A model generated the notes under the pieces. That model had not been told where the DNA came from. It was given only the letters and a program-made list of their open reading frames with translations, and did no database searches. Positions 1 through 64,000 of a DNA stretch of 64,000 nucleotides are shown one piece after another. The stretch comes from Streptomyces fradiae (GTDB lineage Bacteria; Actinomycetota; Actinomycetes; Streptomycetales; Streptomycetaceae): the NCBI RefSeq assembly GCF_041270065.1, contig NZ_CP065958.1, forward strand, positions 6,696,001 through 6,760,000, read 5' to 3'. Every line of letters starts with the position of its first letter. Positions within the stretch are counted from its first letter, which is position 1. A program made the translations under genes and the position numbers.

Positions 1-293
1 ACCGCCCCGCCACCGCCCCCACCGGCGTCACGGTCCGCGCCGCCGAGGGCACCCTCACCGTCACCTGGACCCCGCCCCGCACTGCCACCCCCGTCAAGGA
101 GCACCAGCTCCACCTGAACGGCCGCTTCGCCACCACCATCGTCTGGGGCGCCGACCCCGGCCCCGGCCCGGTCAGCTACACCCTCACCGTCCCCGCCACC
201 CCCGGCGTCCGCTACGCCCTCACCCTGCGCGCCAAGCTTCCCGACGGCACCTGGGGCGACTTCTCGACACCGGTCACGGTGGTGACGGTCTGA
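1..293 (+). CDS. C-terminal end of a fibronectin type III domain protein (partial)
   Basis: The window opens inside this gene. Reading from base 3 gives 96 residues that end at TGA 291-293. The segment has the alternating hydrophobic beta-strand pattern of an FnIII module: an early TWTPP, a middle strand ending in VSYTLTVP, then YALTLRAK and a final FSTPVTVVTV. Such modules are usually accessory domains of secreted glycoside hydrolases or adhesins in actinomycetes. The catalytic or other upstream part is outside the window, so the function is unknown. The domain assignment is by pattern only. Confidence 0.65.
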   Translation, partial: RPATAPTGVTVRAAEGTLTVTWTPPRTATPVKEHQLHLNGRFATTIVWGADPGPGPVSYTLTVPATPGVRYALTLRAKLPDGTWGDFSTPVTVVTV

Positions 294-344
294 CGGACGT
301 CGCCGACCCGGCACGCCGCCCCGCCCCGAACTACGCTGGGAAGC

Positions 345-2150
345 GTGGCCGAGATCGTTCTCACCAACACCGGTCTTGACGCGTTCCTGGCAGCGCACCC
401 CGAGTTCCGGGGACCCGGCGCGGCCCGGGCCGCCGACGCCGTCCTGGGCCTGCTCGCGCTGCGCGGGGCGGACCGGACGAGCGGGCTGCCGGAACCCACG
501 CCCGCGCTGGTCAGACGGCTCCTCGTGGAGGACCTGCCGGCCTTCGTGGGCGCCGCGCCCGCCGAGCTCGACGTCTACCCGGCCGTCCTGCGGGCCCTGG
601 TCGCCGGGCTCGACGGAGAGCGCCGCCGGCGCGTCGAAGGGGCGATCGGCGAGGCCGAGCCCGACTTCGCCCGCGCCATGGGCGACCCCGGCAACCTCAC
701 CTGGCCCCGCTGGTACGCCCAGCTGCTGCGCGCCGACGGCACCGACCCCGGCGACCCCGGAGCCGTACGCGACTGGCTCGCCCGGCTCGACGGGCCGCCG
801 CTGCCCGACGGCATGCGCCGGGCCGACCTCATGGGCCGCACCGCGCTCGCCGACGTCCTCCTCGCCGAGGTCCTGACCAGGGCCTACGTCCGGGACGCCG
901 AGCATCCGCCGGCCGCCGGGCCGCTGCTCGGCGACCACGACGTGGCCCAGGGCATCGGCACCGTCGCCGCCGCGCTGCTCGACCGGTGGACCGCCGCCGG
1001 ACTCGCCGAGGAACTGGCCGGTCAATACGCCCACCTCGCCCCCGGACCCGACGACTTCCCCCACCTCGTCCTCGCCGACGCCCTCCTCGACGAGCACCTG
1101 GACTACTACGGCGACACCGCCGTGCCGCTCCCGCCGCCCGAGGGCGCGATCGGGGCCGGAGGCGGGGACGTCGAGGCCGACGCCGACCTCCTCGCCGGCG
1201 CCGTCGACGCCCTCGAAGGCGCCGACGGGGAGGACTCCGGGCCGTACGGCGGCGAGGCCGCGCACCTGCTCTACACCCTCTACCAGCGCGGCTGCTCCGC
1301 CGAGTCGGTCGCCCGCCGCGCCGCCGAGTTCGAGGACTGGACCGTCGACCCGGCCCTGGAGGACGCGCCGGTCCCCGTACCGCCGCCCGCGTCCCCCGGC
1401 TACACCACCCCGACCGCCGGCGAGCTCGCCCGGCTGCTCGGCACGCCCGGCCTCACCGACACCGACCGCGCCCGGCTCGACAAACCCGCCCGCGAGCTCG
1501 CCGCCGTCGTCGACCGGCTCGCCGCCACCGGACTCGTCTTCCGCAACGGCGACGCCTTCGGGCTCACCGCGCGCGGCTGCGCCGCGGTCCGTTATCTGCT
1601 CGCCGTGCGCCGCGTCGAGGTCCCCGACGCCGCCGAGACGGCCGGCTGGGACGCCGCCCGGCTGGTCGCCGCCGCCGAGGGCTGGCCGCAGGCCGCCGCG
1701 AGCCCGGTGCTCGGCGCCTGGCTGACCGCCCGGGACGGCGCCGAGCAGGCCTGGAGCGAACTCTTCGACGCGGTCGGCACGGTCAACGCCCGCACCCCCG
1801 ACGCCGCCTCGACCCGCGCGCTGCTCGGCCTCCTCGACTGGTCCGCCGTGCCGTCGGGCGCCCTCCGCGCCGCCCTCGCCGACCCGGTGGCCGGCGCCCG
1901 TGCCGCGGCCGAACTGACCGTCCGCGGCGAGCCGGTCGACCCGGCCGCGGTGCCCGCCTCCGCCCGCGCCCTCGCCGTCCTGGACGCCCTCCCGGCGAAG
2001 CAGGGGCCCCTGGAGTTCCGCCGCACCGCCTTCGACACGGCCGCCGCCCACTGGCCCGGCGGATCGGCCGCCCTGGTCGCCACCATGACGGCCGCGGACC
2101 CGCACGAGACCGCGCGGGTCCTGAAGCCGCTGGGCGTCAGCGTGCCCTGA
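345..2150 (+). CDS. Conserved hypothetical protein, 601 aa
   Basis: I do not recognise this protein. It is a soluble, Ala/Asp/Leu-rich 601-residue protein with no signal peptide or membrane segment. Roughly residues 360-430 (ELARLLGTPGLTDTDRARL, then VVDRLAATGLVFRNGDAFGL) look like a winged-helix fold, so DNA or protein binding is possible, but this is inference. The GTG start at 345 lies about 6 bases after a TACGCT hexamer that could be a -10 box, which fits a leaderless mRNA; no clear Shine-Dalgarno is seen. The codon pattern is strongly GC-biased throughout, so the gene is real. Confidence 0.75.
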   Translation: MAEIVLTNTGLDAFLAAHPEFRGPGAARAADAVLGLLALRGADRTSGLPEPTPALVRRLLVEDLPAFVGAAPAELDVYPAVLRALVAGLDGERRRRVEGAIGEAEPDFARAMGDPGNLTWPRWYAQLLRADGTDPGDPGAVRDWLARLDGPPLPDGMRRADLMGRTALADVLLAEVLTRAYVRDAEHPPAAGPLLGDHDVAQGIGTVAAALLDRWTAAGLAEELAGQYAHLAPGPDDFPHLVLADALLDEHLDYYGDTAVPLPPPEGAIGAGGGDVEADADLLAGAVDALEGADGEDSGPYGGEAAHLLYTLYQRGCSAESVARRAAEFEDWTVDPALEDAPVPVPPPASPGYTTPTAGELARLLGTPGLTDTDRARLDKPARELAAVVDRLAATGLVFRNGDAFGLTARGCAAVRYLLAVRRVEVPDAAETAGWDAARLVAAAEGWPQAAASPVLGAWLTARDGAEQAWSELFDAVGTVNARTPDAASTRALLGLLDWSAVPSGALRAALADPVAGARAAAELTVRGEPVDPAAVPASARALAVLDALPAKQGPLEFRRTAFDTAAAHWPGGSAALVATMTAADPHETARVLKPLGVSVP

Positions 2151-2181
2151 GCGGCCTGCGTCCGAACCGGGCTGCCGGCGA

Positions 2182-3330
2182 TCAGCCCGTGGTCAGGTAC
2201 ATCCCCGACGCGCCCGTGCCCGCCGTGTTGCGGCAGCCGAAGTTCCCGGTCGGCCGGGCGTTGATCAGGGCCAGGCAGCGGCCGAGCGCCAGCTGGCCGT
2301 AGTAGTTGGGGTGCATGTCCTCCTGGAGGGGGCCCTGGGTCTCGTTCTGGTCGATCCAGCGGGCCCACTCGCTGCTGGTCGCCGAGGCCGGGACGGTCGA
2401 CGTCACCTGCTTGCTGGCCTTGGCGCACACCTCGCGGCCCTGGAGCATGTCGCGGAGGTCGAGGAACTGCGCGCCCTTCGCCGTCGCCACCGCCTTCAGA
2501 CGGTTCGCGATCTGCGGGACGAGGGAGTCGCGGGCCCAGTCGGAGTCGAGGTTCCAGAAGGGGCAGCCGCCCGTGTTCGTACGGGTCCAGCCGCTCTCGC
2601 CGTAGCGGTTCTCGGAGGACCGGGGGATGGGGGAGGGGTACGACTGCAGCACGATCCGGTAGTCGGAGGCCGCGTAGCCGGCGCCGGACATCACGGCGCG
2701 GATCTCGTCGACCGCCTTGCCGACGTTCGCCATCACGCCGTCGATCTTCGCGTCGACGACGCCCTGCTGGTCGTCGTGGCAGTAGGAGTACCAGACGATG
2801 TAGTCGGTGGCGCAGGTGGTGATGATGTCGGCGAAGCCCAGGTCGTTGCCGCCGATGGAGAGCGCGATCAGCTTCACGTCACGGGTGGCGGCGACGGCCG
2901 CGAGCCGGTCGGCCTGCGGGGCCTCGCCCTTGTAGGACACGCCGCCGGAGACGGAGCGGAAGACGTTCTTCGTCGTGGCCCCGGAGCAGGCGAGGTTGAT
3001 CTGCTCGGTGGTGAGCGCGCCCGCGCTGTTCACCTCGGCCGAGTCGGAGCGGTGACAGCCGTTGGCCTCGGAGCTGCCGTAGACCCGGCTGGGGTCGTAC
3101 GTGCTGCCGGTCCAGGCCCGGTCGGTGCCGGTGCGGCTGCCGCTGGTGGTCAGGCTGTTGCCCTGCCAGCGGCCGGCCTCGCCGGAGATGTAGCTGTCGC
3201 CCATGGTGACGACGGCGGTGGGACCGCTGCCGGGGGAGGCCAGGGCGGGGGAGGGCGCCAGGGTGACGAGGCCGGCGGCCAGGCACAGGGGGAGCAGTCC
3301 GCGCAGCGCGCGGTGGCGGAACGAAGGCAT
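2182..3330 (-). CDS. Secreted SGNH/GDSL hydrolase (esterase/lipase type)
   Basis: A 382-residue secreted enzyme expected to hydrolyse ester bonds outside the cell. Residues 1-31 form a signal peptide: basic start RHRALR, hydrophobic core, then ALA before the mature protein. The SGNH blocks are in order: GDSYISGEAG at residues 44-53 (block I, catalytic Ser46), SIGGNDLGF near 158 (block III, GND) and DMHPNYYGQ at 338 (block V, catalytic Asp and His). Several paired Cys residues suggest disulfides. It resembles the secreted GDSL lipases and phospholipases of Streptomyces; the substrate cannot be read from sequence. It stands alone, convergent with the gene ending at 2150. Confidence 0.9.
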   Translation of the reverse strand: MPSFRHRALRGLLPLCLAAGLVTLAPSPALASPGSGPTAVVTMGDSYISGEAGRWQGNSLTTSGSRTGTDRAWTGSTYDPSRVYGSSEANGCHRSDSAEVNSAGALTTEQINLACSGATTKNVFRSVSGGVSYKGEAPQADRLAAVAATRDVKLIALSIGGNDLGFADIITTCATDYIVWYSYCHDDQQGVVDAKIDGVMANVGKAVDEIRAVMSGAGYAASDYRIVLQSYPSPIPRSSENRYGESGWTRTNTGGCPFWNLDSDWARDSLVPQIANRLKAVATAKGAQFLDLRDMLQGREVCAKASKQVTSTVPASATSSEWARWIDQNETQGPLQEDMHPNYYGQLALGRCLALINARPTGNFGCRNTAGTGASGMYLTTG

Positions 3331-3417
3331 GGCTGTGCTCCTGCGGGATGCGGTGCGCAGTGAGTGGGGGACAGCCGCCGGCCGGTGGCATGGCGGAATT
3401 TCGCATGCGCCGGCTTG

Positions 3418-3458
3418 TTACCGCTAGGTAGTTGCATATCTCGGTTGCGTCACGTGAC
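3418..3458 (-). promoter_or_regulatory. Promoter region of the secreted esterase with two palindromes
   Basis: About 90-130 bases upstream of the esterase start are TTACC-GCTA-GGTA (3418-3430) and the perfect 10-bp palindrome GTCACGTGAC (3449-3458). Either could be a regulator site. The first resembles TTACC-GGA-GGTAA upstream of the secreted hydrolase at 41250-42800. The role is inferred from position and symmetry only. Confidence 0.35.
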
Positions 3459-3498
3459 TTGTGAAACGCCATGGATCGAAAAACGTGCAAACGGCGAA

Positions 3499-3537
3499 GA
3501 CCCCGCCGCCGGCGCTGCGTGCGCCGGGGGCGGGGTC
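3499..3537 (-). terminator. Hairpin downstream of malate synthase
   Basis: Arms 3499-3515 and 3521-3537 pair over 17 bp with one mismatch around a TGCGT loop. The hairpin starts about 45 bases past the malate synthase stop. There is no immediate T run on the minus strand, as is usual for terminators in Streptomyces. Confidence 0.6.
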
Positions 3538-3580
3538 GGTCCTACGGCCCGTCAGGGCGAGCTGTTCGGCCGCTGTGCGG

Positions 3581-5212
3581 TCAGCCGACCAGCTGGTCGT
3601 ACGCGGGGAGGGTCAGGAAGTCCGCGTAGTCGGCGTCCAGGGAGACGTGCAGCAGGAGGTCGTGTGCCTGCTGCCACTTTCCGGCCGCGAAGGCCTCGTC
3701 GCCGATCTCCTCGCGGATCGCGGCCAGCTCCTCGGCCGCCACCCGGCGGGCCAGCTCCGGCGTCGCCTGCACGGATTCCCCGCCGTGCTCGAACTCGACA
3801 CCCGCGTTGATCCACTGCCAGATCTGCGAGCGCGAGATCTCGGCGGTGGCCGCGTCCTCCATCAGGTTGAAGATCGCGACGGCGCCCAGGCCGCGCAGCC
3901 AGGCCTCGATGTAGCGGATGCCGACCTGGACCGCGTTGCGCAGGCCCTCGTACGTCGGGTGGGCGTCGAGCGAGGCGATGTCGATCAGCTCGGGGCCGGC
4001 CACGTGCACGTCCTCGCGCAGCCGGTCCTTCTGGTTCGGCTTCTCGCCGAGGACCGCGTCGAAGGAGGCCATGGCGATCGGCACCAGGTCGGGGTGGGCG
4101 ACCCAGGAGCCGTCGAAGCCGTCGCCGGCCTCGCGGTCCTTGTCGGCCTTGACCTTCTCGAAGGCGACCTTGTTGACCTCGGCGTCCCGGCGAGACGGGA
4201 TGAAGGCCGCCATGCCGCCGATCGCGTGCGCGCCGCGCTTGTGGCAGGTGCGCACGAGCAGCTCGGTGTACGCGCGCATGAACGGGGCCGTCATCGTCAC
4301 GGCGTTGCGGTCCGGCAGGACGAACTTGGCGCCGCCGTCCCGGAAGTTCTTGACGATGGAGAAGAGGTAGTCCCAGCGGCCCGCGTTCAGCCCGGCGGCG
4401 TGGTCGCGGAGCTCGTAGAGGATCTCCTCCATCTCGTACGCGGCCGTGATGGTCTCGATGAGGACCGTGGCGCGGACGGTGCCCTGCGGGATGCCGACGT
4501 AGTCCTGGGCGAAGACGAAGATCTCGTTCCAGAGGCGGGCCTCCAGGTGCGACTCCGTCTTCGGCAGGTAGAAGTACGGGCCCTTGCCGAGGTCGATGAG
4601 CCGCTGGGCGTTGTGGAAGAAGTAGAGGCCGAAGTCGACCAGCGCACCCGGGACCGGGCGCCCGTCGACCGTGAGGTGGCGCTCCTCCAGGTGCCAGCCG
4701 CGCGGGCGCATGACGACCGTGGCCAGCTCGCCGGCCGGCTTCAGGGCGTAGGACTTACCCGACTTCGGGTCGGTGAAGTCGATGTTCCGGGTGTAGGCGT
4801 CGATCAGGTTGACCTGACCGAGGACCACGTTCTCCCAGGTCGGCGCCGAGGCGTCCTCGAAGTCCGCGAGCCAGACCTTCGCACCCGAGTTCAGCGCGTT
4901 GATCGTCATCTTGCGGTCGGTCGGGCCGGTGATCTCCACACGCCGGTCGTTCAGTGCCGCCGGGGCGGGCGCGACCTTCCACGAGTCGTCGGCGCGGATC
5001 GCCGCGGTCTCGGGCAGGAAGTCCAGGGAGGACGTACGGGCGATCTCGGCGCGGCGCTCGGCGCGGCGGGCGAGCAGCTCGTCCCGGCGCGGGGTGAACC
5101 GACGGTGCAGCTCGGCCACGAAGGCGAGGGCCGCGTCGGTGAGCACCTCCTCCTGGCGCGGCAGGGGCTCGGCTTCGACGACGACCAGGGAGGACGGCGC
5201 TGGTGCGGACAT
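3581..5212 (-). CDS. aceB: Malate synthase A
   Basis: Condenses glyoxylate with acetyl-CoA to give malate; cytoplasmic, glyoxylate shunt and ureide or C2 assimilation. The 543-residue length matches malate synthase A. Diagnostic stretches are [34 protein letters not shown], and [12 protein letters not shown], whose RPRGW is at 169-173. The C-terminal part has [37 protein letters not shown]. The start at 5212 has GGAAG a few bases upstream. It is monocistronic, with a hairpin terminator downstream. Its promoter carries two palindromic motifs that recur before allantoinase at 18.8-18.95 kb, so control by the IclR protein encoded at 17815 is likely. Confidence 0.96.
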
Positions 5213-5359
5213 GAACTGTCACTTCCTTCAGCGGACTTCACGGGCGGTGCCAGCCCGGCCGCCGGGCGTCGTCGTGTGGCACGCGGTGCCACAGGCGCCG
5301 GGATACGGCCGGGAGCGCCGTCTCGGGGGATCAGGCGCTTCTGAACAGTGGATACTAGT

Positions 5360-5392
5360 TTCCTCATGGTGGAAGTTCAATGGTTTGTTGAT
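5360..5392 (-). promoter_or_regulatory. Putative AllR/IclR operator upstream of aceB
   Basis: Two motifs abut, 148 to 180 bases upstream of the aceB start: TTCCTCATGGTGGAA (5360-5374, TTCC-N7-GGAA) and TTCAATGGTTTGTTGAT (5376-5392). The first matches TTCCACTTCATGGAA and the second matches TTCAACAGTTCGTTGAA at 13 of 17 positions; both partners lie upstream of allantoinase. Shared palindromes at two functionally linked genes point to one regulator, most simply the adjacent IclR-family AllR homologue. Binding itself is inferred. Confidence 0.6.
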
Positions 5393-5492
5393 GTCGAGAT
5401 TCTTTGGGTCGACAGAACGTGGCGCTCGGTGCCACCGCCCTCACTCCCGGTGTCCCGGACCGCCCGCGCCCCTCGCTCCCGTCACTCCCCCC

Positions 5493-6107
5493 TCACTCCA
5501 GGCGTGCCAGATCCGCCTCCGTGTCGATGTCGTACGGCTCGGCCACATCCGAACAGTCCACCAGGGTGATCGCATCCCGGTGCGCCGCCAGATAGTCCCG
5601 CGCCCCCCGGTCACCCACCGCCCCCGCCGCGATCCCCGCCCAGCGGTCCGCGCCGAACAGCACCGGATGGCCCCGCTTCCCGTGGTACGAGGCCGCCGCC
5701 AGCGCGTCCCGCCCGCCGTACGCGCCGCGCACCCGGGCCACCGCCGCCGCGCCGATCCCCGGCTGGTCCACCAGCGACACCAGCGCCGCGTCCACCGGGA
5801 CCGGCGCAGCCGCCCGCAGCGAGTCGAGCCCCACCCGCAGCGAGGACCCCATGCCCTCCGCCCACTCCGGGTTGTCCACGAGCACGCACCCCGGCAGCTC
5901 CGCCTCCGCCCGCACCCGTTCGGCCGCCGCCCCGAGCACCACGTGCACGACCTCGCAGCCGCCCTCGCGCAGCATCCGCACCGCGTGCTCCACCAGCGGC
6001 CGGCCGCGATGCGGGAGCAGCGCCTTCGGCCGGCCGCCGAGCCGGCGTCCGCCGCCGGCGGCCAGCAGAAGCCCGGCGACCAGGGGTTCGTGTGTCTCAT
6101 GCGTCAT
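5493..6107 (-). CDS. MocA/MobA-like nucleotidyltransferase
   Basis: A 204-residue NTP-transferase of the group that includes molybdopterin cytidylyltransferase MocA. The N terminus has the nucleotide-binding loop AGLLLAAGGGRRLGGRPKALL, followed by LVEHAVRML, VDNPEWAEGMGSSL and the metal-site motif SLVDQPG. MocA makes the cytosine dinucleotide form of molybdenum cofactor used by xanthine-dehydrogenase-type enzymes, the step before uric acid and allantoin, which suits this neighbourhood; that link is inference. I chose ATG 6107, close to the conserved loop; in-frame ATG 6125 and GTG 6221 are alternatives. No molybdoenzyme gene lies in the window. Confidence 0.8.
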   Translation of the reverse strand: MTHETHEPLVAGLLLAAGGGRRLGGRPKALLPHRGRPLVEHAVRMLREGGCEVVHVVLGAAAERVRAEAELPGCVLVDNPEWAEGMGSSLRVGLDSLRAAAPVPVDAALVSLVDQPGIGAAAVARVRGAYGGRDALAAASYHGKRGHPVLFGADRWAGIAAGAVGDRGARDYLAAHRDAITLVDCSDVAEPYDIDTEADLARLE

Positions 6108-6259
6108 GAGGACTGCATACCGCATCGGACCCCGCCACACGGACGCCTGAAATCGCGTCATGCCGCTGGCGCGGCGGGCGCGCGGAGGTGTTGACTGACC
6201 GCGACCCCGGCGCCTGACCACCGCCCGACGGGTCGGTACGGAGTCGTGCGAGGGGGAGC

Positions 6260-6619
6260 ATGTCGCGGAGCGTGGGGCAGAGGCGAGTGACCGGGCGAGT
6301 GACCGCGGACGGCGTGGACCCGAGGGTGGCCGAACTGCGCGCCGCCGTGTCCCGGCTCCGTCGCGAACTCGCCGGACACCGCCCGGAGTTCACCGACCGG
6401 GGGATCGCCGAGGACGAACTCGCCGCCCTCGACGCGATGGCCGCCGGCGGCGCCCCCGAGGTGTGGCGCCTGCGCCGCTCCCTGCTCCTCGTCGCCGGCG
6501 CCCTCGGCTCGGTCAGCGCGCTCGCCGAAGGCCTCACTGCCGTCCGCCGCGCCGTCGACCTCTTCGGCCCCCCGACCGTCCCCCCGGCCCGCGACGGCCA
6601 CGACCGCCCGGACGCCTGA
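6260..6619 (+). CDS. Small conserved hypothetical protein (DUF5955-like)
   Basis: A 119-residue cytoplasmic protein, helical throughout, with charged segments AELRAAVSRLRRELAGH and IAEDELAALDAMAAGGAPEVWRLRRSLLLVAGALGSVSALAEGLTAVRRAV. I recall this pattern as the Streptomyces family DUF5955, but that is memory only. GAGGGGGAGC lies just upstream of the ATG at 6260, a good ribosome site. It sits between divergent mocA-like and the LAL regulator. No function can be assigned. Confidence 0.65.
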   Translation: MSRSVGQRRVTGRVTADGVDPRVAELRAAVSRLRRELAGHRPEFTDRGIAEDELAALDAMAAGGAPEVWRLRRSLLLVAGALGSVSALAEGLTAVRRAVDLFGPPTVPPARDGHDRPDA

Positions 6620-6761
6620 CCCGCCCCCGATCCGCCCGCCCGGAACCGGCCGGGTAGGACCTTCGGGTACCCCGGAGGGGTTTGTCCGGCTCTGCCGGTA
6701 CGCCGCTGCGCCGTCAGACTGAAGAGGACCAGGGCCCCGGGGCCCGTCCGACGGAAGGGCG

Positions 6762-9700
6762 GTGGCGAGCATGCCGGCAGCGCGCGGCACCCGTCCGCAC
6801 GGGGCGGCGGGTGCGCCTGGCGGACCGGAGGAGGCCGGGGAAGCGGCCGCACCCGGAGGCCGGGCCGCCTCCGGCGGACCTGCCGTTCCGGGTGGCCCCG
6901 CCCGGTCAGGCGGACCCGCCATGCACAGCTCGTCCGTCGTGTCCGGCCCACCGGCCGGGCCCGGCGTCGACCCGCTGGGTGATCCCTTCCTCCGGACCCG
7001 GTTCGTGCCGCCGGCGATTCCCACCACCTTTCTGCGGCGGCCGCGCCTCGCGGAGCGGCTGGGCGGCGAGGGGCGGGTGCCGGGGACTCCGCTCACCGTG
7101 GTCGAGGGCTGCGCGGGGGCGGGGAAGACGTTGCTGGCCGCGGACTGGGCCGCGGGCCTGGACCGGCCGGCCGCCTGGCTCACGCTCGACGCGGCGATCC
7201 AGGGGCCCGGGATGTTCTGGGCGCACTTCCTGCAGGCGCTGCGCGCCGCCGGGATGCCGGTCGGGGCGGAGGCAGGACCGGCCGCCGGGCCCGGGCGGGG
7301 GGATCCGGCGCTGCCGGCCCGGCTCGCCGCGGAGCTCGCCGGACTCGACCGGCCGGTGACGGTGGTCATCGACGAGTTCGACCGGATGACCGCGCCCGAG
7401 ACGGCGCGGCAGCTGGAGTTCGTCCTGCACCACGCCGGCCCGGGACTGCGCCTCGTCCTGGTCACCCGTACCGAACCGCTGCTCCCGCTGCACCGCTACC
7501 GGGTGGCCGGGGAGATCACCGAGATCCGGGACGCCGACCTGGCCTTCACCCCCGAGGAGGCCGTCACGCTGCTCGCGCGGCACGGGCTCGATCTGTCCGC
7601 CGCCGCGGCGGCGGCACTGGTGGAGCGCACCCGCGGCTGGGCGGCGGGCCTCCGGCTGAGCGCCCTGGCCGCCCGGCTCAGCCCGGACCCGGAGCTCTAC
7701 CTCAAGGAGTTCGAGGCCGACCGCGGCACGATCGCCGACTTCCTGCTCGCCGAGGTGCTCGAACGGCAGCCGCAGCAGACCCAGGACCTGCTGCTCCGCG
7801 TCAGCGTCCTGGACCGCTTCCACCCGGAGCTCGCCGACGCCCTGACCGGCCGCCGCGACGCCGCGCCGATCCTCGCCGGACTGCTCCGCGACAACGCGTT
7901 CGTGGAGGAGTTCGACCACGGCTGGTACGCGCTCCATCCGCTGTTCCGGGAGATCCTCCGGGCCCATCTGCGCCGCCGCTCGCCCGGACTGGAACGCCAA
8001 CTGCACCGCCGCGCGGCCCGCTGGCTGCGCGGCTCCGGCGCGCTGCCGGAGACCCTGGCCCAGGGAGCCGCCGCCGGGGACTGGACCTTCGCCGCCGGCG
8101 CCCTGGTCGACGACCTGGCGATCGGGCAGCTCTTCACCGGGCCCCGCTCGGACGAGCTGGAGGCGCTGTTCGCCGGCCTCGACGCCCGGACCCCCGGCCC
8201 GGCCGCGGACCTCGTCCGCGCCGCGCGCGCCCTGACCCGTAACGACCTCGACCGGGGCCTCGCCCACCTCCACCACGCCGAGGAACAGCTGACCGCCGCC
8301 GACGCCCGTGACGACGCCCGCGACGACGCGGCGGCCCGGCTCGGCTGCGCCCTGCTCACCGCCCTCGCGGGCCGCCTCGCCGGCTCGGCGCGTACGGCGG
8401 AACGGGCCGCCGCGACCGCCTCGGACCTGCTCCTGCAGGTGCCCGCCCCGCTCCTGGACGAGCACCCCGAGTTCCTCGCCCTGCTCCAGACCCATCTGGG
8501 CTCCTCCCTGCTCTGGGCCGGCCGCTTCGACGAGGCACGGGCCGCCCTCGCCGCCGTGACCGCCGGGCCCGGCGTCGCCGCCACGGCGCTGCCGCTGCGG
8601 GACGCCTTGGAGCATCTGGCCCTCATCGACTACCTCGACGGCTGGCCGGCCCGGGCGGAGCGCCGGCTCCGCGCGGCGACCGCCGCCGCCGAGCGCTGCG
8701 GTGCCCCCGTGCCGGCCGGCACCGGACTCGGCCGGCTCGTCCTCGCCGCGGTCGCCGTGGAGCGCGGCGACACGCGCCGGGCCGAGGCCCTGCTGCGGCG
8801 CCCGCCCGACGCCCCGGACCCGGAGCCGGACACCGTCGGGTACCCCGGCGCGTACAAGGGCCGGTACCCCGGCGCGTACCCGGGCCCGCACCTCGGCCCG
8901 TACCCCGACCCGGACACGCACCCGACCCCGGACCTGCCCTTCGGCCCGTACCCGGGCCTGTACTCCGGCCCGCACCCCGACCCGGACGCGCGCCCGGCAT
9001 CGGACCCGACCCTCGACCCGTACCCCGACCCGACCTCGCACCGGACCCCGGACCTGACCTTCGGCCCGCACCCGTCCCCGGACCGCGACCCGGACACGCA
9101 CCCGACCCCGGACCTGCCCCCGTACCCGCACCCGGACCCCGACCCCGTGACGGCCGCGGGCCGTCGTCTCGCCACCACCCGGCTGCTCCTCGCCCGGGGG
9201 CACACCCGGGCCGCCCTCACCGCCGCGGCGCGACGCATTCCCGCCGCCGAGGACTCCCCGTGGGACCGGGGCCACGCCGCCCTGACGGCCTCGGCCGCCC
9301 ATCTGGCGGCAGGCAGCCCCGAAGCCGCCGCCGAGGTCCTGCGGGCGGTGGCCGACGACCAGCCGCTGTGCCGGATCGCCGCCGCCCGGGCGTACCTCGC
9401 GGCCGGGGACCGCGCCACCGCCCTCAGCCTCCTCGACGGCCTGCCCGGACCGGGGCACACCGGCCCGGCGGTGTCCGTGCGTGCCGCGCTGGTGCGCGCC
9501 CGGGTCGCGCGCCTTGAGGGCGACCTCGCCTCCGTACACCGGCTGCTCGGCCGGGCCCTCCGGGAGGCCGGGCCGGAGGAACTGCGGCGCCCGTTCCTGG
9601 AGGCCGGGCCCTGGATCGCCCCGTTCCTGGCGGCGCCGTCGCTGCGGCCGCTCGCCGCGGGCTGGCTCGCCCCCGGGCCCGCACCCGGCCCCGCCCCCGC

Positions 9701-9914
9701 CCCCGTGCCCGAGGCACCCGTCGAGCCGCTGAGCGCCCGCGAGCGTGACGTACTGAGCCGGCTCGCCCGGACGATGTCCACCGAGGAGATCGCCGCCGAT
9801 CTCTACGTGTCGGTCAACACGGTCAAGACCCACCTCAAGAGCGTCTACCGGAAGCTGTCGGTCCACCGGCGCAACGAAGCGGTGCGCCGGGCCCGCGACC
9901 TCGGCCTCCTCTGA
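6762..9914 (+). CDS. LAL-type LuxR family transcriptional regulator (MalT-like), with internal proline/aspartate repeat
   Basis: A 1050-residue ATP-binding regulator. Order: about 60 residues of low-complexity Gly/Pro/Ala; NB-ARC-like ATPase with Walker A GCAGAGKT at 116-123 and Walker B VVIDEFDRM near 204; a long helical-repeat sensor region; C-terminal LuxR HTH (LSARERDVLSRLA to LSVHRRNEAVRRARDLGLL, about 990-1050). The closest well-known architecture is MalT. Residues about 687-796 are a Pro/Asp/His/Tyr repeat unlike the family and probably a linker expansion. The GTG at 6762 and ATG at 6771 are both possible; ATG 6921 would drop the low-complexity head. It faces the MFS operon and is the best candidate for its activator. 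Confidence 0.9.
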   Translation: MASMPAARGTRPHGAAGAPGGPEEAGEAAAPGGRAASGGPAVPGGPARSGGPAMHSSSVVSGPPAGPGVDPLGDPFLRTRFVPPAIPTTFLRRPRLAERLGGEGRVPGTPLTVVEGCAGAGKTLLAADWAAGLDRPAAWLTLDAAIQGPGMFWAHFLQALRAAGMPVGAEAGPAAGPGRGDPALPARLAAELAGLDRPVTVVIDEFDRMTAPETARQLEFVLHHAGPGLRLVLVTRTEPLLPLHRYRVAGEITEIRDADLAFTPEEAVTLLARHGLDLSAAAAAALVERTRGWAAGLRLSALAARLSPDPELYLKEFEADRGTIADFLLAEVLERQPQQTQDLLLRVSVLDRFHPELADALTGRRDAAPILAGLLRDNAFVEEFDHGWYALHPLFREILRAHLRRRSPGLERQLHRRAARWLRGSGALPETLAQGAAAGDWTFAAGALVDDLAIGQLFTGPRSDELEALFAGLDARTPGPAADLVRAARALTRNDLDRGLAHLHHAEEQLTAADARDDARDDAAARLGCALLTALAGRLAGSARTAERAAATASDLLLQVPAPLLDEHPEFLALLQTHLGSSLLWAGRFDEARAALAAVTAGPGVAATALPLRDALEHLALIDYLDGWPARAERRLRAATAAAERCGAPVPAGTGLGRLVLAAVAVERGDTRRAEALLRRPPDAPDPEPDTVGYPGAYKGRYPGAYPGPHLGPYPDPDTHPTPDLPFGPYPGLYSGPHPDPDARPASDPTLDPYPDPTSHRTPDLTFGPHPSPDRDPDTHPTPDLPPYPHPDPDPVTAAGRRLATTRLLLARGHTRAALTAAARRIPAAEDSPWDRGHAALTASAAHLAAGSPEAAAEVLRAVADDQPLCRIAAARAYLAAGDRATALSLLDGLPGPGHTGPAVSVRAALVRARVARLEGDLASVHRLLGRALREAGPEELRRPFLEAGPWIAPFLAAPSLRPLAAGWLAPGPAPGPAPAPVPEAPVEPLSARERDVLSRLARTMSTEEIAADLYVSVNTVKTHLKSVYRKLSVHRRNEAVRRARDLGLL
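8880..9146 (+). repeat. In-frame degenerate repeat in the LAL regulator
   Basis: Repeated codons for motifs like YPDPDTHPTPDLP, FGPYPG and PHPDPD. Bases 8906-8939 and 9086-9119 are identical over 34 bp at an offset of 180 bp, and a diverged copy starts near 9021. Unit lengths are multiples of three, so the reading frame is kept. Nothing comparable occurs in the flanking helical repeats. Confidence 0.85.
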
Positions 9915-9932
9915 CGCACTCGCACCAGGCCC

Positions 9933-9955
9933 GCCTCACCCGCCGCGGGTGAGGC
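9933..9955 (+). promoter_or_regulatory. TCACCC-N5-GGGTGAGGC element before the MFS gene
   Basis: GCCTCACCCG and CGGGTGAGGC form a perfect 10-bp inverted repeat. Read as TCACCC-N5-GGGTGA-GGC it is identical in layout to 11635-11654. It ends 22 bases before TGTGAT (9975-9980), a possible -10, which is 6 bases before GTG 9987. It could also act as a terminator for the LAL gene ending at 9914. Confidence 0.6.
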
Positions 9956-9986
9956 ACCGGACCGGCCTTTCGGCTGTGATGGCAGC

Positions 9987-11651
9987 GTGGGGGCGCCCGA
10001 CCCGGGTGGACACGAAGAGGTGGACACGGTGAGACAGTGGCGCGCGCTGATCGTCCTGGGCACGGCCCAGTTCCTGATGGTCCTGGACACCTCCGTCATG
10101 AACGTGTCCATCAGCCAGCTCGTCGAGGACTTCGACACCGAGGTGACCGCCATCCAGGCCGTCATCACCCTGTACGCCCTGGTCATGGCCGCCTTCATGA
10201 TCATCGGTGGCCGGATCGGGGACATCCTGGGCCGCCGCCGGGTCTTCCTGATCGGCATGGGCGTGTACGGCGTGGGCTCGGCCCTGACCGCCGTCGCGCC
10301 CACCCTGTGGGTCCTGGCCGTCGGCTGGTCGGTCGTCGAGGGACTCGGCGCCGCGCTGGTGCTGCCGTCGATGGCGGCCCTCGTCGCCGAGTCGTACCGC
10401 GGCAAGGACCGCTCCGTCGCGTACGGCGTCATCGGCGGCCTCGCCGGCGCCGGCATCGCGGTCGGGCCGCTGCTCGGCGGCTGGGTGACGACGTACCTCA
10501 CCTGGCGGCTGGTCTTCGCCGGCGAGGTCGTCGTGGTCCTCGCCGTCCTGCTCTTCCGGCGGGCGATCGAGGAGCACCCCGCGCCCGGTCCGCGCCCCGG
10601 CCTGGACGTCGTCGGCGCCGTGCTGTCGGCGGCCGGCCTGGCCATCGGCGTCCTCGGGGTGCTGCAGAGCACCACCTGGGGCTGGGTGGCGCCGCGCGAT
10701 CCGCCCTTCACGGTGTTCGGCTTCGCACCCACCCTGTTCGTGGTCGCCGCCGGGGTGGCGCTGCTCGCCCTGTTCCGGGCCTGGGAGAGACGGCGGGAGG
10801 AGGGCGGCCGCGACCCGCTGGTCCACCTCACCCTGCTCCGCAGACCCGTCCTGCGGTCCGGTCTGATGACCCTGCTGAGCCAGAACCTGATCCTGCTCGG
10901 CCTGTTCTTCACCATCCCGCTGTATCTGCAGGTCGTGCAGGGCTTCGACGCCTTCGAGACCGGACTGCGGCTGCTGCCGGTCTCCGTGACCATGCTCGTC
11001 GCCTCCCTCGGCGGCGCCCGGCTCGGCCGCCGGGCAGGCCCGCGCCGGGTCGTGCGGGTGGCCCTGGTGCTGCTCGTGGCGGCCATCGTCTGGCTCCTCG
11101 CCACCATCGACCCGGTCATCGACGACGGCCAGTTCTTCGGGGCCATGGCGCTCCTCGGCCTGGGCATGGGGATGCTGGCCTCGCAGCTGGGCAACGTCGT
11201 CCAGTCCAGCGCGGGGGAGGAGGAGCGCAGCGAGGTCGGCGGCCTGCAGTTCACCGCGCAGAACCTGGGATCGGCGCTCGGCACGGCCCTGATCGGCTCG
11301 ATCCTGATCGGCGCCCTGGTCCAGGCGTTCACCACGAAGGTCGAGGAGAATCCGCGCCTGTCGGAGGAGGCCCGGCAGCAGACGAGCATCGCCCTGGAGT
11401 CCGGGGTCAGCTTCGTCTCGACCGACCAGGTGCGCACCGCCGCCGAGCAGGCCGGGCTGCCCCCGCGCGAGGTGGACGCCGTCACGGAGTCGTACGCCGC
11501 CGCGCAGCTGAACGGCCTGAAGGCGGCGATCTTCGCGACCGGCGGCATCACGCTCGCGAGCTTCCTGGTGACCCGCGGACTCCCTGCCGGGAGCCGGACC
11601 ACGAGGACCCGGGACTCCGGCCGGGACTCCCAGGTCACCCCTGAAGGGTGA
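9987..11651 (+). CDS. MFS transporter, DHA2 (EmrB/QacA) family
   Basis: A 554-residue 14-helix proton-driven exporter of the drug:H+ antiporter-2 family. It shows motif A GGRIGDILGRRRVFLIG after TM2, motif D1 near TM1 (FLMVLDTSVMNVSI) and motif C-like GLAGAGIAVGPLLGGW. The cytoplasmic tail is short. Such pumps export drugs, dyes or the cell's own metabolites; the substrate is unknown. GTG 9987 is preceded by a -10-like hexamer at 6 bases, suggesting a leaderless mRNA. The in-frame GTG 10029 has GAAGAGG in front and is the alternative. It is the first gene of a row running to 13321. Confidence 0.92.
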   Translation: MGAPDPGGHEEVDTVRQWRALIVLGTAQFLMVLDTSVMNVSISQLVEDFDTEVTAIQAVITLYALVMAAFMIIGGRIGDILGRRRVFLIGMGVYGVGSALTAVAPTLWVLAVGWSVVEGLGAALVLPSMAALVAESYRGKDRSVAYGVIGGLAGAGIAVGPLLGGWVTTYLTWRLVFAGEVVVVLAVLLFRRAIEEHPAPGPRPGLDVVGAVLSAAGLAIGVLGVLQSTTWGWVAPRDPPFTVFGFAPTLFVVAAGVALLALFRAWERRREEGGRDPLVHLTLLRRPVLRSGLMTLLSQNLILLGLFFTIPLYLQVVQGFDAFETGLRLLPVSVTMLVASLGGARLGRRAGPRRVVRVALVLLVAAIVWLLATIDPVIDDGQFFGAMALLGLGMGMLASQLGNVVQSSAGEEERSEVGGLQFTAQNLGSALGTALIGSILIGALVQAFTTKVEENPRLSEEARQQTSIALESGVSFVSTDQVRTAAEQAGLPPREVDAVTESYAAAQLNGLKAAIFATGGITLASFLVTRGLPAGSRTTRTRDSGRDSQVTPEG

Positions 11652-11654
11652 GGC
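11635..11654 (+). promoter_or_regulatory. TCACCC-N5-GGGTGAGGC element before the small-protein genes
   Basis: TCACCC (11635-11640), five bases, GGGTGA (11646-11651) and GGC, overlapping the last codons of the MFS gene. It is followed after 23 bases by CACGAT (11675-11680) and, 6 bases later, ATG 11687. Position and sequence copy the element at 9936-9955, so the two transcription units are probably controlled together. Confidence 0.6.
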
Positions 11655-11686
11655 GGATGACACCCCGCGCGGCGCACGATCGCCGT

Positions 11687-11884
11687 ATGCAGTACGAGAT
11701 CCGCGTCGACGGGCACATGTCGGAGCCGCTGATCAGCGCGTTCCCCGAACTGGAGCACGTGGTGATCTCGCACGAGTCGGTGCTGTACGGCCCCGTCCTG
11801 GACGAGGCGCACCTCTACGGACTGCTGGCCCGCTTCCAGTCGCTCGGACTGCACGTGGTGGAACTGCGCCGCCTGCCCGAGTGA
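11687..11884 (+). CDS. Small conserved protein, 65 aa
   Basis: A 65-residue soluble protein starting MQYEIRVDGHMSEPLISAFPELE, ending LLARFQSLGLHVVELRRLPE. The beta-alpha-beta rhythm (EIRVDG, then VVISHESVLYGPVLDEAHLYGLLARF) suggests a small ferredoxin-like or ACT-like fold, but I do not recognise a named family. The ATG at 11687 probably starts a leaderless mRNA. It opens a row of four small genes that follow the MFS exporter. Confidence 0.75.
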   Translation: MQYEIRVDGHMSEPLISAFPELEHVVISHESVLYGPVLDEAHLYGLLARFQSLGLHVVELRRLPE

Positions 11885-11913
11885 CGGGGAGACGATTCGG
11901 AACGGAGCAAGAG

Positions 11914-12408
11914 ATGGGCACGTATCTCGCCTACGACTATCCGCTGCTGGGCGCCTTCTGGACCATGCTGTGGCTCTTCCTGTGGATCCTCTGGTTCATC
12001 CTGCTCTTCCGGATCATCGTCGACATCTTCCGCGACGACGACATGGGCGGCTGGGGCAAGGCCGGCTGGCTGGCGTTCGTGATCCTGCTGCCCTTCCTGG
12101 GCGTGCTCGTGTACGTCATCGCCCGCGGCAAGTCCATGGGCGGCCGGGAGCTCCGGCACGCCCGCGCGCAGCAGAAGGCGTTCGACGACTACGTCCGTGA
12201 GACCGCCTCCGGCGGTGGCGCCGGAGGCGGCGCCGCCCGCAGCCACGCCGACGAACTCGCCAGGCTCTCCGAACTCCGGACCCGCGGCGACATCACCGAA
12301 GAGGAGTTCCGCCGGGCCAAGGCACTGGTCCTGGGCGACGACGCCCCGTCGGGGTCCGCGTCCGCGTCCACGACCACGGCAGACACCGGCGGCGCCTCCC
12401 GTAGCTGA
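11914..12408 (+). CDS. Membrane protein with phospholipase-D-like N-terminal anchor and SHOCT domain
   Basis: A 164-residue protein with two membrane helices in residues 9-70 (FWTMLWLFLWILWFILLFRIIVDIF and KAGWLAFVILLPFLGVLVYVIARG), the hairpin seen in the PLDc_N anchor family. After a Gly/Ala linker comes a SHOCT motif, ADELARLSELRTRGDITEEEFRRAKALVLG (about residues 111-140), a short helical oligomerisation module. The ATG has GGAGCAAGAG in front. It likely acts at the cytoplasmic membrane. The gap to both neighbours is 29 bases, supporting one operon. Confidence 0.88.
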   Translation: MGTYLAYDYPLLGAFWTMLWLFLWILWFILLFRIIVDIFRDDDMGGWGKAGWLAFVILLPFLGVLVYVIARGKSMGGRELRHARAQQKAFDDYVRETASGGGAGGGAARSHADELARLSELRTRGDITEEEFRRAKALVLGDDAPSGSASASTTTADTGGASRS

Positions 12409-12437
12409 GTCACGGGAGGACGGAAAGGAGAACCGAG

Positions 12438-12890
12438 ATGGCCACCGCACACGCCTCCACCCACACGTCACGGAAGAGTTCGGCCAGCTACGCCTGGGCC
12501 GAGGGGCTGACGGCCTTCGCCGCCGTCATGCTCGGCCTGGCGGGGCTGCTCGCCATCTTCCGCGGCATCATGGCGATCGCCGAGGACGAGGTCTTCGTCA
12601 CCACGCCCAACTACGTCTTCCAGTTCGACCTGACCGGGTGGGGCTGGGTCCATCTCGGGCTCGGCATCGTCGCCGTGCTCGTGAGCGCCGGACTGTTCAT
12701 GACCCAGACCTGGGCACGCGTCCTCGGCGTGGCCATCGCCGGGCTCGTCATCATCGCCAACTTCCTCTCGCTGCCGTACTACCCGGTGTGGTCCGTCATC
12801 ATGATCGCGATGTCCGGATTCGTCATCTGGGCCCTGTGCGTCAGCCGCAAGGACGACACCGGCGCCGCCTCCGGCGGGAGCCTGTCGTGA
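12438..12890 (+). CDS. Four-helix membrane protein, DUF7144-like
   Basis: A 150-residue integral membrane protein with four hydrophobic helices: LTAFAAVMLGLAGLLAIFRGI, GWGWVHLGLGIVAVLVSAGLFM, VLGVAIAGLVIIANFLSLPYY and WSVIMIAMSGFVIWALCV. The layout and the GWVHLGLG motif match the actinobacterial DUF7144 family as I remember it. AAAGGAGAA precedes the ATG. The TGA overlaps the GTG of the next gene by four bases, so translation is probably coupled. The function is unknown; an envelope or stress role is inference. Confidence 0.82.
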   Translation: MATAHASTHTSRKSSASYAWAEGLTAFAAVMLGLAGLLAIFRGIMAIAEDEVFVTTPNYVFQFDLTGWGWVHLGLGIVAVLVSAGLFMTQTWARVLGVAIAGLVIIANFLSLPYYPVWSVIMIAMSGFVIWALCVSRKDDTGAASGGSLS

Positions 12891-13321
12891 ACGACCTGAA
12901 GTTCGAGCAGAAGCGTTCGCTGAGCCACGAGGAGGCGGCGGACCTGCTGGCCTCGCTCGCCAAGGCGTTCAAGAAGGGCGAGGAGGCCGAGCTGGCCTTC
13001 GGTGGGGGAACGCTGAGCCTGAAGGTCCCCGAAGGCTTCCGCACCGAGGTCGAGATCGAGGTCGACGGCGACGAGATCGAGATGGAGCTCGAACTGAAAT
13101 GGCGAACGGGCGGCGAGTCCGCCGCCCCCGCGCCCCCGCCCGCCGAGGCGAAAGAGGACAAGCCGAAGGAGGACAAGCCGAAGGCCGCGAAGCCCAAGGA
13201 CAAGGCCCCGAAGCCGAAGGCCGCGTCCGCCAAGCCCAAGAGCACCTCCGCGAAACCGAAGGGCAAGGGCAAGGGCAAGCGCGCCAAGCGCCGGGCCAGA
13301 CGCGCCCGCGCCGCACGGTGA
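12887..13321 (+). CDS. amphi-Trp domain protein with lysine-rich tail
   Basis: A 144-residue protein. Residues 1-76 are an amphi-Trp domain: FEQKRSLSHEEAADLLASLAKAF, then VPEGFRTEVEIEVDGDEIEMELELKW ending on the family's Trp. The rest is a Pro/Ala spacer and a strongly basic Lys/Pro/Ala tail of repeated KPK and KPKD steps ending in RAKRRARRARAAR. Such tails often bind nucleic acid or acidic polymers, which is inference here. It starts with GTG inside the stop of the upstream membrane protein and ends the row. Confidence 0.88.
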   Translation: MNDLKFEQKRSLSHEEAADLLASLAKAFKKGEEAELAFGGGTLSLKVPEGFRTEVEIEVDGDEIEMELELKWRTGGESAAPAPPPAEAKEDKPKEDKPKAAKPKDKAPKPKAASAKPKSTSAKPKGKGKGKRAKRRARRARAAR

Positions 13322-13367
13322 CCCTGCGGGGCCACGGCCCCACGGCCCGGCCGCCGGTCCGGACGCT

Positions 13368-13994
13368 TCAGCGCCGGATCAGCCGCCGGGCCGTCGCCGT
13401 CGCCACCGCCGCCGTGCGCGAGTCCACGCCCAGCTTGGCGAAGATGTGCACCAGATGGGACTTCACCGTCGCCTGGCTCAGGAACAGCGCCTTGCTGATC
13501 TGCTGGTTCGACAGACCCTCGCCGACCAGCTGGAGCACCTCCAGCTCGCGCCGGGTCAGCGCCTCCGCCGGGGTGCGCATCCGGTCCATCAGCCGGTGCG
13601 CCACCGCCGGGGCGAGCGCCGACTGGCCGGCCGCCGCCGTCCGTACCGCCGCCGCCAGCTCCTCCGGCGGGGCGTCCTTGAGGAGATAGCCCGAGGCCCC
13701 CGCCTCCACCGCCGCCAGGATGTCCGCGTCCGAGTCGTACGTGGTCAGGACGAGGACCCGCGGCGCGCCCGGTACGGCGGTGATCGCCGCCGTCGCCTCC
13801 GAGCCGTGCATCCCCGCGCCGAACTGCAGGTCCATCAGGACCACGTCCACGCCCCCGGCGGCGGCCAGCTCGACCGCACGCTCGGCGGTCGCCGCCTCCG
13901 CGACCACGGCGAAGTCGGGCTCCGTGTCGAGGACGGCGCGCAGCCCGGCCCGTACCACCGGGTGGTCGTCGGCGAGCAGCAGTCGGACGGTCAT
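13368..13994 (-). CDS. NarL/LuxR-family response regulator
   Basis: A 208-residue two-component response regulator. The receiver has the acidic pair LLLADDHP, phospho-acceptor Asp55 in VVLMDLQFG, Thr in VLTTYD and Lys in YLLKD. The C-terminal HTH begins ALTRRELEVLQLVGEGLSNQQISKALFLSQATVKSHLVHIFAKLGV. Its ATG overlaps the stop of the histidine kinase gene (ATGA), so the pair is co-translated. The likely targets are its own locus and the adjacent ABC exporter, where a shared 13-bp motif occurs at 15228-15240 and 15881-15893. Confidence 0.95.
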   Translation of the reverse strand: MTVRLLLADDHPVVRAGLRAVLDTEPDFAVVAEAATAERAVELAAAGGVDVVLMDLQFGAGMHGSEATAAITAVPGAPRVLVLTTYDSDADILAAVEAGASGYLLKDAPPEELAAAVRTAAAGQSALAPAVAHRLMDRMRTPAEALTRRELEVLQLVGEGLSNQQISKALFLSQATVKSHLVHIFAKLGVDSRTAAVATATARRLIRR

Positions 13995-15178
13995 GCGTCG
14001 GCTCCAGCGGGGAGGGTGAGGGGCAGGGGGAGGGAGACGGCGACGGCGGCGCCCTGGCCGGGGGCGGACTCGACGGTGAAGGAACCGCCGAGCGACTCCG
14101 CGCGCGAGCGCATCGCCGGCAGCCCGAAGCCGCCCTCGGAGGAGGGGCGTACGGCCCGCAGCGCGCCCGGGTCGAACCCCTTGCCGTCGTCCACCACGTC
14201 CAGGGTCACCGAGCCGCCCATGAAGGACAGCGTGATCTCGGCCCGTGAGGCTGCGGAGTGCCGGACCGTGTTCGCGAGCGCCGACTGCGCGATCCGCAGC
14301 AGTGCCACCTCGTACGGGGTGGGCAGCTCCACCGGCGTGCCGCTCACGGAGAACCGCACGCGCGGGCCGTCCGGACCGGCCGTCCCGCACAGCCGCTCAA
14401 GTGCCCCGGCCAGCGAACCGTGCTCCAGATCGGGCGGCGTGAGCGCGCGGACGAAGCGGCGCGCCTCCGCCAGGTTGTCCTGGGCGGCCCGCCGAGCCGC
14501 GTCGATGTGCCCGGCGGCCGGCGAGCCCTCCGGCAGCGCCCGCTCGGCGGCCCGCAGCAGCAGTTGGATCGAGGACAGGCCCTGGGCCAGGGTGTCGTGG
14601 ATCTCCCGGGCGAGCCGTTCCCGCTCGGCGAGGGTTCCCGCGTGCCGCTCGGCCGCCGCGAGCTCGGCCCGGGTGGCGATCAGCTCCTCGACCATCCGCC
14701 GGCGCCGCTCGCTCTCCCGGTACAGGGCCTGGTAGCCGAGCACCGTCGCCACCGCGACCGCCGCGCCGAGCAGCGGCCCGATGAAGACGCCCGGGTTGAG
14801 CGCGGCGCCGTGCCGCACGTACGACAGGATCGCGGCGCCCGCCGTCAGGCCGACGGCCGGCAGCGACCAGCGCACCGGCAGCAGGTGCAGCTGGAGGAAG
14901 TACAGGGGGAAGGCGATCCACAGCCCGTCCGGCGTCACCCAGAGCAGCACCAGCCACGCCAGGCACAGCGTGCCCAGCCACACCGCGGCGGCCCGCTGCG
15001 ACTCCCGTACGGCGGGCAGGAACGAGCCCGCCGCGTAGACGACGCCGGTGACGACGGCCGCCGCCACTCCGGCGGCGGTGTGCGCGCGCAGCGCGGCGAG
15101 CACGAGCAGGCCCGCCATCAGCAGGTGGAGGCAGAGCCGCAGGGCGCGGAGGGCGGGGGTGAGGTGACGCGGATCCAT
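13991..15178 (-). CDS. Sensor histidine kinase (HisKA_3 type)
   Basis: A 395-residue membrane kinase. About five hydrophobic helices fill residues 15-150, with hardly any external domain, so it probably senses within or near the membrane. A dimerisation helix follows, with phospho-acceptor His193 in LAREIHDTLAQGLSSIQ. The HATPase domain has the N-box ALANTVRHSAAS and G-box DDGKGFDPG and GGFGLPAMRSRA. DesK-like kinases of this shape commonly control ABC exporters such as the one at 15956-17739. I chose ATG 15178, where the first helix begins; a GTG-type extension to 15262 is possible but has no support. Confidence 0.94.
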   Translation of the reverse strand: MDPRHLTPALRALRLCLHLLMAGLLVLAALRAHTAAGVAAAVVTGVVYAAGSFLPAVRESQRAAAVWLGTLCLAWLVLLWVTPDGLWIAFPLYFLQLHLLPVRWSLPAVGLTAGAAILSYVRHGAALNPGVFIGPLLGAAVAVATVLGYQALYRESERRRRMVEELIATRAELAAAERHAGTLAERERLAREIHDTLAQGLSSIQLLLRAAERALPEGSPAAGHIDAARRAAQDNLAEARRFVRALTPPDLEHGSLAGALERLCGTAGPDGPRVRFSVSGTPVELPTPYEVALLRIAQSALANTVRHSAASRAEITLSFMGGSVTLDVVDDGKGFDPGALRAVRPSSEGGFGLPAMRSRAESLGGSFTVESAPGQGAAVAVSLPLPLTLPAGADA

Positions 15179-15227
15179 GACCCGTCCAGCGTAGGCGGCC
15201 CCGGAGACCGGTCCGGACAATCCGGAC

Positions 15228-15240
15228 TCAACCGAAAGTT
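15228..15240 (+). promoter_or_regulatory. Shared 13-bp motif, copy 1
   Basis: TCAACCGAAAGTT, within CAAC-CGAAA-GTTG, lies between the kinase gene and the membrane protein gene at 15338. An exact copy is at 15881-15893 before the ABC exporter. It is a candidate binding site for the response regulator encoded at 13368. Confidence 0.55.
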
Positions 15241-15337
15241 GGAAACAGTCACGCCCCCACACCCGTCATGTCTCGCGTAAGCCGGAGATAACGGGCCGAT
15301 TCGGGCGCCGGACAGATCTGCCGTACGGTGCGAAATC

Positions 15338-15808
15338 ATGGAAAACCGGATGTTCGGCGGAATTTACGGGACCGTGCTGGCCAGCGCGCTGCTCGCGGCG
15401 CTGCAGAGCGAGGGCGAACGCTTCACGCCGGTCTACGACGCGCTGTGGATCCTGGTCACGGCGGTCGCCGCCGGCCTGGTGCACGGATACGCGCACCACA
15501 TGGCCGTCCATCGCACCGGCAGCGCCGCCGTGCGCTGGCGACGCCTGTTCACCGCGCTGGGCGACGAGTGGCCGCTGGTGGTCGCCGTCCTGCCCACCGT
15601 GGCGCTCCTGCTGCTCGCCGGGGCGGCGGATTGGAGCGAAGGCCCGGTCAGCACGGCCGGTCTCGCCCTCAACACCCTGCTGCTCGGCGGCTGGGGCACC
15701 TTCGTCGCGCTGAAATCCGGCTACCGGCGCACCTCGGCCGTGCTCGTGGGTCTCGCCGACGCGACGATCGGTCTGGCGATCGCCGTCGCCAACGCACTGA
15801 TCAAGTAG
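15338..15808 (+). CDS. Conserved integral membrane protein, 156 aa
   Basis: A 156-residue protein with four predicted helices: IYGTVLASALLAALQ, ALWILVTAVAAGLVHGYAHHM, WPLVVAVLPTVALLLLAGA and GLALNTLLLGGWGTFVALKSGY. The HGYAHHM motif places three His at a membrane face, and conserved acidic residues lie in the loops. I do not recognise a named family. It lies directly after the divergent two-component system and 147 bases before the ABC exporter, and its promoter carries the same 13-bp motif as the exporter, so it may be part of that response. Confidence 0.78.
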   Translation: MENRMFGGIYGTVLASALLAALQSEGERFTPVYDALWILVTAVAAGLVHGYAHHMAVHRTGSAAVRWRRLFTALGDEWPLVVAVLPTVALLLLAGAADWSEGPVSTAGLALNTLLLGGWGTFVALKSGYRRTSAVLVGLADATIGLAIAVANALIK

Positions 15809-15880
15809 GCGTCGACTCACGTAGTCGTCGAGGTGTCGATCGAGTGGCGGGCGGAGACCGGGCGGACCCCTTCCGGCCGG

Positions 15881-15893
15881 TCAACCGAAAGTT
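15881..15893 (+). promoter_or_regulatory. Shared 13-bp motif, copy 2
   Basis: TCAACCGAAAGTT again, 62 bases before the permease start. The bases in front also resemble copy 1: GGAGACCGG occurs shortly upstream of both. This suggests two promoters with one regulator. Confidence 0.55.
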
Positions 15894-15955
15894 TGATGAC
15901 GGAGCCATCCGTGGCGCGATGCCCGGGGGCACGTTCGCCGAGCAGTCTGGGTCCC

Positions 15956-17053
15956 ATGTTCGTGGCATGGAGAGACCTGAGATTCGCCAAGGGGCGTTTC
16001 ACCCTGATGGGCACCGTGATCGTGCTGATCACGCTGCTCGTCGGACTTCTTTCGGGACTGACCGCCGGGCTCGCACGCGAGAACATCTCGGCGATCACCG
16101 GCCTCCCGGCGGACCGGCTGGCCTTCGCCGCCCCGCCCGCCGGCCAGTCGGTCTCCTTCACCAATTCGACCGTCACCGAGTCCCAGTGGCGCGCCTGGGC
16201 CTCCCGCCCCGGCGTCGACGGCGCCGCGCCGCTCGGCATCCGCACCCTCAACGCGGCGGCCGGCGACCGCACCGCCGCCCTCTCCGCCTTCGGTACGGAG
16301 CCGGGCTCGGGTCTCGCGCCGGAGAGCGGCGCCGGGGCGAAGCTCGGCCCGGGCCGGGTGATCCTGTCCGAGTCGGCGGCCGAGGAGCTGGGCGTCGGGG
16401 CCGGGGACGCGGTGCGGCTCGGCACCTTGGACGCCACCGTCGCGGCGGTCGCCGGGGACGCCTCGTACAGCCACACCCCCGTCGTCTGGACCTCCCTCAC
16501 CGACTGGCAGAAGCTCGGCCACAGCGGCACCACGCCCGAGGAGCAGGCCACCGTCATCGCCCTGACCGCCTCCGGCACCACCGTCGACTGGGCGGCCGGC
16601 GACGCGGAGCTGAAGACCTCGGCGAAGATGCCCGACGAGGCCCTCGGCGCCATAGGGTCCTACCAGGCCGAGAACGGCTCGCTCCAGCTGATGCGCGGCT
16701 TCCTCTTCGTCATCTCCGCGCTCGTCATAGGAGCCTTCTTCACCGTCTGGACCATCCAGCGCAGCGCCGACGTGGCCGTCCTCAAGGCGCTCGGCGCCTC
16801 CACCCCGTACCTCCTGAAGGACGCCCTCGGGCAGGCCCTGGTCATGCTCACCGCCGGCACCCTGCTCGGCACCGGGCTCGCCACCGGCATCGGCGCGCTC
16901 ATCAGCGGCGGCGACGTGCCCTTCGTGCTCCAGCCGCTGACCGTGCTCGGCCCGGCCGCCGTGATGATCGTGCTCGGTGCGCTCGGCGCGGCCCTGTCCA
17001 TCCGGCGGATCACCGCCGTCGACCCCCTGACCGCCCTCGGGAGTGCCCGATGA
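15956..17053 (+). CDS. ABC exporter permease, FtsX/MacB type
   Basis: A 365-residue permease with the FtsX/MacB plan: N-terminal helix (LMGTVIVLITLLVGLLSGLTAGLA), a periplasm-type external domain of about 230 residues, then three helices at the C terminus (LFVISALVIGAFFTVWTIQ, LVMLTAGTLLGTGLATGIGALI, GPAAVMIVLGALGAALSIRRI). The stretch RSADVAVLKALGAS is the usual coupling motif with the ATPase. The family exports peptides or lipids or transmits mechanical signals. I chose ATG 15956 because the first helix begins soon after it. Its stop overlaps the ATPase start. Confidence 0.93.
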   Translation: MFVAWRDLRFAKGRFTLMGTVIVLITLLVGLLSGLTAGLARENISAITGLPADRLAFAAPPAGQSVSFTNSTVTESQWRAWASRPGVDGAAPLGIRTLNAAAGDRTAALSAFGTEPGSGLAPESGAGAKLGPGRVILSESAAEELGVGAGDAVRLGTLDATVAAVAGDASYSHTPVVWTSLTDWQKLGHSGTTPEEQATVIALTASGTTVDWAAGDAELKTSAKMPDEALGAIGSYQAENGSLQLMRGFLFVISALVIGAFFTVWTIQRSADVAVLKALGASTPYLLKDALGQALVMLTAGTLLGTGLATGIGALISGGDVPFVLQPLTVLGPAAVMIVLGALGAALSIRRITAVDPLTALGSAR

Positions 17054-17739
17054 GCCTGCTGCTCGCAGACGTGACCCTGACCTACCCCGACGGCGACGGC
17101 CGGCTCACCGCCCTCGACGCCGTCTCCCTCGACGTGCCGGCCGGCACCCTGACCGCCGTCGTCGGCCCCTCCGGCTCCGGCAAGTCCAGCCTGCTCGCCG
17201 TGGCCGCCACCCTGGTCACCCCGGACAGCGGCCGGGTCGTCGTGGCCGGCACCGAGACCGGCCCGCTCGGCCCGGCGGCCCGCGCCGAGCTGCGCCGCGA
17301 CCGCATCGGCATCGTCTTCCAGCAGCCCAATCTGCTGCCCTCGCTCACCGCGCTCGAACAGCTCCAGGTCATGGGGCACCTGTCCGGCCGTACGAGCCGG
17401 GCGGTACGGGACCGGGCCGCCGGACTCCTCGACGCCGTGGGCCTCGCCGAACAGGCGCACCGGCGCCCGCACCAGCTCTCCGGCGGCCAGCGCCAGCGCG
17501 TCAACATCGCCCGGGCGCTGATGAACGAGCCCTCCGTGCTCCTGGTCGACGAGCCCACCAGCGCCCTGGACCACGAGCGGGGCGCGGCCGTCATGGAGCT
17601 CCTCGCCGGTCTGACCGCCGAGCGCGGCACCGCCACGGTGCTCGTCACCCACGACCGGGCGCACCTGGGGCGCGCGGACCGGGTGGTGACGGTGCAGGAC
17701 GGGCGGCTGACGGAGGAGACGGCGCCCGCGGCCGTGTGA
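17050..17739 (+). CDS. ABC exporter ATP-binding protein
   Basis: A 229-residue ATPase of the LolD/MacB group. It has Walker A GPSGSGKSS (residues about 39-47), Q-loop VFQQPNLLP, signature LSGGQRQRVNIARAL, Walker B VLLVDEPTSALD and the switch His in LVTHDRAHL. It pairs with the FtsX-type permease upstream; the start overlaps that stop (ATGA 17050-17053). A 27-bp perfect hairpin follows at 17747. Control by the adjacent two-component system is inferred from the shared 13-bp motif. Confidence 0.95.
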   Translation: MSLLLADVTLTYPDGDGRLTALDAVSLDVPAGTLTAVVGPSGSGKSSLLAVAATLVTPDSGRVVVAGTETGPLGPAARAELRRDRIGIVFQQPNLLPSLTALEQLQVMGHLSGRTSRAVRDRAAGLLDAVGLAEQAHRRPHQLSGGQRQRVNIARALMNEPSVLLVDEPTSALDHERGAAVMELLAGLTAERGTATVLVTHDRAHLGRADRVVTVQDGRLTEETAPAAV

Positions 17740-17746
17740 CCGAGCC

Positions 17747-17804
17747 GCGGTACGAAGAAGGGCGCCCGGAGCAGAGATGCTCCGGGCGCCCTTCTTCGTA
17801 CCGC
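17747..17804. terminator. Perfect 27-bp hairpin between convergent genes
   Basis: Arms 17747-17773 and 17778-17804 pair without mismatch around a GAGA tetraloop. It sits between the stops of the ABC ATPase (17739) and the IclR gene (17815), so it can serve both directions. No T run follows on either side. Confidence 0.9.
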
Positions 17805-17814
17805 CGGACAGGCC

Positions 17815-18624
17815 CTAGGCCTGGCCGTTGCCCGCCGTGTTCACCAGGGCCGCCGACAGCTCCTGGGCGACCTGCTGCAGGATCGGGACGATCTTCTCGG
17901 TGGCGGCCTCGGTGACGCGGCCCGCCGGGCCCGAGATGGAGATGGCCGCCGCGGTGGGGGAGTCGGGCACCGGCACCGCGAGGCAGCGGACTCCTATCTC
18001 CTGCTCGTTGTCGTCGACCGCGTACCCCGTCTCGCGGACCGCCGCCAGGGCCTCCAGGAAGCCCTCGGGCGTGGTGATGGTCTTCTCGGTGGCGGCGGGC
18101 ATGCCGGTACGGGCGAGCAGCGCGCGCACCTCGTCGGCCGGGGTGTCGGCGAGCAGCGCCTTGCCCACGCCGGTGGAGTGCGGCAGCACCCGGCGGCCGA
18201 CCTCGGTGAACATGCGCATGGAGTGCTTGGAGGGCACCTGGGCGACGTAGACGATCTCGTCGCCGTCGAGCAGAGCCATGTTCGCCGTCTCGCCGGTCTC
18301 CTCCACCAGCCGCGCCAGGTACGGGCGGGCCCAGGTGCCGAGCAGCCGGGAGGCGGACTCGCCGAGCCGGATCAGGCGCGGGCCCAGGGCGTACCGGCGG
18401 TTGGGCTGCTGGCGGACGTAGCCGCAGGCGACCAGGGTGCGCATGAGGCGGTGGATGGTGGGCAGCGGCAGGCCGCTGCTGGCGGAGAGCTCGCTGAGCC
18501 CGACCTCGCCGCCGGCGTCGGCCATCCGCTCGAGGAGATCGAAGGCACGCTCGAGGGACTGGACGCCACCGCTCGCGGCGGCGGGTTTCGCGGCGTCGGT
18601 GGTGCTGGCGCTGGACGTCGGCAC
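17815..18624 (-). CDS. allR: IclR-family regulator, probable AllR of allantoin catabolism
   Basis: A 269-residue regulator. The N-terminal winged helix covers about residues 20-85 ([50 protein letters not shown]), and the IclR effector domain contains TGVGKALLA and [18 protein letters not shown]. The gene is divergent from allantoinase and allantoicase. In S. coelicolor, AllR is known to repress the allantoin genes and malate synthase; the same gene set here makes the assignment strong. GTG 18624 is chosen because AAAGGA lies 8 bases upstream; a longer start at 18654 adds only a disordered head. Its stop lies in a 20-bp sequence shared with the repeat at 36511. Confidence 0.88.
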
Positions 18625-18803
18625 GGCAACGGTCCTTTCGGGGCAGGCGGGCAAGGCAGCAGCCTACCGGGCCGCCGAGCCGGACACACGGCCCAGGTCT
18701 CGGCGTCCGGGCCGGTCAGGGGGGTGTTTGTCCCAGGTCGGCGGCTGCCTCGCGGGCTCCTGATGCGCCCCGCATGTACGGAGCTACGTTCTACTGTACG
18801 AAA

Positions 18804-18946
18804 TTTCCATTCCACTTCATGGAAACGTCCAATCGGCCCTCGCGAGGCCGGGTCGCGCCGGGCGATCCTGGAAACGTGCTCTTGACGGCATGTCGTCACG
18901 CACGCAGACTCCTTCAACAGTTCGTTGAATTTTTGGTTCCGCGGAA
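18804..18946 (+). promoter_or_regulatory. Operator region of allantoinase (three palindromes)
   Basis: Between allR and allantoinase lie TTCCACTTCATGGAA (18810-18824, inside a TTTCCAT/ATGGAAA repeat 18804-18825), TTCAAC-AGTTC-GTTGAA (18913-18929) and TTCCGCGGAA (18937-18946). The first two match motifs before aceB at 5360-5392. These are the likely AllR sites for the divergent regulator and the allantoinase operon. Confidence 0.65.
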
Positions 18947-18971
18947 GCGGATGCGAGGAGAAGGGGTACGG

Positions 18972-20306
18972 GTGGACGTCAACCTGGTCCTGCGTTCGAC
19001 GCGGGTGATCACGCCCGAGGGGACGCGTGCGGCGTCGATCGCCGTTGCGGGCGGGACGATCGCGGCCGTGTGGCCCTACGACGCCGAGGTCCCGGCCGGC
19101 GCCCGGTTGGAGGACGTCGGCGACGACGTGATCCTGCCCGGCCTGGTCGACACCCACGTCCACGTCAACGACCCGGGTCGGACGGAGTGGGAGGGCTTCT
19201 ACACCGCGACGCGTGCCGCCGCGGCCGGCGGCATCACCACCCTCCTCGACATGCCCCTGAATTCCCTCCCGCCGACCACGACGGTGGAGCACCTGCGGAT
19301 CAAGCAGGACACCGCTCGACCGAAGGCGCATGTCGACACCGGGTTCTGGGGTGGCGCGCTGCCGGACAACGTCAAGGACCTGCGGCCCCTGCACGACGCC
19401 GGCGTCTTCGGCTTCAAGTGCTTCCTCTCCCCCTCCGGGGTGGAGGAGTTCCCGCAGCTCGACCAGGAACAGCTCGCCGCGTCGCTGGCGGAGATCGCCG
19501 GGTTCGACGGGCTGATGATCGTCCACGCCGAGGACCCCCACGAGCTCGACGCCGCCCCGCAGAAGCCGGGCGCGAAGTATGCCGACTTCCTCGCCTCCCG
19601 GCCCCGCATCGCGGAGAACACCGCGATCCAGAACCTCATCGACCAGGCCCGCCGCCTCGCCGCCCGCGTCCACGTGCTGCATCTGTCGTCGTCGGACGCG
19701 CTGCCGCTGATCGCCGCCGCCAAGGCCGAGGGCGTGAAGATCACCGTGGAGTCGTGTCCGCACTTCCTCACCCTGACCGCGGAGGAGATCCCGGACGGGG
19801 CGACCGAGTTCAAGTGCTGCCCGCCGATCCGTGAGGCGGTCAACCAGGACGCCCTGTGGGAGGGGCTGGCGGACGGGACGATCGACTGCATCGTCTCCGA
19901 CCACTCCCCGTCGACGGCTGATCTGAAGACCGGGGACTTCGCGTCCGCGTGGGGCGGGATCTCCTCGCTCCAGCTCGGGCTGCCCGCGATCTGGACCGAG
20001 GCCCGCCGCCGCGGCCACGACCTCACCGACCTCGCACGCTGGATGTCAACCAACCCGGCCAAGCTCGCCGGACTGGCCCGCAAGGGTGCGATCGAGCCGG
20101 GCCGGGACGCCGACTTCGCCGTCCTCGACCCCGACGCCACCTTCACCGTCGACCCCGCCGAACTCCAGCACCGCAACCGCGTCACCGCCTACGCCGGCAA
20201 GACCCTCCACGGCGTCGTCACCTCCGCCTGGCTCCGCGGTGAGCGGATCCAGCACCAGGGCACCCTCGCCGAGCCCACCGGCCGTCTCCTCGAAAGGAAC
20301 AACTGA
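18972..20306 (+). CDS. allB: Allantoinase
   Basis: Opens the hydantoin ring of allantoin to allantoate; cytoplasmic, binuclear metal amidohydrolase. In the 444-residue chain the metal ligands are visible: H62 and H64 in [18 protein letters not shown], carboxylated Lys149 in [11 protein letters not shown], later His in [10 protein letters not shown] and [11 protein letters not shown], and Asp in VSDHSPS. The NDPG after the HxH and the SPSG after the Lys are typical of AllB rather than dihydropyrimidinase. GTG 18972 is preceded by GGAGAAGGGG. One base separates the stop from the allantoicase start, so the two form an operon, probably repressed by AllR. Confidence 0.96.
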
Positions 20307-20307
20307 C

Positions 20308-21423
20308 GTGTCCGTCATACCCAGCTTCACCGGAGACGCGAGCCCCTACGGCGGCGGTGACCCCTACGCCGACTACCGCACGGCCGACTTCCCCTTCACG
20401 CAGTACGCCGACCTCGCCGACCGGCGCCTCGGCGCCGGCGTCGTCGCCGCCAACGACGAGTTCTTCGCCGAGCGGGAGAACCTGCTCAAGCCCGAGGCCG
20501 CCGAGTTCGACCCCGAGCACTTCGGCCACAAGGGCAAGATCATGGACGGCTGGGAGACCCGCCGCCGTCGCGGCGTCTCCGCCGCGCAGCCCCACCCCAC
20601 CGAGGACGACCACGACTGGGCCCTCGTGCGCCTGGGCGCCCCCGGCGTCATCCGCGGCCTCGTCGTCGACACCGCGCACTTCCGCGGCAACTACCCGCAG
20701 GCCGTGTCGGTGGAGGCCGCCTCCGTCGCCGGTTCGCCCTCGCCCGAGGAGCTGCTCGCCGACGACGTCAAGTGGACGACCCTCGTGCCGCGCACCGCCA
20801 TCGGCGGCCACGCCGCCAACGGCTTCGCCGTCGACGTCGAGCAGCGCTTCACCCACCTCCGCGTCAACCAGCACCCCGACGGCGGCATCGCCCGGCTCCG
20901 CGTGTACGGCGAGGTCGCCCCCGACCCCGAGTGGCTCGGTGTGCTCGGCACCTTCGACCTCGCGGCCCTGGAGAACGGCGGCCAGGTCGAGGACGCCTCC
21001 GACCGCTTCTACTCCCCGGCCACCAACACCATCCAGCCCGGCCGCTCCCGCAAGATGGACGACGGCTGGGAGACCCGCCGCCGCCGCGACAAGGGCAACG
21101 ACTGGATCCGCTACAGCCTCGCCGCCGAGGCCGAGATCCGCGCCGTCGAGATCGACACCGCGTACCTCAAGGGCAACAGCGCCGGCTGGGCCGCGCTCTC
21201 CGTCGCCGCCGAGGACTCCGAGGACTGGACCGAGATCCTGCCCCGGACCCGCCTCCAGCCCGACACCAACCACCGCTTCGTCCTCGACGCGCCGGCCGTC
21301 GGCTCCCGGGTCCGGATCGACATCTACCCCGACGGCGGCATCTCCCGCCTCCGTCTCTTCGGCTCGCTCACCGATGCGGGCACGGCGCGGCTGACCGCCC
21401 GCCACCAGGAACTGGGCGGCTGA
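20308..21423 (+). CDS. alc: Allantoicase
   Basis: Splits allantoate into ureidoglycolate and urea. The 371-residue protein is an internal duplication of two jelly-roll halves: KIMDGWETRRRR and HPDGGIARLRVYG in the first half are matched by KMDDGWETRRRR and YPDGGISRLRLFG in the second, the family hallmark. AAAGGA precedes the GTG. The next step, ureidoglycolate lyase, is not in the window; glyoxylate from it would feed malate synthase at 3581. The operon ends at a classical terminator at 21471. Confidence 0.96.
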   Translation: MSVIPSFTGDASPYGGGDPYADYRTADFPFTQYADLADRRLGAGVVAANDEFFAERENLLKPEAAEFDPEHFGHKGKIMDGWETRRRRGVSAAQPHPTEDDHDWALVRLGAPGVIRGLVVDTAHFRGNYPQAVSVEAASVAGSPSPEELLADDVKWTTLVPRTAIGGHAANGFAVDVEQRFTHLRVNQHPDGGIARLRVYGEVAPDPEWLGVLGTFDLAALENGGQVEDASDRFYSPATNTIQPGRSRKMDDGWETRRRRDKGNDWIRYSLAAEAEIRAVEIDTAYLKGNSAGWAALSVAAEDSEDWTEILPRTRLQPDTNHRFVLDAPAVGSRVRIDIYPDGGISRLRLFGSLTDAGTARLTARHQELGG

Positions 21424-21470
21424 CGCCACCCGGTCACATGATCTGGGCGGGTACGACACCCCGCCCGGCA

Positions 21471-21522
21471 CGAGGGCGCACCGGCCCGACAGCACCGGTG
21501 CGCCCTCGCCTTTCTTTTTTTT
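21471..21522 (+). terminator. Intrinsic terminator of the allantoin operon
   Basis: A 14-bp perfect stem (21471-21484 with 21495-21508), a 10-base loop and a T-rich run TTTCTTTTTTTT at 21511-21522. It has the canonical Rho-independent form, unusual for its long T run in this GC-rich DNA. Confidence 0.92.
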
Positions 21523-21555
21523 GCGGCTCGGTTCGCCGGTCCGTGGGGTGCCGGG

Positions 21556-22296
21556 TCAGGCCGCGTGGCCGCCGTCCACCGAGAACTCGGCGCCCGTCAC
21601 GTACGCAGCGCCCGGGCCGGCCAGGAAGGCCACCGTCGCCGCGACCTCGTCGGGCGTGCCGAAGCGGCCCAGGGCCGTCATCGCCGCCTGGCCCGACGCG
21701 TACGGGCCGTCCGCCGGGTTCATGTCGGTGTCGACCGGGCCCGGGTGGACCAGGTTCGCCGTGATGCCCCGGTCGCCCAGCTCGCGCGCCAGCGCCTTCG
21801 TCAGGCCGACGAGGGCCGACTTGCTGGTCGCGTACAGCGTGCCGCCCGGCCCCGGCACCCGCTTCGTCATGCAGGTGCCGATGGTGATGATCCGGCCGCC
21901 GTCCGTCATGCGGGCGGCCGCCGCCTGGGAGGCCAGGAAGGTCGCGCGGACGTTCACCGCGAGGACCCGGTCCACCTCGGCGAGCGACAGCTGCTCAAGC
22001 GGGCCGAGCACCCCGACGCCCACGTTGTTCACAAGGACGTCGAGCCGGCCGAGCGCGTCCGCCGCCCACTCCACCGCCCCCGCCGCGTCCCCGGCGTCGG
22101 CCGCGTCCGCGCGCAGCGGCAGCGCCTTGCCGCCCGTCGCCTCGATCCGGGCCGCGACCGCCCGCGCCCGCTCCTCCTCCCGTACGTACGTGAAGGCGAC
22201 GTGCGCGCCCTCCTCGGCCAGCCGGACGGCGGTCGCCGCGCCGATGCCCCGGCTGCCTCCGGTGACCAGGACCGCCTTGCCGTTCAACGTGGACAT
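21556..22296 (-). CDS. SDR family oxidoreductase
   Basis: A 246-residue Rossmann-fold dehydrogenase/reductase. The cofactor loop is VTGGSRGIG at 11-19, NNVG follows at 90-93, and the active-site pair is Tyr145 and Lys149 (YATSK). The position normally held by the catalytic Ser reads TIGTCMTK, so Thr131 or Cys132 replaces it. The C terminus VTGAEFSVDGGHAA is typical of FabG-like enzymes. The substrate is unknown. ATG 22296 is chosen because GAGGAG lies just upstream. It is divergent from the EamA exporter. Confidence 0.9.
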   Translation of the reverse strand: MSTLNGKAVLVTGGSRGIGAATAVRLAEEGAHVAFTYVREEERARAVAARIEATGGKALPLRADAADAGDAAGAVEWAADALGRLDVLVNNVGVGVLGPLEQLSLAEVDRVLAVNVRATFLASQAAAARMTDGGRIITIGTCMTKRVPGPGGTLYATSKSALVGLTKALARELGDRGITANLVHPGPVDTDMNPADGPYASGQAAMTALGRFGTPDEVAATVAFLAGPGAAYVTGAEFSVDGGHAA

Positions 22297-22523
22297 CTCG
22301 AACTCCTCGTACCTCGGTGACGCGGTGTCGTACCGCATCTCGTTGCGAGTTCAATCAAAGGCGGGCGGCGGCTGAGGTGCTGGCGGGAATCGGACGCCGA
22401 GCCGAGGGGGAGCCGGCCGGGGGAAACGTGTAGCCACCACCGGCCGCGCGCCGGTACGGTGATCCCCCCGCCCCGTGTGCGAGCCGCCGAAGTCTCCACC
22501 GCACCCCCAGAGTTGGAGACCGG

Positions 22524-23450
22524 ATGTCGTCCCTCGCCGCCCCGCTGCCCCTCGACGCCCCGCGCCGCGCCTGGCTCACCGACCTGCCCGTCCTGCTCGT
22601 CGCGGTGGTCTGGGGCGCCAGCTATCTCGCGGCGAAGGGCATCACCACCGCCCACACCGTGCTCGCCGTCCTTGTTCTGCGCTTCGCCGTGGTGCTGCCG
22701 GTCCTGGTGGCCGCGGGCCGGCGCCGGCTGCGGGCGCTGAACGCCGCGCAGTGGCGCGGGGCCGCCGTCCTCGGCCTGATCCTCGCCGGGATCTTCCTCC
22801 TGGAGACGTACGGAGTCGTCCACACCTCCGCCACCAACGCGGGTCTGATCATCAGCCTCACCATGATCCTCACGCCGCTCGCCGAGGCGGCCGTCACCCG
22901 CACCCGGCCGTCCCGCGCCTTCCTGGCCGCCGCCGCGCTCTCGGTGACCGGCGTGATCCTGCTGACCCAGGGCGGAGGCTTCACCGCGCCCAGCCTCGGC
23001 GACCTGCTGATGCTGCTCGCGGCCCTCGCCCGTACCGTGCACGTGCTCGCGATGTCCCGGATCAAGGCCGTACGGAGCGCCGACTCGCTCTCCCTCACCA
23101 CGGTCCAACTGGGCGCCGCCGTCGCCGTCTTCGCGGTCCTGGCCGCCGCGCCCGGCACCGGTGCCTCGCCGTGGGCGGCGGCCGCGGACTTCGGCCCCGG
23201 CGAGTGGGCGGGCCTGCTCTTCCTCTCCGTCTTCTGCACGCTCTTCGCCTTCTTCGTGCAGATGTGGGCCGTGCGCCGCACCTCCCCGTCCCGGGTCAGC
23301 CTGCTCCTCGGCACCGAACCCCTGTGGGCCGCGGCCGCCGGCATCGCGCTCGCGGGCGACCGGCCGGGCGTGGTGGGCCTGCTGGGCGCGGTCCTCGTCC
23401 TGGCCGGAACGGCGTGGGGCCGCCGGGCCGCCGACGGCGCCGCACACTAG
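22524..23450 (+). CDS. EamA/DMT family transporter
   Basis: A 308-residue membrane protein with ten hydrophobic helices in two EamA repeats. The first starts LPVLLVAVVWGASYLAAKG and includes TSATNAGLIISLTMILTPLAEA; the second has SVFCTLFAFFVQMWAVRRTSPSRVSLLLGTEPLWAAAAG, the family's signature region. DMT members export amino acids or other small metabolites; the substrate is not readable. It is alone on its strand. Confidence 0.92.
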   Translation: MSSLAAPLPLDAPRRAWLTDLPVLLVAVVWGASYLAAKGITTAHTVLAVLVLRFAVVLPVLVAAGRRRLRALNAAQWRGAAVLGLILAGIFLLETYGVVHTSATNAGLIISLTMILTPLAEAAVTRTRPSRAFLAAAALSVTGVILLTQGGGFTAPSLGDLLMLLAALARTVHVLAMSRIKAVRSADSLSLTTVQLGAAVAVFAVLAAAPGTGASPWAAAADFGPGEWAGLLFLSVFCTLFAFFVQMWAVRRTSPSRVSLLLGTEPLWAAAAGIALAGDRPGVVGLLGAVLVLAGTAWGRRAADGAAH

Positions 23451-23476
23451 TCGGCGGTCAGCCCACCAGGCGGCGG

Positions 23477-23695
23477 TCAGCTTCTGACTCGGTCCGACAT
23501 CACCATCAGCGCGAAGCCGAGCGCCGCTATCACGATGTTCGCGAACAGCGCGTGGTCCGCCAGGAACCACACGTTGTCGGTCAGGAAGCGGGTCACCCCC
23601 ATCAGCCGGAACCAGCCGTCGGTCAGCTCGCGGAGCACCCCGCAGATGCCGAAGACCGTCAACAGAAAGCCCGTGATCTCCAGAAACCTCTTCAT
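23477..23695 (-). CDS. Small two-helix membrane protein, 72 aa
   Basis: Starts MKRFLEITGFLLTVFGICGVLRELTDGWFR and ends ANIVIAALGFALMVMSDRVRS. Two membrane helices flank a loop that contains FLTDNVWFLADHALF. I do not recognise a family. It converges on the EamA gene and is divergent from the two-component system at 23863, sharing that 167-base promoter region. Size and GC pattern support a real gene. Confidence 0.7.
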   Translation of the reverse strand: MKRFLEITGFLLTVFGICGVLRELTDGWFRLMGVTRFLTDNVWFLADHALFANIVIAALGFALMVMSDRVRS

Positions 23696-23862
23696 GTCCC
23701 GAGCATGATCCACCGGCGGCCCCGCCCGCGTCGGCCGTCGGTATCGGACCCGGGACCCGCCGTACCGCCTTTCGTACGACCGAAGTCCCGACCCGCGCGA
23801 CTTTGGTATCGCGCGGCGGCTTCCGTGCCGCACCACGGCCCCCACCTGCGTACATTTCCGGT

Positions 23863-25092
23863 ATGACACGCACGGCCCGCCCGGAGCACACCTGGCTGCT
23901 CCCCTCCCATCTGGTCCAGGCCGCCCGCGACGGCGGCGACCGGCCGGAGGGGCCGCGGCCGCGCCGCACCGTGCGCGACTGGATCGTCGACACCGTCCTG
24001 TTCCTGCTCGCCGCGCTCGTCGGACTGCTCGCCGCCGAGACCAGCGCGCAGTACAACAGCGAGGCCGTCGCCCTCGCCGACCAGGTCGTCGGCGGTCTCG
24101 CCTGCGTCGCGCTCTGGCTGCGCCGCCGCTGGCCGGTCGGGCTCGCCGTCGCGCTGTCCCTGGTCAGCGTCGTCGCGCCGACCGCGGGCGGCGCGCTGCT
24201 CGCGAGCCTGTTCAGCGTCGCCGTGCGCCGCCCGTTCCGGCAGGTCGCCTGGATCGGGCTGCTCGCCATGGCCGCCTCCACCGCGCAGGTCTTCGCCCGC
24301 CCCGACCCCGGCACCGCCACCCTCCTCAACATCGGCGTCGGCGTCGTCCTGGTGCTGCTCGTCACCGCCTGGGGCATGCTGGTGCGCTCCCGCCGCCTGC
24401 TCGTCGAGGCGCTGCGCGACCGCGCCGTACGCGCCGAGGCCGAGGCCGAACTGCGCGCCCAGCAGGCCCAGCAACTGGCCCGCGAGGCCATCGCCCGCGA
24501 GATGCACGACGTGCTCGCGCACCGGCTCACCCTGCTCAGCGTGCACGCCGGCGCCCTGGAGTTCCGGCCCGACGCCCCGCCCGAGCAGGTCGCCCGCGCC
24601 GCCGGCGTCATCCGGGACAGCGCCCACGAGGCCCTGCAGGACCTGCGCGAGATCATCGGCGTGCTCCGCTCCCCGGACGAGGGCGCCGAGGACCGGCCGC
24701 AGCCCACCCTCGCCACCCTCGACACCCTGGTCGACGAGGTCCGCGAGGCCGGCATGAAGGTCGTCCTCGACTCCACCGTCACCGACCCGGACCGGGTCCC
24801 CGCCGCCACCGGCCGCACCGTCTACCGGATCGCCCAGGAAGCCCTCACCAACGCCCGCAAGCACGCCCCCGGCGCCGAGGTCACCCTCACCCTGCGCGGC
24901 CGCCCCGGCGACGGACTCACCGTCGAGGTCCGCAACCCCGCCCCCACCGGACCCGTCCCGCCCGTCCCCGGCTCGGGCCAGGGCCTCATCGGCCTCACCG
25001 AACGCGCCACCCTCGCCGGTGGCCGGATGGAGCACGGACCCGCCCCCGACGGCGGCTTCGCGCTGCACGCCTGGCTACCGTGGCCCGCATGA
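23863..25092 (+). CDS. Sensor histidine kinase (HisKA_3 type)
   Basis: A 409-residue kinase with an intrinsic membrane sensor: about five helices in residues 38-175 and almost no external loop. His215 is in AIAREMHDVLAHRLTLLS. The HATPase region has IAQEALTNARKHAPGAEV (N-box) and SGQGLIGLTERATLAGG (G-box). The stop overlaps the start of the response regulator (ATGA 25089). The signal is unknown; divergent neighbour 23477 is a small membrane protein that could be an accessory, which is inference. Confidence 0.95.
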   Translation: MTRTARPEHTWLLPSHLVQAARDGGDRPEGPRPRRTVRDWIVDTVLFLLAALVGLLAAETSAQYNSEAVALADQVVGGLACVALWLRRRWPVGLAVALSLVSVVAPTAGGALLASLFSVAVRRPFRQVAWIGLLAMAASTAQVFARPDPGTATLLNIGVGVVLVLLVTAWGMLVRSRRLLVEALRDRAVRAEAEAELRAQQAQQLAREAIAREMHDVLAHRLTLLSVHAGALEFRPDAPPEQVARAAGVIRDSAHEALQDLREIIGVLRSPDEGAEDRPQPTLATLDTLVDEVREAGMKVVLDSTVTDPDRVPAATGRTVYRIAQEALTNARKHAPGAEVTLTLRGRPGDGLTVEVRNPAPTGPVPPVPGSGQGLIGLTERATLAGGRMEHGPAPDGGFALHAWLPWPA

Positions 25093-25892
25093 CCTCCACC
25101 CCGCCGCCCACCGGGCCCACCGGGCCGTCCGAACCGCCGTCCGGCCCGCCGTCCGAGCGGACCCCGGTCCGACTGCTCGTCGTCGACGACGACCCCCTCG
25201 TCCGCGCCGGCCTCGCCCTCATGCTCGGCGGCGCCGAGGACGTCGAGATCGTCGGCGAGGGCGCCGACGGCGCCGAGGTGCCCGAGCTCGTCGACCGGCT
25301 CGCGCCCGACGTCGTCCTCATGGACATCCGCATGCCCGGCGTCGACGGCCTCACCGCCACCGAGCGGCTGCGCGCCCGGCCCGGCGCGCCCGAGGTCGTC
25401 GTGCTCACCACCTTCCACGCCGACGAGCAGGTGCTGCGCGCCCTGCGGGCCGGCGCCGCCGGGTTCCTCCTCAAGGACACCCCGCCCGCCGAGATCGTCA
25501 CCGCCGTCCGCCGGGTCGCCGCCGGTGACCCCGTCCTGTCCCCGGCCGTCACCCGTCAGCTGATGAGCCAGCTCGCCCGACGTACACCGGCCCCGGCACC
25601 GGACGCCCCCGCCCCGGAAACCCCCGCCGCCGAGCGGCCGCCGTCCCGCCGCGCCCTCGCCCGCGAACGCCTCGCCGCGCTCGCCGAGCGCGAACGCGAG
25701 GTCGCCGTCTGCGTCGGCCAGGGCCGCTCCAACGCCGAGATCGCCGGCACCCTGTACATGAGCGTGCCGACCGTCAAGACCCACGTCTCACGCATTCTGG
25801 CCAAACTCGGCCTCAACAACCGTGTCCAGATCGCGCTGTTGGTCCACGACGCGGGACTGCTCGACCTCCCCGACGGCGAGGACGCGGACTAG
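25089..25892 (+). CDS. NarL/LuxR-family response regulator
   Basis: A 267-residue regulator with a Pro-rich 26-residue head, receiver domain (VVDDDP acidic pocket, Asp79 in VVLMDIRMPG, Thr in VLTTFH, Lys in FLLKD), a Pro/Ala linker of about 40 residues and a LuxR HTH (ALAEREREVAVCVGQGRSNAEIAGTLYMSVPTVKTHVSRILAKLGL). It is translated together with the kinase. A P450 starts 10 bases downstream and may be in the same transcript. Confidence 0.95.
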   Translation: MTSTPPPTGPTGPSEPPSGPPSERTPVRLLVVDDDPLVRAGLALMLGGAEDVEIVGEGADGAEVPELVDRLAPDVVLMDIRMPGVDGLTATERLRARPGAPEVVVLTTFHADEQVLRALRAGAAGFLLKDTPPAEIVTAVRRVAAGDPVLSPAVTRQLMSQLARRTPAPAPDAPAPETPAAERPPSRRALARERLAALAEREREVAVCVGQGRSNAEIAGTLYMSVPTVKTHVSRILAKLGLNNRVQIALLVHDAGLLDLPDGEDAD

Positions 25893-25901
25893 CCTGACCC
25901 G

Positions 25902-27083
25902 ATGTCGGTCACCGATCTGCGGGAGTACGGCGCGGACTTCACCGCGAACCCGTACCCCTACTACGCGAAGCTCCGCGCCTCAGGCCCGGTCCACGAGATC
26001 CTCACCCCCGAGGGCATCCCCGCCTGGCTGATCGTCGGTTACGACGAGGCCCGCGCCGCCCTCGCCGACCAGAGATTCATCAAGGACCCCTCCGTCGTCA
26101 TGGACTTCGTGCCGCTGGAGTTCGAGGTCATCGGCCCCAACCTGCTCGGCATCGACCCGCCCGACCACACGCGGCTGCGCAAGCTCGTCGCGGGCGAGTT
26201 CACCGGCCGCCGGGTGGAGGCGCTGCGCCCCCGGATCCAGCAGCTCACCGACGAACTCCTCGACGCGATGGCCCCGGCGGGCCGCGCCGACCTCGTCGAC
26301 TCCTTCGCCTTCCCGCTGCCCATCACCGTCATCTGCGAACTCCTCGGCGTCCCCGCCGCCGACCGCGACTCGTTCCGCGCCTGGTCGAACGAGCTCGTCG
26401 CCCCCACCGGCGCGATGACCGAACGCGAGGCCGTCGAGGGCTTCGGCGGCTATCTCGACGAACTCATCGAGGACAAGCGCGCCGCCGGCCCCCAGGACGA
26501 CCTGCTCTCCGCGCTCATCGCCACCCGCGCCGAGGACGGCGACCGGCTCTCGCTGCCCGAACTCCGCGCGCTCGCCTATCTGTTGCTGATCGCGGGCCAC
26601 GAGACCACGGTCAACCTCATCGCCAGCACCGTACGGCTGCTGCTCACCCACCCCGACCAGCTGGCCGCGCTGCGCGCCGACCCCGGACTCGTCGACGCGG
26701 CGATCGAGGAGGGGCTGCGCTTCGACGGGCCGGTCGAGGCCGCCACGTACCGCTTCTCCAGCGAGGACGTGGAGATCGCCGGGACGGTGATACCCGCCGG
26801 TTCCGTGGTGCTCGTCGGGCTCGCCGCCGGCGCCCGCGACGCCGCCCGCTTCCCGGACCCGGACCGCTTCGACGTCCACCGCGACCCGCGCGGCCACCTC
26901 GCCTTCGGCCACGGCATCCACTACTGCCTGGGCGCCCCGCTGGCCCGCCTGGAGGGCAAGATCGCCATCCGGTCGCTTCTTGAGCGCTTCCCGCGGCTGG
27001 AACTCGACCCCGACGGGGGCCCGTTGGAGTGGCTGCCGGGTCTGCTGATCCGCGGCACCCGCCGGCTCCCGGTCATATGGTGA
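25902..27083 (+). CDS. Cytochrome P450 (CYP107-like)
   Basis: A 393-residue soluble bacterial monooxygenase. The I-helix motif AGHETTVN is near 235, the K-helix ExxR in EEGLRF, and the heme loop FGHGIHYCLGAPLAR has Cys342. The overall look is that of the CYP107 group. The substrate is unknown. No ferredoxin or ferredoxin reductase gene is near. It follows the response regulator by 10 bases and overlaps or abuts the thioesterase gene, so the four genes may be one unit. Confidence 0.93.
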   Translation: MSVTDLREYGADFTANPYPYYAKLRASGPVHEILTPEGIPAWLIVGYDEARAALADQRFIKDPSVVMDFVPLEFEVIGPNLLGIDPPDHTRLRKLVAGEFTGRRVEALRPRIQQLTDELLDAMAPAGRADLVDSFAFPLPITVICELLGVPAADRDSFRAWSNELVAPTGAMTEREAVEGFGGYLDELIEDKRAAGPQDDLLSALIATRAEDGDRLSLPELRALAYLLLIAGHETTVNLIASTVRLLLTHPDQLAALRADPGLVDAAIEEGLRFDGPVEAATYRFSSEDVEIAGTVIPAGSVVLVGLAAGARDAARFPDPDRFDVHRDPRGHLAFGHGIHYCLGAPLARLEGKIAIRSLLERFPRLELDPDGGPLEWLPGLLIRGTRRLPVIW

Positions 27084-27088
27084 CCCCC

Positions 27089-27541
27089 ATGACCTCCGCG
27101 ACCCCCATGCCCGCCGAACTCGACGCCGACCTCGCCCGCAAGGTCCTGGACGCCCAGCCCTTCAGCCGTCTCCTCGGCGCCCGGATCGCCGCCTTCGGCG
27201 ACGGTGCGGCGACGCTGGAGCTCGACATCCGCGACGAGCACCGCCAGCAGAACGGCTTCGTGCACGGCGGCGTGCTCTCGTACGCGGCCGACAACGCGAT
27301 CACCTTCGCGGCGGGCTCGGCCCTCGGCCCCGCGGTGCTGACCGCCGGCTTCTCCATCCAGTACGTGCGCCCGGCGGTCGGCGCGGTACTGCGCGCCCGC
27401 GCGACCGTGGTGCACGCCGGGCGCCGGCAGGCGGTGGTGCGCTGCGACCTGTTCTGCGTGGACACGGACGGCACGGAGGGCACTGAGGGCACGGAGACCC
27501 TGTGCGCGGTCGCCCAGGGGACCGTACTGAACTCCGCCTGA
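27089..27541 (+). CDS. PaaI-family hotdog thioesterase
   Basis: A 150-residue hotdog protein: PFSRLLGARIAAFGDGAATLELDIRDEHRQQNGFVHGGVLSYAADNAI carries the family's HGG motif and active-site acidic residue, and the FSIQYVRPAVGAVLRARATVVHAGRR strand follows. Such enzymes hydrolyse acyl-CoA or aryl-CoA thioesters. The start is uncertain among ATG 27077, GTG 27080 and ATG 27089; none has a clear Shine-Dalgarno, and the first two overlap the P450 stop, pointing to coupled translation. The stop abuts the 13-bp repeat array. Confidence 0.87.
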   Translation: MTSATPMPAELDADLARKVLDAQPFSRLLGARIAAFGDGAATLELDIRDEHRQQNGFVHGGVLSYAADNAITFAAGSALGPAVLTAGFSIQYVRPAVGAVLRARATVVHAGRRQAVVRCDLFCVDTDGTEGTEGTETLCAVAQGTVLNSA

Positions 27542-27543
27542 AG

Positions 27544-27595
27544 CCTGGTCAGGACGCCTGGTCAGGACGCCTGGTCAGGACGCCTGGTCAGGACG
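27544..27595. repeat. Four exact 13-bp tandem repeats between convergent genes
   Basis: CCTGGTCAGGACG occurs four times in a row without a mismatch. The array fills the gap between the thioesterase stop (27541) and the dehydrogenase stop; the minus-strand stop codon 27588-27590 and two preceding codons lie in the last unit. Each unit contains CCTG and CAGG in inverted order. Confidence 0.97.
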
Positions 27596-28595
27596 CCGGG
27601 ATCTCCGCCAGGCGCACCGGCCGGTGCTCGCGGCGGGACAGCTCGCACGCCTCGGCGATGCGCAGGGCCTCCAGCGCCTCCGCGCCGTCGCACGGGTTGT
27701 CCCGCTCGCCGCGCACCAGGCGTACGAAGGCGTCCAGCTCCGCCTCGTACGCCGGGGCGAACCGCTCCAGGAAGCCGGGCCAGGGCTTGCCGGGCGGCGG
27801 CGGGCCCATCGGCTCGACCGACTCGAGCGGGGTGCGCTCGTCCAGGCCCACCGCGAGCTGCGCCAACTCCCCGGCCAGCTCCATCCGTACGTCGTAACCG
27901 GCGCCGTTGCACCGGGTCGCGGTCGCCGTCACCAGCGTGCCGTCGTCCAGGGTGAGCAGCGCCGCCGCCGTGTCCACGTCGTGCGCCGCGCGGAACATCG
28001 CGGGCCCGGCGTCCGAGCCCCGCGCGTACACCTCCACGACCTCCCGGCCGGTCACCCAGCGCACCATGTCGAAGTCGTGCACCATGCAGTCCCGGAAGAG
28101 ACCGCCGGACAGCGGCAGATACGCGGCGGGCGGCGGCGCCGGGTCGGAGGACGCCGTCCGTACGGTGTGCAGCCGGCCGAGCCGCCCCTCCGCGACGGCC
28201 TCCCGGGCCGCCCCGTACCCGGCGTCGAAGCGCCGCATGAAGCCCAGCTGCAGCTCGGTCCCGGCCTCCGCGACGGCCCGCAGCGCCCCGAGCGTCCCCG
28301 GTATCCCCAGCGCGATGGGCTTCTCGCAGAACGCCGGAAGCCCGGCCGCCGCGGCCCGCCCGATCAGCTCCGCGTGCGCCGCCGTCGCCGAGGCGATCAC
28401 CACCGCGTCCAGCGCGTGATGCCCGAACAGCGCCTCGACGTCCGGGGCCGCCTCGGCCCCGAGCGCCCCGGCCACCCGCGCGGCCCGCGCCGGGTCGGCG
28501 TCCGCGAGGACCAGACCGTCGACCTCCGGGTGCCGCGCGAGCACTCCCGCGTGGAATCCGCCGATCCGTCCCGTCCCGACCAGTCCGATCCGCAT
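27588..28595 (-). CDS. Gfo/Idh/MocA family dehydrogenase (inositol 2-dehydrogenase-like)
   Basis: A 335-residue NAD(P)-dependent sugar or polyol dehydrogenase. The N terminus is a Rossmann site, MRIGLVGTGRIGGFHAGVLA. CEKPIAL carries the conserved Lys at about 96, and FMRRFDAGY and the HDFDMVRWVTG motif hold catalytic His/Asp. The pattern resembles inositol 2-dehydrogenase. It is divergent from a sugar ABC importer and ROK kinase, so it probably oxidises what that system brings in. ATG 28595 starts directly at the Rossmann strand; longer starts have no support. Confidence 0.9.
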   Translation of the reverse strand: MRIGLVGTGRIGGFHAGVLARHPEVDGLVLADADPARAARVAGALGAEAAPDVEALFGHHALDAVVIASATAAHAELIGRAAAAGLPAFCEKPIALGIPGTLGALRAVAEAGTELQLGFMRRFDAGYGAAREAVAEGRLGRLHTVRTASSDPAPPPAAYLPLSGGLFRDCMVHDFDMVRWVTGREVVEVYARGSDAGPAMFRAAHDVDTAAALLTLDDGTLVTATATRCNGAGYDVRMELAGELAQLAVGLDERTPLESVEPMGPPPPGKPWPGFLERFAPAYEAELDAFVRLVRGERDNPCDGAEALEALRIAEACELSRREHRPVRLAEIPAS

Positions 28596-28606
28596 GGCCC
28601 CAAGGT

Positions 28607-28737
28607 CGTTCGGATCGCGGCGGGTGTCAAGGAAGGGCCAGGACAACCGGACCCGCGCGCCCCTTCGCGTTCGGATCGCTCATCCGTGGGTAGGCCGTCT
28701 GTTTCGGATCAGGTGTGGATCAGGTGCGGATCAGGCC
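28607..28737. promoter_or_regulatory. Divergent promoter region with direct repeats
   Basis: CGTTCGGATCGC occurs exactly at 28607-28618 and 28668-28679. Three 11-bp repeats follow back to back: CGGATCAGGTG (28705-28715), TGGATCAGGTG (28716-28726), CGGATCAGGCC (28727-28737). The core GGATC is common to all. The 11-bp step is about one helical turn, typical of sites for a regulator that binds in rows. The regulator is not encoded nearby. Confidence 0.6.
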
Positions 28738-28812
28738 CCGCTGAAGATCGGCGCGACCCCCATGACCGATACTGCAATGCACGCAGAAGGACACAAAGGA
28801 GGGCACGGTCTC

Positions 28813-29832
28813 GTGACCAGGGTTCGCACAGGAGGGGTACGCGCGGCGGTCGGCGCCGTGCTCGCGGTGGCGCTGACCGCCGCGCTCGCCGGATGCAGCA
28901 GCACCGGCGGCAAGCGCGCGGAGGACGCCCGCAAGGCGGCCGCGGCCCAGGGCAGGGCGGCCGTGAACACCCCCCGCTGGACCTTCGCCATGGTCACCCA
29001 CTCGGGCGACGGCGACACCTTCTGGGACATCGTCCAGAACGGCGCCAAGCAGGCCGCCGTCAAGGACAACATCAACTTCCTCTACGCCCACAGCGACGAG
29101 GCACAGCAGCAGGCCCAGCTCATCGACTCGTACGTGGCGAAGAAGGTCGACGGCATCATCGTCACCCTCGCCAAGCCCGACGCGATGAAGGCCTCCGTCG
29201 AGAAGGCCGTGAAGGCCGGCATCCCGGTGATCACGGTGAACTCCGGCGCCGACCAGTCCAAGGCCTTCGGCGCCCTCACCCACATCGGCCAGGACGAGAC
29301 CGTGGCCGGCGAGGCCGTCGGCGACGAGCTGGACCAGAGGGGCCGCAAGAAGGCCCTGTGCGTCCTGCACGAGCAGGGCAACGTCGGACACGAGCAGCGC
29401 TGCGCCGGCGCGAAGAAGACCTTCGGCGGCGAGCTGCAGAACCTGTACGTGGACGGCACCAACATGCCCGACGTCCAGGCCTCCATCCTCGCCAAGCTCC
29501 AGTCCGACCCGTCGATCGACGCCGTCGTGACCCTCGGCGCGCCGTTCGCGGACGCCGCCGTGCAGGCGAAGAAGAGCGCCGGCAGCAAGGCCGAGGTCGA
29601 CACCTTCGACCTCAACGCCAAGGTCGCGACCGCCCTGGAGGCCGGCACCCTCGGCTTCGCCGTCGACCAGCAGCCCTACCTCCAGGGCTACGAGGCCGTC
29701 GACCTGCTCTGGCTCTACCGCTACAACGCCGACGTCCTCGGCGGCGGCAAGCCGGTCCTCACCGGCCCGCAGATCATCACCAAGGACCAGGCGGGCGCGC
29801 TCAAGGAGTACACCGAGCGGGGCACCCGATGA
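28813..29832 (+). CDS. Sugar ABC transporter substrate-binding lipoprotein
   Basis: A 339-residue lipoprotein of the ribose/xylose/fructose-binding class. The signal peptide ([26 protein letters not shown]) has lipobox LAGC. The mature part is a type 1 periplasmic-binding fold with a canonical [23 protein letters not shown] strand-helix. GTG 28813 is chosen because AAAGGAGGG lies 9 bases upstream; an ATG at 28762 is less likely. It leads an operon with permease, ATPase and ROK kinase. The ligand is probably a pentose, hexose or inositol. Confidence 0.92.
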
Positions 29833-30884
29833 GCGCCGCCTCCCCGCCCTCGGACGGCCTCGACCACGTCGACGAACGGCTGCTCCGCACCTCCCCGCTG
29901 AAGAAGCTGCTCGCCCGGCCCGAGCTCGGCTCGCTGGTCGGCGCCGTCGCCGTCTTCGCGTTCTTCTCGATCGTCGCGGACAGCTTCCTGCGCGCCGCCA
30001 GCCTCGGCACGGTGCTGTACGCGGCCTCCACCATCGGCATCATGGCCGTGCCGGTCGCGCTGCTCATGATCGGCGGCGAGTTCGACCTGTCGGCCGGTGT
30101 CCTGGTCACCAGCTCGGCGCTGATCTCCTCGATGTTCAGCTACCAGATGACCGCCAACGTCTGGGTCGGCGTCGGCGTCTCGCTGCTCGCCACCCTCGCC
30201 ATCGGCGCGTTCAACGGCTTCATGCTGACCCGCACCAAACTGCCGAGCTTCATCATCACGCTCGGCACCTTCCTGATGCTGACCGGTCTGAACCTCGGCT
30301 TCACCAAGCTGATCAGCGGCACCGTCTCCACCAAGTCGATCGCCGACATGGAGGGCTTCCCCTCCGCCCGCAAGCTCTTCGCCTCCACCTGGACGGTCGG
30401 CGGGGTCGAGCTGAAGGTCACGATCCTGTGGTGGTTCGTGCTCGTCGCCCTGGCCACCTGGATCCTGCTGCGCACCCGCTTCGGCAACTGGATCTTCGCG
30501 GTCGGCGGCGGCGCCGACGCCGCCCGCGCGGTCGGCGTCCCGGTCTACAAGACCAAGATCGGCCTCTACATGGGCGTGGCCTTCTGCGCCTGGATCTCCG
30601 GCCAGCACCTGCTGTTCTCGTTCGACGTCGTCCAGTCCGGCGAGGGCGTCGGCAACGAGTTGATCTACATCATCGCGGCCGTCATCGGCGGCTGCCTGAT
30701 CACCGGCGGCTACGGCTCCGCCATCGGCTCGGCGGTCGGCGCCTTCATCTTCGGCATGACCGGCAAGGGCATCGTGTACGCCGAGTGGAACCCGGACTGG
30801 TTCAAGTTCTTCCTGGGCGCGATGCTGCTGCTCGCGACGCTCCTGAACGCCTGGATCCGCAAGCGCGTGGAGGCGACCAAGTGA
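29829..30884 (+). CDS. Sugar ABC transporter permease (RbsC/FrcC class)
   Basis: A 351-residue permease with about nine helices and the class signature [25 protein letters not shown] near residue 76, plus the C-terminal [29 protein letters not shown]. It forms a homodimeric channel with the binding protein and ATPase encoded on each side. Its ATG overlaps the stop of the binding protein (ATGA) and its stop overlaps the ATPase start (GTGA), so all three are co-translated. Confidence 0.95.
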
Positions 30885-31690
30885 CGACCGAGTCCACCGG
30901 CAGCACCGCCACCCCGCTCGTCGAGCTCGACGATGTCAGCAAGTACTACGGCAACATCCGCGCCCTCGAAGGGGTCTCCCTGGAGGTGAACGCGGGGGAG
31001 ATCTCCTGCGTCCTCGGCGACAACGGCGCCGGCAAGTCCACCCTCATCAAGATCGTCGCCGGGCTCCACCGGCACGACGCCGGCAGTTTCCGCATCGAGG
31101 GCGAGGAGGTCACCCTCGCCAACCCGCGCGACGCCCTGGACCGCGGCATCGCCACCGTCTACCAGGACCTCGCCGTCGTCCCCCTGATGCCCGTCTGGCG
31201 CAACTTCTTCCTCGGCTCCGAGCCCACCCGCGGCAAGGGCCCCTTCAAGCGCCTCGACGTCGCGACCATGCGGGAGACCACCCGTACGGCGCTGCTGCGC
31301 ATGGGCATCGACCTGCGCGACGTCGACCAGCCCATCGGCACCCTGTCCGGCGGCGAGCGCCAGTGCGTGGCCATCGCCCGCGCCGTGCACTTCGGGGCCA
31401 AGGTCCTCGTCCTCGACGAGCCGACCGCCGCGCTCGGCGTCAAGCAGTCCGGGGTCGTCCTGAAGTATGTGGCGGCCGCACGTGACCAGGGCCTCGGCGT
31501 GGTCCTCATCACCCACAACCCGCACCACGCCTATCTCGTCGGCGACCGATTCGTGCTCCTGAAGCGCGGTGTCATGGCCGGCAGCCACACCAAGGGCTCC
31601 ATCACCCTGGACGAGTTGACCCGCCAGATGGCCGGCGGCAGCGAGCTGGAGGACCTGCGCCACGAATTGGAACGCCCCTCCGGAACGTAA
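30881..31690 (+). CDS. Sugar ABC transporter ATPase, single domain (FrcA-like)
   Basis: A 269-residue ATPase with one nucleotide-binding domain: Walker [11 protein letters not shown]-loop VYQDLAVVP, signature [15 protein letters not shown], Walker [13 protein letters not shown] and switch His in [10 protein letters not shown]. RbsA-type ATPases have two such domains in about 500 residues; the one-domain form matches the FrcBCA fructose-type importers. The GTG start overlaps the permease stop. A ROK kinase follows after 47 bases. Confidence 0.95.
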
Positions 31691-31737
31691 TCCCTTCATC
31701 ACGCGGACCTCACATCCCACCTGGCAGAATCGAGCCG

Positions 31738-32913
31738 ATGAGTACCTACCGTGACCTCACGCACCGCGGCTCGGCTCGCGGCACGGTCCTGCGGACCGTC
31801 GGCACCCGGGAGCGGCGCTCGCACCTGACCGCGCCCCGCGTGCCGACCGTCGGCATCGACATCGGCGGTACGAAGGTGATGGCCGGGGTCGTCGACGCCG
31901 ACGGCAACATCCTGGAGAAGGTCCGCACCGAGACCCCCGACAAGTCCAAGAGCCCCAAGGTCGTCGAGGACACCATCGTCGAACTGGTCCTGGACCTCTC
32001 CGACCGGCACGACGTGCACGCCGTCGGCATCGGCGCGGCCGGCTGGGTCGACGCCGACCGGGCCCGGGTGCTCTTCGCCCCCCACCTCGCCTGGCGCAAC
32101 GAGCCGCTCAGGGACGCGCTCCAGGACCGGCTCGCCGTCCCCGTCATGGTGGACAACGACGCCAACACCGCCGCCTGGGCCGAGTGGCGCTTCGGCGCCG
32201 GACGCGGCGAGGACCACCTCGTCATGATCACCCTCGGCACCGGCATCGGCGGCGCCATCCTGGAGGACGGCCAGGTCAAGCGCGGCAAGTACGGGGTGGC
32301 CGGCGAGTTCGGCCATATGCAGGTCGTCCCCGGCGGCCACCGCTGCCCCTGCGGCAACCGCGGCTGCTGGGAGCAGTACAGCTCCGGCAACGCGCTGGTC
32401 CGCGAGGCCCGCGAGCTGGCCGCCGCCGACTCCCCGGTCGCGTACAACATCATCGAGCGGGTCAAGGGCAGCGTGCCCGACATCACCGGCCCGCTCATCA
32501 CCGAGCTCGCCCGCGAGGGCGACGCCATGTGCGTCGAGCTGCTCCAGGACATCGGCCAGTGGCTCGGCGTGGGCCTCGCCAACCTGGCCGCCGCGCTCGA
32601 CCCCTCCTGCTTCGTCATCGGCGGCGGTGTCTCCGCCGCCGACGACCTGCTCATCGGCCCCGCCCGGGACGCCTTCCGGCGCCACCTCACCGGCCGCGGC
32701 TACCGCCCCGAGGCGCGGATCGCCCGCGCCCAGCTCGGCCCCGAGGCCGGCATGGTCGGCGCCGCCGACCTCGCCCGGCTCGTCGCCCGCCGGTTCCGCC
32801 GCGCCAACCGCCGGCGGGTCGAGCGCTACGAGCGGTACGGCCGCTACGCGCAGGTGCTGCGCGGCGCGACCACCGAACGCGGCTCCCGCCCCACCCAGGA
32901 CCCCCAGCCATGA
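31738..32913 (+). CDS. ROK-family glucokinase-like sugar kinase
   Basis: A 391-residue kinase expected to phosphorylate the imported sugar. ATP site TVGIDIGGTKVMAGV begins near 38; sugar-site motifs are VDNDANTAAWAEWRFG and GEFGHMQVV; the zinc motif of ROK proteins is CPCGNRGCWEQYSSG. No N-terminal HTH is present, so it is an enzyme rather than a ROK repressor. About 35 extra N-terminal residues and a basic C-terminal tail set it apart from the 317-residue GlkA type. From memory it matches the operon-linked SCO6260 kinase of S. coelicolor. Its stop overlaps the next start (ATGA). Confidence 0.93.
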   Translation: MSTYRDLTHRGSARGTVLRTVGTRERRSHLTAPRVPTVGIDIGGTKVMAGVVDADGNILEKVRTETPDKSKSPKVVEDTIVELVLDLSDRHDVHAVGIGAAGWVDADRARVLFAPHLAWRNEPLRDALQDRLAVPVMVDNDANTAAWAEWRFGAGRGEDHLVMITLGTGIGGAILEDGQVKRGKYGVAGEFGHMQVVPGGHRCPCGNRGCWEQYSSGNALVREARELAAADSPVAYNIIERVKGSVPDITGPLITELAREGDAMCVELLQDIGQWLGVGLANLAAALDPSCFVIGGGVSAADDLLIGPARDAFRRHLTGRGYRPEARIARAQLGPEAGMVGAADLARLVARRFRRANRRRVERYERYGRYAQVLRGATTERGSRPTQDPQP

Positions 32914-33509
32914 CCGTGCCCCACCCGACCCTGCCGCCCGAGCACTCCGAGCGCCCGCCCGAGCCGCCCGAGGGCCGGCTCCCCGAGGACCGCGGCCACA
33001 TGCTGCGCCGGCGCGTGCTCACCCTGCTGATCATCGTGCTGCTCATCGGCGTGCCCGCCGGCTATCTGGCGATCTCCGCCGGGCAGAGCCGCGACAGCGG
33101 CCGCGACAAGGAACGCGAGTCCTCCGCCGTCGGCCTCCAGGACAACTGGCCCTCGCTGATGAAGCGCCGGGTCTTCGAGATCCCGGTCCCGTCCGACGCC
33201 TGGCACGTCGCCTACTACGAGACCAGCAACTGGAAGACCAGCCGCCTCTACGTCCAGTTCACGACCTCCGCCGCCGGCCTGGACGCGTTCCTCGCGGACA
33301 GCGGCACCGGCCGCGCGGCCCTGAAGCCGGGCGAGGTGACGATCACCGACCGCGACGCCGACATCGTCGGCTGGCGGTTCACCCCCGACCGGGCCTGGTC
33401 CGGTGCCACGATCACCCGCGAGCAGCCCCGCCCGCACACCACCATCACGGCCGACCTGACGGATCCGGCCTTCCCGCGCGTGTACGTGGTGTCGGCGACC
33501 TCGCCCTGA
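32910..33509 (+). CDS. Membrane-anchored hypothetical protein after the ROK kinase
   Basis: A 199-residue protein: Pro/Glu-rich cytoplasmic head of about 33 residues, one helix (RRRVLTLLIIVLLIGVPAGYLAISAG), then an external domain of about 140 residues with DNWPSLMKRRVFEIPVPSDAWHVAYYETSNWKTSRLYVQF. I do not recognise the domain. The ATG overlaps the kinase stop, so it is translated with it and may help sense or handle the sugar; that is inference. Confidence 0.75.
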   Translation: MTVPHPTLPPEHSERPPEPPEGRLPEDRGHMLRRRVLTLLIIVLLIGVPAGYLAISAGQSRDSGRDKERESSAVGLQDNWPSLMKRRVFEIPVPSDAWHVAYYETSNWKTSRLYVQFTTSAAGLDAFLADSGTGRAALKPGEVTITDRDADIVGWRFTPDRAWSGATITREQPRPHTTITADLTDPAFPRVYVVSATSP

Positions 33510-33611
33510 TGGGTACGGCGCGGGGCGCGGCTGAGTAGCGCGACTCAGGACGCCCGGGGCGCCCCCGGCCGAGCATGGCGTCAGGAACGTCGCCGACCTC
33601 GGGGGGACCCC

Positions 33612-34322
33612 ATGCTGAGCCGCCTTTCCGGACACCTGCTGCCGACCGTGGCCCGCCTGGGCGTCACCGCCGACCCGCGGGCGGCCCTCGCGCCCGGCAG
33701 CATCCTGGTCGCCAACCACACCTCGCTCGCCGACCCGGCGGTCGTCCTCGCCGCCCTGCGCCGGCTCGGCGTCGAACCCGTCGTCGCCGCCACCGCCGGC
33801 CTCTGGCGCGTGCCCGGGCTCGGCCGGGCGCTGGCCCGCGAGGGCCACATCCCGGTGCACCGGGGCAGCGCCCGGGCCGCCGAGGCCCTCGACCTCGCGG
33901 CCGAGGCCCTCGCCGCGGGACGCCTGGTCCTGCTCTACCCGGAGGGCGGACTGCCGCGCCGCAGGGACGCCGCCGAGGCGCCCCCGGAGGCCTTCCGCAG
34001 CGGCATCGCCCGGCTCTCCCGGCGCACCGGAGCCCCGCTCGTCCCCATCGGGCAGGCCGGCGCCCGCCGGCTGATCTCCGGCGGTACGGCGAAGCAGCTC
34101 GCCGGCCTTGCGACCGCCCCGCTGCGCCGCCCGGACCTCCACGTCCACATCGGCCGCCCGCTCGTGCTCACCGGCGACACCCCGGCCCGTACCGCCCAGG
34201 CGCACCGCGCCGTCACCGCCGCCTGGCGGGAGGCCGCCGCGCGGCTCGGCGAGCCGGCCGCCGCGGTGTTCCCGCTGCCCTCGCCCACGAGCGGGGAGGA
34301 GTGGCGTGAAGCCGCCGCCTGA
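33612..34322 (+). CDS. 1-acyl-glycerol-3-phosphate acyltransferase-like (PlsC family)
   Basis: A 236-residue acyltransferase of the PlsC superfamily: the HX4D catalytic motif is NHTSLAD (about residues 37-43), followed by LWRVPGLGRALAREGHIPVHRG, and the glycerol-phosphate motif appears as YPEGGLPRR near 119. The family moves acyl chains to lysophosphatidate or related acceptors at the membrane. An in-frame GGGGG precedes the ATG. No lipid genes are adjacent, so the acceptor is uncertain. Confidence 0.87.
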   Translation: MLSRLSGHLLPTVARLGVTADPRAALAPGSILVANHTSLADPAVVLAALRRLGVEPVVAATAGLWRVPGLGRALAREGHIPVHRGSARAAEALDLAAEALAAGRLVLLYPEGGLPRRRDAAEAPPEAFRSGIARLSRRTGAPLVPIGQAGARRLISGGTAKQLAGLATAPLRRPDLHVHIGRPLVLTGDTPARTAQAHRAVTAAWREAAARLGEPAAAVFPLPSPTSGEEWREAAA

Positions 34323-34405
34323 GATCTTCACGGGGCCGCCACAACGCGGGACGGGTTGCGCGGGGTGACGACCCGGGCACGGCGGACGGCGGAGGATGTG
34401 AGAGC

Positions 34406-35674
34406 GTGCAGGGCGTGAGTGAGAATCCGACGAACACCCTGCAGTACCGCATCGACGGGCGGGACGACGCACCGGTCCTGGTGCTCGGTCCCTCGCTCGG
34501 CACCACCTGGCACATGTGGGACCGCCAGATCCCCGAACTGACCCGCTCCTGGCGGGTCGTGCGCTTCGACCTGCCCGGACACGGCGGCGCCCCCGCGCAC
34601 CCGGCGAGCTCCGTCGCCGAGCTCGGCGACCGGCTGCTCGACACCCTCGACGAGCTCGGCATCCAGCGCTTCGGCTACGCGGGCTGCGCCCTCGCCGGAG
34701 CCATCGGCCTCGACCTCGCGCTGCGCGCCCCGCACCGGGTGGCCTCCCTCGCCCTGGTCTCCACCTCGCCCCGCTTCGGCACCCCGGACGAGTTCCGCCA
34801 GCGCGGCGTGATCGTCCGCACCAACGGCCTCGAACCGATGGCCCGCACCGCCCCCGAGCAGTGGTTCACCCCCGCGTTCGCCGGCGCCCAGCCCGCCATC
34901 GTCGACTGGGCCGTGCAGATGGTCCGCACCACCGACCCCGGCTGCTACATCGCCGCCTGCGAGGCGCTCGCCGTCTTCGACGTCCGCGACGCCCTGGAGC
35001 GGATCGGCGTCCCCGCGCTCGTCCTGGTCGGCGCCGACGACCGGGTCACCGGGCCCGCCGAGGCCCGCACCCTCGTCGCCGGGATAGCCGACGCCCGGCT
35101 CGCCGTCGTCCCCGGCGCCTCCCACCTCGCGCCCGTCGAGCAGCCCGCCGCCGTCACCGAACTGCTCACCGGCCACTTCGCGCCGCTCGCCCAGGAGTCC
35201 ACCGGCTCCCTCGCCGTGCCCGGCATGCCGCCGGTCTCCGCGCCCGTCGTCCCGGCCGGCGAGCTCGGCCCCGCGGCCCCCGCCGAGGACGAGGACACCC
35301 GCCCCGACCCGTACGAGAGCGGGCTCAAGCTGCGCCGCGAGGTGCTCGGCGACGCGCACGTCGACGAGGCGCTCGCCGACCCCTTCGGCGCCGACTTCCA
35401 GCACCTCCTCACCCGCTTCGCCTGGGGCGAGGTGTGGAGCCGCGAGGGGCTCGACCGGCGCACCCGCAGCGCCGTCACCCTTGCCGCCCTGATCTCCGGC
35501 GGCCACCACGAGGCCCTGGCCGACCACACCCGCGCCGCCCTGCGCAACGGCCTGACCCCCGACGAGCTCCGCGAGATCCTCCTCCAGACCGCCGTCTACT
35601 GCGGCCTCCCGGCCGCCGAGAGCGCCCTCCGGGTGGTCCGCCGGGTGATCGAGGAGGACACCACGCCCCGGTAG
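34406..35674 (+). CDS. Alpha/beta hydrolase fused to carboxymuconolactone decarboxylase (PcaL-like)
   Basis: A 422-residue fusion. Residues about 10-260 are an alpha/beta hydrolase like 3-oxoadipate enol-lactonase (PcaD); about 305-415 are a carboxymuconolactone-decarboxylase domain (PcaC). Fused PcaL is known in Streptomyces and catalyses two late steps of protocatechuate breakdown. Here the nucleophile elbow reads YAGCALAG, so the usual Ser (GxSxG) is Ala95, while the acid in VLVGADDR and the His in GASHLAP remain. No other pca gene is nearby. It may be a relative with another function. GTG 34406 is preceded by GGAGG. Confidence 0.82.
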   Translation: MQGVSENPTNTLQYRIDGRDDAPVLVLGPSLGTTWHMWDRQIPELTRSWRVVRFDLPGHGGAPAHPASSVAELGDRLLDTLDELGIQRFGYAGCALAGAIGLDLALRAPHRVASLALVSTSPRFGTPDEFRQRGVIVRTNGLEPMARTAPEQWFTPAFAGAQPAIVDWAVQMVRTTDPGCYIAACEALAVFDVRDALERIGVPALVLVGADDRVTGPAEARTLVAGIADARLAVVPGASHLAPVEQPAAVTELLTGHFAPLAQESTGSLAVPGMPPVSAPVVPAGELGPAAPAEDEDTRPDPYESGLKLRREVLGDAHVDEALADPFGADFQHLLTRFAWGEVWSREGLDRRTRSAVTLAALISGGHHEALADHTRAALRNGLTPDELREILLQTAVYCGLPAAESALRVVRRVIEEDTTPR

Positions 35675-35699
35675 CGGTGCCGGCCGTAGGCTCGGTCCC

Positions 35700-36332
35700 G
35701 TGAAGCTGACGAAGAACACCCACGCCTGCGTCCGTCTGGAGAAGGACGGGCGCACGCTCGTCATCGACCCCGGGATGTTCACCGAGGAGGACGCCGCGCT
35801 CGGCGCGGACGTCCTCCTCGTCACCCACGAGCATCCCGACCACTTCGACGAGGCCCGGCTGCGCGCCGCCCTGGACGGCAATCCGGCCGCCGAGGTGTGG
35901 ACGCTGCGCAGCGTCGCCGAACAGCTGTCCGCGGCCTTCCCCGGCCGGGTGCACACCGTGGGGCACGGGGACACGTTCAGCGCCGCCGGCTTCGACGTCC
36001 AGGTGCACGGCGAGCTGCACGCGGTGATCCACCCCGACATCCCGCGCATCACCAACGTCGGCTTCCTCGTCGACGGCGCCGTCTTCCACCCCGGCGACGC
36101 CCTCACCGTGCCCGACCGGCCGGTGGAGACCCTGTTCCTGCCGGTCATGGCCCCGTGGAACAAGATCTCCGAGGTGATCGAGTACGTCCGCGAGGTCAAG
36201 CCGGTGCGCGCGTACGACATCCACGACGCGCTCCTCACCGACCTGGCGCGCCCCATCTACGACCGCCAGATCGGCGCCCTGGGCGGCACCGATCACCGCC
36301 GCCTCGCCCCGGGCGACTCGGCCGAGCTCTGA
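35700..36332 (+). CDS. MBL-fold metal-dependent hydrolase (UlaG-like)
   Basis: A 210-residue metallo-beta-lactamase-fold protein. It opens MKLTKNTHACVRLEKDGRTLVIDPG, then the metal motif THEHPDHFD (HxHxDH) near 42, with later ligands in HAVIHPDIPR and FHPGDAL. The compact form without N-terminal extension is like the YcjY/UlaG-type 'L-ascorbate-6-phosphate lactonase-like' group. The substrate is unknown. The GTG start lies 25 bases after the upstream gene. Confidence 0.85.
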   Translation: MKLTKNTHACVRLEKDGRTLVIDPGMFTEEDAALGADVLLVTHEHPDHFDEARLRAALDGNPAAEVWTLRSVAEQLSAAFPGRVHTVGHGDTFSAAGFDVQVHGELHAVIHPDIPRITNVGFLVDGAVFHPGDALTVPDRPVETLFLPVMAPWNKISEVIEYVREVKPVRAYDIHDALLTDLARPIYDRQIGALGGTDHRRLAPGDSAEL

Positions 36333-36362
36333 GCGACCCCGGCCTGTCAGACCCCGGGGCGA

Positions 36363-36525
36363 GGGCCTGTCCGGCGGATCATGGCCGGGCCCGCGACGCC
36401 TGGCACGGCACCTGGCTGCGTTGCCGAAATGCCCCCATAGCTCCGCTATGAGGACACTCCGGCGCCTTGCCATGCACCGCACCAGACGCCGCGGGCTATC
36501 CGACCCTGATCCGCCGGACAGGCCC
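36363..36525. repeat. 163-bp palindromic repeat element with 19-bp perfect ends
   Basis: GGGCCTGTCCGGCGGATCA (36363-36381) is exactly inverted at 36507-36525. The interior is also imperfectly self-complementary, and the apex is CATAGC-TCC-GCTATG (36436-36450), right at the centre. The whole element can fold into one long hairpin. It holds no gene. The right end plus flank (36511-36530) is identical over 20 bp to 17801-17820. I remember similar sequences between genes in other Streptomyces; a MITE or mobile hairpin is likely. Confidence 0.85.
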
Positions 36526-36538
36526 TAGGCTTGCGCTC

Positions 36539-37318
36539 ATGCGCATCGCCACCTGGAACGTCAATTCGATCACCGCCCGGCTGCCCCGGCTCCTGGCCTG
36601 GCTGGAGAGCAGCGGCACCGACGTGCTGTGCATCCAGGAGACCAAGTGCACCGCCGAGCAGTTCCCCGCCGCCGAGCTGCGCGAGCTGGGGTACGAGTCG
36701 GTGGTCAACGCCACCGGACGGTGGAACGGGGTCGCCCTGGTCTCCCGGGTCGGCCTGGACGACGTGGTCACCGGGCTGCCCGGCGGCCCCGACTACGACG
36801 GCGTGCAGGAGCCGCGGGCGATCTCCGCGACCTGCGGCCCGGTCCGCCTCTGGTCGGTCTACGTGCCGAACGGCCGGGAGGTCGCCCACGACCACTACGC
36901 GTACAAGCTGCGCTGGCTGGAGGCCCTGAAGGCGGCCGTCGCCGACGACGCGGCGGGGGAGCGCCCCTTCGCGGTGCTCGGCGACTACAACATCGCGCCG
37001 ACCGACGACGACGTCTGGGACATCGCCGAGTTCGAGGGCCTCACCCATGTCACCGAGCCGGAGCGGGCCGCGCTCGCCGCGCTGCGCGAGGCCGGCCTCG
37101 GCGACGTGGTGCCGCGCCCGCTGAAGTACGAGCACCCCTACACGTACTGGGACTACCGCCAGCTGCGCTTCCCCAAGAACAAGGGCATGCGCATCGACCT
37201 GGTCTACGGCAACAAGCCGTTCGCGGACGCCGTCAAGGACAGCTACGTGGACCGCGAGGAGCGCAAGGGCAAGGGCGCCTCCGACCACGCCCCGGTCGTC
37301 GTCGACCTCGACCTCTGA
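36539..37318 (+). CDS. xth: Exodeoxyribonuclease III (AP endonuclease family)
   Basis: A 259-residue DNA repair nuclease of the XthA/ExoA group. It starts with MRIATWNVNSITARLPRLLAWL (catalytic Asn), then CIQETKC (metal-binding Glu), RLWSVYVPNG, VLGDYNIAPTDDDVWD (Asp and Asn), YTYWDYR and the final SDHAPVVVDLDL with catalytic His. Length and motifs match exonuclease III. The start ATG lies 13 bases after the palindromic element, so the element may supply or disturb its promoter. Confidence 0.95.
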   Translation: MRIATWNVNSITARLPRLLAWLESSGTDVLCIQETKCTAEQFPAAELRELGYESVVNATGRWNGVALVSRVGLDDVVTGLPGGPDYDGVQEPRAISATCGPVRLWSVYVPNGREVAHDHYAYKLRWLEALKAAVADDAAGERPFAVLGDYNIAPTDDDVWDIAEFEGLTHVTEPERAALAALREAGLGDVVPRPLKYEHPYTYWDYRQLRFPKNKGMRIDLVYGNKPFADAVKDSYVDREERKGKGASDHAPVVVDLDL

Positions 37319-37419
37319 CCGTCGTCTGACCGTCGTCCGGCTGTCGTACGGCCGTCCCGCGCGCCGGGTGCCCGCGTGCCGGGTGGTGCCCCCCAGGGGT
37401 GCGGTGCGACGCTGTTCGG

Positions 37420-37857
37420 ATGAACATTCCTTTCCTGGACAACTGGCGCAAGAAGCACGACACGGCACGCTCCCCCCTGGTCTCCGTCTTCGACCGGGAC
37501 CCGGAGGGGGCGGCCGAGCTGCTCGCCGAGTGCGAGCTGCTGCGCGCCCGTGCCCAGGAGGCCGGGGTGGCGCTCGACGACACCCCGCGCTCGCTCGCCG
37601 CGCTCGACCAGCTGCCACCGCGCTGGCGGGACGACCCGGAGGAGCTGCCCTGGGTCGGCAACGACGCGGGCCTCTATCTCGGCACGGTGATCGTCCGGAC
37701 CGTGCCGGGCGCCGGCTGGCGGCTGCGGCCCGACGGACAGCCGGTGGTCCTGCTGCCCTCCGGGCGCGAGGTCAACGTGGTCGAGGCGGGCCTCGACTGG
37801 GCCACGACCGGGATCCCCGAGCTGTCCCAGATCTACGCCGAATCGGCGGAGTTCTGA
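37420..37857 (+). CDS. Hypothetical protein (DUF6278-like), 145 aa
   Basis: A 145-residue soluble protein starting MNIPFLDNWRKKHDTARSPLVSVFDRDPEGAAELLAECE and later LPWVGNDAGLYLGTVIVRTVPGAGWRLRPDGQPVVLLPSGREVNVVEAGLDWA. The second half looks like a beta-rich immunity- or SUKH-like fold, but this is only an impression. I recall the pattern from Streptomyces DUF6278. It stands alone between exonuclease III and the glutamate importer. Confidence 0.72.
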   Translation: MNIPFLDNWRKKHDTARSPLVSVFDRDPEGAAELLAECELLRARAQEAGVALDDTPRSLAALDQLPPRWRDDPEELPWVGNDAGLYLGTVIVRTVPGAGWRLRPDGQPVVLLPSGREVNVVEAGLDWATTGIPELSQIYAESAEF

Positions 37858-37979
37858 CTCCTTTGCAGTAAATACGGCTTATCCCGGTTTCATGCGTGTC
37901 GGGTGTGAAGTCCCTTTTCTCGGCGGATAGTTTGCGCTGACCTCGACAGCAGCTGAGAGACCAGGGGGCAGGGCAGCAG

Positions 37980-38726
<747 letters not shown>

Positions 38727-38751
38727 CCGGACCGGGAGCAGCGCAACCCCC

Positions 38752-39669
38752 ATGCAGCGAACGAAACGAACCCTCGCCGCGCTCGCCCTGCTGCTCGCCG
38801 CCGCCCTCACCGGCGCCGGCTGCGGCAAGGAGGGCAGCCCGCCCGTCAAGGGCCCCCAGCCGGACCAACTCCCGGTCTACCAGGTGCGGTCCGGCTTCAC
38901 CCTGGCCGACTCCGCGACCTGGAACCGGGCGAAGAAGCGCGGACGGCTCGTGGTCGGCGTCAAGGAGGACCAGCCCTACATGGGCGAGAAGGACCCGGCG
39001 ACCGGCGTCTACTCGGGCTTCGACATCGAGATCGCCCGGATGATGTCCGCCTCTCTCGGCTTCGACCCGGCCGGCATCTCCTTCCGGACCATCGCCTCGG
39101 CCAACCGCGAAACCGCCCTGCAGAACGGCCAGATCGACTACTACGTCGGCACCTACACCATCAACGACAACCGCAAGAAGCTCGTCGGCTTCGCCGGCCC
39201 CTACTACCTGGCCGGCCAGTCCCTCCTGGTCCGCACCGACGAGAACGACATCGACGGACCCCAGGACCTGGCCGGCAAGCGGGTCTGCTCCGCCGCCGGC
39301 TCCACCCCGTACCAGCGCATCCAGAAGGACTACCCGCAGGCCGAACTCGTCGCGTACGACACCTACTCGGTCTGCGTCGACAACCTGCTCACCTACCAGG
39401 TCGACGCCGTCACCACCGACGACACCATCCTCATGGGCTACGCGGCCAAGGTCCCCGACGAACTCAAGCTGGCCGGAAAGCCGTTCAGCAAGGAGCCGTA
39501 CGGCATCGGCGTGCCGCACTCCGACACCGCGCTGCGCCTCGCCCTCGACGACGCGATCGCCGCCCACGAGAAGAACGGCGACTGGAAGGAGGCGTACGAC
39601 GCGACCCTCGGCCTGTCCGGCGTGCCCGTGCCCGCCCCGCCCGCCATCGACCGCTACCCGGCGAGCTGA
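38752..39669 (+). CDS. gluB: Glutamate-type binding lipoprotein
   Basis: A 305-residue lipoprotein with signal TKRTLAALALLLAAALTGAGC (lipobox TGAGC). Type 2 amino acid-binding fold: RLVVGVKEDQPYMGEKDPATGVYSGFDIEIARMM, then TIASANRETALQNGQIDYYVGTYTI and DLAGKRVCSAAGSTPYQRIQ. Two Cys residues (VCSAAG and YSVCVDN) are placed for the disulfide seen in glutamate/glutamine-binding proteins. Second gene of the importer operon. Confidence 0.94.
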   Translation: MQRTKRTLAALALLLAAALTGAGCGKEGSPPVKGPQPDQLPVYQVRSGFTLADSATWNRAKKRGRLVVGVKEDQPYMGEKDPATGVYSGFDIEIARMMSASLGFDPAGISFRTIASANRETALQNGQIDYYVGTYTINDNRKKLVGFAGPYYLAGQSLLVRTDENDIDGPQDLAGKRVCSAAGSTPYQRIQKDYPQAELVAYDTYSVCVDNLLTYQVDAVTTDDTILMGYAAKVPDELKLAGKPFSKEPYGIGVPHSDTALRLALDDAIAAHEKNGDWKEAYDATLGLSGVPVPAPPAIDRYPAS

Positions 39670-39689
39670 GGAAGGAGCACCACCCCGCC

Positions 39690-40334
39690 ATGGACGTCCT
39701 GACACAGAACTTCTCCACCTACGGCGAAGGCTTCCTCGGCACCGTCGAACTCACCGTCTACTCCTCCCTGTTGGCCCTCGTGCTCGGCTTCCTCGTGGCC
39801 TCCTTCCGGGTCGCCCCGGTCCGCTCGCTGCGGGTGTTCGGCACCGCGTGGGTCACCGTGCTCCGCAACACCCCGCTCACCCTGCTGTTCTTCGCGGTGA
39901 TGCTGGGCCTGCCCCGGTTCGGCCTCGTGCTGCCCTTCGAACTGTTCGCGGTGCTCGCCCTCGGCTGCTACACCTCCGCGTTCATCTGCGAGGCGCTGCG
40001 CTCCGGCATCAACACCGTGCCGCTCGGCCAGGGCGAGGCCGCCCGCAGCCTCGGCATGACCTTCGGCCAGACCCTCGGCAACGTCGTGCTGCCACAGGCC
40101 TTCCGCTCGGTGATCCCGCCGATCGGCTCCACCCTCATCGCCCTCGCCAAGAACTCCGCCATCGCCGGCGCGTTCAGCGTCACCGAACTCCTCGGCACCT
40201 ACAAGACGTTGAGCGAGCTCGGCTACAACATCGTCTGGACCTTCGTCTGGATCGCCGTCGGCTACCTCATCATCACCCTCGCCATCAGCGCGCTCTTCCA
40301 CCTCCTGGAGAAGCGCTATGGAGTCGCCCGATGA
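39690..40334 (+). CDS. gluC: Glutamate-type ABC transporter permease
   Basis: A 214-residue HisM/GlnP-type permease with five helices. The EAA coupling loop is EALRSGINTVPLGQGEAARSLGMTFGQTLGNVVLPQAFRSVIPPIG. GGAAGGAGC precedes the ATG. The stop overlaps the next permease start (ATGA), so the two permeases are made together and probably form a heterodimer. Confidence 0.95.
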   Translation: MDVLTQNFSTYGEGFLGTVELTVYSSLLALVLGFLVASFRVAPVRSLRVFGTAWVTVLRNTPLTLLFFAVMLGLPRFGLVLPFELFAVLALGCYTSAFICEALRSGINTVPLGQGEAARSLGMTFGQTLGNVVLPQAFRSVIPPIGSTLIALAKNSAIAGAFSVTELLGTYKTLSELGYNIVWTFVWIAVGYLIITLAISALFHLLEKRYGVAR

Positions 40335-41191
40335 CCACCGCCACCTCCGCGCTCTACGACATCCCGGGCCCGCGCACCCGCCGACGCCATCTGATCTACG
40401 GTCTGATCTCGACCGCCGTCCTGCTCGGCCTCGCGTCCTGGATCCTCTATCTCCTCTTCGACACGGGCCAGTTCACCGCCACCAAGTGGACGCCCTTCGA
40501 GTACCAGGGCATCCAGGAACTGCTCCTCCGGGGCCTCGGCAACACCCTCAAGGCCTTCGCGTACGCCTCGGTGCTCTCCCTCGCGCTCGGCGCGGTCCTC
40601 GCCACCGGACGCCTCTCCGAACACCGGGCCTTCCGCTGGACCTCCACCCTGCTCGTCGAGTTCTTCCGGGCCATGCCGGTCCTCGTGATGATCTTCTTCA
40701 TCTTCGTGGCGCTCAAGGTCCAGCCGCTGCCCGCCCTGGTGGCCGGACTCACTCTCTACAACGGCTCGGTGCTCGCCGAGGTCTTCCGCACCGGCGTCCA
40801 CGCGGTGGCCCGCGGGCAGCGGGAGGCCGCGTACGCGCTCGGCATGCGGAAGACCCAGGTGATGACCTATGTCCTGGTGCCGCAGGCGGTGCGGGCCATG
40901 CTGCCCGCCATCATCAGCCAGCTGGTGGTGGCCCTGAAGGACACCTCGCTCGGCTTCCTCATCACGTACGAGGAGTTCCTGCACGCGGGCAAGCTGATCG
41001 CCTCCAACCTGGACTACGACCTGCCGTTCATCCCGGTGGTGCTGGTGATCTCACCGATCTACATCGGCATGTGCATGCTGCTGTCCTGGTTCGCCACCTG
41101 GGTGGCGCGGAGGGAGCGCCGCAGCCCCCGGACGAAGGCCGTCGACGTCGCTCCGGCGGAACCGCCCACGCTGCTGCCGGACCGGGAGTAG
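40331..41191 (+). CDS. gluD: Glutamate-type ABC transporter permease
   Basis: A 286-residue permease, longer than its partner owing to an N-terminal cytoplasmic stretch with one extra helix (HLIYGLISTAVLLGLASWILYLLF) and a basic/Pro C-terminal tail. The EAA loop is EVFRTGVHAVARGQREAAYALGMRKTQVMTYVLVPQAVRAMLPAI. Last gene of the importer; it converges on the secreted hydrolase with a 58-base gap that shows GC-rich inverted segments but no clear terminator. Confidence 0.94.
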   Translation: MTTATSALYDIPGPRTRRRHLIYGLISTAVLLGLASWILYLLFDTGQFTATKWTPFEYQGIQELLLRGLGNTLKAFAYASVLSLALGAVLATGRLSEHRAFRWTSTLLVEFFRAMPVLVMIFFIFVALKVQPLPALVAGLTLYNGSVLAEVFRTGVHAVARGQREAAYALGMRKTQVMTYVLVPQAVRAMLPAIISQLVVALKDTSLGFLITYEEFLHAGKLIASNLDYDLPFIPVVLVISPIYIGMCMLLSWFATWVARRERRSPRTKAVDVAPAEPPTLLPDRE

Positions 41192-41249
41192 CCTCCCGGC
41201 ACGGCGCACCAGCCCCGCCCGGGCCCTGCCCGCCCGGCAGCAGCCGTGA

Positions 41250-42800
41250 TCACTCCGACCGCAGCGGTACCGACACATGACTCGGGTCGGCCGCGGGCGA
41301 GGAGAAGGTCAGCTGCGCGCCGGTCGGGTTGTGCTCGATGTACAGCGGGTCGACGGTGTCGACGACCAGCGCGAGCCGGTGGCCGGCCGGTACGTCGTAG
41401 GCCGTGGAGAAGAGGTCCAGGTCGACGGCGAACGGCCGCCCCGGCTGCCGGTCGTGGAAGGTGTACGGGGCGTGGGTGACCAGCTTGCCGATCCCGAGCG
41501 GGCCCACGTCGTAGAGGTACGCCACGAAGGTGCCGCTCTCGGCGGTCGGGGTGACCGTGGTGTGCAGCCGGGCCGTGCCGCGCACCCGCTGCGGGGTGGC
41601 GTACCGCTCGGACTGCCACACGCCCGCGAAGGCGCGGGGGAGCAGCGGGACCGAGACGGCGGGCGGGGCCTGGAAGAACTGGTCCAGGAGGTTGGACAGC
41701 AGGACGACGCCGCCGTCGGCGCCGGAGTCGACGTTGGCCCACAGGTGCTCGGAGCCGCCGAGCGGGATCTCGCGCCGGTTGGCGTTGACCGACGTCCAGT
41801 CCGGGTAGCCCTCGTAGCCGGCGTCGGAGCGCGGCTTGAGCCGGACGGGCTGCTCGCGGTCGACGCCGTTGTCGACGCCCTTGAGGTAGTGGTCGAACCA
41901 GCGGTGGGCGCTGGTCCAGGTGTCGTTGGGCAGCCCGAGCAGTCCGGTGGCCTCGGCGGTGGCGTGGTCGCCGGGCCGGAACTCCAGGCGCTTGGGCCCG
42001 GCCAGCTTCTCGTAGAAGCTCGCGAACTGGTTGGGCGGGAAGATGGTGTCGCCCCAGGCGTTGCCCAGCATGATCGCGGGCCGGTTGGCGTTGAGCGCGT
42101 CGAGGTGGGTCGCGGCGGAGCGCTTGCGGCCCCACGCGATCATCTCGTCCTCCTTGTCCAGGTTGGAGGAGAGGAAGTCCTTGAGCGTCTGCTGGAGTTC
42201 GGGCCCGGGCCGGCCGGTGAGATAGCCGGCGCCGCCGAGCAGCGCGGCGGCCTGGAGGTGCTGGGTGCGGCCGCTGTAGATGGAGTCGATGAGGTCGGCC
42301 CAGCCGCTGAGCGCGGCGACCGCCTTGACCCGCTTGTCGTGCGCGGCGACGAGCAGGCTGATGCCGGCGCCGTACGAGACGCCCGCCATGCCCACCTTGG
42401 CGGGATCGGCCGGAGTGTTCGCCAGCGCCCAGTCGATGACGAGCGAGGCGTCGGCGACGTCCTTCGGCCCGGCGGTCTCGATCTCGCCGCCGGACTGCCA
42501 GAAGCCGCGCGAGTTGTAACTCACCACGACATAGCCGGAGTCGGCGAGCTGCTTGGCCTGGGCGAGGTACTCGACCTGGGGCATCGCCCAGCTGGTCGGC
42601 AGCACGATCACGGGGTAGCGGGCGCCGGCGGCGGCACCGGCCGGGGTGACGACATTGGCCTTGAGGACGGTGCCGCCGTCGCCGGCGATGTCGACGAAGC
42701 GGACGGTGTCGGCGGAGTCCGCCTGGGCGGCGGGGGCGAGCCCGAGGGCCGTCCCGGCGACGAGGGCCGCCGAGACGGCGAAGGTCAGGGCTGTGCGCAC
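41250..42800 (-). CDS. Secreted CocE/NonD-type (X-Pro dipeptidyl-peptidase family) hydrolase
   Basis: A 516-residue secreted serine hydrolase. The signal peptide is RTALTFAVSAALVAGTALGLAPAAQA. The N-terminal alpha/beta-hydrolase has the nucleophile in GMAGVSYGAGISLL, the acid in NAWGDTIFPPN and the His in PGDHATAE; the C-terminal jelly-roll (GTARLHTTVTPTAESGTFVAYLYDV, DVPAGHRLALVVDT) is the S15/CocE module. Substrates may be peptides or esters. GTG 42800 is chosen since AGGAG lies 7 bases upstream; GTG 42815 is a less likely alternative. The promoter has repeated GGTAAC. Confidence 0.92.
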   Translation of the reverse strand: MRTALTFAVSAALVAGTALGLAPAAQADSADTVRFVDIAGDGGTVLKANVVTPAGAAAGARYPVIVLPTSWAMPQVEYLAQAKQLADSGYVVVSYNSRGFWQSGGEIETAGPKDVADASLVIDWALANTPADPAKVGMAGVSYGAGISLLVAAHDKRVKAVAALSGWADLIDSIYSGRTQHLQAAALLGGAGYLTGRPGPELQQTLKDFLSSNLDKEDEMIAWGRKRSAATHLDALNANRPAIMLGNAWGDTIFPPNQFASFYEKLAGPKRLEFRPGDHATAEATGLLGLPNDTWTSAHRWFDHYLKGVDNGVDREQPVRLKPRSDAGYEGYPDWTSVNANRREIPLGGSEHLWANVDSGADGGVVLLSNLLDQFFQAPPAVSVPLLPRAFAGVWQSERYATPQRVRGTARLHTTVTPTAESGTFVAYLYDVGPLGIGKLVTHAPYTFHDRQPGRPFAVDLDLFSTAYDVPAGHRLALVVDTVDPLYIEHNPTGAQLTFSSPAADPSHVSVPLRSE

Positions 42801-42852
42801 GGGGTCACTCCTCACTGGTTCACTGAATGGGGGGCAGTGAAAGTGACCCGAC

Positions 42853-42907
42853 GGTAACCGCGATGCCTTACCGGAGGTAACTGGTCGGTAAGTTACGCAT
42901 GGGTAAC
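42853..42907 (-). promoter_or_regulatory. GGTAAC repeat cluster before the secreted hydrolase
   Basis: GGTAAC occurs at 42853, 42876 and 42902, with GGTAAG at 42887 and inverted copies TTACC at 42868 and GTTAC at 42892. TTACC-GGA-GGTAA (42868-42880) is a perfect inverted repeat. All lie within 110 bases upstream of the GTG start. They are probable operator or activator sites. Confidence 0.55.
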
Positions 42908-42971
42908 GATTGGCCGGTTCGCGTCAGTGCGGTGAGCCCTCGCCCCCGAGGTCACCGGCGCCCCGCCCGGC

Positions 42972-43292
42972 TCACGGGGCCGTGGCCGCCCGCTGCGCCT
43001 CCAGTGCGTGGCGCAGCCGTCCCTCCCCGCCGGGCACGTCGTCCGGGATCCGCCGCGCGGCCGCCACCGCCTCGGTCGCCAGGTCGAGGCGCACCCGCCG
43101 GTCCCCGCTGCGGCCGGCCGCAAGCAGCAGCCCGTCGACCAGCTTCGGCAGATACGCCCTCGGGCTCACCTCCGCGAGCACCCGGTACGCCAGCACCTCC
43201 TCCCACGAGATGTCGTCCCACGCGCCCAGTTGCTTGCTCCCCAGGAGCAACACCCGTGCCCGCAACACCGCGTCGTGATCGATCTTCCCCAT
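42972..43292 (-). CDS. Hypothetical protein, 106 aa
   Basis: Starts MGKIDHDAVLRARVLLLGSKQLGAWDDISWEEVLAYRVLAEVSPRAYLPKLVDGLL. An all-helical soluble protein with alternating charged and Leu residues; no known motif seen. GGGGGC precedes the ATG. It is divergent from the P450 at 43441 and upstream of the secreted hydrolase on the same strand, but 171 bases with a regulatory cluster separate them. The function is unknown. Confidence 0.7.
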   Translation of the reverse strand: MGKIDHDAVLRARVLLLGSKQLGAWDDISWEEVLAYRVLAEVSPRAYLPKLVDGLLLAAGRSGDRRVRLDLATEAVAAARRIPDDVPGGEGRLRHALEAQRAATAP

Positions 43293-43440
43293 GTGCCCCC
43301 TGTTCTCCGTGTGATGCACGACGGAGATTCTGGGAGTCGGAGGACACCCCGGACAAGGCTCCCGAACTGTGCGTTCCGTCCTACGAAATCAGCCGCTGAC
43401 CTGTCATGATGGTGACGTCTTCACTCCGACGGGAGGGTCG

Positions 43441-44694
43441 GTGGAAAAGCCGGACGCCACACCCGACGTCTTCGACCCGCGGATCTACGCCGCCGGGATC
43501 CCGCACGAGCGCTTCCGGCTGCTCCGGGACCGGTGGCCGGTCGCCCGTCAGCGGGAGCCGGAGATCCTCGGCTGGCCCGCCGGGCCCGGTTTCTGGGCCG
43601 TCACCCGGCACGCCGACGTCGTACGGGTCCTCAAGGACGCCGCCGGATACTCCTCGTACCTCGGCGCCACCCAGATCCGCGACCCCGACCCGGCCGACCT
43701 GCCGTTCATCCGGCGGATGATGCTCAACCAGGACCCTCCGCACCACGGCCGGCTGCGCCGCCTCGTCAGCCGGGCCTTCACGCCCGGGCGGATCGAGCGG
43801 TTCGCCGTCACCGCCCGCGCGCGAGCCCGCGAACTCCTCCTCGCCGCACGGGAGTCCGGGCCCGAGATCGACCTGGTGTCCGCCGTCACCGGCGAGTTCG
43901 CCCTGCTCAACCTCACCGATCTGCTCGGCGTGCCCGCCGCCGACCGGGGCCTCCTGCACACCTGGACCGAGCGGGTCATCGCCTACCAGGACCCCGACGA
44001 GCCGCCCGTCCTCGGCCCCGACGGCCGGCCGGTCAATCCCCGCTCACCCGCGATGCTGGCCGAGATGTTCGCCTACGCGCAGGAGCTCGCCGCGGACAAG
44101 CGGAAGCATCCCGCCGACGACGTGATGACCACCCTCGCCGCCTCCGAACTCCGTGACGCCGAACTGGAGATGTTCTTCTTCCTGCTCACCGTCGCCGGCA
44201 ACGACACCGTCCGCAGCGCCGCCCCCGGCGGGCTGCTCGCCCTCGCCGAACACCCGGACCAGCAGCGGGCGTTGTGGCACGGCGAGGTCGGCATGGACAC
44301 CGCCGTCGACGAACTGCTCCGGTGGCACCCGCCCGTGCTCTCCTTCCGCCGCACCGCCGCCCGCGACACCGAACTCGCCGGGGTGAAGATCGCCGCCGGG
44401 GACAAGGTGGTCGTCTTCCACGCCTCCGCCAACCACGACGAGCGGGCCTTCACCGACCCCCACCGGCTCGACCTGGGCCGCACGCCCGATCCGCACGTCT
44501 CCTTCGGCGACGGACCGCACGTCTGCCTCGGCGCGCACTTCGCCCGGCTCCAGCTGCGCGTCCTCTACGAGGAGGCGCGCGCCGTACTGCCGGGTCTGGC
44601 GCCCGCCGGGCCGCCCCGCCGGCTCGTGTCCAACTTCATCAACGGGATCAAGTCGCTGCCGGTGCGGCTTGCGGAGTGCGCGCCACGCGCGTGA
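43441..44694 (+). CDS. Cytochrome P450 (CYP125/CYP124-like)
   Basis: A 417-residue P450. The I-helix reads LTVAGNDTVRSAAPGG, the Asn-Asp variant typical of sterol- and fatty-acid-oxidising CYP125/124/142 enzymes; the K-helix is DELLRWHPPVLSFRRTA and the heme loop is SFGDGPHVCLGAHFARLQLR with Cys362. In mycobacteria the relatives oxidise cholesterol side chains or branched lipids; no other sterol genes lie nearby, so the substrate is open. GTG 43441 has GGGAGGG in front. The last 47 bases overlap the convergent gene. Confidence 0.92.
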   Translation: MEKPDATPDVFDPRIYAAGIPHERFRLLRDRWPVARQREPEILGWPAGPGFWAVTRHADVVRVLKDAAGYSSYLGATQIRDPDPADLPFIRRMMLNQDPPHHGRLRRLVSRAFTPGRIERFAVTARARARELLLAARESGPEIDLVSAVTGEFALLNLTDLLGVPAADRGLLHTWTERVIAYQDPDEPPVLGPDGRPVNPRSPAMLAEMFAYAQELAADKRKHPADDVMTTLAASELRDAELEMFFFLLTVAGNDTVRSAAPGGLLALAEHPDQQRALWHGEVGMDTAVDELLRWHPPVLSFRRTAARDTELAGVKIAAGDKVVVFHASANHDERAFTDPHRLDLGRTPDPHVSFGDGPHVCLGAHFARLQLRVLYEEARAVLPGLAPAGPPRRLVSNFINGIKSLPVRLAECAPRA

Positions 44695-45379
44695 GATCGG
44701 CGACCAGCTCCACCACATCGGGGCCGTACGCCTGGGAGTTGACCACCCGCAGCAGCAGCACGAAGGAGCCGTCCTGGCCGTACTTGCCGGCCAGCGCCTT
44801 GTGGTGGCGGGCCAGATGGCGCGCGGCGGCCTGGTTGGTGACCGCGGCCTGGCCGCAGAGCAGGAACACCGGCCGGCCGCCCTCACCACGGGTGAGCCGG
44901 GCGAGGACGACGTACTCGCTGACGCCCCACTCCGGGCGGTAGGTCTCGCCCGCCACGGTGAACATCCCGCGGTCCTCTGGCGGGTCCTGCTCGACGTTCA
45001 TCGTGAGCCCCGGCAGCAGATTCGGCAGATGGGCGGCCATCCGCCGATTGGAGTACGGCCCGCCGATGCAGAATTCGGCTATCTCGCCCAGGCCCTGACG
45101 GGCCGTGTCGTGCTGCACGATCCGGGGCCGGGCCCCGCAGTCCTTGATCAGCGCCGACAGTTCGAGCAGCGCCGACACGTCGGTGGCGTGCACCCCGCGC
45201 TCGCTGCCCGCCAGCCGGTTCACCACGAGCAGGCACTCCGAGCCGGCGGGCAGCCCGAAGAAGGCCTGCTTGCGGCGCAGCCGGCGGCGCCAGAAGTAGG
45301 TGCGGGTCAGCCAGCCGAGGGAGCCGCTGACGCCGGTGGCGAGCACGCCCAGGATGACGTTGCGCAGGTCTTCGTTCAT
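44648..45379 (-). CDS. Membrane-anchored hypothetical protein, 243 aa
   Basis: I do not recognise it. An N-terminal hydrophobic helix (NVILGVLATGVSGSLGWLTRTYFW) is followed by a basic RRRLRRK patch, so it probably sits in the membrane with the bulk in the cytoplasm. The soluble part has two alternating beta/alpha segments: ECLLVVNRLAGSERGVHATDVSALLELSALIKDCGARPRIV and then EFCIGGPYSNRRMAAHLPNLLPG, followed by VFLLCGQAAVTNQAAARHLARH. Gly- and Asn-rich turns suggest a Rossmann-like ligand-binding fold. It overlaps the P450 tail by 47 bases on the opposite strand. Confidence 0.72.
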   Translation of the reverse strand: MNEDLRNVILGVLATGVSGSLGWLTRTYFWRRRLRRKQAFFGLPAGSECLLVVNRLAGSERGVHATDVSALLELSALIKDCGARPRIVQHDTARQGLGEIAEFCIGGPYSNRRMAAHLPNLLPGLTMNVEQDPPEDRGMFTVAGETYRPEWGVSEYVVLARLTRGEGGRPVFLLCGQAAVTNQAAARHLARHHKALAGKYGQDGSFVLLLRVVNSQAYGPDVVELVADLTRVARTPQAAPAAT

Positions 45380-45485
45380 GGGCGGGCATGCTACTGGGCG
45401 ACCGGTCGACTGTTCGAGAGGCGGTCCTGACGGGAGGCGCGGACAGAAGTTACGCTGCGCAAACGGGCGTTGACTGGAGGTTGGC

Positions 45486-47303
45486 ATGCAGTCTCGGACG
45501 CGGCGCTTCGCCGTACGCAACGGATCGGTCCTGGCGGTCGCCGTGACGGTGCTCTCGGTGGGCGCCGCGGCCCCGCCGGCCGCCGCGCCGCCGGGCCCGG
45601 CCCTCGCCAAGGTGCCGGTCGCCACCGGCTGGGGCGGGGCCGTCGCCAGCGTCGACGCGGACGCCTCCGCCGCCGGCGTCGAGGTGCTCCGCAAGGGCGG
45701 CAACGCCGTGGACGCCGCCGTCGCCGTGGCCGCCGCGCTGGGCGTCACCGAGCCGTACTCGGCGGGCATCGGCGGAGGCGGCTACTTCGTCTACTACGAC
45801 GCCAAGACCCGTACGGTGCACACCGTCGACGGGCGCGAGACCGCGCCCGGCTCCGCCGACGCGCACCTCTTCACCGAGAACGGCGTGCCCATCCCCTTCG
45901 AGGAGGGCATGACCAGCGGCCGGGGCGTCGGCACCCCCGGCACCCCCGCCACCTGGGAGACGGCGCTCGACGCCTGGGGCAGCAAACCGCTGGGCAAGCT
46001 CCTGCAACCGGCCGAGCGGCTCGCCCGCGACGGCTTCACCGTCGACGCCACCTTCCGCGCCCAGACCGCGGGCAACGAGGCACGCTTCCGCGACTTCCCG
46101 GCCTCCGCCGAACTCTTCCTGCCCGGCGGGCAGTTGCCGGTCGTCGGCTCGGTCTTCAAGAACCCCGACCTGGCCCGTACGTACGAGAAGCTCGGCCGGG
46201 AGGGCGTCGGCGCGCTCTACCGGGGCCCGCTGGCCCGCGACATCGTCAACACGGTGCAGCACCCGCCGGTACGGGCCGGGGCGACCCGGGTGGTCCGCTC
46301 GGGTGATCTGACGGAGCGGGACCTCGCGCGCTACGAGACGGTGCTGCGGCGCCCCACCAAGGTGTCCTACCGGGGCCTCGACGTGTACGGCATGGCGCCC
46401 TCGTCCTCCGGCGGCACGAGCGTCGGCGAGGCGCTGAACATCCTGGAGTCCACCGACCTCTCGCGGGCCTCCCAGGCCGCGTATCTGCACCGCTTCATCG
46501 AGGCGAGCCGGATCGCCTTCGCCGACCGCGGGCGCTGGGTCGGCGACCCCGCCTTCGAGGACGTGCCGGTCCGCGGCCTGCTCTCGCAGCGGTACGCCGA
46601 CTCCCGGGCCTGCCTGATCCGCGACGACGCCGCCCTGACCAGCCCGCTCGCGCCGGGCGACCCGCGCGACCCGGCGCCCTGCGCGGTCGGCGGCACCGCC
46701 GCCCCCACCACGTACGAGGGCGAGAACACCACCCACCTCACGGTCGCCGACAAGTGGGGCAACGTCGTCGCCTACACCCTCACCATCGAGTCCACCGGCG
46801 GCAGCGGCATCACCGTCCCGGGCCGCGGATTCCTGCTCAACAACGAGCTGACCGACTTCTCCTTCGCCCCCGCCAACCCCGCCGTCCACGACCCCAATCT
46901 CCCCGGCCCCGGCAAACGCCCGCGCTCCTCGATCTCCCCGACGATCGTCCTCGACCGCACCGGCCGCCCGGTCCTCGCCCTCGGCTCCCCGGGCGGCGCC
47001 ACGATCATCACCACTGTCCTGCAGACCCTCACCGGCGTCGTCGACCGCGGCCTCCCCCTGCTCGACGCCATCGCCGCCCCCCGCGCCAGCCAGCGCAACC
47101 AGCCCACGACCGAGCTCGAACCGGCCCTCTGGAACAGCCCGTTGAAGGCCGACCTCGAATCGATCGGCCACGCCTTCCGTCAGAACCCCGAAATCGGCGC
47201 CGCCACCGGCGTCCAACGCCTCCCCGACGGCCGCTGGCTGGCCGCCGCCGAACCCACCCGCCGCGGCGGCGGCTCGGCGATGGTGGTCCGGCCCGCTCTG
47301 TAG
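45486..47303 (+). CDS. ggt: Gamma-glutamyltransferase
   Basis: A 605-residue secreted enzyme that moves or hydrolyses the gamma-glutamyl group of glutathione-type compounds. Signal peptide with hydrophobic core LAVAVTVLSVGAAAPPAAA. The autoprocessing and catalytic Thr is in ENTTHLTVADKWGNVV at about residue 415; later motifs are GSGITVPGRGFLLNNELTDFSF, RPRSSISPTIV and GSPGGATIITTVLQ, all standard for the family. GGAGG lies 5 bases before the ATG. Monocistronic, converging on methionine aminopeptidase. Confidence 0.96.
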   Translation: MQSRTRRFAVRNGSVLAVAVTVLSVGAAAPPAAAPPGPALAKVPVATGWGGAVASVDADASAAGVEVLRKGGNAVDAAVAVAAALGVTEPYSAGIGGGGYFVYYDAKTRTVHTVDGRETAPGSADAHLFTENGVPIPFEEGMTSGRGVGTPGTPATWETALDAWGSKPLGKLLQPAERLARDGFTVDATFRAQTAGNEARFRDFPASAELFLPGGQLPVVGSVFKNPDLARTYEKLGREGVGALYRGPLARDIVNTVQHPPVRAGATRVVRSGDLTERDLARYETVLRRPTKVSYRGLDVYGMAPSSSGGTSVGEALNILESTDLSRASQAAYLHRFIEASRIAFADRGRWVGDPAFEDVPVRGLLSQRYADSRACLIRDDAALTSPLAPGDPRDPAPCAVGGTAAPTTYEGENTTHLTVADKWGNVVAYTLTIESTGGSGITVPGRGFLLNNELTDFSFAPANPAVHDPNLPGPGKRPRSSISPTIVLDRTGRPVLALGSPGGATIITTVLQTLTGVVDRGLPLLDAIAAPRASQRNQPTTELEPALWNSPLKADLESIGHAFRQNPEIGAATGVQRLPDGRWLAAAEPTRRGGGSAMVVRPAL

Positions 47304-47313
47304 CGCAGACGGC

Positions 47314-48081
47314 CTACAGCGCCGTCAGGATGCGCGGGCCCGCGTCCGTGATGGCGATGGTGTGTTCGGTGTGGGCCGCGCGGGAGCCGTCGAGGGTGCG
47401 GATGGTCCAGCCGTCGGGGGCCGTGTAGTGGGCGTCGTCGCCGCCGGCGATGAGCATCGGCTCGATCGCGAGCACCATGCCGTGGCGCAGCGGCATGCCG
47501 CGGCCCGGGCGGCCCTCGTTGGGGACGTCCGGGCCCTCGTGCATCGAGCGGCCGACGCCGTGGCCGCCCATGCCGTCGGGGATGCCGTACCCCGCGGTGC
47601 GGCAGACGCGGGCGATCGCGTGGCCGATGTCGCCGACCCGGTTGCCGACGACGGCCGCCGCGATGCCGGCCTCCAGGGCCGCGTAGGCCGTGTCGATCAG
47701 CCGGGTGTCCGCCGGGCGGGCCCGGCCGACGGTGAAGCTGATCGCCGCGTCGCCGACCCAGCCGTCGAGCACCGCTCCGAAGTCCGCGCTCACCAGGTCG
47801 CCGTCGGCGAGCGGCGTGGCGTCCGGGACGCCGTGCACGATCGCGTCGTTCACCGAGAGGCACAGCGTGGCCGGGAAGGGCACGAGGGCCCAGTTCGGCC
47901 GGTAGCCCAGGAAGGGCGAGCCCGCGCCGGCCGCCGCAAGCACCTCCCGGGCCACGCCGTCGAGTTCGGCCGGGGTCACCCCGGGCGCCGCCTTGTCCCG
48001 TACCGCCTGGAGGGCCTGGGCCACCACCCGGCCGGCCTCGCGCATGAGCAGCAGGTTCGCATCCGTCTTGATCTCCACCAT
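47314..48081 (-). CDS. map: Methionine aminopeptidase, type I
   Basis: A 255-residue enzyme that removes N-terminal Met from new proteins. Metal ligands are visible in order: DFGAVLDGWVGDAAISF (two Asp), GGHGVGRSMHEGP (His), AIEPML (Glu) and HTEHTI (Glu). The N terminus begins MVEIKTDANLLLMREAGRVVAQAL. It is shorter than housekeeping Map with SH3-binding head and is probably a second copy. TATAGT lies 7 bases before the ATG, so the mRNA is likely leaderless. The divergent HTH gene shares the promoter palindrome. Confidence 0.95.
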   Translation of the reverse strand: MVEIKTDANLLLMREAGRVVAQALQAVRDKAAPGVTPAELDGVAREVLAAAGAGSPFLGYRPNWALVPFPATLCLSVNDAIVHGVPDATPLADGDLVSADFGAVLDGWVGDAAISFTVGRARPADTRLIDTAYAALEAGIAAAVVGNRVGDIGHAIARVCRTAGYGIPDGMGGHGVGRSMHEGPDVPNEGRPGRGMPLRHGMVLAIEPMLIAGGDDAHYTAPDGWTIRTLDGSRAAHTEHTIAITDAGPRILTAL

Positions 48082-48088
48082 GCCAATT

Positions 48089-48104
48089 ACTATACCGGTA
48101 TTAG
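48089..48104. promoter_or_regulatory. Shared divergent promoter of map and the HTH gene
   Basis: ATACCGGTAT (48092-48101) is a perfect palindrome. The minus-strand -10 TATAGT (48094-48089) and the mirror-image plus-strand TATTAG (48099-48104) overlap it, 7 and about 10 bases from the two start codons. A repressor bound here would block both genes; the HTH protein is the natural candidate. Confidence 0.65.
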
Positions 48105-48114
48105 AATGGGTCGC

Positions 48115-48366
48115 ATGGTGCGCACACCCCTCACCCCCGAAGAACGCGAACGCGGCGAGCGGCTCGGCCGGCTGCTCCGCGAGGCCCGCGGCGACCGCTC
48201 CATGGCCGAGATCGCCGCCGCCGCCGGTCTCTCCGCCGAGACCCTCCGCAAGATCGAGACCGGCCGCGCCCCCACCCCCGCCTTCTTCACGGTCGCCGCG
48301 CTCGCCGGCGTCCTCCACATCTCGATGGACGAACTCGTCACCCGCTGCGCCTTCGTCCCCGTATGA
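48115..48366 (+). CDS. HTH (XRE-family) regulator, 83 aa
   Basis: A single-domain DNA-binding protein: RGERLGRLLREARGDRSMAEIAAAAGLSAETLRKIETGRAPTPAFFTVAALAGVLHISMDELV is a full Cro/C1-type HTH with recognition helix SAETLRKIETGR. There is no partner domain. It is divergent from map and probably controls both by binding ATACCGGTAT. The start is ATG 48115 or the in-frame ATG 48106, which would lie inside the promoter-like bases. Confidence 0.88.
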   Translation: MVRTPLTPEERERGERLGRLLREARGDRSMAEIAAAAGLSAETLRKIETGRAPTPAFFTVAALAGVLHISMDELVTRCAFVPV

Positions 48367-48478
48367 CCCCCGCCGAGTGGTCCCGGCGTGGCGGAGGGAG
48401 GACGCTGGAAGGGAGCGCGTCCGGGTGTGCCGAGGTGCACCGCACGGGGCCCTCCGCCCGGCCGGGAAAGGCCGTGCC

Positions 48479-48772
48479 ATGCGTATGCTGCTGAAGGTTC
48501 AGATGGACACGGAGGCCTCCAACGAGGCCATCAAGCAGGGCACCCTCCAGAAGACCATGGAAGCCGCGCTGGAGAAGCTGCGCCCCGAGGCCGCCTACTT
48601 CACCGTGGAGGACGGTTGCCGGACCGGCTATCTGTTCTTCGACCTGGCCGACCCGTCGGAGCTGCCGGCCGTCTCGGAGCCCTTCTTCATGGGGCTCAAC
48701 GCCAAGATCCACTATTCGCCGGTCATGAACCCGGACGACCTGCGCAAGGGACTCAGCGCCATCGAGCGCTAG
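48479..48772 (+). CDS. Small hypothetical protein, 97 aa (DUF3303-like)
   Basis: Starts MRMLLKVQMDTEASNEAIKQGTLQKTMEAALEKL and continues with RPEAAYFTVEDGCRTGYLFFDLADPSELPAVSEPFFMGLNAKIHYSPVMNPDDL. The beta-alpha-beta-beta-alpha rhythm is that of a small ferredoxin-like, possibly dimeric stress or monooxygenase-type domain. GGGAAAGG precedes the ATG. I recall similar proteins as DUF3303 but am not sure. It stands alone. Confidence 0.75.
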   Translation: MRMLLKVQMDTEASNEAIKQGTLQKTMEAALEKLRPEAAYFTVEDGCRTGYLFFDLADPSELPAVSEPFFMGLNAKIHYSPVMNPDDLRKGLSAIER

Positions 48773-48859
48773 CCCGGCCCTGGCCCCCAGGCCCGCCGGC
48801 CTCAGCCCCGTGGCCTAGCAGCGGATGCGCCGCCGGGCGCCCGGCCCCACCGTGGACGC

Positions 48860-50119
48860 GTGAACCGTCGTCAGCAGCTCGCGCCGCGCCCCGCACCCCG
48901 CCCGGCGGCCAAGGCCCTCGCCGGCCTCGCCGCCACGCTTCTGATCGCCGCCGGCGCCACCGGCTGCGGTGGCACCGGCAGCGACGCGCCGCAGGCCGCC
49001 GCGCCGCCCGCGGGCACCGCCCCCGAGCACTTCCGACACCCGGGCGTCGTCGTCGGCGGCGCCCAGCTCGCGGCCGTCCGCAAGCACGTCGCCGCCGGGC
49101 AGGAGCCGTGGAAGTCGGCGTTCGAGGCGATGAGCGCCAGCAAGTACGCCGCGCTCGACTACACCCCGCACCCCGCCGAGGTCGTCGCCTGCGCGTCCAA
49201 CGCCGGCACCGACGCCTGCGTCGCCGAACGCGCGGACGCCATCGCCGCGTACACCCACGCCCTGATGTGGTCCGTCACCGGCGAGCGCGCGCACGCCGAC
49301 AAGGCCGTCGAGATCATGAACGCCTGGTCGAAGACGGTGAAGCGGCACACCCGCGACGACGCCGACCTGCAGACCGCCTGGTCCGGCTCCTCCTGGGCGC
49401 GCGCCGCCGACATCGTGCACGCCGGCTACCCGGCCTGGAAGGGCCCCGAGGTGCAGCGCTTCAAGTGGATGCTGCGCAAGGCCTATCTGCCCGACGTCAC
49501 CGCCAAGGTCCCCGACTACAACGGCAATTGGGAACTGGCGATGACCGACGCCGCCATGGGCATGGCCGTGTTCCTGGAGGACCGCACGCTCTTCGAGGAC
49601 TCGGTACGGCGCTACCGCGCCCGTGTCCCCGCCTACTTCTACCTCGCCTCCGACGGCGCCCTGCCCAAGCCCCCGCCCGGCGGCACCATCAAGACCGCCG
49701 ACCAGCTCGCCACGTACTGGTTCGGACAGCGCACCTACCGCGACGGCCTCGGCCAGGAGACCTGCCGCAACTTCATGCACATCGGCTACTCCCTCGCCGC
49801 CACCGCGCACATCGCCGAGACCGCCTGGCACCAGGGCCTCGACCTCTACCGCGAGGAGGCCGACCGGCTCACCGCCGCCCTGGAGTTCCACGCCCGCTAC
49901 CAGCTCGGCGCGACCCCGCCCCGCTGGCTGTGCGGCGGCAAGGTCGAGCGCACCATGGGCCCGGACGTCGAGGTCGCCCTCAACCACCTGCAGGGCCGGA
50001 TGCACCGCGACCTCCCGGAGACCGCGAAGCTCGCCCGGAGCCAGCGGCCCGGCGGCACCGACGACCTCTTCGTCGCCTGGGAGACCCTCACCCACGCGGC
50101 CAACCCGAGCACCGCGTAG
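48860..50119 (+). CDS. Alginate-lyase-family lipoprotein
   Basis: A 419-residue lipoprotein with signal AAKALAGLAATLLIAAGATGC. The mature part is an all-helical barrel of the alginate lyase (PL5-like) type: HPGVVVGGAQLAAVRKHVAAGQEPW, the active-site NGNWELAMTDAAMGMAVF with the conserved Asn-Trp, and ETCRNFMHIGYSLAATAHIAETAWHQG with Arg/His. Members cut polyuronate chains; a streptomycete would use it on algal or bacterial polysaccharide. The true substrate is not established. GTG 48860 begins the signal. Confidence 0.87.
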   Translation: MNRRQQLAPRPAPRPAAKALAGLAATLLIAAGATGCGGTGSDAPQAAAPPAGTAPEHFRHPGVVVGGAQLAAVRKHVAAGQEPWKSAFEAMSASKYAALDYTPHPAEVVACASNAGTDACVAERADAIAAYTHALMWSVTGERAHADKAVEIMNAWSKTVKRHTRDDADLQTAWSGSSWARAADIVHAGYPAWKGPEVQRFKWMLRKAYLPDVTAKVPDYNGNWELAMTDAAMGMAVFLEDRTLFEDSVRRYRARVPAYFYLASDGALPKPPPGGTIKTADQLATYWFGQRTYRDGLGQETCRNFMHIGYSLAATAHIAETAWHQGLDLYREEADRLTAALEFHARYQLGATPPRWLCGGKVERTMGPDVEVALNHLQGRMHRDLPETAKLARSQRPGGTDDLFVAWETLTHAANPSTA

Positions 50120-50128
50120 CCTCTGCCC

Positions 50129-50554
50129 GTGACCCCCGACACCACGATGCCCGAAGAGCTGCGGCACGGCCGCTACGTCAGTCTCACCACCTTCCGGAAG
50201 AACGGCACCGGGGTCGCCACCCCCGTCTGGTACGCGGTCGAGGGCGACGAGCTGTACGCCTGGACCCGCACCGAGTCCTGGAAGGTCAAGCGGCTGCGCA
50301 ACGACCCCCGGGTCGTCGCCGCCGTCTGCGACGTGCGCGGCAACGTGGCCGCTGACGCCGTACCGGCCGAGGGCACGGCCCGGCTGGTCACCGGGGAGGA
50401 GCTGCGGCGGGTCCGCAAGCTGCTGTCCCGCAAGTACACCTGGCAGTTCTGGGCCGTCGACTGGCCCGCGACGATCGCCCGGCTCGGCAAGCGCCCGCAC
50501 ACCGGCGTCGTGGTGAGCTTCCCCGCGCGTGAGGCGCCCGAAAACTCTGCGTAG
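50129..50554 (+). CDS. PPOX-class F420-dependent oxidoreductase
   Basis: A 141-residue split-beta-barrel flavin/deazaflavin enzyme: YVSLTTFRKNGTGVATPVWYAVEGDELYAWTRTESWKVKRLRNDPRVVAAVCD is the cofactor-binding half, with the T-PVW and KVKRLRNDPRV motifs of the F420-binding FDOR-B group. Likely roles are F420H2-dependent reduction of quinone-like or biliverdin-like compounds. GTG 50129 lies 9 bases after the lyase stop, and ATG 50147 is an alternative start. Confidence 0.88.
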   Translation: MTPDTTMPEELRHGRYVSLTTFRKNGTGVATPVWYAVEGDELYAWTRTESWKVKRLRNDPRVVAAVCDVRGNVAADAVPAEGTARLVTGEELRRVRKLLSRKYTWQFWAVDWPATIARLGKRPHTGVVVSFPAREAPENSA

Positions 50555-50574
50555 TCGTCCCGTAACACTCGTGT

Positions 50575-50606
50575 GGTCCACTGCCCCTGGACCAAAGGGG
50601 CAGTGG
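50575..50606 (+). promoter_or_regulatory. Two competing hairpins just before a start codon
   Basis: CCACTGCCCC (50578-50587) pairs perfectly with GGGGCAGTGG (50597-50606), ending one base before ATG 50608. GGTCCA (50575-50580) pairs with TGGACC (50588-50593) and excludes the first hairpin. The larger hairpin could end the upstream transcript or hide the ribosome site. Confidence 0.6.
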
Positions 50607-50607
50607 A

Positions 50608-51835
50608 ATGACGGTGCATCAACTCCCGGCGGACATCGCCGCGTTCACCGGCTGGCTCAGCGAGCTCGCGGGCCGGCTCGAACCGGGTCAGGGCTGGTAC
50701 GGGGTCTTCGCCGCCCGCGACCCGGAGGGGATGCGCGCCTGCTTCGGCGGTACGGACATCCTGCCCTGGGACGTCGCCGAGTCCCTGCTCCAGGACCTGG
50801 GTGAACCGGTCGACGGGCCGCGCGCGCTGCGCGGCCGGGCCCTGCACCGGGCCGCCGCGGCCGCCCACGACCAAGGGCCCGGCGGGGCGGCGGCGCTGAC
50901 CGAACGGCGCGCCCTGATGGCCGAGGAGATCCGGTACGCGGAGCAGCGCATCCGGGAGCTGAGCGGCCGGCCCGACCCGGACGGCGCCCTGTACTGGGCC
51001 CAGGACGACCACGCCCGCGCCACCGCCCGGGTCGCCGAGCTGACCGAACGCCTCGAACGCCTGCAACGCCTCGAACGGCCTGAACCGCCCGAGCCGGTAC
51101 GGCGCCGGCCGCGCGGGGCCCGCTATGCCTGGGTGGCGGAGGAGCCGGAGCCCGTGGTGAACCCGGTGGGGGAGCCGGCCGCCGGGCCGGTCCCGGCGGC
51201 GGCGCCGCTCGCCGCGCCCCGGGGCGCCCGCTTCGCCCCCGCCCCGGCCGACCCGGCACCGCCCGCCGACATCACCCCCGGCCCCGGCCCCGGCTCCGGA
51301 CGAGGTCGCCCGCGCCGCGCGCGCCGCCGGGAACGCGGTCTACGCGCTGCGCCGGCTCCGCGCCCAGGGGCGTACCGGCGAGGCCCACGCCCTGCTCTGC
51401 GAGGCGCTCGCCGGGCCGCCCGGGTGGCTGCCCGCGCTCGCGGACGAGCTGGCGGCGGCCGGGCTCGCCGCCGACTGGGCCACCCTGCTCTGGGAGGCCG
51501 CGGACCTGCCGCCCGCCCGGCTCGCCGCCGTCGCCGTGGCGCTCGCCGACGCGGGCCGGACGGACGACCGTGACCGGCTGCTCCGTCAGGGCGCGGCCCG
51601 TCCGGTGGCCGATCTCGCCGGGGCCTGTGCCGCGCTGCGCGCCGTACGCCGGGACGCGGAGACGCACGCCCTGCTCGGCGCCTTCCTGGGCCGCCGTACG
51701 CCCGAGGACGCCGCCGCGCTTGCCGCCGCCGACCCGGCCGCCCTCGTCCCCGAGCTGCGCGCCGCCGCCCGGGCCCTCTCCCCGGCCCGTGAACGCGACC
51801 TGCTGCACGCCCTGCGGGTCGCGGGCCTCGTCTGA
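50608..51835 (+). pseudogene. Hypothetical gene interrupted by a +1 frameshift
   Basis: Frame 1 reads MTVHQLPADIAAFTGWLSELAGRLEPGQGWYGVFAARDPEGMRACFGGTDILPWDVAESLLQDLG, a helical coiled region (AEQRIRELSGRP, RVAELTERLERLQRLERPEP) and a Pro/Ala linker. After C5 at 51275-51279, that frame turns into Arg/Gly-rich nonsense, whereas frame 2 continues smoothly from base 51299 (DEVARAARAAGNAVYALRRLRAQGRTGEAHALL to LLHALRVAGLV) to the stop at 51833. Deleting one C restores a full gene of about 408 residues. The tail looks like short alpha-helical repeats. The original function is unknown; it may be a true mutation or a base-call error. Confidence 0.8.
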
Positions 51836-51853
51836 CCGGTCGAGACGACTCGG

Positions 51854-52000
51854 ACGTGCCGGTACGTGTCGGTACGTGTCCGACGTGGACCACTCGGGTA
51901 TGAAACATGATCGACTCCGCTACTTCACGGCAGTGGTCTTGCTCCGGGGTGTGACGGGGCTTACGTTCTCTCTCTACGCACCGCGTCTACGTGCGTAGAG
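51854..52000 (+). promoter_or_regulatory. Promoter region of the pyrimidine/hydantoin operon
   Basis: ACGTG occurs at 51854, 51864, 51874 and 51883, spaced 10, 10 and 9 bases, inside an exact tandem GGTACGTGTC pair (51861-51880). Farther down, CTCTACGCAC (51972-51981) is exactly inverted as GTGCGTAGAG (51991-52000), 31 bases before the first start codon. Both look like regulator sites. No regulator gene is in the operon. Confidence 0.6.
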
Positions 52001-52031
52001 GCTCTCTGACGCCGCGCCGAAGGAGCAGCTC

Positions 52032-52874
52032 ATGACCGACGTCGTACGCGCCGCGCTCGTCCAGGCGACCTGGACCGGCGACACCGAATCCATGATCGCC
52101 AAGCACGAGGAGCACGCCCGCGAGGCCGCCCGGCAGGGCGCGAAGGTCATCGGGTTCCAGGAGGTGTTCAACGCCCCCTACTTCTGCCAGGTGCAGGAAC
52201 CCGAGCACTACCGCTGGGCGGAGCCCGTGCCCGACGGGCCCACCGTGCGCCGGATGCAGGAGCTCGCCCGGGAGACCGGGATGGTGATCGTCGTCCCGGT
52301 CTTCGAGGTCGAGGGCGCCGGCTTCTACTACAACACCGCCGCCGTCATCGACGCCGACGGCTCCTACCTCGGCAAGTACCGCAAGCACCACATCCCCCAG
52401 GTGAAGGGCTTCTGGGAGAAGTACTACTTCCGCCCGGGCAACCTGGGCTGGCCGGTCTTCGACACCGCCGTCGGCAAGGTCGGCGTCTACATCTGCTACG
52501 ACCGGCACTTCCCCGAGGGCTGGCGCCAACTCGGCCTCAACGGAGCCCAGCTGGTCTACAACCCGTCGGCCACCCACCGCGGCCTCTCCTCCTACCTCTG
52601 GCAGCTGGAGCAGCCCGCCGCGGCCGTCGCCAACGAGTACTTCGTCGCCGCGATCAACCGCGTCGGCATCGAGGAGTACGGCGACAACGACTTCTACGGC
52701 ACCAGCTACTTCGTCGACCCGCGCGGCCAGTTCGTCGGCGACGTCGCCTCCGCCAAGGAGGAGGAACTCGTCGTGCGCGACCTCGACTTCGATCTGATCG
52801 AACAGGTCAGGCAGCAATGGGCGTTCTACCGCGACCGCCGCCCCGACGCCTACGACGGGCTGGTGCAGCCGTGA
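52032..52874 (+). CDS. Carbon-nitrogen hydrolase (beta-ureidopropionase-like)
   Basis: A 280-residue nitrilase-superfamily amidase with the Glu-Lys-Cys triad: Glu44 in IGFQEVFNAPYFC, Lys118 in KYRKHHIPQ and Cys155 in VGVYICYDRHFPEG. In context it should split N-carbamoyl-beta-alanine or another N-carbamoyl amino acid into the amino acid, CO2 and ammonia. AAGGAGCAG precedes the ATG. Its stop overlaps the GTG of the aminotransferase. First gene of the operon. Confidence 0.93.
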   Translation: MTDVVRAALVQATWTGDTESMIAKHEEHAREAARQGAKVIGFQEVFNAPYFCQVQEPEHYRWAEPVPDGPTVRRMQELARETGMVIVVPVFEVEGAGFYYNTAAVIDADGSYLGKYRKHHIPQVKGFWEKYYFRPGNLGWPVFDTAVGKVGVYICYDRHFPEGWRQLGLNGAQLVYNPSATHRGLSSYLWQLEQPAAAVANEYFVAAINRVGIEEYGDNDFYGTSYFVDPRGQFVGDVASAKEEELVVRDLDFDLIEQVRQQWAFYRDRRPDAYDGLVQP

Positions 52875-54151
52875 ACAGCCTCTACCACCGCCACCGCGCC
52901 GTCATCCCCGACTGGGTCGCCCTCTACTACAAGGAGCCCATCGAGCTCACCCACGGCGAGGGCCGGTACGTCTGGGACGCCGACGGCCGGCGCTACCTCG
53001 ACTTCTTCGGCGGCATCCTCACCACCATGACCGCCCACGCCCTCCCCGAGGTCACCAAGGCCGTCGCCGAACAGGCCGCGCGGATCATCCACTCCTCCAC
53101 CCTCTACCTCAACCGCCCCATGGTGGAGCTCGCCGAGCGGATCGCCACCCTCTCCGGCATCCCCGACGCCCGGGTCTTCTTCACCACCTCCGGCACCGAG
53201 GCCAACGACACCGCCCTGCTGCTCGCCACCGCCTACCGGCGCTCCAACCAGATCCTGGCGATGCGCAACAGCTACCACGGGCGCTCCTTCTCCACCGTCG
53301 GCATCACCGGCAACCGCGCCTGGTCGCCCACCGGCCTCTCCCCGCTGCAGACCCTGTACGTGCACGGCGGCGTGCGCGGCCGCGGCCCGTACGCCGGGCT
53401 CACCGACGAGCGGTTCATCGAGGCGTGCGTCGCCGACCTCGAAGACCTCCTCGGGCACACCCGCGACGTCGCCGCCCTCATCGCCGAGCCCATCCAGGGC
53501 GTCGGCGGCTTCACCTCCCCGCCCGACGGCCTCTACGCCGCCTTCCGCCGGGTCCTCGACCGGCACGGCATCCTGTGGATCGCCGACGAGGTGCAGACCG
53601 GCTGGGGCCGCACCGGCGAGCACTTCTGGGGCTGGCAGGCGCACGGCCAGGCCGGACCGCCCGACATGCTGACCTTCGCCAAGGGCATCGGCAACGGCAT
53701 GTCCATCGGCGGTGTGGTCGCCCGCGCCGAGATCATGAACTGTCTCGACGCCAACTCCATCTCCACCTTCGGCGGTTCGCCGGTCACCATGGCCGCCGGC
53801 CTCGCCAACCTCGGCTACCTCCTGGAACACGACCTCCAGGGCAACGCCCGCCGGGTCGGCGGTCTGCTCCTCGAGCGCCTGCGCGGTGTCGCCGCCGGCG
53901 TCGACGCCGTACGCGAGGTGCGCGGCCGCGGCCTCATGATCGGCATCGAGCTCACCGAACCCGGCACCGACCGGGCCAACCCCGACGCCGCGTCCGCCGT
54001 CCTGGAGGAGACCCGGGCGAACGGCCTGCTCATCGGCAAGGGCGGCGGCCACAACACCACCGGCCTGCGCATCGCGCCCCCGCTGTCGCTCACCGTCGCC
54101 GAGGCCGAGGAAGGCGCGGCCGTCCTCGAACAGGCCCTCCGATCCCTCTAG
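52871..54151 (+). CDS. Class III aminotransferase (beta-alanine:pyruvate or similar)
   Basis: A 426-residue PLP enzyme. The cofactor motifs are SGTEANDTALLLA (phosphate contact), SYHGRSFSTVG, AEPIQGVGGF, WIADEVQTGWGRTG (Asp to pyridine N) and DMLTFAKGIGNG with Lys271. The family covers beta-alanine, GABA and AGXT2-type transaminases. Here it probably moves the amino group of beta-alanine or beta-aminoisobutyrate released by the amidohydrolase. GTG 52871 overlaps the upstream stop (GTGA). Confidence 0.93.
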   Translation: MNSLYHRHRAVIPDWVALYYKEPIELTHGEGRYVWDADGRRYLDFFGGILTTMTAHALPEVTKAVAEQAARIIHSSTLYLNRPMVELAERIATLSGIPDARVFFTTSGTEANDTALLLATAYRRSNQILAMRNSYHGRSFSTVGITGNRAWSPTGLSPLQTLYVHGGVRGRGPYAGLTDERFIEACVADLEDLLGHTRDVAALIAEPIQGVGGFTSPPDGLYAAFRRVLDRHGILWIADEVQTGWGRTGEHFWGWQAHGQAGPPDMLTFAKGIGNGMSIGGVVARAEIMNCLDANSISTFGGSPVTMAAGLANLGYLLEHDLQGNARRVGGLLLERLRGVAAGVDAVREVRGRGLMIGIELTEPGTDRANPDAASAVLEETRANGLLIGKGGGHNTTGLRIAPPLSLTVAEAEEGAAVLEQALRSL

Positions 54152-54196
54152 TTCGCGTCCCTCCAGTTCGCGTCCCGCTCGTTCGCGATCCCGCAC
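54151..54196 (+). repeat. Imperfect 15-16-bp tandem repeats between operon genes
   Basis: GTTCGCGTCCCTCCA (54151-54165), GTTCGCGTCCCGCTC (54166-54180), GTTCGCGATCCCGCAC (54181-54196), then a partial GTTCGC. The array starts at the aminotransferase stop codon and ends 20 bases before the dihydropyrimidinase start. It is the largest gap between the first three genes of this operon. Confidence 0.9.
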
Positions 54197-54215
54197 GTTC
54201 GCAGGGGAGATTCCC

Positions 54216-55619
54216 GTGAGCACCCGCACCCTGATCCGCGGCGGCCTGGTCGTCACCGCCGCCGACGAACTGCACGCCGACGTCCTGATCGAGGAGGGCC
54301 GCGTCGTGGCCCTCGCCGCCCACGGCTCCGACCTCGCCGCCGGCTGGACCGCCGACCGTACGATCGACGCCACCGACCGCTATGTCGTCCCGGGCGGCGT
54401 CGACGCCCACACCCACATGGAGCTGCCCTTCGGCGGCACCTTCGCCTCCGACACCTTCGAGACCGGCACCCGGGCCGCGGCCTGGGGCGGCACCACCACC
54501 GTCGTCGACTTCGCGGTGCAGAGCGTCGGCCACCCGCTGCGCGAGGGCCTGGACGCCTGGTACGCCAAGGCCGACGGCAACTGCGCCGTCGACTACGGCT
54601 TCCACATGATCCTCTCCGACGTCAACGAGCACACCCTGAAGGAGATGGACCGGCTGGTCCAGGAGGGCATCTCCTCGTTCAAGCTGTTCATGGCCTATCC
54701 GGGGGTCTTCTACAGCGACGACGGACAGATCCTGCGGGCCATGCAGCGCGGCGCCGAGAACGGCGGGCTGATCATGATGCACGCCGAGAACGGCATCGCG
54801 ATCGACGTCCTCGTCGAACAGGCCCTGGCCCGCGGCGAGACCGACCCCCGCTATCACGGAGAGGTCCGCAAGGCCCTCCTCGAAGCGGAGGCCACCCACC
54901 GGGCGATCCAGCTCGCCCGGGTCGCGGGAGCCCCGCTCTATGTCGTCCACGTCTCGGCGGAGGAGGCCGTCGCCGAACTGGCGGCGGCCCGCGACAAGGG
55001 ACTGCCGGTCTTCGGCGAGACCTGCCCGCAGTACCTCTTCCTCTCCACGGACAACCTCGCCGAGCCGGACTTCGAGGGCGCCAAGTACGTCTGCTCCACG
55101 CCGCTGCGGCCCAAGGAGCACCAGGCGGCGCTGTGGCGGGGCCTGCGCACCAACGACCTCCAGGTCGTCTCCACCGACCACTGCCCCTTCTGCTTCGTCG
55201 GCCAGAAGGAGCTGGGCCGCGGCGACTTCTCCAAGATCCCCAACGGTCTGCCGGGCGTCGAGAACCGCATGGACCTGCTCCACCAGGCCGTCGTGGACGG
55301 GCACATCTCGCGCCGCCGCTGGATCGAGATCGCCTGCGCCACCCCGGCCAGGATGTTCGGCCTCTATCCGCAGAAAGGCACCATCGCGCCCGGCGCGGAC
55401 GCGGACATCGTCATCTACGACCCGCACACCACCCAGACCCTGTCCGCGACCACCCACCACATGAACGTCGACTACTCGGCCTACGAGGGGAAGACGATCA
55501 CCGGCCAGGTCGAGACCGTCCTCTCCCGCGGCGAACCCGTCATCGAGCAGCGCAAGTTCACCGGGCGCGCCGGACACGGCAGCTTCGTCCCCCGCTCCAC
55601 CTGCCAGTACCTGAACTAG
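54216..55619 (+). CDS. hydA: Dihydropyrimidinase / D-hydantoinase
   Basis: A 467-residue binuclear zinc amidohydrolase opening dihydrouracil, dihydrothymine or hydantoins. Metal ligands: H65 and H67 in VDAHTHMELPFGGTF, carboxylated Lys156 in SSFKLFMAYPGVF, MHAEN, VHVSAEEA and Asp in STDHCPFCF. The MELPFGG after HxH and the length fit dihydropyrimidinase rather than allantoinase. GTG 54216 has GGGGAG in front. With the amidohydrolase and aminotransferase it forms a ring-opening to amino-acid route. Confidence 0.95.
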   Translation: MSTRTLIRGGLVVTAADELHADVLIEEGRVVALAAHGSDLAAGWTADRTIDATDRYVVPGGVDAHTHMELPFGGTFASDTFETGTRAAAWGGTTTVVDFAVQSVGHPLREGLDAWYAKADGNCAVDYGFHMILSDVNEHTLKEMDRLVQEGISSFKLFMAYPGVFYSDDGQILRAMQRGAENGGLIMMHAENGIAIDVLVEQALARGETDPRYHGEVRKALLEAEATHRAIQLARVAGAPLYVVHVSAEEAVAELAAARDKGLPVFGETCPQYLFLSTDNLAEPDFEGAKYVCSTPLRPKEHQAALWRGLRTNDLQVVSTDHCPFCFVGQKELGRGDFSKIPNGLPGVENRMDLLHQAVVDGHISRRRWIEIACATPARMFGLYPQKGTIAPGADADIVIYDPHTTQTLSATTHHMNVDYSAYEGKTITGQVETVLSRGEPVIEQRKFTGRAGHGSFVPRSTCQYLN

Positions 55620-55632
55620 GAAGGCCGCCCCC

Positions 55633-56649
55633 TTGGACTTCGGACTCGTCCTGCAGACCGACCCGCCCGCGTCCCAGGTCGTCGGCCTGATGCGCCGGGC
55701 GGAGCGCAACGGCTTCCGCTACGGCTGGACCTTCGACTCCGCCGTGCTGTGGCAGGAACCCTTCGTCATCTACAGCCAGATCCTCGCCAACACCACCAAG
55801 CTGCACGTCGGCACCATGGTCACCAACCCGGGCACCCGCACCTGGGAGGTCACCGCCTCCACCTTCGCCACCCTCAACGACATGTACGGCAACCGGACCG
55901 TCTGCGGCATCGGCCGCGGCGACTCCGCGATGCGCGTCGCCGGCCGCAAGCCCAACACCCTGGCCCGGCTCGGCGAGGCCATCGAGGTCATCCGCGACCT
56001 CGCGGAGGGCCGCGAGGCCCAGGTCGACGGCAACCCGATCCACATCCCGTGGATCAAGAACGGCAAGCTGCCGGTGTGGATGGCGGCCTACGGCCCGAAG
56101 GCGCTGGCCCTCGCCGGACAGAAGGCCGACGGCTTCATCCTCCAGCTCGCCGACCCCTTCCTCACCGAGTGGATGGTCAAGGCCGTCCGCCAGGCCGCCA
56201 CGGACGCCGGCCGCGACCCCGACGCGCTCACCATCTGCGTCGCCGCCCCCGCGTACGTGACGGCCGACGCCTCGACCGAGGCCCTGGCCCACGCCCGCGA
56301 GCAGTGCCGCTGGTTCGGCGGCATGGTCGGCAACCACGTCGCCGACCTGGTCGCCAAGTACGGCGAGCACTCCGCCATGGTCCCGGACGAGCTCACCGCG
56401 TACATCAAGGACCGGCACGGCTACGACTACTCCCACCACGGCCGCGCCGACAACCCCGACACCGCCTTCGTCCCCGACGAGATCGTCGACCGCTTCTGTC
56501 TCGTCGGCCCCGCCGAGGCCCACATCGAGAAGCTGCGGCAGCTGCGCGAGCTCGGCGTCGACCAGTTCGCCGTCTACGACATGCACGACAACCGCGAGGG
56601 CACCATCGACGCGTACGGCTCCGAGATCATCCCCGCGCTCAACGCCTGA
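55633..56649 (+). CDS. LLM-class flavin (F420/FMN) oxidoreductase, TIGR03842-like
   Basis: A 338-residue luciferase-like TIM-barrel enzyme: MDFGLVLQTDPPASQVVGLMRRAERNGFRYGWTFD, then VGTMVTNPGTRTWEVTASTFATLNDMYGNRTVCGIGRGDSAMRVAGRKPNTLARLGEAIEVIRDL, and WMAAYGPKALALAGQKADGFIL, all standard cofactor-barrel strands. Its family is known near hydantoinase genes. The start is TTG 55633, with GGAAGG 8 bases before, and no better start exists. The reaction is unknown; a reductive or oxidative step on the pyrimidine or hydantoin ring is inference. Confidence 0.88.
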   Translation: MDFGLVLQTDPPASQVVGLMRRAERNGFRYGWTFDSAVLWQEPFVIYSQILANTTKLHVGTMVTNPGTRTWEVTASTFATLNDMYGNRTVCGIGRGDSAMRVAGRKPNTLARLGEAIEVIRDLAEGREAQVDGNPIHIPWIKNGKLPVWMAAYGPKALALAGQKADGFILQLADPFLTEWMVKAVRQAATDAGRDPDALTICVAAPAYVTADASTEALAHAREQCRWFGGMVGNHVADLVAKYGEHSAMVPDELTAYIKDRHGYDYSHHGRADNPDTAFVPDEIVDRFCLVGPAEAHIEKLRQLRELGVDQFAVYDMHDNREGTIDAYGSEIIPALNA

Positions 56650-56715
56650 CCGCCCCAAGGCCCCACCGCTCGACCGCCCGGCCCCTCCACTCCTCCCAGG
56701 AAGGGTTCCGCCGCC

Positions 56716-58239
56716 ATGACCGCCACCACCCCCTCGGACAGACCCGCCGACCCCGCGATAGCCGGCCCCGGCCGCGTCGAGCTGCCGCCCGGCGCGGCCG
56801 GGACCGACCCGCGGTTCGTCAACGACGACCTGCTGCCCGTGCCCGTCGGCGCCCGCCGCTGGACCACGTACAACTTCGCCGCCCTCTGGGTCGGCATGGC
56901 CCACAACATCCCGTCCTGGCTGCTCGCCTCCGGGCTCGTCGCGCTCGGCATGGACTGGGTGCAGGCGGTGCTCACCATTGCGCTCGCCAATGTGATCGTG
57001 CTGCTGCCGATGCTGCTCACCGGGCACGCCGGGCCGAAGTACGGCATCCCCTTCCCCGTGCTCGCCCGCGCCTCCTTCGGGCTGCGCGGCGCGAATCTGC
57101 CGGCCCTGGTCCGGGCCGGGGTGGCGTGCGCGTGGTTCGGGATCCAGACCTGGATCGGCGGCCAGGGCGTCTTCGTCCTGCTCGACAAGGTCTTCGGCGG
57201 CGACTGGGCCGCGGCCGCGAAGATCGCCGGACAGCCCTGGACCCTGTGGCTGTGCTTCGCCCTCTTCTGGGCGCTCGAGCTCGCGATCATCTACCGCGGC
57301 ATGGACGCGCTGCGCCGCTTCGAGAACTGGGCCGCGCCCTTCGTGATCGTCGGCGCCGTCGCCCTGCTCGTCTGGATCGCGGTCAAGGCCGGCGGCTTCG
57401 GCCCGCTCCTCGACCAGCCGTCCGAACTCGGCTGGGGAGCCGACTTCTGGCCCGTCTTCTTCCCCTCCCTCATGGGCATGATCGCCTTCTGGGCCACCCT
57501 CAGCCTCAACATCCCCGACTTCACCCGCTTCGGCGCCGGCCAGCGCGCCCAGGTCTGGGGCCAGACCCTCGGCCTGCCCACCACGATGACCTTCTTCGCC
57601 CTGCTGTCCGTCCTGGTGACCTCCGGCTCGCAGGCGGTGTACGGGGCGCCGGTCTGGGACCCGGTGGCGCTCGCCGCCAAGACCGACAACGTCTTCGGAC
57701 TGCTCTTCGCCCTGGTCACCGTGCTCGTGGCGACCCTGTCGGTGAACATCGCCGCCAACGTCGTCTCACCCGCGTACGACCTCGCCAACCTTGCCCCGCG
57801 GTTCGTCGACTTCCGCAAGGGCGCCCTGATCACCGGCGTCGTCGGCGTCCTGATCATGCCGTGGAAGCTGACCTCCACCCCCGAGCTGTACATCTTCACC
57901 TGGCTCGGTCTGGTCGGCGGACTGCTCGGTACGGTCGCGGGCATCCTCATCGCCGACTACTGGCTGGTCCGCCGCACCCGCCTCGACCTGAGCGGCCTCT
58001 ACCGGGCCGACGGGCCGTACTGGTACCGGGGCGGCTGGAACCCGGCGGCCGTGCTCGCCTTCGCGGTCGGCGGGGTGCTCGCGGTCGGCGGTTCCCACTC
58101 CGCACCCGGCACCGGGCCGTTCCCCGAGGACGGCCTGATTCCCTTCCTGAAGCCGCTCGCCGACTACGGCTGGGCGGTCGGCCTCGCCGCCTCGCTGCTC
58201 CTGTACACCGGTCTGATGACGCTGCGGAACCGCGGATGA
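56716..58239 (+). CDS. NCS1-family nucleobase/hydantoin/allantoin permease
   Basis: A 507-residue 12-helix cation symporter. Typical stretches are NDDLLPVPVGARRWTTYNFAALWVGMAHNIPSWLLASG (TM1), the GHAGPKYGIPFPVLARASFGLRGANLPALVRAGVACAWFGIQTWIGG region (TM3-4 substrate site) and SLNIPDFTRFGAGQRAQVWGQ. It resembles the uracil/hydantoin/allantoin subgroup such as PucI and Mhp1. GGAAGGG precedes the ATG. It imports the substrate of the operon and closes it. Confidence 0.94.
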   Translation: MTATTPSDRPADPAIAGPGRVELPPGAAGTDPRFVNDDLLPVPVGARRWTTYNFAALWVGMAHNIPSWLLASGLVALGMDWVQAVLTIALANVIVLLPMLLTGHAGPKYGIPFPVLARASFGLRGANLPALVRAGVACAWFGIQTWIGGQGVFVLLDKVFGGDWAAAAKIAGQPWTLWLCFALFWALELAIIYRGMDALRRFENWAAPFVIVGAVALLVWIAVKAGGFGPLLDQPSELGWGADFWPVFFPSLMGMIAFWATLSLNIPDFTRFGAGQRAQVWGQTLGLPTTMTFFALLSVLVTSGSQAVYGAPVWDPVALAAKTDNVFGLLFALVTVLVATLSVNIAANVVSPAYDLANLAPRFVDFRKGALITGVVGVLIMPWKLTSTPELYIFTWLGLVGGLLGTVAGILIADYWLVRRTRLDLSGLYRADGPYWYRGGWNPAAVLAFAVGGVLAVGGSHSAPGTGPFPEDGLIPFLKPLADYGWAVGLAASLLLYTGLMTLRNRG

Positions 58240-58414
58240 TCACTCAGGTCTGGACCGGCACGGCGACGATGGCCTAGCCTCGACGACACCGAAAACCGGA
58301 GCGGCGTGGCTCTCATGCGGGCCCTCACGCCTGCCTGGACGCACGCACGCCTCCGTAACCCACCCCCCACGGTGTCGTTTTCCGTTCACACAGCGCAACA
58401 GAAGGCGGTCGTCG
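58240..58414 (+). other. Intergenic stretch before the methyltransferase
   Basis: 175 bases without a convincing gene. A 13-codon frame that starts in the permease stop (ATGATCACTC, ending at TAG) has no supporting features. A CGTTTTCCGTTCAC segment is locally AT-rich and may hold the promoter of the next gene. Confidence 0.5.
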
Positions 58415-59014
58415 ATGTCCGGCACGGAATCCTCCGACTACACCCAGCGGCTCGCGCGGCTGGAGAACTCGGGGATCAAACGTCTGCTGCCCACTCAGGC
58501 GCCGTACCGGTGGAATCTGAAGCGGCTGGGTCTGGGGCGGGTGCTCGACGTCGGCTGTGGGATCGGACGGAATCTGCTGAACTGCGGGCCGGAGAGTGTG
58601 GGGGTCGACCACAACGCGACCTCGGTCGAGACCTGTCGTGAGCGCGGTCTGAACGCGTACACGCCGGACGAGCTGGCCGCGGCCCCGGACTGCGGCCCGG
58701 GCTCCTTCGACAGTCTGCTGTGCGCGCACGTGCTGGAGCACATGGACGAGACGCTGGGGAACTCGGTCCTGGAGCAGTATCTGCCGCTGGTGAAGCCGGG
58801 TGGGTCGGTGGTGCTGATCTGTCCGCAGGAGGCGGGCTACAAGACGGACGCCACGCATGTGCGTTTCGTCGACTTCGACGGGCTGCGCGCGCACGCCGAG
58901 AAGGCGGGTCTGGTCGTCGAGCGCAGCTACTCGTTCCCGTTCGCCCGGTCGATCGGCAAGGCCTTCCCCTACAACGAGTTCGTCCTCGTCGCCCGCGTCC
59001 CGGCCGCCGCCTGA
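58415..59014 (+). CDS. Class I SAM-dependent methyltransferase
   Basis: A 199-residue methyltransferase with the SAM loop VLDVGCGIGRNLL near residue 43, acidic VGVDHNATSVE, and the post-II region FDSLLCAHVLEHMDETLG and LVKPGGSVVLICPQEAG. The N-terminal cap of about 35 residues (SDYTQRLARLENSGIKRLLPTQAPYRWNLKRL) is typical of methyltransferase type-11 enzymes near cell-wall glycans. The acceptor is unknown. Base composition is slightly less GC-biased at the 5' end than in its neighbours. It stands alone. Confidence 0.9.
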   Translation: MSGTESSDYTQRLARLENSGIKRLLPTQAPYRWNLKRLGLGRVLDVGCGIGRNLLNCGPESVGVDHNATSVETCRERGLNAYTPDELAAAPDCGPGSFDSLLCAHVLEHMDETLGNSVLEQYLPLVKPGGSVVLICPQEAGYKTDATHVRFVDFDGLRAHAEKAGLVVERSYSFPFARSIGKAFPYNEFVLVARVPAAA

Positions 59015-59029
59015 CCGCACGGCCCGGTC

Positions 59030-59923
59030 TCAGGGAGTACGCGGCGGCGCCCACCCCGGTACGTGCGCCGCCGCGGCCCGCTCCCACCCGGCGACCCCGC
59101 CGGCCAGCGGCCAGGCTCGGGTGATCTCCGTCGCCCGCTCGATCGCCGTCAGGGCGTCCGCGAGGCGGCGGCTCGCCACCCCGGCCCGCACAGGGGCGAG
59201 CGGGCCGGGCTCCAGGGCCGCCATACGCTCCTCGTACTCCCGGAGCGGCCGCTCGGAGCACACCGCCACATAGCCGGCGTCGACCGCGCGGGAGAGCAGC
59301 AGGACGTGCGGCCGGCCGCCCTCGGCGAGCGCCGCGACCAGCCGGTCGTGCCCGTCGAGCACCACCGGCACGTTCAGCCCGCTGATCCACCACAGCAGCA
59401 CCGGCGCGAGCGGCCCCTCCCGGAAGCGGCGCCGGTACGCCTTCACACGCGGCGCGTCCGGGGCGGACAGCGCCCGCAGCGGCAGCAGGTCGCGGGCGTC
59501 CTCGACCGGGTCGTCGTAGCCGAACCAGGTGAGATGCCCCCGGTCGGTGTCATGGGGGAGGAGCAGCTTCCAGTGGTCCTCGACGAACCAGCCCGGGAGC
59601 ATCGGTGCCAGCTGCCAGTCGCCCTCGTGCAGCGGCCCCTCGGCCGCCCCGCGCAGCTCCGCCGCCCAGCGCGCGGCCCAGCGCTCCGTCCACTCCTCGG
59701 AGCCGGGCGGCGCGAGTGCGGCGAGGGCCCGGTCGTCGGCGGCGCGCGGCGGGGCGAGCGGGGACACGTACCGCCCGGTGCGCGCGTAGTGCACCCCGCG
59801 GTGGGCCGCCCGCTGACGCGCGAACAGCACCGGCCGCCCGCCCTGGGTCAGCAGCAGCCGCCCGTCGTCCGCGCACTCCATGCGCAGCCCCGGCCGCACC
59901 GGGTGATCGATCCGTATCGGCAT
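59030..59923 (-). CDS. Conserved hypothetical protein, 297 aa
   Basis: I do not recognise it. The start MPIRIDHPVRPGLRMECADDGRLLLTQGGRPVLFARQRAAHRG suggests a beta-rich N-terminal domain. The centre has DDPVEDARDLLPLRALSAPDAPRVKAYRRRFREG and LLWWISGLNVPVVLDGHDRLVAALAEGG, reminiscent of the ParB/sulfiredoxin-type 'DGhHR' loop, but without other motifs. Soluble, with no signal. It converges on the methyltransferase and precedes the lipoate ligase on the same strand by 20 bases, so it may be in that transcript. Confidence 0.75.
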   Translation of the reverse strand: MPIRIDHPVRPGLRMECADDGRLLLTQGGRPVLFARQRAAHRGVHYARTGRYVSPLAPPRAADDRALAALAPPGSEEWTERWAARWAAELRGAAEGPLHEGDWQLAPMLPGWFVEDHWKLLLPHDTDRGHLTWFGYDDPVEDARDLLPLRALSAPDAPRVKAYRRRFREGPLAPVLLWWISGLNVPVVLDGHDRLVAALAEGGRPHVLLLSRAVDAGYVAVCSERPLREYEERMAALEPGPLAPVRAGVASRRLADALTAIERATEITRAWPLAGGVAGWERAAAAHVPGWAPPRTP

Positions 59924-59943
59924 GCGGGCAGCCTAAAAGGCCC

Positions 59944-60999
59944 TTACGGGACCCTTGCCGTCCACTCCGGGGTCGAGAACTTCGTCTCGGCCAGCTCCTT
60001 GGCGAGGGTCAGCTCCTCCTCGGTGAGGCTGCCCCCGGCGAGGCCGTAGCGGGCGCGGAAGGAGGCGATCATGCGTTCGATGACCGCCTCGCGGGGCAGA
60101 CCGGTCTGGCGGCGCAGCGGGTCGACGCGCTTCTTGGCGCTCTTGGTGCCCTTGTCGGACAGCTTCTCGCGGCCGATGCGCAGCACCTCGGTCATCTTGT
60201 CGGCGTCGATGTCGTACGCCATCGTCACGTGGTGCAGCACCGCGCCCTCGCCGGCCACCATCCGCTTCTGCGCGGCGCCGGCGATCTTGCCGGCCTCGGT
60301 CGCGATGTCGTTCAGCGGCTGGTACCAGGCCTTGACGCCCATGTCGCCGAGCGCGCCGAGCACCCAGTCGTCGAGATACGCGTAGCTGTCGGTGAAGGAC
60401 AGGCCCTGCACGAGGGCGTCGGGGACCGACAGGGAGTACGTGATGGTGTTGCCCGGCTCGATGAACATCGCGCCGCCGCCGCTGATCCGGCGGACCACCT
60501 CGATGCCGTGCCGCTCGGCGGCCTCCGGGTCCACCTCGTTGCGCAGGGACTGGAAGCTGCCGATGACCACGGCGGGGGAGGCCCACTCCCAGACCCGCAG
60601 GGTCGGCGGGCGGCGGCCCGCCGCGACCTCGGCGGTCAGCACCTCGTCGAGCGCCATGTGCAGGGCGGGGGACTGCGCCGGCTCGTGGATCAGCTGCCAG
60701 TCGTAGTCCGTCCAGTCCGTGGCGTGCGCGAGCGCCCGGCGCACCGCGATCCCGATGCCCTCGGTGGTCAGGCCGAACATCTGGGTGCCCGGCGGCAGGG
60801 CCTGGTCGATCCGGGCCGCGAGCCCGGCGGCGTCGGTGTCGGCCGGCGCGCCCTCCAGGGCCCGGTCGATCGCCAGGATCGCCTCGTCGGGTTCGAGGAA
60901 GAAGTCGCCCGCGACCCGGACCCGGCGCAGCGCGCCGTCCGCCACGTCGAGGTCGACCACGACCAGCTTGCCGCCCGGGACCTTGTACTCGCCGTGCAC
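59944..60999 (-). CDS. lplA: Lipoate-protein ligase family protein (LplA-like)
   Basis: Attaches lipoate or a related acid to E2 or H-protein lysines. In this 351-residue chain the order is unusual: residues about 1-80 (HGEYKVPGGKLVVVDLDVADGALRRVRVAGDFFLEPDEAI) match the accessory C-terminal domain of LplA, here placed first, followed by the catalytic domain with PALHMALDEVL, VVRRISGGGAMFIEPGNTITYS (lipoyl-binding RRxSGGGA) and DIATEAGKIAGAAQKR. The domain order resembles archaeal or other bacterial split systems fused. GTG 60999 is chosen because GGGAGG lies just upstream; GTG 61020 is an alternative. Confidence 0.9.
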   Translation of the reverse strand: MHGEYKVPGGKLVVVDLDVADGALRRVRVAGDFFLEPDEAILAIDRALEGAPADTDAAGLAARIDQALPPGTQMFGLTTEGIGIAVRRALAHATDWTDYDWQLIHEPAQSPALHMALDEVLTAEVAAGRRPPTLRVWEWASPAVVIGSFQSLRNEVDPEAAERHGIEVVRRISGGGAMFIEPGNTITYSLSVPDALVQGLSFTDSYAYLDDWVLGALGDMGVKAWYQPLNDIATEAGKIAGAAQKRMVAGEGAVLHHVTMAYDIDADKMTEVLRIGREKLSDKGTKSAKKRVDPLRRQTGLPREAVIERMIASFRARYGLAGGSLTEEELTLAKELAETKFSTPEWTARVP

Positions 61000-61136
61000 G
61001 GGCCCTCCCTGAGTCAACACGGATGCATGGGGTGAACGCGATCAAAGCGTACTCGTGGCCGCAGGGTCGTCCCGTGGTTGTCCACAGGTCGCCGCAGCGA
61101 TCCCGGAACGTCAGACGGGTGTGGTGGGATGGACGC

Positions 61137-62015
61137 ATGACCGAACGAAGCGTGACGACACGGGACACGAGGGCGACCACGGACGACGACTTCCTCGCCC
61201 GGCTGCTCGCCGGCGACACCGCCGAGGTGGAGGAGGCCGTCCGCAAGGCGGCCGCGGTCGAGATCATGCCGCGCTTCCGGCAGCTCGACGCCACCGAGAT
61301 CGACCAGAAGAACGGGCCGCACGACCTGGTCACCGTCGCCGACCGGGCCGCCGAGGCCCATCTGACCGCCTCCCTCACCGCGCTGCTGCCCGGCTCGGTG
61401 GTGGTCGGCGAGGAGGCCGTGCACGCGGACCCGGCGACCTACGAGGCGCTGAAGGGCGACGCGCCGGTGTGGATCGTCGACCCGGTGGACGGCACCCGTC
61501 AGTTCGTCCGCGGCGAGGACGGCTTCTGCACCCTGGTCGCCCTCGCGCTCCACGGCGAGGTGCTCGCCTCCTTCACCTTCGCGCCCGCCCTGGACGAGCT
61601 CGCCGTCGCGGTGCGGGGCCGCGGCGCCACGCTGAACGGCGCGCCGATACGGGCCGGGGCGCCCGCCGCGGGAGCGGTCCTGGAGGTCGCGACCTCGCAC
61701 CCCGACTACACCACCCCGGACCAGAAGCGGGCCCTGCTCGGTCTGCGCACCGAGGGCGTCCGCCCGCGCCCCTGCGGCTCGGCCGGCCTGGAATACCTGG
61801 CGGTGGCCCGGGGCGCGCTCGACGCCGTCGCCTTCTCCTGGGAGTACGCCTGGGACCACGCCGCGGGACTGCTCCTCCTCGAAGAGGCCGGCGGCACGGA
61901 CCTGACCGTCACCGGCGAGCGCTTCCGGATCGCCGGCGGCAATGCCCTGCCGTTCACGGCGGCCCGCGACGCGGCCACCGCCGACCGGATCCGGTCACTC
62001 CTCGGGGCCGGGTAA
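61137..62015 (+). CDS. Inositol monophosphatase-family phosphatase
   Basis: A 292-residue Mg-dependent phosphatase: [22 protein letters not shown] (metal Glu), [15 protein letters not shown] (DPVDGT signature, residues about 118-126), and [19 protein letters not shown] (WD-AAG, last metal Asp). Relatives act on inositol-1-phosphate, histidinol phosphate (HisN) or fructose-1,6-bisphosphate. The substrate cannot be fixed by the motifs. Divergent from lplA. Confidence 0.92.
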
Positions 62016-62074
62016 GTCCCGTACGGGGCCGGGAATATGCTGGGATCCTTGGCCGGCCGACGAAGGAGTCCAAG

Positions 62075-63499
62075 GTGCCGTCGATGCTCGATGCCGTCGT
62101 CGTGGGGGCGGGGCCCAACGGACTGACCGCAGCCGTGGAGCTCGCCCGGCGTGGCTTCTCGGTCGCCGTCTTCGAGGCGAAGCCGACGGTCGGCGGGGGC
62201 GCCCGCACCGAGGAGCTCACCCTGCCCGGCTTCCGCCACGACCCCTGCTCGGCCGTGCACCCGCTCGGCATCGGCTCGCCGGTCTTCAACACCATGCCGC
62301 TGGACCGGCACGGCCTGGAGTGGCTGCACCCCGAGCTGCCCATGGCCCACCCCTGGGACGACGGCACCGCGGCCGTCCTCTCCCGCTCCGTCGCCGAGAC
62401 CGCGGCCTCCCTCGGCCCGCGCGACGCCGGCGCCTACCGGCGGCTCGTCACACCGTTCCTGCCGCACTGGGACAGCCTGTTCCGGGACTTCATGCAGCTG
62501 CCGCTCACCGCGCTGCCGCGCGACCCGGTCACCCTCGCCCGGTTCGGCCTCACCGGAGTGCAGCCGGCCACGTGGCTGCTGCGCCGCTTCCGCGACGAGA
62601 AGGCCCGCGGGCTGTTCGCCGGGCTCGTCGGCCATGTCATCGCGCCGCTCGGCGGCCTCGCCACCAGCGCCGTCGGCCTGGTCTTCGCGATCGCCGCGCA
62701 CGCGGCCGGCTGGCCGCTGCCCCGGGGCGGCTCCCAGTCGATCTCCGACGCCCTCGCCGGGTATCTGAAGGAGCTCGGCGGCGCCGTCCACACCGACTTC
62801 GAGGTCAAGCGGCTCGACGACCTCCCGCCGGCCCGCGCCTATGTCTTCGACACCTCGCCCACCGCCCTGGCCCGGATCGCCGGCCTCGGCGCCACCTACG
62901 ACGGCTACCGCTACGGCGCCGCCGCGTTCAAGATCGACTACGCCCTGTCCGGGCCCGTGCCGTGGACCAGCGAGGCCGCCCGCCGGGCCGGCACCGTCCA
63001 GATCGGCCCCACCATGGGCGAGATCGACACCGCCCTCCACCAGGCCTCCGGCGGCACCGCCCCCGACACCCCGTTCCTCATCACCGCCCAGCCCAGCCTG
63101 GTGGACCCGAGCCGCGCCCCCGAGGGCAAGCACGTCTTCTGGGCCTACGGCCATGTCCCCAACGGCTGGCGCGGCGACCTCACCGACGCCATCGAGCGGC
63201 AGATCGAACGCTTCGCGCCCGGCTTCCGCGATCTGATCCTGGCCCGCGCCACCGCGGGACCGCCCGAACTCGCCGCCCGCAACCCCAACTACGTCGGCGG
63301 CGACATCGCCTGCGGCGCCGCCCGCGGACTCCAGCTCGTGTTGCGCCCCAAGCTCTCCCTGTTCCCGTACCACACCCGGCACCCGGCGGTCTTCCTCTGT
63401 TCCTCCGCCACCCCGCCCGGCCCGGGCGTCCACGGCATGTCCGGCCACAACGCCGCCAAGGCCGTCTGGCGCCGGCTGCGCACGCCCGGCGGGCGTTGA
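62075..63499 (+). CDS. FAD-dependent oxidoreductase, phytoene-desaturase-like
   Basis: A 474-residue amine-oxidase/desaturase-type flavoprotein. N terminus [42 protein letters not shown] is the ADP-binding beta-alpha-beta with the GG-motif; the C terminus [18 protein letters not shown] is the FAD-closing motif of CrtI-like enzymes. No carotenoid genes are near, and this group (NAD(P)/FAD-dependent, CrtI-like) is largely uncharacterised. GTG 62075 has AAGGAG 6 bases upstream; ATG 62084 is the alternative. Confidence 0.9.
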
Positions 63500-63551
63500 G
63501 CCCTCTCGTAATCCGGATGTCCCGGCGGCCCGGCGGCGCGAGGATGGAGCC

Positions 63552-64000
63552 ATGAGCACCGCATCCGACCGACCCGACGGATCCGACCGTCCCGAGATCG
63601 TTCTCGTCCGTGGCGACATCACCGAGCAGGACGCCGACGTCATCGTCAACGCCGCCAACTCCTCGCTCCTCGGCGGCGGCGGAGTCGACGGCGCGATCCA
63701 CCGCAAGGGCGGCCCCGCCATCCTCGACGCCTGCCGCACGCTCCGCGCCGGCCACTACGGCCGCGGCCTCCCCACCGGCGAGGCCGTCGCCACCACCGCC
63801 GGAAACCTCGCCGCCCAGTGGGTCGTCCACACCGTCGGCCCGGTCCACAGCGCCCAGGAGGACCGCTCAGAGCAGCTCGCCTCCTGCTACCGCGAATCCC
63901 TGCGCGTGGCCGACGCGTTGGGCGCCGAGACCGTCGCCTTCCCGGCCATCTCCACCGGCATCTACGGCTGGCCGATGGACGACGGCGCCCGTATCGCCGT
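63552..64000 (+). CDS. Macrodomain protein, probable O-acetyl-ADP-ribose deacetylase (partial)
   Basis: The gene runs off the window; 149 residues are visible. The macrodomain motifs are IVLVRGDITEQDADVIVNAANSSLLGGGGVDGAIHRKGG (ADP-ribose site with NAANSSLLGGGGVDGAI) and AFPAISTGIYGWPMDDGARIAV (second loop). This matches the YmdB/MacroD class that removes acetyl or ADP-ribose from substrates. GGAGCC precedes the ATG. Confidence 0.95.
   Translation, partial: MSTASDRPDGSDRPEIVLVRGDITEQDADVIVNAANSSLLGGGGVDGAIHRKGGPAILDACRTLRAGHYGRGLPTGEAVATTAGNLAAQWVVHTVGPVHSAQEDRSEQLASCYRESLRVADALGAETVAFPAISTGIYGWPMDDGARIA

Follow-up and report, generated by a model that had tools for sequence, protein, structure and literature searches.

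Two palindromes in the 64-kb stretch of DNA analyzed here (the window), one ahead of an MFS exporter gene and the other ahead of a row of four small genes, are in our judgment likely to be the operators of the neighboring LAL regulator (6762-9914), which, from the arrangement of the promoters, would act as a class II activator. The features concerned are as follows.

6762-9914 (exact start uncertain), + strand: LAL (MalT-like) regulator, with a STAND-type ATPase, a TPR region and a C-terminal LuxR/GerE DNA-binding domain
9936-9952, no strand assigned: operator 1, exact match to TCACCC-N5-GGGTGA; orthologous sites precede the MFS gene in L005-L009
9975-9980, + strand: −10-like hexamer TGTGAT, 22 bases past operator 1; predicted transcription start ~9987
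10029-11651, + strand: MFS exporter, DHA2/EmrB type (Pfam MFS_1, E = 1.5e-55; TIGR00711, 192.8 bits, under the cut-off of 230.2)
11635-11651, no strand assigned: operator 2, exact match to TCACCC-N5-GGGTGA; overlaps the exporter stop codon; conserved before s65
11675-11680, + strand: −10-like hexamer CACGAT, 23 bases past operator 2; predicted transcription start ~11687
11687-11884, + strand: s65, a conserved protein of 65 aa, predicted to adopt a ferredoxin-like fold; 245 relatives
11914-12408, + strand: SHOCT/PLDc_N small membrane protein (Pfam SHOCT, 31.3 bits, and PLDc_N, 29.3 bits, both over cut-off)
12438-12890, + strand: DUF7144 membrane protein (Pfam, 155.1 bits)
12887-13321, + strand: protein with an amphi-Trp domain and a basic tail (Pfam, 48.6 bits; TIGR04354, 61.1 bits)

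The LAL protein matches Pfam GerE at 989-1044 (E = 1.9e-15) and the PDB MalT structure 8bob_C across 91-449 (E = 1.7e-30), but its score against the MalT profile NF003420 (237.7 bits) is under the cut-off of 537, so it is not classed as MalT proper. s65 has no match in Pfam or NCBIfam. Its AF2 model is confident (mean pLDDT, 92.7), and a PDB search returned nothing at E ≤ 0.001 (best, 8.4e-3, a ferredoxin-like HMA domain), so the fold gives no function. Among the 62 loci compared, an amphi-Trp gene follows DUF7144 only in L005-L009. Rfam had no match within the window, and we found no paper on this combination of genes.

A conserved palindrome before the exporter and s65 genes

The initial annotation had reported two copies of the TCACCC-N5 motif and no other in the window, and a scan bore this out, both copies being exact and no third exact TCACCC-N5-GGGTGA being present in the 64 kb. 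Both are inverted repeats, and the arms of copy 1 reach 11 bases (GCCTCACCCGC-C-GCGGGTGAGGC). Near-copies in the window showed no clear excess over shuffles, either with at most 2 mismatches (2 found versus 4.63 expected) or with the GGC tail included and up to 3 mismatches allowed (12 versus 6.05 expected, a number reached by 2 of 100 shuffles). The exact motif occurs at 4 places in the whole genome (7.88 Mb), and the reversed control occurs at none. The remaining two exact copies (L001 and L004) lie at gene ends, without a −10-like hexamer 22 to 23 bases downstream. A relaxed pattern found 7 places in the same genome, 3 of which are TCACCTTGGCAAGGTGA and look like a separate element from the operator.

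Comparison with relatives indicates that TCACCY-N5-RGGTGA is a conserved promoter element. Of 48 loci, 47 have it in exact form ahead of s65; spacings of 0 to 12 were scanned there and no other was seen. The 5-base spacer accounts for 86 of 98 such repeats in 42 same-genus regions and for 63 of 67 in 14 regions from other families; the exact N5 site is absent from 8 of the 42 same-genus regions. Before s65 in relatives the sixth arm base is mostly T (TCACC[CT] in the large majority), and in L135 one arm reads TCATCC. The site recurs before orthologous MFS genes as well as before s65, so the proposals that the motif would be kept before these genes, and that the exporter and the small-protein row share a regulatory site, have both held up in orthologous promoters.

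Where the SHOCT gene lies at least 135 nt from s65, it has a site of its own in all 14 s65-bearing loci, and where it lies at most 67 nt away, it has one in 0 of 5; SHOCT loci with no s65 in view have a site in 8 of 43 cases. Genomes with s65 carry a mean of 5.5 N5 sites (n = 78) versus 2.83 in genomes without it (n = 121; p = 1.4e-10), with exceptions on both sides (at least 6 sites in 14 of 121 s65-negative genomes and at most 2 in 10 of 78 s65-positive genomes).

Promoter geometry and the candidate regulator

The hexamers TGTGAT and CACGAT, already picked out in the initial annotation, belong to a regular arrangement. The offset from operator to −10-like hexamer is typically 22 to 23 bases and is the same in four promoter classes; MFS-type promoters share the offset of operator 1 in 6 of 6 cases. 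Because the hexamer starts 22 to 23 bases downstream, the operator would be placed at about −51 to −35. Read by eye, the promoter consensus has no evident −35 hexamer, as expected under activation. The spacing of 34 to 35 bases between GGGTGA and a start codon that had been described survives as a pair of distances (34 to 9987 and 35 to 11687), but position 9987, from which the exporter frame is open, is probably a transcription start rather than the exporter start codon, since orthologous exporters begin near 10020 or 10029. As distances to a transcription start, both are predictions, with the −10-like box in a fitting place. Given a start at ~11687, the s65 mRNA would be leaderless in this genome.

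We propose that the active LAL protein, ATP-bound and probably inducer-bound, would set two LuxR-type DNA-binding domains on TCACC-N7-GGTGA, where they would replace the −35 element, and that the LAL protein bound there would recruit RNA polymerase to the weak −10 hexamer (class II activation). One transcript, starting at ~9987, would carry the MFS exporter, and a second, starting at ~11687, would carry s65-SHOCT-DUF7144-amphi-Trp. Repression through the same sites, either by the LAL protein or by the adjoining two-component response regulator, would suit a site that extends into the −35 region; the response regulator too carries a GerE domain, and repression is known for some LALs (PMC9628970). 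We nevertheless consider repression unlikely, since the promoters look like those of activated genes, the nearest published relative works as an activator (PMC7567727), and a histidine kinase orthologue lies beside the cluster only in L005-L009 (62 loci), whereas many clusters without a kinase have sites.

Reading of the sites by the LAL protein is also favored by linkage and by the sequence of its DNA-binding helix. The LAL gene adjoins s65 in either arrangement, in tandem in same-genus clusters and, among 14 other-family regions, divergently in 10 and in tandem in 2. Two of the 14 regions contain no LAL gene within the 20 kb retrieved, and a third has just a 73-aa HTH frame. Where the LAL helix reads SANTVK, GGCGA replaces GGTGA in 6 of 6 cases, with both arms changed in 5. 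These rows form one clade, so that the helix-operator covariation probably counts as one event. TCACC sites do survive in SANTVK genomes, in L130 upstream of DUF7144 and in L136 close to the LAL start. A single altered arm goes with an SVNTVK helix in L190 and with SLNTVN in L132. The site precedes the LAL match in L123, L131, L136 and L138. Autoregulation of LAL was considered and rejected, as a strict filter assigned no site to any LAL promoter and the window has none.

The developmental regulator BldM also has a LuxR-type DNA-binding domain. The half-sites of its homodimer site, TCACcCgnncGgGTGA, are identical to those here (TCACCC/GGGTGA in Group I sites; PMC4125116), and the N4 pattern is present in 199 of 199 same-genus genomes, but the BldM consensus has a spacer of 4 bases rather than 5 and its regulon is developmental. 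N4 sites numbered 0 upstream of s65 (48 loci), in the 42 + 14 regions and before 130 distinct s65 genes, and in the SANTVK genomes the s65 arms have changed while TCACC-type N4 sites stay (8 in G039, 11 in G042 and 6 in G054). A BldM Group I operator (a 16-bp palindrome with a 4-nt spacer) was therefore rejected on spacing, and ownership of the sites by BldM is very improbable. Our first reading, that the palindromes form RNA hairpins serving as transcription terminators at gene ends, where 4 of 4 exact genomic copies lie at stop codons or just past them, now has almost nothing to recommend it, because an intrinsic terminator pairs its 3′ hairpin with a T-run, which is absent after both window copies, and because the site is conserved, keeps a constant distance to the −10-like box in relatives and, in other families, lies in the gap from which the LAL and s65 genes diverge, away from any gene end.

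A known kind of system with a different half-site

In Actinoplanes sp. SE50/110, MalT (ACSP50_3915), whose regulon is a large maltose-regulated genomic region, activates clustered genes via TCATCC-N5-GGATGA, 34.4 ± 1.0 nt ahead of the transcription start, and deletion and overexpression data have been published (PMC7567727). As in our cluster, the MalT-like LAL gene lies within the region, and a hexamer palindrome with a 5-nt spacer stands at several promoters; the published distance from motif end to transcription start would be matched by the 34 and 35 bases predicted here. The same architecture supports the earlier suspicion that the MalT-like LAL gene at 6762 encodes the reader of the sites. 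The Actinoplanes system also occurs in related species with its order rearranged (PMC7567727), and a class II glutamine amidotransferase gene is common to the Actinoplanes region and a plasmid cluster of S. anulatus. The half-sites differ, however (TCATCC/GGATGA versus TCACC[CT]), and the gene set here (MFS, s65, DUF308/HdeD-like, SHOCT and DUF7144) contrasts with one largely of amino acid metabolism in the authors' annotation (PMC7567727). Escherichia coli MalT boxes, recognized by the same regulator class and located near −35, have a core, GGA(T/G)GA, near GGGTGA (PMC7567727, PMC9628970). The resemblance that had been noted to this core amounts to one mismatch per hexamer; the arrangement here is a fixed inverted repeat, and our LAL protein falls under the MalT cut-off.

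The kind of system is thus already known from Actinoplanes; what is new lies in the half-site, the genes involved, the distribution and the covariation of helix and operator. Gene content suggests a role in envelope, acid or ion stress, or in efflux, which fits the "envelope or stress module" of the initial annotation, whereas "uncharacterised" has to be set against the close Actinoplanes precedent (PMC7567727). A more speculative idea, which we think rather doubtful, is that s65 is the dedicated partner of the LAL protein, serving as a small subunit of ferredoxin-like fold that gives feedback or senses a signal and is expressed from a promoter with the LAL protein's own operator, and that LAL, s65 and operator form an old mobile sensory cassette to which membrane genes were added in each lineage.

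LAL regulators are numerous in actinomycetes and their operators are poorly known: 14 have been proposed in S. coelicolor (PMC3282765), and for one regulator, SCO6993, a consensus could not be predicted by its authors (PMC9628970). A defined operator, a fixed geometry and a natural helix change would allow LAL regulons to be predicted from sequence and their specificity to be tested directly, and would join the unannotated proteins s65, SHOCT, DUF7144, DUF308/HdeD-like and DUF2252 as one candidate regulon.

The two sites and their promoter geometry

The exact inverted repeat TCACCC-N5-GGGTGA occurred in the window at 9936-9952 (copy 1) and 11635-11651 (copy 2), and a pattern scan of all 64,000 nt found no other, which bears out the initial annotation for the exact pattern. 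Copy 1 starts 21 bases past the end of the frame of the MalT-like regulator (LAL), and copy 2 overlaps the stop codon of the exporter gene (MFS). A whole-genome scan returned four exact copies and none of the reversed pattern; because all four lie at gene ends, they were initially read as hairpins, a reading that related genomes overturned.

Hexamers resembling a −10 element begin 22 bases past copy 1 and 23 bases past copy 2; transcription would accordingly start 34 bases from the motif at copy 1 (9987) and 35 bases from it at copy 2 (11687). The same distances had been noted at the outset, but 9987 had then been taken for the exporter start codon; since related exporters start near window 10020-10029, this position is more likely to be a transcription start. 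Position 11687 is also the ATG of the gene for a 65-residue protein (s65). The site-to-ATG distance is just 52 nt in the window genome and in locus L005 (SKN60), and because both (window 11652-11687 and L005) lack the leader and ribosome site present in relatives, s65 would be leaderless in these two cases.

Of 52 s65 promoters, 29 had the −10-like hexamer at offset 22 and 9 had it at offset 23; it stood at offset 22 in 11/15 DUF308 promoters, at offset 23 in 19 and offset 22 in 10 of 42 SHOCT promoters, and at offset 22 in all six MFS-type promoters, two of which (L131 and L140) may belong to other MFS genes. If the hexamer occupies −12 to −7, the site covers about −51 to −35, a position typical of class II activators.

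Conservation before s65 and neighboring genes

Loci came from two sources: 62 contained a SHOCT relative, and 30 were retrieved after an s65 search that matched 78 of 199 same-genus genomes. LAL usually comes first, often followed by MFS and the gene for a membrane protein of 172 aa; s65 is next, and SHOCT and DUF7144 close the row. Between s65 and SHOCT there is often a DUF2252 gene in reverse orientation and a gene of the DUF308/HdeD-like type. Among the 48 loci in which 150 nt or more precede s65 (L010 was excluded because a contig end falls inside the region), we found an exact TCACC[CT]-N5-[AG]GGTGA within 250 nt of s65 in 47 and repeats with any other spacing from 0 to 12 in none; the sole exception, L012, matches at 10/12 bases. 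Most often the site reads TCACCT-N5-GGGTGAGGC and lies ~97 nt upstream of the ATG.

Sites also precede DUF308 (15 distinct promoters), SHOCT (42 distinct promoters) and, in the loci carrying an MFS-type site orthologous to that of the window (L005-L009), MFS. In s65-bearing loci, SHOCT had its own site whenever 135 nt or more separate it from s65 (14 of 14), and in none of the five (L005-L009) in which the distance is at most 67 nt. SHOCT loci with no s65 in view carried a site in 8 of 43 cases; one of the eight, L040, is an additional SHOCT gene of the genome that carries cluster L017.

N5 repeats made up 86/98 over 42 same-genus regions (40 genomes) and 63/67 over 14 other-family regions (12 genomes); repeats with a 4-base spacer (N4) were found in none of either set, and the N5 site was absent from 8 of the 42. 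In the same genus, two N5 sites 95 nt apart adjoin a DUF2252 gene about 6.6 Mb from its genome's LAL-s65 cluster (L129), a possible remote LAL target.

Another palindrome, TCACCTTGGCAAGGTGA, has three copies in the window genome, at L101 (1381890), L104 (4183670) and L107 (4187617). It is also present in several congeneric genomes and appears to be an independent element that has a reader of its own.

Candidate readers of the site

A two-component system lies beside the cluster:

13368-15262, minus strand: LuxR-type response regulator and histidine kinase

Among the 62 SHOCT-relative loci, this pair accompanies the cluster only in L005-L009. It was rejected as the general reader because only these five of the 62 loci have a kinase orthologue next to the cluster.

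The favored, predicted reader is LAL. Within the genus, most clusters have it in tandem with s65. In the 14 other-family regions, LAL was divergent from s65 in 10, in tandem in two (one of them a 73-aa HTH frame) and absent from the fetched 20 kb in two. Genomes with s65 (n = 78) averaged 5.5 N5 sites, versus 2.83 in those without (n = 121; Mann-Whitney p 1.4e-10); the corresponding N4 values were 9.6 and 7.4 (p 0.017). There were counter-cases, however, with at least six N5 sites in 14/121 s65-negative genomes and at most two in 10/78 s65-bearing genomes.

We compared recognition helix and operator in 58 distinct LAL/site pairs. In all six pairs with the helix SANTVK, GGCGA replaces GGTGA, with both arms changed in five. 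Among the other 52, one arm of L132 has GGCGA, and we do not trust as a site the CCGCC/GGCGG assigned to L173. A separate clade of three has CCACC/GGTGG in two members and one changed arm in the third. The SANTVK rows form a single clade (100/100), so the joint change of helix and operator probably represents one event. Contrary observations are TCACC sites before DUF7144 (L130) and near the LAL start (L136), and a mixed site in L190, whose LAL has SVNTVK.

Known systems, distribution and function

In Actinoplanes, PMC7567727 describes ACSP50_3915, a MalT-like activator of a region of 51 genes: its deletion lowered the expression of 42 genes and its overexpression raised that of 39. It acts through TCATCC-5nt-GGATGA, whose end lies 34.4 ± 1.0 nt upstream of 17 transcription starts. 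Here the architecture, with predicted starts at 34 and 35 nt, is the same; one base per arm and the gene set differ. BldM sites (PMC4125116, also quoted in PMC8914203) share the half-site but have an N4 rather than an N5 spacer. In the portions available, PMC9628970 reports that no consensus could be predicted for SCO6993, PMC10269677 concerns a TetR regulator, and no operator was noticed in PMC3282765. A literature search, with most subscription journals outside its coverage, returned no recognized Streptomyces description of either the operator or the gene set.

Relatives of s65 were present in 71/394 genomes of the class and 31/137 genera, and 52 of the 71 genomes were outside the genus. 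DNA was fetched for the stronger matches only, and 49 loci were examined. Full arms lie ~77-86 nt before s65 in 16/16 loci of one other family (f19), and 9 or 10 of 10 arm bases were found in 7 of a further 16, made up of the remaining out-of-genus loci and a Rhodococcus opacus plasmid, on which s65 (41% identity) has TCACCATTCGAGGGTGA 132 nt upstream. Two regions of another family (L251 and L252) each hold eight exact N5 sites in ~20 kb with no LAL in view, near what appear, from first residues or weak matches, to be transporter, DUF7144 or SHOCT genes.

The comparison also covered 130 distinct s65 genes for which 200 nt or more of upstream DNA was available. Those scoring at least 85 bits had an exact site in 73 of 89 cases, a symmetric variant in 7 and neither in 9; the core was present in 24/39 at 40-85 bits and in 1/2 under 40 bits. 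The control pattern and N4 were found upstream of none of the 130.

In S. anulatus NBC_01417, a linear, mobilizable plasmid (L185; NZ_CP109519.1) also carries the cluster LAL-MFS-s65-DUF308-SHOCT-DUF7144, which adjoins a transposase-family gene and has sites before s65, DUF308 and SHOCT.

Structure prediction gave s65 a confident ferredoxin-like model, for which a structure search returned no significant match. The gene set fits a putative role in envelope, acid or ion stress, or in efflux.
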